28,069 nt of DNA, taken from positions 1 through 28,069 of IMG/VR virus record IMGVR_UViG_3300027865_000037; one strand, 5' to 3'. The DNA comes from a virus. A model generated the notes under the pieces. It was not told where the DNA came from. It saw only the letters and a list, made by a program, of their open reading frames with translations, and did no database searches. Below, one piece after another: positions 1 through 28,069 of the stretch (within the stretch, counting starts at the first letter, position 1; the number at the start of each line of letters is the position of its first letter). Both the position numbers and the translations under genes were made by a program.

Positions 1-122
1 ATCTCGTTTACCGCTGCACTCAGATATTCCGATGTAATGTCAATACCGCAATATCCCATTATCGCAGTTACAAGTCCAAGCCACACTCCCTGCATCGTCT
101 TACTCTTCAGAAAAAATTTCAT
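1..122 (-). CDS. Partial holin-like small membrane protein (N-terminus only)
   Basis: The ATG at 122 opens a frame that runs off the left edge, so only about 40 residues are visible. The start is set by an excellent AAGGAG site eight bases upstream. The visible part has a basic N-terminus (MKFFLKSKT) followed by a hydrophobic stretch (residues about 11-26) and then GIDITSEYL. This 'KSKT, hydrophobic helix, GIDI' layout is common in small phage holin-type membrane proteins; that match is from memory and the C-terminal half is missing. It follows a DUF5675 gene and a membrane coiled-coil gene at the end of the late block, where a lysis cassette would be expected. A holin role is inferred; another small inner-membrane protein is possible. 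Confidence 0.55.
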   Translation of the reverse strand, partial: MKFFLKSKTMQGVWLGLVTAIMGYCGIDITSEYLSAAVNE

Positions 123-134
123 TCTGTTCTCCTT

Positions 135-584
135 TCATGGGTATTTGTTAATTGGAACTGGTGGTTTATTGATTGCCCCATACAGGTAAGAATTTTGGAC
201 TGTCAAGGCAAATTCGTTATCGTCTTCAAAAAACTCCATAAATTCTTTGTGAGCTAATCTACTATCGGCAACCGCAGGTTTACTATTTAATTCCGCAAAT
301 CTCTTGCCAGTTAATAAGCAACCCTTTGTATCACACGTCCAGTTGCCCCAATGAAAAACTATGTCGCCACGGTTTGGAACGTCCATTACTTTAAAAGTCT
401 CCCCGAACTTTGGAGACATATAACGCTTACAAATATATGCCCCTTCTGGGATGCAGGATATATCACGTTGGTTATTTTTATCAGGCGGTTCGAGTATGCA
501 AAATATTGGGAATTTATCATATACAAAATTACCGAATGTACCGTGATCCGACATCGACACCCTTCTGAGAAATAGGGGTTTCAC
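135..584 (-). CDS. DUF5675-family phage protein, probably lysis- or cell-wall-associated
   Basis: The 149-residue protein begins with GTG at 584. That start is supported because it overlaps the upstream TGA as GTGA and has an AAGGA site just before it; an ATG lies 10 codons further in. Two conserved blocks of the DUF5675 family are visible: SCIPEGAY near residues 43-50, and the VPNRGDIVFHWGN block followed by a downstream D..GC (residues about 69-91). The family is small, common in phages and often sits beside holin and endolysin genes; its reaction is not established. The His, Asp and Cys of the second block are the candidate functional residues. No signal peptide or membrane helix is seen. 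Its neighbours, a coiled-coil membrane protein upstream and a holin-like gene downstream, fit a lysis or envelope role, but this is inference. Confidence 0.75.
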   Translation of the reverse strand: MKPLFLRRVSMSDHGTFGNFVYDKFPIFCILEPPDKNNQRDISCIPEGAYICKRYMSPKFGETFKVMDVPNRGDIVFHWGNWTCDTKGCLLTGKRFAELNSKPAVADSRLAHKEFMEFFEDDNEFALTVQNSYLYGAINKPPVPINKYP

Positions 585-1009
585 CTGTTATCCTTAATCG
601 CATCTATAATGGCTTTCTGGTTTCTGTCAAGTTTATCTTCAATCCTGTTTTCCAGGTTTTGCATCTTATCAGAGAAATTCTGTTTAACATCATCCATTTG
701 CTGTTTTAAATCTTCCTTGGTAACAAATTGCTTATGTTCTTCTCGATTAACATCAGAGATATTAACCGAATATGTAATTGTAGCACCGACAACTATGATA
801 ACAACGGTAATGACAGTACCCATAAGCCATAAGCAGATTTTAGTACTTATTTTCTTGTCAACTTTATCGTAAACGCGGGTCAAACTTGAATTAAACTTTT
901 TCTTCATGCACTCCAATACCCCATCTTTAGGGTTTGTCATATCATCAATATGTTTATCAAATCTAACATGAGCTTTCTCGCATGACTCGTTAACGTTGTG
1001 TTCTGCCAT
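581..1009 (-). CDS. Single-pass membrane protein with coiled-coil C-terminus
   Basis: The 142-residue protein has a charged N-terminal region (1-57), one strongly hydrophobic helix at about residues 58-80 (rich in I, V, T and G) and a highly charged heptad-like C-terminal region (90-140) typical of a coiled coil. The family is not recognised. Topology alone suggests an inner-membrane protein with a helical domain on one side. Its position between the tail/adhesin genes and the DUF5675 and holin-like genes makes a lysis role (spanin-like or holin partner) possible. The helix is central rather than N-terminal, which is unlike a classic i-spanin. The ATG at 1009 follows a GGAGATGG ribosome-site region, and the stop overlaps the next gene's GTG by four bases, so the two are probably translationally coupled. 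Confidence 0.7.
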   Translation of the reverse strand: MAEHNVNESCEKAHVRFDKHIDDMTNPKDGVLECMKKKFNSSLTRVYDKVDKKISTKICLWLMGTVITVVIIVVGATITYSVNISDVNREEHKQFVTKEDLKQQMDDVKQNFSDKMQNLENRIEDKLDRNQKAIIDAIKDNR

Positions 1010-1021
1010 CGTCCATCTCCT

Positions 1022-2509
1022 TTATTGCCCGTAGTATCCTCTGGTTTTCATAAAGTGTTCCCATCCTTGAGCCTGTGTCCATAATTTACTGTTACTAAAG
1101 TCGAGCTGTCCTAACTCACTTATCAATCCATTGTCTCCATCGTTCTCGGCCAGAATAGCAAGGTTCTCGGCACTCGATAAAATACCGTCAGCGCAATCGG
1201 CTGCGGTAGCTGTATCTCCCATAAGAACAGCAATTCCATTTATGTAAACAATCACTTCGGTATTGTCATATTGACCCGCGCATCCCGAACCGTCTGCTCC
1301 ACTAACGCTGATTACAATATGATTTAAAGAACTTGCCGGGAACCCGCCAGGAGAGGTCAAAACAGTAAGCCCCCCACCGTTGTTATCTACTAAGGTAATT
1401 ACCAATTTTAATGCACTATCCATATAAGCACTATAGGCCGCAGTTGCGGAATTGTCACCCTTCATGAATATTACATCGCTACCCGTAACACTCGCGGGAG
1501 TTTTAAGCCAGAACGCAAACACAAAATCATTTTTCGCGGGTTCTAAATTAGCTGAATCGGTCACTGTAATATAATCGTTACCGTCACCGGATAACATGAA
1601 TGTACTTCCCTGTACTGCAAGGTCACCTGTGAGTGCCGTAACCGTTACGGTTTCACCGGCTTGTTTACTGTAATCCGAAGCAGTGGTCATGGTATAACCA
1701 CCATTGGCATCCGGTATCCAGGCAAGGGCCAAGTCAATTTCCATAGCCTCACCCTGTAAAACAAATGCCTGTGATAACTGCTCATATTGCGACTTGTCAG
1801 AAAAGTTATGTAATTGCAGTGACGAATTTACCTTAACAGCATCTATTGTTTTGACCGGATCACCGGCAGAAGGAGTAAAATCGGCAGAGCCATCGGCCAC
1901 GGACATAACTATTTCACCGTTAGCTTTTTGATTTGGAGAACTGTCTGTAATACTTGTGAGTGCCATTCTAATGCTCGCCACTTCTTCTAAAAGTCCGGCC
2001 TCTACCTCGGTTATCGTACAATCACTGCCCCCGCCACAACTACCCTCATTAAGAAGGACTTTGCCTTGGAATATAGCGGCATAATCTCCTGCCACACTAT
2101 CATTTATTGTACTCGGCATTGATCCTCTCATTGAATCTAAAACAAGAGTGGAACCGACTGAAGCGGTTTCTACATGAAAATAATTCAACGGGGAATTTGC
2201 ACCGCCCAATCTTAATATAGATGTTTCTCCTTGTGAATTAACCTCAACATCTTTCCTCAATGTTAAGGCTCCACCTTGAGCATCTGTAGTATCAGCATTA
2301 AAAATAGCAGTCAAATTTCCTGCTGCATTTTTAAGTGTTGTATTTGTTGTTGTGTCATCCGTTACGGTTAGACTTCCATTGACACCGACATCCCCCGTTA
2401 TTGTGCCACCCGTTGCGCCGTTGACGGTAAATGGTTTTCTGGATGGTTTGGTATCAGCAAATACGCTTGTGCTGAATAAGATTAAAAATAAGACTATCCA
2501 TTTTTTCAT
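1022..2509 (-). CDS. Exported protein with C-terminal LamG domain, candidate adhesin or tail-fibre-like protein
   Basis: The 495-residue protein starts with a textbook Sec signal peptide: MKK, a hydrophobic core, and predicted cleavage after VFA (residue 18). Residues 25-130 are Gly/Thr/Asn-rich beta-type sequence like that of phage fibre proteins (for example GGTITGDVGVNGSLTV). Residues about 300-475 read as a LamG/concanavalin-like domain: a FMLSGDGNDYITV strand, FAFWLKTP, then NHIVISVS, VIVYINGIAV and LISELGQLDF in the usual order. Cysteines occur in close pairs (158/164 and 410/439), compatible with disulfides after export. LamG folds generally bind sugars or proteins, so a surface- or receptor-binding role is inferred. 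It is the last of three exported proteins downstream of the ejection proteins, the place of the T7 tail-fibre gene. A periplasmic or cell-surface role in the infected host is the main alternative. Confidence 0.8.
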   Translation of the reverse strand: MKKWIVLFLILFSTSVFADTKPSRKPFTVNGATGGTITGDVGVNGSLTVTDDTTTNTTLKNAAGNLTAIFNADTTDAQGGALTLRKDVEVNSQGETSILRLGGANSPLNYFHVETASVGSTLVLDSMRGSMPSTINDSVAGDYAAIFQGKVLLNEGSCGGGSDCTITEVEAGLLEEVASIRMALTSITDSSPNQKANGEIVMSVADGSADFTPSAGDPVKTIDAVKVNSSLQLHNFSDKSQYEQLSQAFVLQGEAMEIDLALAWIPDANGGYTMTTASDYSKQAGETVTVTALTGDLAVQGSTFMLSGDGNDYITVTDSANLEPAKNDFVFAFWLKTPASVTGSDVIFMKGDNSATAAYSAYMDSALKLVITLVDNNGGGLTVLTSPGGFPASSLNHIVISVSGADGSGCAGQYDNTEVIVYINGIAVLMGDTATAADCADGILSSAENLAILAENDGDNGLISELGQLDFSNSKLWTQAQGWEHFMKTRGYYGQ

Positions 2510-2521
2510 AGTGTTCTCCTT

Positions 2522-3442
2522 TTAATTGCTGTCTGTATGTTCGTACCAGTGAAGATTTATGCTCATTTTACAATTAGCATCTGTTTTGGTCATTCTTATA
2601 AGATAGGATTCATCTGGTTTCAATACCCATTCATGCCCACTTTGTCTTGTTTCAGCAGAACTGCTCTGAGGTAAGCCTGCATTATATGTATATTGATTGT
2701 CGATAAGTTTTGTGCAAGCAGTTACAGTTACATCTTTTAATATTTGATTATTAGCTGTCGGTGTGGGCTGTGTATCATCTTCTAAAATTACCGTGGAACC
2801 ACCATCGCCAGTATCCCTATTAATATTAAAAACATTCTGAACCGTGCCTGTTCCTTGTGTCCATGTCGCACCTTCACATATTTCCCAAAATATCTCATCG
2901 CTACTTGACCAGCCAAAAAGCATGTGAGCCTTCTTAGTACCAGAAGCCGTAAAAAATGCCACGTTCATTGTTGCAACTGCTGCGTTTGCCGAGTCAACAT
3001 GACGTTCAAATGAATCACCTTCGTGTATTTCATGATGTTCAAAATTAATAACTTGGAATGAGCTGGAAACATCATCAATGTTTGCAACGTTGCCGCTACC
3101 GTTTACGATTTGAGTTTTCTGTGAGGCATCGGTCTGTATTGTCTTAATGTTAACTAATTCAGTTTCAAGAACCTTTACTCTTTCAAGTAATGTATTCTCG
3201 GTCGGACTTGCCTGAACCTCACCTATTAAAGCCTGTGTCTGGTCTTGTTCAGTAACAGTTGAGGGGTCAGACGGGATTTTACCATCAATGGAGGTTGTGT
3301 CTCCGGCTATTACCCCTGTATCGACAATAATGGTGTCTTGCTTAGATTCAGTTGACCCACCAGCGGTAGGCCGTCTTTCAGCGTGAGCATATCCCGTCAT
3401 AAGAAAAAACACGCACAATGTAGCAGATAATATCTTCTTCAT
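2522..3442 (-). CDS. Exported protein of unknown function (306 aa)
   Basis: The N-terminus is a clear Sec signal peptide (MKK, hydrophobic core, AHA cleavage site at residue 21). The mature part starts with a low-complexity Thr/Asp/Ser segment (22-80), then a short helical stretch near 82-100 (NTLLERVKVLETELVNIKT) that could trimerise in the manner of a fibre stalk, then a beta-rich C-terminal domain. The end (KPDESYLIRMTKTDANCKM) resembles the closing strands of a beta-sandwich. I do not recognise the family, although a short coiled coil followed by a C-terminal beta domain is a common plan for phage fibre tips. It lies two bases downstream of another exported protein and is followed by the exported LamG protein, so the three probably act together. 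Function is inferred only from context. Confidence 0.75.
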   Translation of the reverse strand: MKKILSATLCVFFLMTGYAHAERRPTAGGSTESKQDTIIVDTGVIAGDTTSIDGKIPSDPSTVTEQDQTQALIGEVQASPTENTLLERVKVLETELVNIKTIQTDASQKTQIVNGSGNVANIDDVSSSFQVINFEHHEIHEGDSFERHVDSANAAVATMNVAFFTASGTKKAHMLFGWSSSDEIFWEICEGATWTQGTGTVQNVFNINRDTGDGGSTVILEDDTQPTPTANNQILKDVTVTACTKLIDNQYTYNAGLPQSSSAETRQSGHEWVLKPDESYLIRMTKTDANCKMSINLHWYEHTDSN

Positions 3443-3444
3443 GA

Positions 3445-4173
3445 CTATCTCCTTACGGTTACAATTACCGTTCCATATACAGCTACCGCAGCGTTCTCAG
3501 ATACCTTTATCTCGGCGTAATTGGAACCAGTTGTTATGCCCATCGAACCGGCAACGCTATCAGCCGCACCATCAAATAGCCTATGGGTTGCACTTCCCTC
3601 ATTTGTATCAGCCACACCGTCAGGATTGAAAACGGTGAACGAACCCCCAGCGGCAGAAGAAGATGAAGTTACATTGAATATCCCATTATTGCCTGTTTCA
3701 GTAAAGCCTGATATGACTATAATCTTGTTTGGGGTAACAGTTTCGGGAACAGGATCGCCACCATCAGTGTCCCATGTATAAGTTGTCTCATTACCTGAAA
3801 CGGTTACAGTCCAATCAGTTGTAGAATTATAAGCCCCGATAACTGTTAAGGTACTCTGTGCGGTTAATGCGTCCGTGTAGAATTTATACGGGCCTAAAAG
3901 CTCGTCAGATGTCCACACCTCTACATCCCAATCGGTAGCAGTATGCAGATAAGAGTTCGGGATCGCTTCAACCTGTAGGGTTTCACCTTTAACCATTTCA
4001 ATCCTGCAATTAGGATTAGCGGAACATGGGCCAGTGCATGAAGTTGCCGTTGTTGATAACACCGTAATGTTCGTAAACGTAAGCACACATACGTCTGACT
4101 GAAGGTTTATCGCGTAAACCGGTACTGCAAGTAAAACCAATGCTGCCACTAATAATGTGATGATTCTTTTCAT
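3445..4173 (-). CDS. Exported, cysteine-rich N-terminal, beta-structured protein of unknown function (242 aa)
   Basis: The Sec signal peptide is MKR plus a Leu/Val/Ala core, with a VYA cleavage site at residue 21. Just after it four cysteines fall within about 30 residues (VCVLTF, TSCTGPCS, NCRIEM), a spacing that would suit disulfides in the periplasm. The rest is Thr/Ser/Gly/Val-rich and beta-like, ending in VAVYGTVIVTVRR. No family is recognised. It begins right after the large ejection protein with a five-base gap and an AAGGAGG ribosome site, so it is the first gene after the ejection module, at the position where related short-tailed phages encode tail fibre or spike proteins. An exported phage protein at this point is unusual. 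A surface-binding or superinfection role is possible but not shown. Confidence 0.75.
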   Translation of the reverse strand: MKRIITLLVAALVLLAVPVYAINLQSDVCVLTFTNITVLSTTATSCTGPCSANPNCRIEMVKGETLQVEAIPNSYLHTATDWDVEVWTSDELLGPYKFYTDALTAQSTLTVIGAYNSTTDWTVTVSGNETTYTWDTDGGDPVPETVTPNKIIVISGFTETGNNGIFNVTSSSSAAGGSFTVFNPDGVADTNEGSATHRLFDGAADSVAGSMGITTGSNYAEIKVSENAAVAVYGTVIVTVRR

Positions 4174-4177
4174 GGTA

Positions 4178-7100
4178 CTACCTCCTTTGAATTTTAGACC
4201 TTGTTATTGATTTCTTTTTTTCTTCAACTCCTTCAAATTGTCTAACTGCTGAAGGTGTTATTTGTCTCTCTAAGGTTTTGACTCCCTTTAAGTCTCCTAC
4301 TTCTATACCATATCTTGCATCACCTCTCTGGTATTCTTCAAGAGTAATAAGTTGCACTAAACCTTTCATAATGTCTTTGATTAACTGTAATGATCTCGGT
4401 ACAGCTATCCAAAAATTATGATTTATTGCACCAAGCACAGACATTGCTTCTCTGTAACCCTTGCGAATTATTCGTCCCGACAATGAATTATCATCTTGAC
4501 CATCAAAATATAACGCGCCGACTATAGCAACAGCAGTAACCAATTCCAAGGAGCGATATATCTGCCATGCTTCCTTGCTTGTAAAATCTTTATTTTTAAA
4601 TATAGTTTTTATATTATTTAAAGTAGATTGCAATATCGGAACAGCCCATTTCTTATATTGGTTAAACGTCTTACCTTCCGGTGTCTTTCCTATTATAGAT
4701 TCTGAACCTATCGTCTGCCTGTATTCACCCATATCAAGTTTTAATTGAGCAAGCCTGCTGTCAGATATCTCACCCGCTTGAAATTCAGCATCAGTCAACG
4801 ATCCGAGCAGAAATGTTTTATTAGCTGATACCATATTATGATGAAAGAAGCCGAACAATACTAAATTCGCTTTATCAGCAATATCTTTGTCGGCCTCTAT
4901 CATTTCCTGCCACACTGATTTGCCAATAAAATGTTCATATTTATCAAGTATTAGTTGACCTTGTTCAGTCCTCTTTCTCGCATTACCCTTTACAATATTC
5001 TTATGCCCAATTTGTATAAAATTATTCGCTCCCTCACCAACGGCTGAAGCAACACCAACAGGGATATTGAACGCCAAGTCTTTCAGCGTAGTAAATGTTT
5101 TCAATGCCCTCAGTGTTATATCAACTTTACCGCCTTGTTTAACGAGAAGTTTCGGCGCCCTGCCCTTTTGAGCGTTAATCCATTCCTTAAAGAATTTTTC
5201 CAAACTCTTATCTTCTTTTAATCCTCTCGGAGTAATCTGTTTTGGCTCAAGCGCATAAACCAAAGCATCTATCTCGGGAATAATGGCATCCAGGGCTTTC
5301 TTTGTTTCAAGCGTTCTCCAATATGTTAAGAACGCCCTTGCAGTATTCTTCGTAGGATCTAAATTGCCTGTCCTGAACAATGACTGAGGCAAGAATTTCT
5401 CCAATGCAAGGATGTCTCCGGTAGACTGATCGAGAATATTAAATACCTTTTCATCGTGTGCAAACTTTTCAAATAGACCCCTTATCCCTGCCTTCAGGCC
5501 ACCGTCTTTAATAGATTCTATTAATCCCTTGCGAACATGGGTTATATACGCACCTTCAAATCTTGTGCTTTCAAGCACTTCATTTTCAATGAGATATTCC
5601 AAAGCCTCTGCCATCTTGCCCTGCATATAGTTAGCGTAATCAATTTCCTCTGGTGTCAGGTTCTCAACAAGTTTAAGTTTGGTCTCCTGGTCGGCTTCGA
5701 GATATTCAAAAACCCCTTTATCCTGCGGTGACACGAAAGCGGAAATCTTTTGTTTCGCCGTCAGGTTTCTACTTTTCCTTGCGGCATTTGCTAAAGCGGT
5801 TATTTCCTTCTCAACCTTTATATAGTTGGCATCTGCCCCAAGTTGACGAGTTACATATTTTTTAACAACATACTCAAATAGAGGACTTGCCTTGGCCAAC
5901 ATCGTATGAGGCTTAAACCGATCAAACTCTGTTACAGTTGAAGATTCGAGTTCCGATACGGGGATGCCAGTAACTTTGTGAGCGTTCTCAATAATCTGCC
6001 TGATCGTCTTCGCTCCGGCAAACTCGGTTCTGTTTATCAGTTCTAACTTACGAACAGTAAGGAATACATCTTCTTGCTGAAAGTGTTTCAGTTCCTCATA
6101 GAGTTGGATAGCCTGTGCCTCATTCATTTTATTAATGGGCGGTAACTTCAAGACTTTTCTGAGATTATTCCAACCCCTGAATTGTTTTTGTGTAATCAAA
6201 TCCTGAAGTGCATTTTTGGCTATTGCTGTTTGTTCAAACTCTGCGGCCTTGACCCTGAGATCGTCCATGAACTGCTTAAATTCAAAATTGCTCATCAACC
6301 TTATGTCTCTACGAGTAATCTTTCTCAGATCGGCATCTGTCAGATTAAACTGTGCCTGCGCTGATTTAACAAACTGTCTGCGCCTTGCCACGATTTCCTT
6401 CGCAGTTTTTACTTTATCAATTTTTGCATTAGCCCTTGCCTTGACTTTTGCTATCCTTTCATTTGTCGTTTCTCTTTGCTGTAACTTGAGGGTAGCAATT
6501 CGTTCCTTCTGTTTTTCCTTCAACTCTTTTATCTTTGCCTTGAGTTTTACAACATCCTGTTCGGCTTGAGTACCCTGTTCCTCTTTTAATAGCCTTCGAG
6601 CCTCTTGCTCAATTTCAAGTTCAAAGTCTTTAGCAGTAGAAAAAACCTTTTCAAACTTCGTTTCAGCAGATAAGTCTTGTTCGAGAATATCCAAAAAATC
6701 AGATGGCAAAGCATCTTCGGGAATTGCAAACCCCTCTGCCCTTGCTTGTGCCAACATATCATCAACGGTAACACCTGAACCCTTTTTAACAAGCCCCTTG
6801 CCGAAGTCCTTTATTATTTCCAGTTCGCCTGTTAAACCGCCGCTTTTACCTTCTTTGATTAAATCAAAACCTCCACTCTTTTTAACAAATACCGCCAATG
6901 AATCTTTATCAGGATTAAAACCTTTTACCTTTCCGGCAACTGGTTTTGTAGGTGCTTTAATTTCTTTTTTGGGTGGAGGCTTAACTTCAAATAATCCTTT
7001 TTCGTTTATTACCCCCACTTCTATAGGCACATTCTCAATACCTAATTCTTGATGCGCAATAACTCTATGGTGTCCATCAAATATACTTAACTTACCCTCA

Positions 7101-8398
7101 TCTGTTTTAATGACTTGGATGGGCGGTACATCTTCTCCTTTAGATATGCTTTCTTTTATGGGATCAATTATAGTTCTATCTTGTTTTGCAATTTGAGACA
7201 GGGTTCTTGGTGTTGTAGATTTAAGATTTTCAATAGGTGCTGTTTCGACCACAGCTTCAGGTTTTGCTATCCCTTCAATTTCCCTATCAATCTCAGCAAC
7301 ACGTTCAATGGCTTCAGGTTCTTTAGAAGGTTCAAGTTTGGCTCTCTCAATAGACAGTCTTTCAAGTTGCAATATTTGTTCGGGTTCAGTTGCTTTAACT
7401 TCACGTTCTCCAAATTTGAATGTCTTCGCCCCTTCTTCTGTGACAGTTCTTACTTCTTTGGCAGGGTCAATTTTTAATAGTTGTTTTACCTTTGCAAACC
7501 ACGGCCTATCTCTTAATATTGTGATTCTTTCAGCGGGTATTTCAATCGTCACCCCCTCTCTTAACGATTGTCTTATCAGTGCCTTGCCTTCTAATGCGCC
7601 AATGCCCTTCATCTCAGCTATAATGCTGGCCTCTGTAGCACCTATCTTGCTCGGCTGTTCTTGCAAATGCAACCTCAGTTCGGCAGGATCAATAAATATA
7701 GTTTCGGCGGCTTTATGTTCCGTGATTATCTGTTTTGCTATTCTCTCACCTAATCTCGGAGAGGTTTTAAATACTTGATGAGCAAGAAGTCCTTTGCCAA
7801 GAAAATCAAGTGTATCAACAACATCAGTTGTTAACTGACTCGCATCTTCAGGAAGTAAATCTGAAATACCCTTTTTCTGAAATGCCTTATATTTTTCTCC
7901 TTCTATAAGATTAATCACAGCACTCTCACCTTCACCAATAGCTTCAAAAACAGCAATGCCAAGCAATGCCCCAACTGGGTTGGACGCAAGGCCAGCGGCC
8001 ACTACCGGAAGTGTCGCACCACCTATAAATTCTTCGGTAGATATTTCCTGTCTCAACCCGATTTCCTCTGATAGTTCATCATGTAAGTCCCATGCCTGTG
8101 AAGGTGGTATATTAAACATTTCTGCATAACCAAGTGAGTTTTGTGCCTTTGCCTTTAATCTTTCAGGGTCTTCCCTAATTAAGTCGTTGATTCCTGATCT
8201 TTCAAAGAAAGCCTGTCTCTGTGCGTTAGTTATTAAAGGAGCGATGCCCTCACGTTTCTCACGTTCCAGCCTTTCGGTAATAGTTTCACGGCCAGTAAAA
8301 TCTACTGTATCAAACCCTTCAAGACTTATGCCTTCGCCACCTTCGGTTTGTGCTTTAGTCTCAAAGCCTTCAAGTGATATGCTTTCAACGTCGGCCAT
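4178..8398 (-). CDS. Large internal virion / DNA-ejection protein (T7 gp16-like position) with ParB-like segment
   Basis: At 1406 residues this is the largest protein of the window. It follows 185- and 627-residue proteins in the order and rough sizes of T7 gp14-gp15-gp16, whose products leave the head and form a channel for DNA. Visible parts: two copies of ISLEGF at residues 7-12 and 24-29; a hydrophobic Gly/Ala segment at 124-155; a ParB-like segment around 388-470 with DGHHR at 441-445; a long charged Lys/Arg/Glu coiled coil at about 585-690; a hydrophobic stretch near 1281-1298; and a basic C-terminus. No transglycosylase motif is apparent, unlike T7 gp16. No cysteine is seen. The hydrophobic pieces may insert into the host membrane on ejection (inference). 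The start codon overlaps the end of the upstream gene by one base. Confidence 0.8.
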   Translation of the reverse strand: MADVESISLEGFETKAQTEGGEGISLEGFDTVDFTGRETITERLEREKREGIAPLITNAQRQAFFERSGINDLIREDPERLKAKAQNSLGYAEMFNIPPSQAWDLHDELSEEIGLRQEISTEEFIGGATLPVVAAGLASNPVGALLGIAVFEAIGEGESAVINLIEGEKYKAFQKKGISDLLPEDASQLTTDVVDTLDFLGKGLLAHQVFKTSPRLGERIAKQIITEHKAAETIFIDPAELRLHLQEQPSKIGATEASIIAEMKGIGALEGKALIRQSLREGVTIEIPAERITILRDRPWFAKVKQLLKIDPAKEVRTVTEEGAKTFKFGEREVKATEPEQILQLERLSIERAKLEPSKEPEAIERVAEIDREIEGIAKPEAVVETAPIENLKSTTPRTLSQIAKQDRTIIDPIKESISKGEDVPPIQVIKTDEGKLSIFDGHHRVIAHQELGIENVPIEVGVINEKGLFEVKPPPKKEIKAPTKPVAGKVKGFNPDKDSLAVFVKKSGGFDLIKEGKSGGLTGELEIIKDFGKGLVKKGSGVTVDDMLAQARAEGFAIPEDALPSDFLDILEQDLSAETKFEKVFSTAKDFELEIEQEARRLLKEEQGTQAEQDVVKLKAKIKELKEKQKERIATLKLQQRETTNERIAKVKARANAKIDKVKTAKEIVARRRQFVKSAQAQFNLTDADLRKITRRDIRLMSNFEFKQFMDDLRVKAAEFEQTAIAKNALQDLITQKQFRGWNNLRKVLKLPPINKMNEAQAIQLYEELKHFQQEDVFLTVRKLELINRTEFAGAKTIRQIIENAHKVTGIPVSELESSTVTEFDRFKPHTMLAKASPLFEYVVKKYVTRQLGADANYIKVEKEITALANAARKSRNLTAKQKISAFVSPQDKGVFEYLEADQETKLKLVENLTPEEIDYANYMQGKMAEALEYLIENEVLESTRFEGAYITHVRKGLIESIKDGGLKAGIRGLFEKFAHDEKVFNILDQSTGDILALEKFLPQSLFRTGNLDPTKNTARAFLTYWRTLETKKALDAIIPEIDALVYALEPKQITPRGLKEDKSLEKFFKEWINAQKGRAPKLLVKQGGKVDITLRALKTFTTLKDLAFNIPVGVASAVGEGANNFIQIGHKNIVKGNARKRTEQGQLILDKYEHFIGKSVWQEMIEADKDIADKANLVLFGFFHHNMVSANKTFLLGSLTDAEFQAGEISDSRLAQLKLDMGEYRQTIGSESIIGKTPEGKTFNQYKKWAVPILQSTLNNIKTIFKNKDFTSKEAWQIYRSLELVTAVAIVGALYFDGQDDNSLSGRIIRKGYREAMSVLGAINHNFWIAVPRSLQLIKDIMKGLVQLITLEEYQRGDARYGIEVGDLKGVKTLERQITPSAVRQFEGVEEKKKSITRSKIQRR
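6989..7237 (-). other. ParB-like segment in the large ejection protein
   Basis: Residues about 388-470 contain DRTIIDPIKESISKGEDVPP followed by IQVIKTDEGKLSIFDGHHRV and IAHQELGIENVPIEV. The order 'IxxGxxxPPI.V...G.L.I.DGHHR..A...LG' is that of ParB/sulfiredoxin-fold domains, which bind or cleave nucleotides or DNA. Confidence 0.7.
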
Positions 8399-10281
8399 TA
8401 TTTAAGCCTTTTAACTGCAAGTTTAATGTTCTTTTCAGTTTCCGGTAAATTCAAAGCCTTTAGAAATAATTTAACGCCTTCTTCATCGGGCTTAAAGGAA
8501 TAGAATCTATCACCTACTTTTATTATCTTGAATCCCAATCTTTGTTCAGCCTCAACAGTTTTATCAAAAGTCGGATGTTTCCTCCCTTTCAATATTAATC
8601 CAGTAGTCGCATCTCTACTTGGTAAGTGACCTGTCTCATCAGGCTCGATGCCCAATCTTTTAACAGTTTGAAAGTCATACTCTGAACCTTCGGGGTCAAA
8701 TTCTACAGCTATAGAAGCTTCTTGTTCTTGTTTTATTGTTAATGCTTTCTGTCTGCCTGCTTCTTTTTGCCTTACTTCAAGTTCTTCGGGTGTCTCCCCT
8801 ATGCCAGATATCCTTTGTCCTATAATACCGAAACCCTCACTTATATCAGATATAAATGTATTTAAAATATTTTTTGCCTTTTCATTTTTAATCGCATCAG
8901 TCCTTACTTTAAGTTCATTGAATAATTCTTGTGCCGTTGCATCCTCAGATGATAAATTATTTAGTGCCTGAGATATGTCATTATAATTTTCAGCACTCTC
9001 TAAGCTCTGTTCAGGTGTAAAGGTTTTCGGATCACCGCCACCCACTACGAGCAATCCATTACCATCAAATCTGCCTAATTCCTGTATCACATTCTGAAGT
9101 GGGGAGTTGACTTTAAAATTTGTATTGTTATTAAAGTTATTTAATACTGATTTAAGTTTTTCACCTTGGGTAGATGATATGGTTTCGTTGGCAACCTGTT
9201 CATCTATAAGAGGCTCTGACCAATTCCCTCTTGTTTTTATATCGTAAATTTCCTGTTCAACGTCTTTAAATTTCTCAACCTTAAATAAATCAAGTTCGCC
9301 CTTAACCCATCTATCTTGGATTTTTCTAAGGTTCTCGATATTAACCGTATCGTTTCCGGTAGGCGGTAAGGGTACTTTTGTTAAATCGGGCAACTCCTCA
9401 AATGTTTCAGCACTTATAATGGCATCGTAATTAGTTTTGTAAACCTGTAGTTCAGCCTCTTTCTTCTCTCTATCAGCTACCGTTTTAGCATCTTTGATCT
9501 GTTGCTTGAGAGCCTTCTTTTTAGTGTTGGCATTACTAATTAACGTCTTCCTTGTCTTCTCTGTTACTAACTCCTTAAGCTCATCGGTTTGTAAATTATC
9601 TATAATTGCATCGAGTTCTTCATCTGATTGCGCACTATCTATTCTTGAAGTAACGCCAGAAGTAGTTACTATTTCAGTAGCACTTAAAACGGATGCTTCT
9701 ATAGCTTCAGGCGGTAAGACGCTACCAAATTCCTCAATCCCTTCTTCCAAGTCAATAATTATTTCCGGTGTTCTTGAAGGGTCTAAAGATGCCTCGTTGG
9801 CTGCTTGAGCAACCCGATTGTCGATAATATTTTTAGTTGCTACAATCTGCTGAGAACCTTCGTGCCTTAATACCGACAATTCTAATTGACTACTTTTTTG
9901 CTGTGCATCAAAAGTTAGTTCTTCTCTTAAGTGAGCGTGTTGGTTTGGGATGTTCTTTAATGCCTTATCTCTTATTAATTTAGATGATTCACTGTATCTC
10001 TCTGACCCGCCCTTTGCATCGCCGCCGAGCCTGGTTGTTTCCTGAATTGCGGCCTCGCCTAATTGCCGGTTAACTTCGTTGCCAAACTGATTCTTAAAGT
10101 TCAGGTCTTCATGCTCAAACCTCCGCTTGGCTGCATCTCTTACAACGTCTCCAAGTTCACCGGCTGCTTCTCCAAATACCTGAGATGCGCCTTGGAGAGG
10201 TCTGGTATCAACTTGAGGTGCAGAGACTCTGCTTCCGCTTAAAGTCTGTTGCTGTTTACCTGTGCCGGGAATTTTCGGCAT
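8398..10281 (-). CDS. Internal virion / ejection protein (T7 gp15-like position)
   Basis: The 627-residue protein is almost entirely charged and helical with long coiled-coil-prone stretches (about 30-330), as expected of an ejection protein that assembles into a tube. It sits between the gp14-like and gp16-like genes. Near the C-terminus (about 545-600) is a segment with GHLPSRD, then ILKGRKHPTFDKT and GDRFYSF. A similar 'LKGR.HPT' segment occurs in large structural proteins of many phages (from memory), which supports a virion role. No signal peptide and no cysteine are seen. Its ATG starts two bases after the previous gene's stop. Assignment rests on order, size and composition rather than on a catalytic motif. 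Confidence 0.75.
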   Translation of the reverse strand: MPKIPGTGKQQQTLSGSRVSAPQVDTRPLQGASQVFGEAAGELGDVVRDAAKRRFEHEDLNFKNQFGNEVNRQLGEAAIQETTRLGGDAKGGSERYSESSKLIRDKALKNIPNQHAHLREELTFDAQQKSSQLELSVLRHEGSQQIVATKNIIDNRVAQAANEASLDPSRTPEIIIDLEEGIEEFGSVLPPEAIEASVLSATEIVTTSGVTSRIDSAQSDEELDAIIDNLQTDELKELVTEKTRKTLISNANTKKKALKQQIKDAKTVADREKKEAELQVYKTNYDAIISAETFEELPDLTKVPLPPTGNDTVNIENLRKIQDRWVKGELDLFKVEKFKDVEQEIYDIKTRGNWSEPLIDEQVANETISSTQGEKLKSVLNNFNNNTNFKVNSPLQNVIQELGRFDGNGLLVVGGGDPKTFTPEQSLESAENYNDISQALNNLSSEDATAQELFNELKVRTDAIKNEKAKNILNTFISDISEGFGIIGQRISGIGETPEELEVRQKEAGRQKALTIKQEQEASIAVEFDPEGSEYDFQTVKRLGIEPDETGHLPSRDATTGLILKGRKHPTFDKTVEAEQRLGFKIIKVGDRFYSFKPDEEGVKLFLKALNLPETEKNIKLAVKRLK

Positions 10282-10283
10282 AA

Positions 10284-10841
10284 TTACTTACCCTCCAATA
10301 ATCCTGTCTTACTTGCTGATTCAATTAAACTTGATACTGTTTTTAACTGTAACGCCGCCTGACCGATTCTGCCTGCCGTGCTTGCTATTCTACCGCTTAA
10401 TCGAGCAGATGAAGCCGCGATGAGTTCGTTTTGAATATCTATATCACCACCGAATTTAATAGCCAGTGCGTCTAAGTCTCCGACAACGCCAATTCGCTCC
10501 AATACCTGTTGTGGCGTTCCTTCTGTCGCTACTCCGGCCTTGCCAAATAATGCCCGACCTCTTGACACCGCCGCCTTGGTTCTCTCTTTCCTTCGAGCTA
10601 CTGCAAAATCGCGCCTTTCCTTGGCTATTTTTGCGTTTATCTCGGCAATCCTCGCGTTAAGGTCGGCTTGCATCCTTAAACCCTCAGTTCTCGCTCTAAG
10701 GTTCTCTCTGCCTGTGAAGAAGCCAAAGGTAGTATTTAGCAGGTCAAGGCCAAATAACGCAACTGACGGGCTTATAGAGCTTGTAGAAGCACCTCCACCA
10801 CTACCGCTAAACCCTTTTGTCTGATCTCCGAAATACGGCAT
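10284..10841 (-). CDS. Small internal virion / ejection protein (T7 gp14-like)
   Basis: The 185-residue protein opens with a Gly/Ser-rich segment (residues 7-26), a short hydrophobic part (LFGLDLLNTTFGFFTG, about 29-44) and a long Arg/Ala/Lys helix (about 48-110) containing AEINAKIAKERRDFAVARR. This matches the plan of the smallest ejection protein of T7-like phages: a membrane-prone N-terminus plus an alanine-rich coiled coil. It lies between the tail nozzle gene and two much larger helical proteins, the expected order of the ejection module. The start overlaps the nozzle stop by one base, indicating coupled translation. The family call is from composition and position; sequence similarity to T7 gp14 itself is likely to be low. 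Confidence 0.75.
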   Translation of the reverse strand: MPYFGDQTKGFSGSGGGASTSSISPSVALFGLDLLNTTFGFFTGRENLRARTEGLRMQADLNARIAEINAKIAKERRDFAVARRKERTKAAVSRGRALFGKAGVATEGTPQQVLERIGVVGDLDALAIKFGGDIDIQNELIAASSARLSGRIASTAGRIGQAALQLKTVSSLIESASKTGLLEGK

Positions 10842-13800
10842 TAAACACCTTCCTTGGTATCAACATTTGGTATTATCGCTACAATAGTCTGAGGAAACGG
10901 CTTATCCTGTAATATAGTTATATTTCCGTCAGTCTCATAGCCTTCAGGATAATCAAACCTTACATCTGCCGTAAGCAGTTCTCCGGCTGTGAAATCATCG
11001 CTAATCCTGTCATTATCCGTTTCGCTCGGCCCACATTTAGCATTAAAGGCTTTATTAAACCTGATATTGACTAAGGTTATCTTCTTATCCCTTGCCTGTG
11101 CCGTGCCATCGGATGCCCCTGCCTCTAACCGCATTAACTGTAATGTCCCGTCATAGGCGATACCAACACCTACTTTAGAGGCAGAATCTATTGTTATCGA
11201 ACCACTTGATACCGTAGCATCATCCTGTTGCAAACCGTCTCCCACTACACTGACTGTTTCGCCGTCTAAGTGGTCAAGACCAGTTATAGTCGTTGTAGGA
11301 ACGCCATCATACTTAACCCCGCTATCCATAAAAAAGATAGGATTAGATACCATATCATCATCGCTAAATACAGAATCCATTTTTTCCACATATCGCACCA
11401 CCGAGCCATCTACGGTTCTTTTAATTATCGCCCATAACTCATCTTCGTTATTGCCTGGGATTACTGCTATTGACTCAAACTCACCGCTTAGACCAGTTGT
11501 GTGTCTATGCCATGCAATAACATTCTCATCCTTTAGGAGTGTCAGGCCAAGCAACGTGCCATCGCCTCGTATCATCCATATCGTAGAATACGGATAATTC
11601 TGAAAGGCTAATTCCTTAACACCGCCCTCTGTTATATGTTCTGCTAATATATTAAGGTCATCAGACTTGTATCTATCTACGTCAAAGTTAAATATCATCT
11701 CTCTCACTTTTCTTGCGCCCTTTTGAACATATAATACAAACTGTCCGATCTTGACCGGCTGAATGTTGGCACTTCCATTACTCGTCTGTTGTTTTGCATC
11801 CACGTTTGTCGGCGTTACCGGCTCTCCCGCACCCCTGCTACCAAAAGCCCACTCACCACCTTCCGTGCCGACTAAGAGACTGTCTCCATCCTCCATCCAC
11901 AATATAGTGTTGACCTGCCTACCTAATAATGTAAAAGCATAGGCATCTGAGTCATTAGCACTACCGGGATCATGGTTTTCGTAATCATCGACCTGAGAAC
12001 CCCATATAGTCTGAGGAAATGAAGGCGATCCCGCCCATAGCAGACGATTTTCAAAGAATACTACCGAACCAGGATAATCACTTGTTGTCCATACCGATTT
12101 CTTTAATTCCCACTCACCTGCTAATAAAACTACGTTTGTATCATAGGTGTCTGTAGCGGTGGCCACTCCTGTAACGACCTTTGAATTAGTAAAGGTCAGG
12201 ATTTTGTAAATTATAGCTCCTGTGCCGTCATCGGTTACTATAAAACTTCCGATGTCACCTGCGGCAAAAACATCTAATGATGTGGTTAGGGTTACTACTT
12301 CTCCGTAATTAACTATCAAACCACCGGCATAATGACCTGATATAGTAAGTGTTCCGCTACTTGTTAAGCCTATGAAATCCCATGTTCCGGCATCAGGTGT
12401 TGTGCTTGAAAACTCTACAAATATATCTACCGTAGCTGTATCTGCATCTGCTACAGCTACTACAACTGCACGGCCATTGCCAACGGTGCTGTCTTCTCGT
12501 ATTTCTTTACCTACGTCACCGTCTGCAAATAATGTTCCGGCCGTTCCGGCATCCGTTGCGGCTATGTCAGCCCCCACTTCTTTTTGACCAAGCGTTAATT
12601 CAATGTTCGGGTCTTCCCTTTCGGTTTTTAGTGGCGGCGGCAGAAACTCAATTTCAACCAGACTCCACGATGTATCGGCAAGTCTTATTAATTTTCTCGG
12701 TGCATAGCTTGGATGGGCTATATATAAAACATCTGCTGATTGAGCGAACTTAAGTTGAAATAAATCACCCTTGACATAAGGCGTTACTACTTCAATGCCT
12801 GATCCCCCACCTTCTGGCGAAAGCCCATATTGCACTGTTAAAGGTACGAAATCAACCGTGTGCCTGAGCGTTCCCTTAGACCACCGTATTTCATCCATCC
12901 ACCCTTTAAAATCATTGGAGTTATCAACCTCAGTACCGATAAAAAAATCTTCGTCAAGACCTCCATCAGCCGTTAAGGTCATGGACTGAACACCATCGGC
13001 GTGTAACTGTCCATCGGTAAACATATAGACCTGAGGTTCGGATACATCGTAATTCATTTCTATGTGATGAAACTTGTCAGGTGTTATATCGTCTTGGGGC
13101 ATTTCGACTGTATCTACCACTACGGGGCCAGAATCGCCAAGCTCAAATACTGCATGTGCAATTTTTCTTTCCGCAACCGTTGGGACAGTCAGTGTCGCAC
13201 CACTATATCTTGCAGATAATGAGAATTTTAAATCATCTATCAAGCCATCGTAACGTGTAAATGAAGATGAAGAAGACCCTATGAAAATATCATCAGCACT
13301 CATATCGTTCAGAGTATCGTTAAAAGTGTCGGTATCAACCCTAACCCCATCTACATATAAGGTAAAATTTGTTCCGTCTCCCACAACAGCGATATGACTA
13401 TAAGTCTCGGCTGCCACTGTCCCACCCTGAATACTTACCTGTGTGCCTCCATCGGCTTTATGAATCGCAGTCACAACAGATGTCGCTAAGTTAATAATTA
13501 GAAAATTATTAGAGTCTTGATTCAAGAGAAATAAAGTTTGAGTACCTGCTACCGTATCAGGTCTTATCCACATTTCGATTGTAAATACCTCGGCACTTCC
13601 TGTAGCACCAATATCGAAATCACTATCACCTGTATGAGTTAAATAATTTGTTGAGCCATTAAATTCTAACGCACCTGTTCCGAATTTCGGGTTATCAGTG
13701 TTAACCGTAACTGAATTAACATTTGTCATAGTTTTGGTATTAAATGACGAATCAAGTAGCGTGTCTCCGTTTAATAACAGCCCTGTGTAATAACTTAAAT

Positions 13801-14419
13801 AACCCTTCATGTATACTTGAGAGTCACCTGTTTGGTCTTGATGAAATAAAGTATACGGAGGACTTTCGCCGGTTTGCATCCTGACCCATGCGTCAAAACC
13901 TCCGTCAGTTACTGATAGGTCAAAATCGGCATCATCGCCAATTTCCAAGCGGTCATTCGTTCCATCAAACAAACCGGATGAAACACCAAACTTCTTTTCA
14001 GCAGTATCTAATTGAGCATTAGATTTTTCATCTACGGTGTGTGCAGATGGCGATGAATCTATAAAGTCCGTGCTACCGTCAGTACCGTCTGCGTGAAGCA
14101 ACAACTTGGTCTCTGCGTCTACTTCGGTTATTAACCCACCGTCCCTGAAAAATCGAACAGTCAAATCTCCAAATTCTAAAACGTAAGCCTGCTCATTAGA
14201 AAACCTGAACTCAACTAATCGGGATTGGTTGGCACTGGTTTCTGTCTCTGCTATAAATTCAAATGCAGGCCGGAAAATAGCTGGCCCTTGCGGGGTGAGT
14301 AAATAGTTCTCACATTTCTTAAGAAGTTTGGGGTACTTTTCTAAATCGGCACGTCCATCTATTAGAGGACTTACTTCTCCACCATTGAATGAAGAAATTA
14401 ACGGATATTCTCTCGGCAT
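10841..14419 (-). CDS. Tail tubular protein B / tail nozzle with nested LamG insertion
   Basis: Residues 1-100 (ISSFNGGEVSPLIDGRADLE, CENYLLTPQGPAIFRPAFEF, AYVLEFGDLTVRFFRDGG) and the part from about 541 (VVTPYVKGDLFQLKFAQSAD, VLYIAHPSYAPRKLIRL) match the conserved core of short-tail nozzle proteins (T7 gp12-like, phage stabilisation family). Between them, residues about 103-530 are an insertion that looks like LamG/concanavalin-like modules, the second (about 212-413) nested within the first. The core continues after 541 with VVFFENRLLWAGSPSFPQTI and further beta-propeller-like sequence. The protein caps the short tail and closes the DNA channel before ejection. At 1192 residues it is longer than the usual 700-800, and the extra length equals the insertion. 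The LamG part probably faces outward and may bind the host surface (inference). It starts three bases after tubular protein A. Confidence 0.9.
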   Translation of the reverse strand: MPREYPLISSFNGGEVSPLIDGRADLEKYPKLLKKCENYLLTPQGPAIFRPAFEFIAETETSANQSRLVEFRFSNEQAYVLEFGDLTVRFFRDGGLITEVDAETKLLLHADGTDGSTDFIDSSPSAHTVDEKSNAQLDTAEKKFGVSSGLFDGTNDRLEIGDDADFDLSVTDGGFDAWVRMQTGESPPYTLFHQDQTGDSQVYMKGYLSYYTGLLLNGDTLLDSSFNTKTMTNVNSVTVNTDNPKFGTGALEFNGSTNYLTHTGDSDFDIGATGSAEVFTIEMWIRPDTVAGTQTLFLLNQDSNNFLIINLATSVVTAIHKADGGTQVSIQGGTVAAETYSHIAVVGDGTNFTLYVDGVRVDTDTFNDTLNDMSADDIFIGSSSSSFTRYDGLIDDLKFSLSARYSGATLTVPTVAERKIAHAVFELGDSGPVVVDTVEMPQDDITPDKFHHIEMNYDVSEPQVYMFTDGQLHADGVQSMTLTADGGLDEDFFIGTEVDNSNDFKGWMDEIRWSKGTLRHTVDFVPLTVQYGLSPEGGGSGIEVVTPYVKGDLFQLKFAQSADVLYIAHPSYAPRKLIRLADTSWSLVEIEFLPPPLKTEREDPNIELTLGQKEVGADIAATDAGTAGTLFADGDVGKEIREDSTVGNGRAVVVAVADADTATVDIFVEFSSTTPDAGTWDFIGLTSSGTLTISGHYAGGLIVNYGEVVTLTTSLDVFAAGDIGSFIVTDDGTGAIIYKILTFTNSKVVTGVATATDTYDTNVVLLAGEWELKKSVWTTSDYPGSVVFFENRLLWAGSPSFPQTIWGSQVDDYENHDPGSANDSDAYAFTLLGRQVNTILWMEDGDSLLVGTEGGEWAFGSRGAGEPVTPTNVDAKQQTSNGSANIQPVKIGQFVLYVQKGARKVREMIFNFDVDRYKSDDLNILAEHITEGGVKELAFQNYPYSTIWMIRGDGTLLGLTLLKDENVIAWHRHTTGLSGEFESIAVIPGNNEDELWAIIKRTVDGSVVRYVEKMDSVFSDDDMVSNPIFFMDSGVKYDGVPTTTITGLDHLDGETVSVVGDGLQQDDATVSSGSITIDSASKVGVGIAYDGTLQLMRLEAGASDGTAQARDKKITLVNIRFNKAFNAKCGPSETDNDRISDDFTAGELLTADVRFDYPEGYETDGNITILQDKPFPQTIVAIIPNVDTKEGV
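12800..14113 (-). other. Nested LamG-type insertion within the nozzle gene
   Basis: This stretch encodes residues about 103-540 of the nozzle protein. It starts LLLHADGTDGSTDFIDSS with KKFGVSSGLFDGTNDRLEI (first half of a LamG module). A complete second module follows from GLLLNGDTLLDSSFN to GLIDDLKFSLSARYSG (residues 212-407, DNA about 13199-13786). The second half of the first module follows: FHHIEMNYDVSEPQVYMFTD and GWMDEIRWSKGTLRHTVDF. The core nozzle resumes at VVTPYVKGDL. Confidence 0.75.
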
Positions 14420-14422
14420 CTA

Positions 14423-15256
14423 TCATCTTCCTCGATTACTTATCCATGAAAAGTTTGCATCTCCAGGCTGTTCGTCAGGGTTAGCGGTTTGTGAATCCTG
14501 CTTCTCGGCCTTCTGTAAAGCGTTTTCATATTCAACAAGAATGTCTGCCTGAAGCGTTCTGCTATTTGCAATTACCATACATATCTGAAAAGCTATCTTT
14601 AAATATAATGCTCTGACGAAAGCCGATGTGTATTTAGATACGTCAGTGACACGCGCTATATAAGGTAGCTGGATTACATCGTCATTGGAATACATGTAGT
14701 CGCCTTCATCTAAAAAACTTACCGGAAGTGCTACGTTTGAATCTTTGTCCTCAAAGGTGGTCAGGTAGTCAGAAGGTTTGTCGAATACGAAATCAAACCC
14801 TACGCCACGGCGTAAAGTAAGGGTTATGCTTCCTGTCGGCCCCTCTGCGGTCAAAGAATCATCTGCAACTAATGTAAGCGTTGCTTCTGCTGCCGTTGCA
14901 ACCGTATAACCACCTTGACTGTCATTACTGCTACTGTCTTCGGGGCTGACCCTCATACCGGCAATGATACCGCCTGTCGTTACAAAAGAAGATGCTGAAT
15001 CAGTGATTGTGTCGGGATCGGCATCGGCAAATGTAAGATTGCCTGAACTCGCATACGTTTTGTTATCAAGCGTTACGAGCCTTCTCGCAAAGTTCCACGG
15101 GAAAGCCCGTAACACATTGTCTCGTTCGTTAGCGAAATGAAGGTTTACCTGTCTTGCTGCCTTGTTGCTATCTGTTAACGCAGTTATCTTATCGTGACCG
15201 ACACGGGCTAAAGCCATGTTAGCAAGCTCTACCTCAGTAGAAATCAATGTTGACAT
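14423..15256 (-). CDS. Tail tubular protein A / head-to-tail adaptor (T7 gp11-like)
   Basis: The 277-residue protein carries the family signature at its N-terminus: VELANMALARVGHDKITALT, then ARQVNLHFANERDNVLRAFP and WNFARR. In short-tailed phages this adaptor ring sits below the portal and holds the nozzle. A stretch at about 70-155 (Ser/Thr/Asp-rich, with GGYTVATAAEATLTLV) looks like an inserted beta domain not present in the shortest relatives, while IAFQICMVIANSRTLQADIL near the C-terminus is the usual closing helix region. It is directly followed by the nozzle gene, the standard pair. A ten-base gap separates it from the basic-tailed small protein upstream. The call is secure; the insert is inferred. 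Confidence 0.9.
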   Translation of the reverse strand: MSTLISTEVELANMALARVGHDKITALTDSNKAARQVNLHFANERDNVLRAFPWNFARRLVTLDNKTYASSGNLTFADADPDTITDSASSFVTTGGIIAGMRVSPEDSSSNDSQGGYTVATAAEATLTLVADDSLTAEGPTGSITLTLRRGVGFDFVFDKPSDYLTTFEDKDSNVALPVSFLDEGDYMYSNDDVIQLPYIARVTDVSKYTSAFVRALYLKIAFQICMVIANSRTLQADILVEYENALQKAEKQDSQTANPDEQPGDANFSWISNRGR

Positions 15257-15266
15257 CTGCTACTCC

Positions 15267-15608
15267 TTATTTCTTTTTGCGCTTCTTGTACTTTCTTTTG
15301 GCTTTGGCTTTAGGCTTAACTTCAGTCGGATCAACTTCAGCTTCGGCCTCTGCCCTGTCGGAATCTCGTTGTAATTTGCTTAACTCGTCTGGAATTTCGT
15401 TGAGAATCTTATCGCCCTCGCCTATCTTAATAGGTGTTTTAACTTCTTCCTGTTCATCCTCACGTTTAGTAAAACAGGTGGCAATAACATTGTCGATTTC
15501 TGTTCCAACGGGGTACTTAAGCGTCCTCTCCTTAGAATCCAACTCGGCATCAGGAGAGAACGTCATAGCACCGTAAAATACTTCTTTACTGCAATCGTAA
15601 ATGTCCAT
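15267..15608 (-). CDS. Small protein with acidic middle and polybasic C-terminus
   Basis: The 113-residue protein is not recognised. Its N-terminal part (1-60) is ordinary, with FYGAMTFSPDAELD and a short charged patch. Residues about 60-92 are strongly acidic and residues 98-113 are almost entirely Lys and Arg (KAKAKRKYKKRKKK). Such tails often bind nucleic acid or acidic partner surfaces, so a role in contacts with packaged DNA or with the acidic tail proteins is possible, but this is inference. It sits between an exported repeat protein and tail tubular protein A, inside the virion block, and a structural or assembly role is therefore likely. The ATG at 15608 has a GGGAG ribosome site upstream. 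Confidence 0.65.
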   Translation of the reverse strand: MDIYDCSKEVFYGAMTFSPDAELDSKERTLKYPVGTEIDNVIATCFTKREDEQEEVKTPIKIGEGDKILNEIPDELSKLQRDSDRAEAEAEVDPTEVKPKAKAKRKYKKRKKK

Positions 15609-15620
15609 CTACTCTCCCTT

Positions 15621-17342
15621 CTATCCGGTACAGGTTATAGAACCAGTAGCTTCACCGACTCCACGGCAAAACCAATCAACACCGTCAGAAACACAAATAA
15701 CAAAATCACCAACGGTATCAGCAGTATCAACGAAACTAATCTTATCGGCATCAATTATCGAATAAGATGAATTGTCCACATCTATCATGCAAACAATGTT
15801 ATCTCCTTCAGGTGATTCTACCGTATCATCATCTGCGGAATCTGAGGCATTAATGAACATAAACTCACAACCCGCCGAACCTGAGATTGCCGGGAGTGTA
15901 TGAGTCGTTGCAGGAGTACCATCTGCATCCGAGAATACCAGACCACATTCAGCAAGGGTAAGAGTATTTGCCCCGCCTTCAGTTGTGTATCTCTCAGTGT
16001 CTTTAAGATGCCCAAACAATGTTACTGTTGGAACTGATGTGCCACTGTCTGAAATCACAATATTGTCCGTTGTACCTGGGGCAGCACCTAATCCGATAAC
16101 AAGATCATCATTGGTATCATAAATACCGACATGATAATCTTCAGCACTACCATCAAATATAAGGATTGAATCTTCAGCACCGGCATCGCCTATGGTAAGA
16201 GATGGAGCTACACCACTTAAAACTGCGTTACCGCCACTTGCGACTCTCCACACTTCCTGAACAGCACCGGCATCCTTACAGCTAACTACCCAATCAGCAT
16301 CTTCTGAACCAGTACCTACGTCAGTCCATACCGATGCAAATTTGCAAGCAGTTTCAACACCATCGGCAAATTCAGCCTGCATGTCTATACCAACTCCAAA
16401 ATCTGCTACAGTTGTGCCACCACTCGCCTTTAAAACGATAAGGTCATTAACATCATTCGTTTCTGCTGACCTTGAAGTGATTTCCATCCTTGTACCTTCG
16501 GCTGTACCATCTGCATCAGCTACAAGTCTCAATGTCTCACTAACTGTACCATTATCGTTCTGTCTCCACACAAGATCAACATCTTCTTGAGCGGTAGTGA
16601 TAGTAGTGAAAACAGTTGCGAACTCAGCCTGAATTTCAGAGCCACCGGCATCAACCATCCAGTATTCGTGTGTAGCACCTAAACCTGCCAACTCAGTACC
16701 TACCGATAACAGTTTGAACATACCAGTTGTGATCTCAGCATTAAGCTCTGTCGTGTTTGAAGTGAACTGAAAATAATCACCGGCATCAGCAGCTTCAGCA
16801 GCAACTAAGCGGAATGTCTCGGTAACATCACCATTGACCATGTGTTTAAAAACCATGTCAGAATCTTCGGTAGTAGAAGTCGGCGTTGTGATAACTACAT
16901 CAATACTTCCATGTTCCTCTGTAGTTGTGCCTGTATCATCTTCAAGTTTCCAGACAACACCGGCTCCAAAACCAGTAGTTGTGTCAGCACCCGATATGTC
17001 CATTGTAATTGCATCCTGAACGGTATTTGTTCCAGCAGTTACCTTTGTGATTGTAACTAAATCCGAATGAGCGTTTGTCGCACCGGCTGTGTAACTTGAG
17101 TCACCAAAAGTCACAACCCTGTCTGCTGTTGGATCGGTTATGAGAAAACAGGTCTCAAAAGCATTTTCAGTCAGTCCTTCAAAACAAAGCGAAGTCCCGG
17201 AAGTTTCTCCGAGTGTTCGCTGCATGATTACGCCATTGTAAATATGCTCTCCTGTGTACGTCATGTCGTCTCTGATTTCTGTCGCATGGGCTATAGCAAA
17301 ATACCCCAATACAACAATTAATATAAAAAACAGTTTCTTCAT
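15621..17342 (-). CDS. Exported beta-repeat, cysteine-rich protein (fibre-like)
   Basis: The 573-residue protein has a Sec signal peptide (MKK, aromatic/Val/Leu core, cleavage after AHA at residue 20). The mature part holds three approximate repeats of the same pattern (about 123-182, 222-277 and 314-370): a Trp or Met strand with alternating charges, a Thr-rich stretch, an acidic ED.D motif, and an ending like ETFRLVA, ETLRLVA or EVWRVAS. These resemble repeats in phage fibre-type proteins. The C-terminal half is beta-type (SILIFDGSAEDYHVGIYD). There are ten cysteines, many more than in the cytoplasmic virion proteins around it, as expected for export to an oxidising compartment. It overlaps the preceding gene by four bases (ATGA). 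A fibre or surface protein is the best guess; which surface carries it is unknown. Confidence 0.75.
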   Translation of the reverse strand: MKKLFFILIVVLGYFAIAHATEIRDDMTYTGEHIYNGVIMQRTLGETSGTSLCFEGLTENAFETCFLITDPTADRVVTFGDSSYTAGATNAHSDLVTITKVTAGTNTVQDAITMDISGADTTTGFGAGVVWKLEDDTGTTTEEHGSIDVVITTPTSTTEDSDMVFKHMVNGDVTETFRLVAAEAADAGDYFQFTSNTTELNAEITTGMFKLLSVGTELAGLGATHEYWMVDAGGSEIQAEFATVFTTITTAQEDVDLVWRQNDNGTVSETLRLVADADGTAEGTRMEITSRSAETNDVNDLIVLKASGGTTVADFGVGIDMQAEFADGVETACKFASVWTDVGTGSEDADWVVSCKDAGAVQEVWRVASGGNAVLSGVAPSLTIGDAGAEDSILIFDGSAEDYHVGIYDTNDDLVIGLGAAPGTTDNIVISDSGTSVPTVTLFGHLKDTERYTTEGGANTLTLAECGLVFSDADGTPATTHTLPAISGSAGCEFMFINASDSADDDTVESPEGDNIVCMIDVDNSSYSIIDADKISFVDTADTVGDFVICVSDGVDWFCRGVGEATGSITCTG

Positions 17343-18223
17343 TTCGTTATAACCTCCTCGCTAACGAACTTCTTGGTTTTTTGAATGTCTGTGTTTGTTA
17401 AGTCTTTGTCGTGGTAAGTAATAGAAGGTGTGTAAAACGGCTTGCCACCTTCGTTAAACTCTAAGGCAGTGGGGTCGCCGATTGAATAGGCGTGTTTAAA
17501 CCACTCCCTGATTACAGCGTCTTGGACATACTTAGGCTGATACCATCCCTTGCTTGTGTCAGGTAATAGTAACTGACCCCTGATTATGTCAGACCTTCTT
17601 TTGAGTTCATCGTATTTGAAACTCTTGATCGTACCTTTTTCGGGGTGTTCTACTTCCCCTTTTTCTAAAAGTTCTTCCCATTTGTCCGAATCGCCAAACT
17701 CCAACTCAAACTCAGTACAAGCCCTTTTAAGAATTACAGGTACGTCCGGTGATATGATACGGTTCATGTCGCTGCGAATCCGGTGGTATGAATTTATCCC
17801 TTCTTCAAGTGAGTTATTGTAATTATACCCACCGTAATTGCCGTGAACATAAGGTCTTACCTCGATGCCGCATTTGCAATCTCCGTCAAATTCATTCCTT
17901 TCGTAATCAAGCAACATAAACAGTTCTTTGAGAGTACGGGGTCTGATGACCACCTTCCAGCAATCCAGACAACCAATAGGGAATAACCCAAAAACCTTGA
18001 AAATGATCTCATGCCAGAAATTACAACTTCTGGTCGGACTTGGCCTCACATAAATCCAGGGCGTATCCCATGTTTTAGTTTTGACCATTGGTCTCAACTT
18101 ATCATCGTTGTCAGGATCAATAACAAAACCCATGTCGATGAGCTTTCTGGCGTTCATCATCGCGTCATCTTCCATGTAAGTCTTAAGGCTGAATCTCTCT
18201 CTCATATCACCGTTGTTACTCAT
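17339..18223 (-). CDS. Unrecognised 294-aa protein with candidate zinc-binding cysteines
   Basis: I do not recognise this protein. Between residues 67 and 118 it has Cys67 with His71, a CLDC pair (85/88) in IGCLDCWKVVIRPRTL, and a CKC pair (116/118). This arrangement could bind one or two zinc ions. The sequence is rich in Trp and Tyr and has no signal peptide or membrane helix. It lies between the capsid cement gene, with a hairpin in the 55-base gap, and an exported repeat protein whose start overlaps its stop as ATGA. In head-to-tail regions this spot can hold a completion or connector protein, but the length and cysteine pattern do not match one I know. The ATG at 18223 has an AAGGAG ribosome site. 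Confidence 0.65.
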   Translation of the reverse strand: MSNNGDMRERFSLKTYMEDDAMMNARKLIDMGFVIDPDNDDKLRPMVKTKTWDTPWIYVRPSPTRSCNFWHEIIFKVFGLFPIGCLDCWKVVIRPRTLKELFMLLDYERNEFDGDCKCGIEVRPYVHGNYGGYNYNNSLEEGINSYHRIRSDMNRIISPDVPVILKRACTEFELEFGDSDKWEELLEKGEVEHPEKGTIKSFKYDELKRRSDIIRGQLLLPDTSKGWYQPKYVQDAVIREWFKHAYSIGDPTALEFNEGGKPFYTPSITYHDKDLTNTDIQKTKKFVSEEVITK

Positions 18224-18243
18224 ACGTCTCCTTTCTGGTTAAA

Positions 18244-18269
18244 GGAGGGCAACACTATTGCTGCCCTCC
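18244..18269 (-). terminator. Hairpin after the capsid/cement genes (leaky terminator or mRNA-end hairpin)
   Basis: On the minus strand GGAGGGCAGCA and TGTTGCCCTCC pair over 11 base pairs (one G-U) around an ATAG loop. It lies 10 bases beyond the cement stop codon and is followed by only TTTAACC, a weak U-tract. It could reduce transcription past the abundant capsid genes or protect their mRNA end. On the opposite strand it is followed by CCGTTTTT, which would terminate plus-strand transcripts more efficiently. Confidence 0.6.
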
Positions 18270-18278
18270 CCGTTTTTA

Positions 18279-18830
18279 CTATCTGCCGTACGTGGTATCG
18301 TCAGGACCACCAAGCCATGCTGTTACTGTTCCGGCTCCCATATCCTGACTTGCACCTGCTGTCTGGTATGTGATGCCGAGATAAGGCTTGGAAGTATCAA
18401 TGGCGATGTCAAGCGGAAGCTTAGACCTGACCAGATACTTTCCTGCCGCCACATGGGCGTTGCTTGCTGCTGATGCTGTAATGCTCAGCACACTGAACGA
18501 CATTGCAATCGAACCGCTGGCTATAGACGCGCCGTTAGCCTTTTTGCGAAGATGAATCGTCATCTCAGTGATTGTAGACGGCGATGCAACTAAGGCTGTG
18601 CTTCCAACTACGACATTGAGCCAGATTTCTCCACCTCTTGCGATGTCATTGGTTGCGTTTGCAGAACGTGTTGAAAAGTCGTATCTTGCAGACGCACTGT
18701 TTGTTAAGAATCTCTTAACATTGTCTAACTGCAACACATTGTTAGAGGAAGCAGGGACAATCGCCGGAGATTCGTCAAGGGCTGCTAATGAGCCGTTTCT
18801 GTGAAAAACTAATTGACTATCAAGTATCAT
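18279..18830 (-). CDS. Capsid cement / decoration protein (Bbp16-like)
   Basis: The 183-residue protein starts MILDSQLVFHRNGSLAALDE, the 'MILD...' opening typical of Bbp16-family cement proteins that follow the coat gene in BPP-1-like phages. The remainder is beta-rich with an IWLNVVVGSTAL strand and a TEMTIHLRKKANGASIASGS hairpin-type segment, as expected of a jelly-roll-like decoration subunit. It lies immediately downstream of the coat gene (15-base gap), so both are probably made in large amounts. It should sit on the outer surface of the mature head and stabilise it (family knowledge). The match is from memory and moderate in strength; a different head-stabilising protein would be the alternative. 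A hairpin follows the stop codon. Confidence 0.75.
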   Translation of the reverse strand: MILDSQLVFHRNGSLAALDESPAIVPASSNNVLQLDNVKRFLTNSASARYDFSTRSANATNDIARGGEIWLNVVVGSTALVASPSTITEMTIHLRKKANGASIASGSIAMSFSVLSITASAASNAHVAAGKYLVRSKLPLDIAIDTSKPYLGITYQTAGASQDMGAGTVTAWLGGPDDTTYGR

Positions 18831-18845
18831 CTTTCTTTCCTCCTT

Positions 18846-19862
18846 TTATGAGATGGCAGTTTCCGTATTGCCTATTTGTTCAACAAGCCTCACTGGCCTG
18901 CCGTTGAATCGGATAATGTCTTCGCCTGCGAGTCCGTCACCGCCACCCGCTGTGTAATTGACATTGTTCTTATCCTTCAACTTAATCTGCATCTGAGTCA
19001 GAAGCGTCTCGTTACAGTAAATCGTTGCTCCTCTGCCACGGTTCTTCATGCGGTTAAGAAGTGTAATGAGATTGTCTTCATCAAATGTATTTGAACTGCC
19101 GGAAGTCTCGATGTTCGCCAATCTTGCGATGCACCTGTCATCCCTTACTGCGAGTCCTGCGTTGATCCTGAACCAATCACGATACGCTTCGTACTGAGCC
19201 GCAGAAGCTACTGCGGTTGTTGAGCTTGATTTCGTGACCTGTCCTTTGTCCTGATGTTCTACTCCTACGGTCTGTGAGCCTTTCGGGAATACCATGTGAC
19301 AGGCATCCGGCCCCCACTGTACGATGTAGATAGATGTCGTGTCACCACCCGTGCCACCCTGACCAAGCACTAAACCGTTGCTCTGAACTGTGGTCATCCT
19401 TGCCGGAAGTCCTTTGAACCTCTCAGGGTTAGCGGTTACGTCACCGTAATTGGTGGTTGTGGCTCTGTTAAAAATCGTCTTGACAAGTGTTTGCCCCATG
19501 CCTTCAAGGAACGATACAGCTTCCTGCATCCTTGCCTCTGTAGCATTAGGCGAATTGTCAATTATCCATTTGTCACTCTCAGAATATGACTCCAGAAGTC
19601 CGATCGGCTCATCTATGGTTTCCGTGGTACTGGCCTCTGTTCCTACACCAGCGTTCAGCTGTCTCCATGTACCTGCGGGGATTGAAGTCCTGCGTGTAAT
19701 ACGGTGAAATGTAGTACCGTTGGCCTCCATCCATACCATGTCCTGAAACACATCGTTAACCTGATGTAGTACCTCCGCTATTTTGGCAGCAGTACCATCA
19801 GGTGCTTTTCTCCGTGCCATTTCTAAAAGCGTTAATTGAGCATTAACGTCTTTAGTTGCCAT
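18846..19862 (-). CDS. Major capsid protein (epsilon15/BPP-1 type)
   Basis: The 338-residue protein has features of the coat family of epsilon15-like phages: an N-terminal TLLEMARRKAPDGTAAKIAE, then VFQDMVWMEANGTTFHRITR (about 38-57), the RTSIPAGTWRQLNAGV segment, an ESYSESDKWIID helix region and a FLEGMGQTLVKTIF spine helix. The fold is the HK97 type in this family (established for epsilon15). It follows the scaffold gene with a 12-base gap and precedes the cement gene, the standard order. It has no obvious N-terminal propeptide, consistent with a separate scaffold protein. The start at 19862 is supported by an AAGGAG ribosome site. Confidence 0.92.
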   Translation of the reverse strand: MATKDVNAQLTLLEMARRKAPDGTAAKIAEVLHQVNDVFQDMVWMEANGTTFHRITRRTSIPAGTWRQLNAGVGTEASTTETIDEPIGLLESYSESDKWIIDNSPNATEARMQEAVSFLEGMGQTLVKTIFNRATTTNYGDVTANPERFKGLPARMTTVQSNGLVLGQGGTGGDTTSIYIVQWGPDACHMVFPKGSQTVGVEHQDKGQVTKSSSTTAVASAAQYEAYRDWFRINAGLAVRDDRCIARLANIETSGSSNTFDEDNLITLLNRMKNRGRGATIYCNETLLTQMQIKLKDKNNVNYTAGGGDGLAGEDIIRFNGRPVRLVEQIGNTETAIS

Positions 19863-19874
19863 GCTTTATTCTCC

Positions 19875-20651
19875 TTACTGCGACACTGGCATATCCGACT
19901 TACTGAAATCCAAAACCGGCATACCAGATGCCGTCCGTTTGTCTTCTGGTTTCGGTGGGGTTTTATCTCCCGTTACAAAGAAATCTTCACCGATTGCTTC
20001 AAATGCTTTGTGAAAAATCTTCTGTAGTACAGGGTGTTTATCTATCCCTGCATCTGTCAGAAATTTGAGGCCGTCTTCACCTGCAAATTTCGTGATTGCC
20101 CTTGAAGCTTTTTCGGAATTAGCTGTGTAATCGCCCTTCCACTCGTCTTTTAACGCGTTCTCCATCTTCAAGTCTTCGGCTTTTACTGCATCGAGAGACT
20201 GTTTATTCATTTCAATGCCATGGTTTAAGGCTGCGTCATAAACGGTTTTTAAGGCTGAATCGGACAAACCCGCTGAATGACCTGCATCTCTGACAACTTT
20301 CTCCAACCCATTGTCATAGAGGTAACTTTCAGGTGTATTGTCAGGCTTTCCAATCGTGTAACTATCAGCACTTTCCGGTCTGCCAAGAGCAGTGAAATGG
20401 GCAGATTTTTCATCGTCTGTTGGATTGTCGCCCAGTTTAGGGATGGTATTTTCTTTAAGCGTACCAAGTTCCCCATTCAGATTCATATGAGCTTCGCTAA
20501 ATTCACCGAGTGTCTTGAATTTGGCTAAGTTTTCATTAATCTTCAAGGTGTCAGGGTTTTGCGCCATCCAAGGTTGGTGGACAATTACTCCTTCAGAATT
20601 ACTGCGACTTCCATCATCGTTTACTGTCAGGTCGTCAAATGCTTCACTCAT
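19875..20651 (-). CDS. Scaffolding / head assembly protein
   Basis: The 258-residue protein is acidic and helical with no cysteine. It contains the phage scaffold hallmark LGRPESADSYTI near residues 88-100, followed by a long charged helical region, and ends in a Lys/Asp-rich tail. Such proteins line the inside of the procapsid and leave before or during packaging. The C-terminal end usually binds the coat protein. It lies just upstream of the coat gene and overlaps the Bbp19-like gene by eight bases, which fits coupled expression. The order portal, small protein, scaffold, coat is standard for short-tailed phages. No protease domain is visible, so the protein is probably released or degraded by other means. 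Confidence 0.88.
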   Translation of the reverse strand: MSEAFDDLTVNDDGSRSNSEGVIVHQPWMAQNPDTLKINENLAKFKTLGEFSEAHMNLNGELGTLKENTIPKLGDNPTDDEKSAHFTALGRPESADSYTIGKPDNTPESYLYDNGLEKVVRDAGHSAGLSDSALKTVYDAALNHGIEMNKQSLDAVKAEDLKMENALKDEWKGDYTANSEKASRAITKFAGEDGLKFLTDAGIDKHPVLQKIFHKAFEAIGEDFFVTGDKTPPKPEDKRTASGMPVLDFSKSDMPVSQ

Positions 20652-20922
20652 TTGTTGTCTCCTTTTTTTCTATAGTTAAACTCATCATTGAGTTCATAAT
20701 TGCAGTCGCAAATTCATCACTTCTTTCTTCCCGTGAGACTCCGAGCATTTTTAAAATGGATGTGCAGAGATCACGTTTACCTACTGCCTTATCAGTCTTG
20801 GTGTCATCGTTAAAGAAACCGCCCATTAAGAGGATTTTACCGAGTGTTCTTCTGCCGTGTTCACCCTTAAATGTCTCACGAAAATCAGTTATATTTTCTT
20901 TTGTTAAAAGCTCTTCGTTCAT
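20644..20922 (-). CDS. Bbp19-like small phage protein
   Basis: The 92-residue protein has the pattern of the Bbp19-like family: FRETFKGEHGRRTLGKILLM followed by GGFFNDD and a later GKRDLCTSILKMLGV. The family is found between portal and scaffold genes in BPP-1-like and T7-like phages; its role is not known. Its ATG overlaps the portal stop codon as ATGA, and its own end overlaps the scaffold start by eight bases, so it is translated as part of the head module. No membrane or signal segment is visible. It is assigned to the family from the GRR.L core and its position; a role in head assembly is inferred only from where it lies. Confidence 0.7.
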   Translation of the reverse strand: MNEELLTKENITDFRETFKGEHGRRTLGKILLMGGFFNDDTKTDKAVGKRDLCTSILKMLGVSREERSDEFATAIMNSMMSLTIEKKETTNE

Positions 20923-22601
20923 GCCGCCCCTGCCGCTGCCGCTTCAGTTATCTTCCCACCTGTTGCCTTATCGGCAAGTGCGGTATTTTTAAGGCTCTTT
21001 GAATCTATCTCTCGTTTTTCTGCATCAACTTGTTCCTGTTGTTCCGCTGCTATCTGTTCCCTTGTCTGAGCCACTATTTCAGGCGGGATAATATTCTTTT
21101 CAGGGAACCCACCGCCCTGTAAAATATCTACTAACGTGGTGTCCCAATTTACGTTTTGAGCAGTTTGCGGGAATAATTCAAGTATTGTCCTTGCAGTTTC
21201 AAGAGACTTTAAAGTGCCTTGTGTCTCGAATGTTCTACGTTGTGCCTGAGCAAGTGGGCCGTTATAAATAATATCTATCTGGACACCACTTAATACTTCA
21301 GGCGGAGGCAATAACCTACCGGCATTAAACTCAATACTGAACACCCTGTTCACGTCTTGGTCTAACGCTTCCGAACTCAATGAGTTTAAAATAGGAGAGA
21401 GTATGCCTATCTTTTCGCCCTGTAACTCTATAACCTCTGTAGCTGTCATAGTAGTGTCTCTGCTGGCTATTAAGAGAAAAAAGTCTACAAAATATGCCTC
21501 ATTGATAATTTGACGTTTGCGGTCTTGTTGTTCTATGCCAACAGGGTAGTTGATTCTCAAATCCATAGCATCGGCTTTTTCTTCCTGGTCTTGAAACCAG
21601 TTGATAGCCGCGGGTATGCGTTTAAACTTGCCCTTCTGATTAACATGAACATTCATTGGTGGATTAACTGACAATTCAGCGGCTTTGAGTAAATCTTTTT
21701 CTAAAACATGTGCGCCGATTATTTCAGGAAGAACATGCCATGCCGGAGAACGGCCATAAACTTCATCAGTTTCTTTATCAAATCTCCACGTCGAGTAAGG
21801 AAATTCGTCAAAACCGCTTTCCTGTATGACCTTACCTCTCCTATCGTTCTTGCGTGAATCGTCTAAAGCAAGATAAACTGATGCCCACGGCTTGTTAAGT
21901 TTGCTTATCTTCCTGTCGTCTGAGTCTTTACGGGGAAACACTGAATGGAGTATCTTGAATTTAGCCAATCGCCTCGATGCGTTATCATCATCGAGGGCTT
22001 TTTTCATCTCGTCTGTCAGAGCCTCTTCGCCGAACTTTTCCTTTAACTGCCGAGCCGTCATTTCAAATTCTCTATGTAACCTGTCAACAACCCTGTACCG
22101 ATTCAGTGCAATTTTAAATTCTTTTATCGGTAAAGTAGTAAAAAATATCTTGCCTGTGCCAATATCTTCTTCTGAGAATTTACAGGCCGTTCCGATACTG
22201 AGACCATCCCTGATATAATTCTTCATCTCTGAGTAGTAATTAGACCTCTGAAATGCCTGCAACATGCGCCCCTGTGTGTCTTGCAACCACACTTTAACTT
22301 CACTGAGTTGGTTTAAATCCTCATCTGCTACGGCCAACTCAAACCATGGAGAACTCGGAGAAACCATTAATCCATAAATACCGTTTGTGCTGATATTGAG
22401 TGCGGATCGCGGTGTGCCGTCAAACTGAAGTTGACCCCTGACCTGTCCTTTTGAGGTATTCTCATTAACAAAAGGCTGGTGGGTAATAACGTAATCTATG
22501 ATGTCTCGGAATACCGGCTCGTATTGGACTTTAACGTCTTGCATCTGAGCGTCATAGTCCATTATTTCTCTGGTTAATGCTTCTTCTCTTGATAGTGCCA
22601 T
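20919..22601 (-). CDS. Portal protein (head-to-tail connector, T7 gp8-like family)
   Basis: The 560-residue protein matches the portal family of short-tailed phages. N-terminal YEPVFRDIIDYVITHQPFVN is followed by PRSALNISTNGIYGLMVSPS and SPWFELAV, the conserved 'S.L..G..P..WF' block, then SNYYSEMKNYIRDGLSIGTA. The C-terminal third is a long Gln/Glu/Ala-rich helix typical of the barrel or crown region, ending in GGKITEAAAAGAA. The dodecameric portal forms the DNA entry channel, binds the terminase during packaging and the tail adaptor afterwards. It follows two small paralogous genes and overlaps the next gene by four bases. It is of normal length with no break. Confidence 0.92.
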   Translation of the reverse strand: MALSREEALTREIMDYDAQMQDVKVQYEPVFRDIIDYVITHQPFVNENTSKGQVRGQLQFDGTPRSALNISTNGIYGLMVSPSSPWFELAVADEDLNQLSEVKVWLQDTQGRMLQAFQRSNYYSEMKNYIRDGLSIGTACKFSEEDIGTGKIFFTTLPIKEFKIALNRYRVVDRLHREFEMTARQLKEKFGEEALTDEMKKALDDDNASRRLAKFKILHSVFPRKDSDDRKISKLNKPWASVYLALDDSRKNDRRGKVIQESGFDEFPYSTWRFDKETDEVYGRSPAWHVLPEIIGAHVLEKDLLKAAELSVNPPMNVHVNQKGKFKRIPAAINWFQDQEEKADAMDLRINYPVGIEQQDRKRQIINEAYFVDFFLLIASRDTTMTATEVIELQGEKIGILSPILNSLSSEALDQDVNRVFSIEFNAGRLLPPPEVLSGVQIDIIYNGPLAQAQRRTFETQGTLKSLETARTILELFPQTAQNVNWDTTLVDILQGGGFPEKNIIPPEIVAQTREQIAAEQQEQVDAEKREIDSKSLKNTALADKATGGKITEAAAAGAA

Positions 22602-22604
22602 TTA

Positions 22605-22799
22605 TTATCCTAAAATAACTTTACCGCCTAAAGATTCACTGCCCGCGAATACGGTTGATGTCCTGCCCCTGCGAGTAAAACCCCTTCGTTTACGTGATAT
22701 TCTCGTTGCTCTTATGTTTCTTCTCAGGTTTGCGTTTATTCGATTCAATCTTATTCTCTCTGCTGTAAATATTTTGGCTATCTCCGCGCCTATACCCAT
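22605..22799 (-). CDS. Small basic protein, paralog of the upstream gene (shared C-terminal motif)
   Basis: This 64-residue, very basic protein (many Arg) has its last 31 residues aligned without gaps to the last 31 of the neighbouring 98-residue protein, with about 18 identities. The shared core is RRGR.ST.FAG.E.L, and both proteins end in LG. Both also start MGI after nearly the same ribosome-site region (GGAGAATTTGTAATGGG here). The N-terminal half is shorter and lacks the clear hydrophobic helix of the neighbour. Small proteins with a similar R.ST..(T/A)G C-terminus occur beside portal genes in other short-tailed phages, from memory; their role is not established. A small virion or assembly protein is likely. 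It sits three bases before the portal gene. Confidence 0.7.
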   Translation of the reverse strand: MGIGAEIAKIFTAERIRLNRINANLRRNIRATRISRKRRGFTRRGRTSTVFAGSESLGGKVILG

Positions 22800-22810
22800 T
22801 ACAAATTCTC

Positions 22811-23107
22811 CTATCCTAAAGTTGCTGCACTACTTAAGGGTTCGCCACCGGCGAATATAGTTGATGCCCTTCCTCTACGGGAAAGTCCTTGCCGTCTGCG
22901 TGATATTCTTTCCTGCGCTGCCGCTTCTATGCCCCTCTTTCTCTCTGCCTGCCTTTGGGCTTCGGCAACATTAACTGCGGCCTGCTGTGTTTCAAGTATT
23001 TCACGCTGCTTCTTCCTTGCCCTACGGGATTCAAGCACGCTTACTGTACCAACTGCCGCTGTGGTTAATGCCCCGACCAGTAAAGCTGTTCCTAATTCAA
23101 TTCCCAT
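22811..23107 (-). CDS. Small protein with N-terminal hydrophobic helix and shared RRGRxST motif
   Basis: The start is placed at the ATG at 23107, giving 98 residues, because a GGGAG site lies seven bases upstream and the ATG overlaps the previous stop as TAATG; a start at 23125 is possible but has no such support. After MGIELGTALLVGALTTAAVG (a hydrophobic, Gly/Ala-rich helix, residues about 4-20) comes a long Arg/Glu/Ala/Gln helix (25-70) and then the C-terminal motif RRGRASTIFAG shared with the next gene. The plan of a membrane-prone helix plus a charged helix recalls small virion proteins near T7 gp7.3 or gp14, but sequence identity cannot be claimed. Its place before the portal suggests a virion or assembly role. 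Confidence 0.7.
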   Translation of the reverse strand: MGIELGTALLVGALTTAAVGTVSVLESRRARKKQREILETQQAAVNVAEAQRQAERKRGIEAAAQERISRRRQGLSRRGRASTIFAGGEPLSSAATLG

Positions 23108-23556
23108 TATAATTCTCCCACCCAATGAAGTTCTTTCAGACCGAATTTATCTCGTTCAAGCATTTTGGCGATTGACGGGAATTTCGTAGATGTGTCTATG
23201 TGTAGAAATTTTACTCCCTGGTCTCTAAGTTTAACTTTGATGTTGGTCAACAATTTCAACATTATCTTTGCTCTTTTAATAGGAGTTAACCGTGGATCAC
23301 TGTGCCAAATTTGTTCGATGGCAAAACTTGCACTGTCTTTAATGCCATCACTCACAAGACAAACAACCGCCCCGTTAATTTTGTTTTCGTCTTTATGAAG
23401 AAGTCCGATTGCATTGTTATTTTCATAGGCTCTGCTAATCATGCCGTGGAGAAATTCAAACCCTATCCCATCATCCGAATAATTCATTTCGTCATAGCAC
23501 AACTTCAAAAACTCTTTAAGGTCAGGGTCATTGAATTTAATAAGTTCAGTTATCAT
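23107..23556 (-). CDS. GNAT-like acetyltransferase-fold protein
   Basis: With a start at the ATG at 23556 the protein has 149 residues. The pattern fits a GNAT fold: a helical N-terminal third, a strand pair around AIGLLHKDENKINGAVVCLV, then IEQIWHSDPRLTPIKRAKIM leading into a long helix, and a closing strand LHIDTSTKFPSIAKMLER. The usual acetyl-CoA loop (Q/R-x-x-G-x-G/A) is not clearly seen; the equivalent position reads TPIKRAKIM, so activity is uncertain. GNAT-like genes next to portal genes occur in many short-tailed phages, role unknown. The start is unclear: neither this ATG nor the upstream one at 23595 has a good ribosome site, and the upstream one lies inside the terminator stem. Confidence 0.7.
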   Translation of the reverse strand: MITELIKFNDPDLKEFLKLCYDEMNYSDDGIGFEFLHGMISRAYENNNAIGLLHKDENKINGAVVCLVSDGIKDSASFAIEQIWHSDPRLTPIKRAKIMLKLLTNIKVKLRDQGVKFLHIDTSTKFPSIAKMLERDKFGLKELHWVGEL

Positions 23557-23567
23557 TTTTGACAAAT

Positions 23568-23599
23568 AAAAAAGCCGACATCCCGTTTGGGACATCGGC
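23568..23599 (-). terminator. Intrinsic terminator between packaging and head genes
   Basis: The minus-strand RNA would form an 11-base-pair stem (GCCGATGTCCC with GGGATGTCGGC) around an AAAC loop, followed by six T residues. The two central pairs are G-U wobbles only on this strand (mismatched C/A on the other), so the element is built for minus-strand transcription. It follows the 44-residue gene by 32 bases. Confidence 0.85.
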
Positions 23600-23630
23600 C
23601 TTTGACCTTGTGTGCTAATTAAGGGTTAAG

Positions 23631-23765
23631 CTACTTCTTTTTTACAAGTGCAAGTAGTTTTTTCTTAACTCCTTCTATTTGTTTTAAACATTCGATAATT
23701 GTCTTATCATATATCGCAATTAATTGCTCGTCTGCTTCACTTGTATTATCATTAACATTTTTCAT
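23631..23765 (-). CDS. Small 44-aa helical protein
   Basis: A short frame begins at the ATG at 23765 and ends with TAG at 23631. The product is charged: an acidic Asn/Asp/Glu N-terminus (MKNVNDNTSEADEQL) and a Lys-rich C-terminus (GVKKKLLALVKKK) with hydrophobic residues at helical spacing in between. The family is not recognised. The ribosome site is weak, which lowers confidence that it is a real gene, but the frame fills the only space between the 72-residue gene and the terminator, and its codons look like those of its neighbours. It could be a small DNA- or protein-binding helper of packaging; this is only a guess. Confidence 0.5.
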   Translation of the reverse strand: MKNVNDNTSEADEQLIAIYDKTIIECLKQIEGVKKKLLALVKKK

Positions 23766-23801
23766 ATTGTTCTGTCAAGGAAAAAGAAGATTTACTGTTT
23801 T

Positions 23802-24020
23802 TCATCTATCTCTCAATGCTAATTCAGCTATCGCCGCCATGCAATCGGATTTTTTTGTGCTACCGATAACTCCGCTGTCTTGTGCGACAATCATTACAAG
23901 TGCCTCTTTATATTTATTGTTTTCTTTTAAAAGTCTACCAATCTCTCTATTGGCTTTAACTATTGCTTCGTGATCTCCGGCAACACTCACTATCCCCTCC
24001 TCATATCTAAAGGATTCCAA
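23802..24020 (-). CDS. Small unrecognised protein overlapping the end of terL (72 aa)
   Basis: The 72-residue protein starts inside the last 31 bases of the terminase gene in another frame and is probably translationally coupled to it. It has a helical centre (EAIVKANREIGRLLKENNKY) with a charged heptad look and a C-terminal helix (MAAIAELALRDR). No family is recognised. A DNA-binding or terminase-partner role would fit its position, and it is one candidate among several for an unusual small terminase, but no helix-turn-helix is evident. The alternative is a small head or tail completion factor. Confidence 0.6.
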   Translation of the reverse strand: MESFRYEEGIVSVAGDHEAIVKANREIGRLLKENNKYKEALVMIVAQDSGVIGSTKKSDCMAAIAELALRDR

Positions 24021-25648
24021 TCTTCGACAACATCATCCGTCTTGCCTCCGATGTCAATGACCGATTGCTGAAATTTTATTGCATTATCCTTACAGGCAAG
24101 TTTGAAATAGTTTGTTGCATGTCTGAAATGATCGGGGCCAAGGTTCTTATACTTATAAGTCCTCGCCTTTGTAAACTCGTCAACTTCTACCACCTTGGCT
24201 ATGTTGCACATCTCCTCCGCATACTGATAAATCTCAGGGCTTTCTCGCGGCAACTGGACTAACCCATTTTGAAACATGAAGTGCGTTTCATCGCATATCT
24301 CATTACGGTTAATGGCGATAGTACCGCTTTCAACATCTTTGCGGATCTCCTGTTTAAGAGAGTCCTGATAGTAGCAAAGGAACACCCTATAAGGCTCAGC
24401 GGCTTGGAAATCGCGTACCTTACGAGTTTCCGGCAAGGCATCTATAACGGCGGTCTTCACGTTAAAATCACGGGCTAAGTCATGCACGTCATCGAAACTG
24501 CTAACCCTTGCGACCTTAAGAATCTTATACTGCTTATCGTCAAGCGGATAGCCTATGACGACATGAAGTACCTTCCCTACGTCTACGCCCATCGCACAGG
24601 CATTACGTACCCAATTACGGGGCATTGCATCATGTTTACAGCGAGCAATGATAGTCTCTCTTAACAGTTTATTTTCAGCAGACACATAGGGCATACCGAG
24701 ATTAGAGTTATAAAACTCCGTGGGGTCTTTGTCGGCTACCTCATAGAACTTGTCTAATATCTGCTTCATGTTGGCCTTGGGGGAATTTAGGCGACTTATC
24801 CAATACCCGACATGATTTTGAACTGACGGATTCCTTGCCACCCATCTGCCGTCATTGGATTTTATTTCGTTCTTGCACTTGTCGCAAACCTTAATAACTC
24901 TTCCGTTAACGTCTACGAGACATTCGGGGAACGATAGCTCAAGACAGGTTTCGGTATTGCACTTCTCGCACTTAACCATCCACACCCTGCGGTCTGAACG
25001 CTGATAGTCGGCATCAATGCCATAGCCTGGAATCGAGGGAGTGCTAAAATTATAGACTTCTTTAAAGTTACTGTCACCTATTCTAAACAACGCTTCCTCA
25101 ACCAAATTCTGATCCATCATATCTTTTTCGTCAAAGAACAACGCATCGCATGGCACGGAACGGGTCTGAGTAGACGTAGACTTTAAGCCCTCAATTTTCT
25201 GAGTAGCCTTTGCGCCGCCGAAGTAAATCATAATATTGTTGACACACTTTTCTTCAACAGCGTCTTTAGAGATTTTGGCCTTTATGAATTTATTAGAGTT
25301 GATAATTGTTGAGTAGCGACCTGCTGAGAAACGATTAGCTGCGGTCAGGGTAGGCATAAAGTAATAAATTCCGGTGTTATATTTACCCTGCATCGCTCCG
25401 TGGACCGGAATGATTATGCCGACGACCTCAGAGATGCCTAACTGAGTACCTTTGATCCAGGTCATCTCCCTCATCTCATAATCGACATTCTCAGGCCAAC
25501 GAAGCGTAAGCCATTCGCCTTGATACTTACGGTTGATTAAGTTGAAGTAGCCACCCGTAAGGCGAAGATTATTATTTAACGCCCATATAACCGCGCTGTC
25601 TTTTTCGGATCGCTTGAGAAGTTCTTTTGTTATCTTAACTTCTTCCAT
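23990..25648 (-). CDS. terL: Terminase large subunit (GpA-like, DNA packaging ATPase and nuclease)
   Basis: The 552-residue protein has an ATPase half with a deviant Walker A (KGTQLGISE, residues 66-74; the lysine is at the front, as in lambda gpA) and a Walker B at 167-174 (CDALFFDEKD). There is a four-cysteine zinc site (227/230 and 255/258), typical of GpA-like terminases. The C-terminal nuclease half has an RNase H-like start (GVDVGKV, Asp355/357), a second acidic strand (AVIDALPE, Asp403) and a late GPDHFRHATNY motif. The enzyme pumps DNA into the procapsid through the portal and cuts concatemers. Length is normal for the shorter members. The start overlaps a 21-residue basic micro-ORF by 14 bases; its end overlaps the next gene by 31 bases. 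No confident small subunit is nearby. Confidence 0.92.
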   Translation of the reverse strand: MEEVKITKELLKRSEKDSAVIWALNNNLRLTGGYFNLINRKYQGEWLTLRWPENVDYEMREMTWIKGTQLGISEVVGIIIPVHGAMQGKYNTGIYYFMPTLTAANRFSAGRYSTIINSNKFIKAKISKDAVEEKCVNNIMIYFGGAKATQKIEGLKSTSTQTRSVPCDALFFDEKDMMDQNLVEEALFRIGDSNFKEVYNFSTPSIPGYGIDADYQRSDRRVWMVKCEKCNTETCLELSFPECLVDVNGRVIKVCDKCKNEIKSNDGRWVARNPSVQNHVGYWISRLNSPKANMKQILDKFYEVADKDPTEFYNSNLGMPYVSAENKLLRETIIARCKHDAMPRNWVRNACAMGVDVGKVLHVVIGYPLDDKQYKILKVARVSSFDDVHDLARDFNVKTAVIDALPETRKVRDFQAAEPYRVFLCYYQDSLKQEIRKDVESGTIAINRNEICDETHFMFQNGLVQLPRESPEIYQYAEEMCNIAKVVEVDEFTKARTYKYKNLGPDHFRHATNYFKLACKDNAIKFQQSVIDIGGKTDDVVEDWNPLDMRRG

Positions 25649-25700
25649 ACTTGGTCTTCGGCTTTCTCTTGGTTTTTTTGGGTTTCGGCTTCTTTGCCAT
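25635..25700 (-). CDS. 21-aa polybasic micro-ORF overlapping the terL start
   Basis: An ATG at 25700 with a good AGGAG site encodes MAKKPKPKKTKRKPKTKYG followed by two more residues and a TAA at 25635, 14 bases into the terminase gene. More than half of the residues are Lys or Arg, with regularly placed prolines. Its stop lies just beyond the terL start, so it may serve as a coupling leader, delivering ribosomes to terL. Alternatively the peptide itself may bind nucleic acid. It is too short to assign by similarity. Confidence 0.5.
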   Translation of the reverse strand: MAKKPKPKKTKRKPKTKYGRS

Positions 25701-25708
25701 CACGACTC

Positions 25709-25990
25709 CTAATTAGGGGTTATAATACCTGATGGTGTAATTATAACACTATCTTCAAATTGCTTCGCAAGAGCATCGTTTATGAATATTTTAATATCTA
25801 CAAAATTGATAGTGTGAACGAGTGGGCTTCTTCTGCGCCTGTATGTATCGTTGCAATTACAAGACGTGCGATTCATAGCCACTTCAAGTTCGTGGTACTC
25901 TTGCCTTGTAACAGGTATATATCGAGGCATAGTCCCGTTCCGATCATATAGTATCTCAACCCTCCTATGAATACGTTGCTTAATAGTCAT
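25709..25990 (-). CDS. Small unrecognised protein upstream of terL (93 aa)
   Basis: The 93-residue protein has a basic N-terminus (MTIKQRIHRRVEILYDR), the segment YIPVTRQEYHELEVAMN, a Cys-x-Cys (SCNCNDTYRRRR) near residue 45 and a C-terminal part with IKIFINDALAKQFEDSVIIT. I know no family for it. A small basic protein directly before terL is a place where a small terminase often lies, but the sequence shows no clear helix-turn-helix and the C-terminus is beta-like. It may equally be an accessory protein. The start at 25990 is preceded by a G-rich ribosome site (GGGGGAAG). Confidence 0.6.
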   Translation of the reverse strand: MTIKQRIHRRVEILYDRNGTMPRYIPVTRQEYHELEVAMNRTSCNCNDTYRRRRSPLVHTINFVDIKIFINDALAKQFEDSVIITPSGIITPN

Positions 25991-26015
25991 CTTCCCCCAT
26001 CATTTCTTTGAGCAT

Positions 26016-26381
26016 CTAATCACCTATAAAGTTGGAGAGGTATTTAATTCTGTCTTCTGACAGTACGAGCCTTTCAGCATGATGTTGCCATGCTTCCATA
26101 AAACTCGTACACAACTCTCCCTCATGAATATCTGGCACACAAACTTCTGGTTCATCTTTAAAATAGCACCTTAAGAAGTCATGGGAGAAGATGATATCGT
26201 TAGGATGTAAAATTCTCCATGCAATCTTTCCATCAGGGGGCAGATTCTCTCTTTCAGTATCCACATCCTCGATATATACCATAATATTCCCTGACTCAAA
26301 TTCCCGAAAATCTTTACTTGAAAATTCGCCACTCACCCATTTAAATCCCCCCTCAACAGCCTTTTCAATTATTTCCTTCAT
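26016..26381 (-). CDS. Phage protein of unknown function (121 aa)
   Basis: The 121-residue protein is acidic with MKEIIEKAVEGGFKWVSGEF at the start, a middle with GKIAWRILHPNDIIFSHDFL, and a C-terminal helix containing SFMEAWQHHAERLVLSEDRI. Small phage proteins with a 'VEGG(F/Y)' start and a 'W..H..RL' end are common in early or accessory regions, from memory; their function is unknown. No catalytic motif, membrane helix or signal peptide is seen. The start is supported by a GGGGGAG ribosome site at the right distance. It lies between two other small genes with short gaps, so it is probably on the same transcript as terL. Confidence 0.65.
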   Translation of the reverse strand: MKEIIEKAVEGGFKWVSGEFSSKDFREFESGNIMVYIEDVDTERENLPPDGKIAWRILHPNDIIFSHDFLRCYFKDEPEVCVPDIHEGELCTSFMEAWQHHAERLVLSEDRIKYLSNFIGD

Positions 26382-26389
26382 ACTCCCCC

Positions 26390-26533
26390 TTAAGATTTAG
26401 GTGTGCGGTTTTTTAAAATATCCCACTTCAATTCCTTGAGAACTTTTATTGCCTCTGGATTTGTGGCAACTTTTATTTTTTTATCTATTACAGTGGTTAG
26501 ATATTGTTTCTGATTGTCCGTTAAACTCATCAT
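26390..26533 (-). CDS. Small basic protein (47 aa)
   Basis: A short frame from ATG at 26533 (a second ATG follows directly) to TAA at 26390 encodes 47 residues: MMSLTDNQKQYLTTVIDKKI, a central helix and an ending of KNRTPKS. An almost ideal GGAGG ribosome site lies six bases upstream, which strongly supports translation. The product is charged and helical and not recognised. It fills a gap between its neighbours exactly, so it is likely a real gene of the same transcript. Confidence 0.65.
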   Translation of the reverse strand: MMSLTDNQKQYLTTVIDKKIKVATNPEAIKVLKELKWDILKNRTPKS

Positions 26534-26557
26534 CCCTCCTCACCGTTAGCGGGTTGG

Positions 26558-26848
26558 TTATTTAACCCCACGCTTCATTCCTTCATCTGCAATGGCGTTG
26601 GTTTTTGTGGTGACTTTTTTATTCTGTTGAGAAATTTTAATCTTTTTCATGCTATTCAAAACAGCTAATTGAGATTTATTAAAATATTTTTCTGGCTCGA
26701 CAATATTATCTGGCGTTGTTGCCTCACAAAAAATATTATATAATTTTCGTTTCCACCTATCGTTTAAATTCGCCCACCATTCCTCTAACTCTTTTTTCTT
26801 TTCCTCTAAATGCTCCGCATAAGTGAAGGATGGGTTCATGCCCGACAT
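26558..26848 (-). CDS. Small unrecognised basic helical protein (96 aa)
   Basis: The 96-residue protein starts at the ATG at 26848 behind an AAGGGGGG ribosome site; an ATG three codons in lacks one. It has a charged helix (EHLEEKKKELEEWWANLNDR) followed by WKRKLYNIF, a middle part with YFNKSQLAVLNSMKKIKI and a Lys-rich end. The length, the basic character and the location upstream of terL would fit an uncommon small terminase or DNA-binding protein, but there is no recognisable domain. The start overlaps the end of the upstream gene by 13 bases, suggesting coupling. Confidence 0.6.
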   Translation of the reverse strand: MSGMNPSFTYAEHLEEKKKELEEWWANLNDRWKRKLYNIFCEATTPDNIVEPEKYFNKSQLAVLNSMKKIKISQQNKKVTTKTNAIADEGMKRGVK

Positions 26849-27138
26849 GGGAGCCCCCCTTCGGGATCAGTCCTGTTCTGTAAGCCAAATAAACCCACTC
26901 TCTTTTTGATGTTGTGGAATCTAAAAAACTGAGGGCTCGGCATATTATCAGTTTCATCAACGGACGATTTCACTATCATCACTTCATCGCCCACAACCAC
27001 CCGGTCTACATAGAAGCGCCCCAGCCCCGCTATGTCATTATGAATACCAAGATTCTCGTATTCGTCAACGCCCATTTCGTATAAAAATACTTCATCGCCA
27101 AACGGGTCTCTTGTTCGGCAGTCTGATTTAATTTTCAT
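26836..27138 (-). CDS. Small unrecognised protein (100 aa)
   Basis: The 100-residue acidic protein has no recognised family. Visible parts are MKIKSDCRTRDPFGDEVFLY at the start, then a beta-like middle with LGRFYVDRVVVGDEVMIVKS and FFRFHNIKKRVGLFGLQ. No membrane helix or signal peptide is present. The ATG at 27138 has a GGGAG site seven bases upstream, and the gene begins one base after the stop of the gene before it. The end overlaps the following gene by 13 bases. Its role is unknown; it belongs to the small accessory genes that precede the packaging gene. Confidence 0.6.
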   Translation of the reverse strand: MKIKSDCRTRDPFGDEVFLYEMGVDEYENLGIHNDIAGLGRFYVDRVVVGDEVMIVKSSVDETDNMPSPQFFRFHNIKKRVGLFGLQNRTDPEGGLPCRA

Positions 27139-27139
27139 T

Positions 27140-27511
27140 TTAATCTCCCGTTGCCTCGTTCAGAGAATACACCACGTTTGGTAATTTACCAGTAAAATTA
27201 ATTTGGTTATCTGTAATCATTATCTGAAGTAACTCAAGCCATTTTGCCCAATCGCCGGGCTGATTAAGAGAGCCTAAAAAAGGTTTCTTGCCAGAGAAAG
27301 CTGAAGCAAACCCAAAACGAGACTTGCTCTGATAAATCATCCTCTTCCCATGCGGTAAATTCCATTCAGACTGTGGGCATTTTGTGTCAATAACTATTTT
27401 GTAATTAGAAAATATTTCATCGAACTTATCTTGGTGTAGTGTTTTGTGCTTCCTTAAAATTCTTAGCAAGATTTCACATTGACGACTATAATGTTTCAAC
27501 GCCCCTTTCAC
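27140..27511 (-). CDS. Small unrecognised basic protein with GTG start (123 aa)
   Basis: The frame opens with GTG at 27511, preceded by a GGGGGG-containing ribosome site six bases away. The 123-residue protein is basic: MKGALKHYSRQCEILLRILR, then KTLHQDKFDEIFSNYKIVID, a middle with WNLPHGKRMIYQSKSRFGFA and a C-terminal stretch GDWAKWLELLQIMITDN. No family is recognised. The alternating basic helices and Trp-rich C-terminus could suit a nucleic-acid-binding protein, but nothing specific is seen. It follows the membrane protein with a 24-base gap and precedes the 100-residue gene with a one-base gap. Confidence 0.6.
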   Translation of the reverse strand: MKGALKHYSRQCEILLRILRKHKTLHQDKFDEIFSNYKIVIDTKCPQSEWNLPHGKRMIYQSKSRFGFASAFSGKKPFLGSLNQPGDWAKWLELLQIMITDNQINFTGKLPNVVYSLNEATGD

Positions 27512-27535
27512 ATCAACCCCCCTATGCTCGGCTTC

Positions 27536-27832
27536 TTAAACGTCATTCCAATTTTCTCCGTCAATGGATACTTGGTTCTTCGCTATTCTTATGGTCGTAT
27601 CAGAAGCGGAGGCCTCGGTGATAACTACCCTCCACACATCTTCAGTGTTGTCGGCATTGTACTTCTTCAATGAAAACCATTTTACATCGGGATAATTCAA
27701 CAGGCCAGATAAGCCTTCCGTAAACAGCCCAAGTGCTTTGTGGAGACGATAACCACGGTAACAGGAAAGAACCCAATTAATGAAATAGAAAACTGCGGTG
27801 AGTAAAAATACGATGATAAAATAATCTTTCAT
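27536..27832 (-). CDS. Small membrane-anchored protein (98 aa), first gene after the promoter
   Basis: The 98-residue protein has an N-terminal hydrophobic helix (MKDYFIIVFLLTAVFYFINW, about residues 4-24) followed by a soluble, mostly polar part (WRVVITEASASDTTIRIAKN). The helix is uncleaved-anchor-like, with no obvious signal peptidase site. No family is recognised. It has a GGAGG ribosome site five bases before the ATG and is the first gene downstream of the candidate promoter and hairpin leader. Phage proteins of this type may act at the host membrane, for example in exclusion of other phages; that is inference only. Confidence 0.65.
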   Translation of the reverse strand: MKDYFIIVFLLTAVFYFINWVLSCYRGYRLHKALGLFTEGLSGLLNYPDVKWFSLKKYNADNTEDVWRVVITEASASDTTIRIAKNQVSIDGENWNDV

Positions 27833-27873
27833 ACAGCCTCCGTTTCTCGGTCAGCCTTCATTGCCCACCAGCA

Positions 27874-27910
27874 GGGGTCGGGGTAGACCCCACGGAAACG
27901 TGGCGTTCCG
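27874..27910 (-). promoter_or_regulatory. Leader with competing hairpins
   Basis: In the minus-strand leader four hairpins overlap: CGG-AACG-CCA-CGTT-CCG with one bulged base (27893-27910), CCACG-TTTC-CGTGG (27890-27903), GGGG-TCTA-CCCC (27880-27891) and GGGGTC-TACCCC-GACCCC (27874-27891). Neighbouring ones share bases and exclude each other. It could be a regulated leader or mRNA stabiliser; no known riboswitch is recognised and there is no U-tract terminator. Confidence 0.4.
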
Positions 27911-27966
27911 ATTGCCAGTGAGAAAAATATATAATTGAATGTTTACCCCGATACCCCATTTGAACA

Positions 27967-27995
27967 AGCATATACTAAATTGATTTGGATTGCAA
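27967..27995 (-). promoter_or_regulatory. Candidate sigma70 promoter for the rightmost operon
   Basis: On the minus strand TTGCAA (27995-27990) and TATGCT (27972-27967) are 17 bases apart, each matching four of six consensus bases; AT-rich DNA lies upstream. Transcription would start near 27960 and give a leader of about 128 bases before the first gene. It lies in the only gene-free stretch of the window (27833-27998). Confidence 0.5.
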
Positions 27996-27998
27996 GGA

Positions 27999-28013
27999 TT
28001 AAAATAATTTTAA
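27999..28013. repeat. 15-base AT palindrome
   Basis: TTAAAATAATTTTAA is a perfect inverted repeat around one central base, four bases upstream of the candidate -35 box and covering the stop of the possible upstream gene. It could be an operator or an UP-like element; chance in AT-rich DNA is also possible. Confidence 0.3.
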
Positions 28014-28069
28014 ATCTGATGCGAGTGTCGACCTTGACTTACCCATTGTTCCTTCTTCTATATGTAACT
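27999..28069 (-). CDS. Possible C-terminal end of another minus-strand gene
   Basis: A frame open from the right edge ends at TAA 27999 and would add about 23 residues ending STLASDLKLF. An internal ATG at 28046 with a GAAGG site could instead start a 15-residue peptide. The segment is too short to identify. The frame ends just before the candidate promoter, as expected of a preceding gene. Confidence 0.3.
   Translation of the reverse strand, partial: LHIEEGTMGKSRSTLASDLKLF

Follow-up and report, generated by a model that had tools for sequence, protein, structure and literature searches.

Signal peptides on fiber-position proteins and tail nozzles of uncultured podoviruses suggest export of some virion parts

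Where would a tailed phage use proteins that are encoded at its fiber position and begin with Sec-type signal peptides (SPs)? Tailed-phage assembly is taken to be cytoplasmic, and three such genes in a row in an uncultured phage raise this question. The window analyzed is the whole 28,069-base stretch of a virus record, and its module of podovirus structural genes lies on the minus strand. The gene order is TerL, portal, a scaffold-position gene, capsid, a phrog_427-like protein, a gp11-like adaptor, and the nozzle, followed by three internal virion proteins, the three SP genes, and possible lysis genes. The phrog_332 portal, phrog_212 capsid, phrog_394 gp11, and phrog_376 nozzle occur in the order that characterizes HTVC010P/epsilon15-type phages. 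The portal is about 30% identical to those of HTVC010P-type pelagiphages and epsilon15-type phages. The preliminary description had compared the position of the three genes with that of the fiber in T7-like phages. The three genes do follow the ejection proteins, the position of the T7-type fiber gene (gp17), but T7 itself is a more distant relative of the phage than the HTVC010P/epsilon15-type podoviruses are. This likeness lies in structural gene order and families; the structural module of HTVC010P has no SP and two weak calls occur far downstream, whereas the window encodes four SP proteins.

135 to 1009, minus strand: two genes past the SP proteins, 142 and 149 amino acids
1022 to 2509, minus strand: SP protein 3, 495 amino acids; predicted cleavage after VFA; LamG/ConA-like lectin domain at residues 309–437
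2522 to 3442, minus strand: SP protein 2, 306 amino acids; predicted cleavage after AHA; residues 131–303 match phrog_5335
3445 to 4173, minus strand: SP protein 1, 242 amino acids; first gene past the ejection proteins; predicted cleavage after VYA
4178 to 8398, minus strand: large internal (ejection) protein, 1406 amino acids, assigned by position; no SP, no Cys
8398 to 10281, minus strand: internal protein, 627 amino acids, assigned by position; no SP, no Cys
10284 to 10841, minus strand: internal virion protein (phrog_418), 185 amino acids; no SP, no Cys
10841 to 14419, minus strand: nozzle (tail tubular B, phrog_376), 1192 amino acids, with LamG insertions; no SP
14423 to 15256, minus strand: gp11-like adaptor (phrog_394); no SP
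15621 to 17342, minus strand: SP protein 4, 573 amino acids; predicted cleavage after AHA; fiber-like repeat
18846 to 19862, minus strand: major capsid protein (phrog_212); no SP
20919 to 22601, minus strand: portal (phrog_332); no SP

The 142-residue protein has one membrane segment and weak spanin-like matches, the 149-residue protein is DUF5675, and their genes are possible lysis genes. The window contains no further fiber gene besides the SP proteins at the fiber position.

Signal peptides were called with a heuristic that looks for a basic n-region, an uncharged hydrophobic core, and small residues at −3 and −1. The heuristic was calibrated on 85 Escherichia coli K-12 coding sequences; it detected 15 of 17 exported proteins and gave false calls on 0 of 44 cytosolic and 3 of 23 membrane proteins. 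The three consecutive open reading frames (495, 306, and 242 residues) are present as first described, and the proposed cleavable SPs ending in VYA, AHA, and VFA were recovered as heuristic calls on all three, each gene having an ATG and a strong Shine-Dalgarno sequence. For the frames at 1022–2509, 2522–3442, and 3445–4173, cleavage is predicted between MKKWIVLFLILFSTSVFA and D, MKKILSATLCVFFLMTGYAHA and E, and MKRIITLLVAALVLLAVPVYA and I, respectively. A fourth SP protein that the preliminary description omitted is the 573-residue product of 15621–17342, whose gene is placed between head and tail genes (capsid and gp11) and whose predicted cleavage falls between MKKLFFILIVVLGYFAIAHA and T. 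By the heuristic, all four proteins have the n-region, core, and −3/−1 features of Sec and signal peptidase I substrates. In podovirus loci with an SP-less nozzle, 6 of 990 non-core genes and none of the core structural genes drew a strong call, and against this background three SP genes in a row and a fourth in the module are far beyond chance. Across 80 nozzle-bearing viral contigs the calls were scattered and mostly weak, L006 excepted.

The IMG/VR contig IMGVR_UViG_3300037246_001032 (39,332 bases; G001) is a relative with SPs at all four places, although the protein bodies have diverged. Its fiber-position SP genes encode 239, 708, and 582 residues, and a 520-residue homolog of the fourth protein is also present. 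SP protein 1 is 45% identical to the 239-residue protein at the equivalent position. The middle genes differ, the 306-residue protein of the window and the 708-residue SP protein of G001 being unrelated. SP protein 3 is 61% identical to the 582-residue protein over residues 1–49 with no similarity beyond; the conserved part consists of the SP and about 30 residues, and the bodies after that are unrelated. A LamG domain (PF13385, E = 3.6e-8) lies in the variable body. In the 495-residue protein the N-terminus is fixed, the C-terminal body is exchangeable, and a binding domain is present; this is the general pattern of receptor-binding fibers, and the protein is a probable fiber of this kind. 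None of the three proteins matched an N-terminal phrog_1640-like adaptor domain; they differ from T7 gp17 in lacking this domain and in having SPs and a LamG domain. The preliminary description placed cysteines past the SP in two of the three proteins, a count that has to be corrected to all three. Their mature parts hold 4, 3, and 4 Cys, the 306-residue protein having 3, and all four of those in SP protein 1 are kept in G001.

None of the four window SP proteins matched any known family of exclusion or outer-membrane proteins in Pfam or PHROGs. In INPHARED, the 495-residue protein had no match and the 306-residue protein gave one weak match. Viral-contig searches with the 242-, 306-, and 573-residue proteins and the large internal protein returned G001 alone or nothing. 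AlphaFold2 models of the 242- and 306-residue proteins had mean pLDDT values of 33 and 30, too low for use. Residues 38–385 of the large internal protein (4178–8398) are 77% identical to those of its G001 counterpart, far above the remainder of both genomes, and the protein aligns poorly outside this segment; judged from the alignment, the pattern is one of mosaic exchange.

The fourth protein has 10 Cys and is 44% identical to the 520-residue SP protein of G001, with the SP and most of the N-terminal half conserved. It contains the repeat FEGxTxxxFETxxxxxDPTADR with a Cys pair, and the FEG..FET..DPTADR repeat is also found in HTVC008M fiber-like proteins and a Kolga 'tail fiber'. The two positions that flank the repeat are Cys/Cys in the window and G001. 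In 14 SP-less copies they are V/I and T (12 copies), T/T (one), or S/S (one). The L143 copy bears an SP but has V and T at these positions.

A scan by N-terminal nozzle alignment yielded 80 loci, and removal of near-copies left 23 contigs with an SP on the nozzle, or 24 non-duplicate contigs counting G001. The nozzle of the window, like most others, has no SP. The G001 nozzle starts with MAKKRQRWTVRRERGLRQIGTFLSALILVILFTLPVSA, predicted to be cleaved before GKFNDIQAGFQAGEL, and this leader shares bases, in a different frame, with the 3′ end of gp11. The nozzles of L006, L091, and L092 start with MRHILIFLFLCCTAFA ahead of ENPYRILNNFNAGEL and similar sequences. All 24 leaders differ in sequence and keep SP character, with A, G, or S at −1 in 24 of 24 and two K/R near the start in 19. 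Predicted cleavage leaves 7–11 residues ahead of an FNAGEL-type motif (read by eye), and SP-less nozzles mostly have 7–9 residues between Met and this motif. Cleavage would restore the usual nozzle N-terminus at about its normal length. Among the nozzle homologs listed from INPHARED, alignments begin at residue 18–23, past the leader. The SP state needs four changes on a 128-row nozzle tree, at least two of them forced by well-supported branches, in a tree whose details are unsure owing to long branches that include G001 and the window. SP nozzles have 0.85 Cys per 100 residues compared to 0.51 for SP-less nozzles (Mann-Whitney p = 6e-5, relatedness uncorrected). At the level of sequence, these data establish conserved SPs, their precise joining to nozzles that are otherwise normal, and an elevated number of cysteines.

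Five nozzle leaders have no ATG, GTG, or TTG. They have a GGAGG-type site followed by ATT (L132, L134, L140) or ATA (L131, L139), and AUU/AUA starts are likely for these nozzles. For L149 and L154, a nozzle split in two, each half with its own SP, was considered and rejected; the alignment gives a full nozzle and then a partial paralog of its distal part with an inserted stretch (L149:12552–14411, L154:12519–15017). The paralog has its own SP in L149 and an SP-like start with an unclear cleavage site in L154.

The distribution of predicted SPs over the module is narrow, confined with few exceptions to genes between capsid and gp11 and to proteins that lie distal to gp11. In the SP-nozzle loci they are absent from capsid (0/19), portal (0/13), scaffold (0/15), gp11 (0/20), and TerL (0/3), and are present on one of 23 internal proteins. 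Of the remaining genes 25 of 174 have an SP compared to the 6 of 990 in SP-less-nozzle loci, an enrichment whose Fisher p value of 2e-16 overstates independence, the contigs being related and the groups defined by the nozzle SP. Most of these SP genes lie between capsid and gp11, like the 573-residue gene of the window. In L003 (Manatee Spring) and vir555, an SP-bearing long gene occupies the fiber position, and an SP-less phrog_1640 adaptor, the T7-type fiber adaptor, lies directly or closely before it. L006 has an SP nozzle, yet its fiber-like gene at the fiber position has no SP. The sole exception to the pattern is L145:10573–11247, an internal virion protein A homolog with an SP-like leader. 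An SP-like call on L149 gp11 looks false, the N-terminus being apparently that of a normal gp11. SP or SP-like genes also occur next to SP-less nozzles in L162, L173, L175 (second gene before the nozzle), and L143:6723–7415, the last encoding a protein that shares the fiber repeat with the 573-residue protein.

Scans of genome contigs found neither a host nor a prophage. The product of L092:2620–3159, between capsid and gp11, has a lipoprotein-type signal (LLCGC), which is odd for a virion protein, and G001 encodes a DUF481 outer-membrane-type protein at 32121–32834 (L001:16934–17647). These two features suggest that the host is probably diderm.

SP-less homologs connect the SP proteins to virion structures. 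The G001 708-residue protein contains phrog_1645 'virion structural protein' (E = 8e-36), and its homologs in cyanophage S-T4, a 485-kb uncultured phage (47% identity), and Sulfitobacter phage phiGT1 are all without an SP. These homologs have 3, 1, and 2 Cys, respectively, compared to 7 in the G001 protein. The window 306-residue protein contains phrog_5335 (E = 1e-7), and its Vibrio phage 172P1 relative lacks both SP and Cys and is preceded by two large Cys-free proteins. These comparisons suggest that virion families that are SP-less elsewhere gained an SP and more cysteines here.

We propose, with a probability of about 0.5, that all four SP proteins belong to the outside of the virion, being exported and joining DNA-filled heads at lysis. 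The fiber or receptor-binding parts (1022–4173) and the fiber-like protein (15621–17342) would be made as Sec preproteins and would lose their leaders to signal peptidase in the periplasm. Disulfides could form there between their cysteines, and such bonding of the exported parts is probable. Heads filled with DNA, comprising capsid, portal, gp11, and ejection proteins, would be built in the cytoplasm without the SP proteins. Lysis would open the inner membrane, periplasmic parts would meet heads, and the particle would be completed; in relatives, the nozzle would take the periplasmic route too. Export, cleavage, disulfides, virion presence, and timing are all steps that we infer from the gene sequences. 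In P22 and T7, tail parts can join finished heads in vitro. This two-compartment reading is favored because SPs recur on the nozzle, whose place in the virion is certain, and because the SP-less homologs are virion structural proteins. On the same grounds, the earlier suggestion of periplasm-folded virion parts that join at lysis has become the reading with the most support, although that support is partial. The SP-less nozzle of the window counts against it, as do the SP-less fiber-like gene of L006 and the SP-like start of the L145 internal protein, which should stay unexported. A head lacking its nozzle would also have to keep its DNA until lysis. The wider proposition, that a group of dsDNA tailed phages finishes its virions outside the cytoplasm with fibers, capsid-adjacent proteins, and some nozzles Sec-exported and matured in the periplasm, is tentative and falls a little short of an even chance.

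The window SP proteins could instead be exported without entering virions, coating the infected cell or being released to act in superinfection exclusion or as adhesins or receptor decoys. Exported phage proteins such as Lom and Cor often act in this way, and a DUF481 outer-membrane protein in G001 fits such a role. For the window's three proteins this alternative draws weight from the lack of an SP on the window's nozzle. However, the SP genes occupy the fiber position within the structural module, the window has no alternative fiber gene, and the fiber repeat, the lectin domain, and the fixed N-terminus with a variable body all point to virion parts, as does the virion nature of the SP-less homologs. 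Lom and Cor resemble the window proteins in having an SP on a phage protein, but they are not syntenic virion genes, and the window proteins have no family match. The nozzle SPs would also be left unexplained, and we consider this alternative unlikely. Somewhat more doubtful is that the leaders tether proteins to the inner membrane, where tails would assemble, or stay uncleaved and membrane-active in the virion. The SP-like leader of the L145 internal protein homolog and the one lipoprotein-type leader in L092 are in line with membrane attachment, whereas the small residues at −3/−1 in 24 of 24 nozzle leaders and the normal length of the mature N-terminus argue for cleavage, and extra cysteines fit an oxidizing compartment. 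An artifact of wrong start codons or chance hydrophobic N-termini is very improbable: the calls come from a heuristic and not from SignalP, a few nozzle leaders need AUU/AUA starts, and the G001 leader overlaps gp11, but the window genes have strong ribosome-binding sites, no cytosolic E. coli protein was falsely called, and SP character is kept over 24 nozzles whose leaders differ.

Virion proteins with signal peptides are known from filamentous phages, whose coat proteins pIII and pVIII have them and whose particles are extruded through the envelope. The window would share this feature but comes from a dsDNA tailed phage that has a terminase, a portal, and a capsid. Searches of openly accessible papers, a set with few subscription journals and no preprints, listed no title or abstract that describes SPs on the structural or tail tubular proteins of a tailed phage. 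One paper names SP prediction as a method only (PMC6811365), and another mentions an SP for Lom only (PMC12309495). These gene families have been described before; Sec leaders on tailed-phage nozzles and fibers, as predicted here, appear to be without precedent in the literature searched.

In metagenomes, SP-bearing fibers and nozzles could be mistaken for host or secreted proteins. If the two-compartment reading is true, a conserved Sec leader on nozzle and fibers would mean a tailed-phage particle built in two compartments. Heads would need to stay closed without the nozzle, receptor-binding parts could be stabilized by disulfides, free periplasmic fibers could block superinfection, and lysis would be linked to final assembly.
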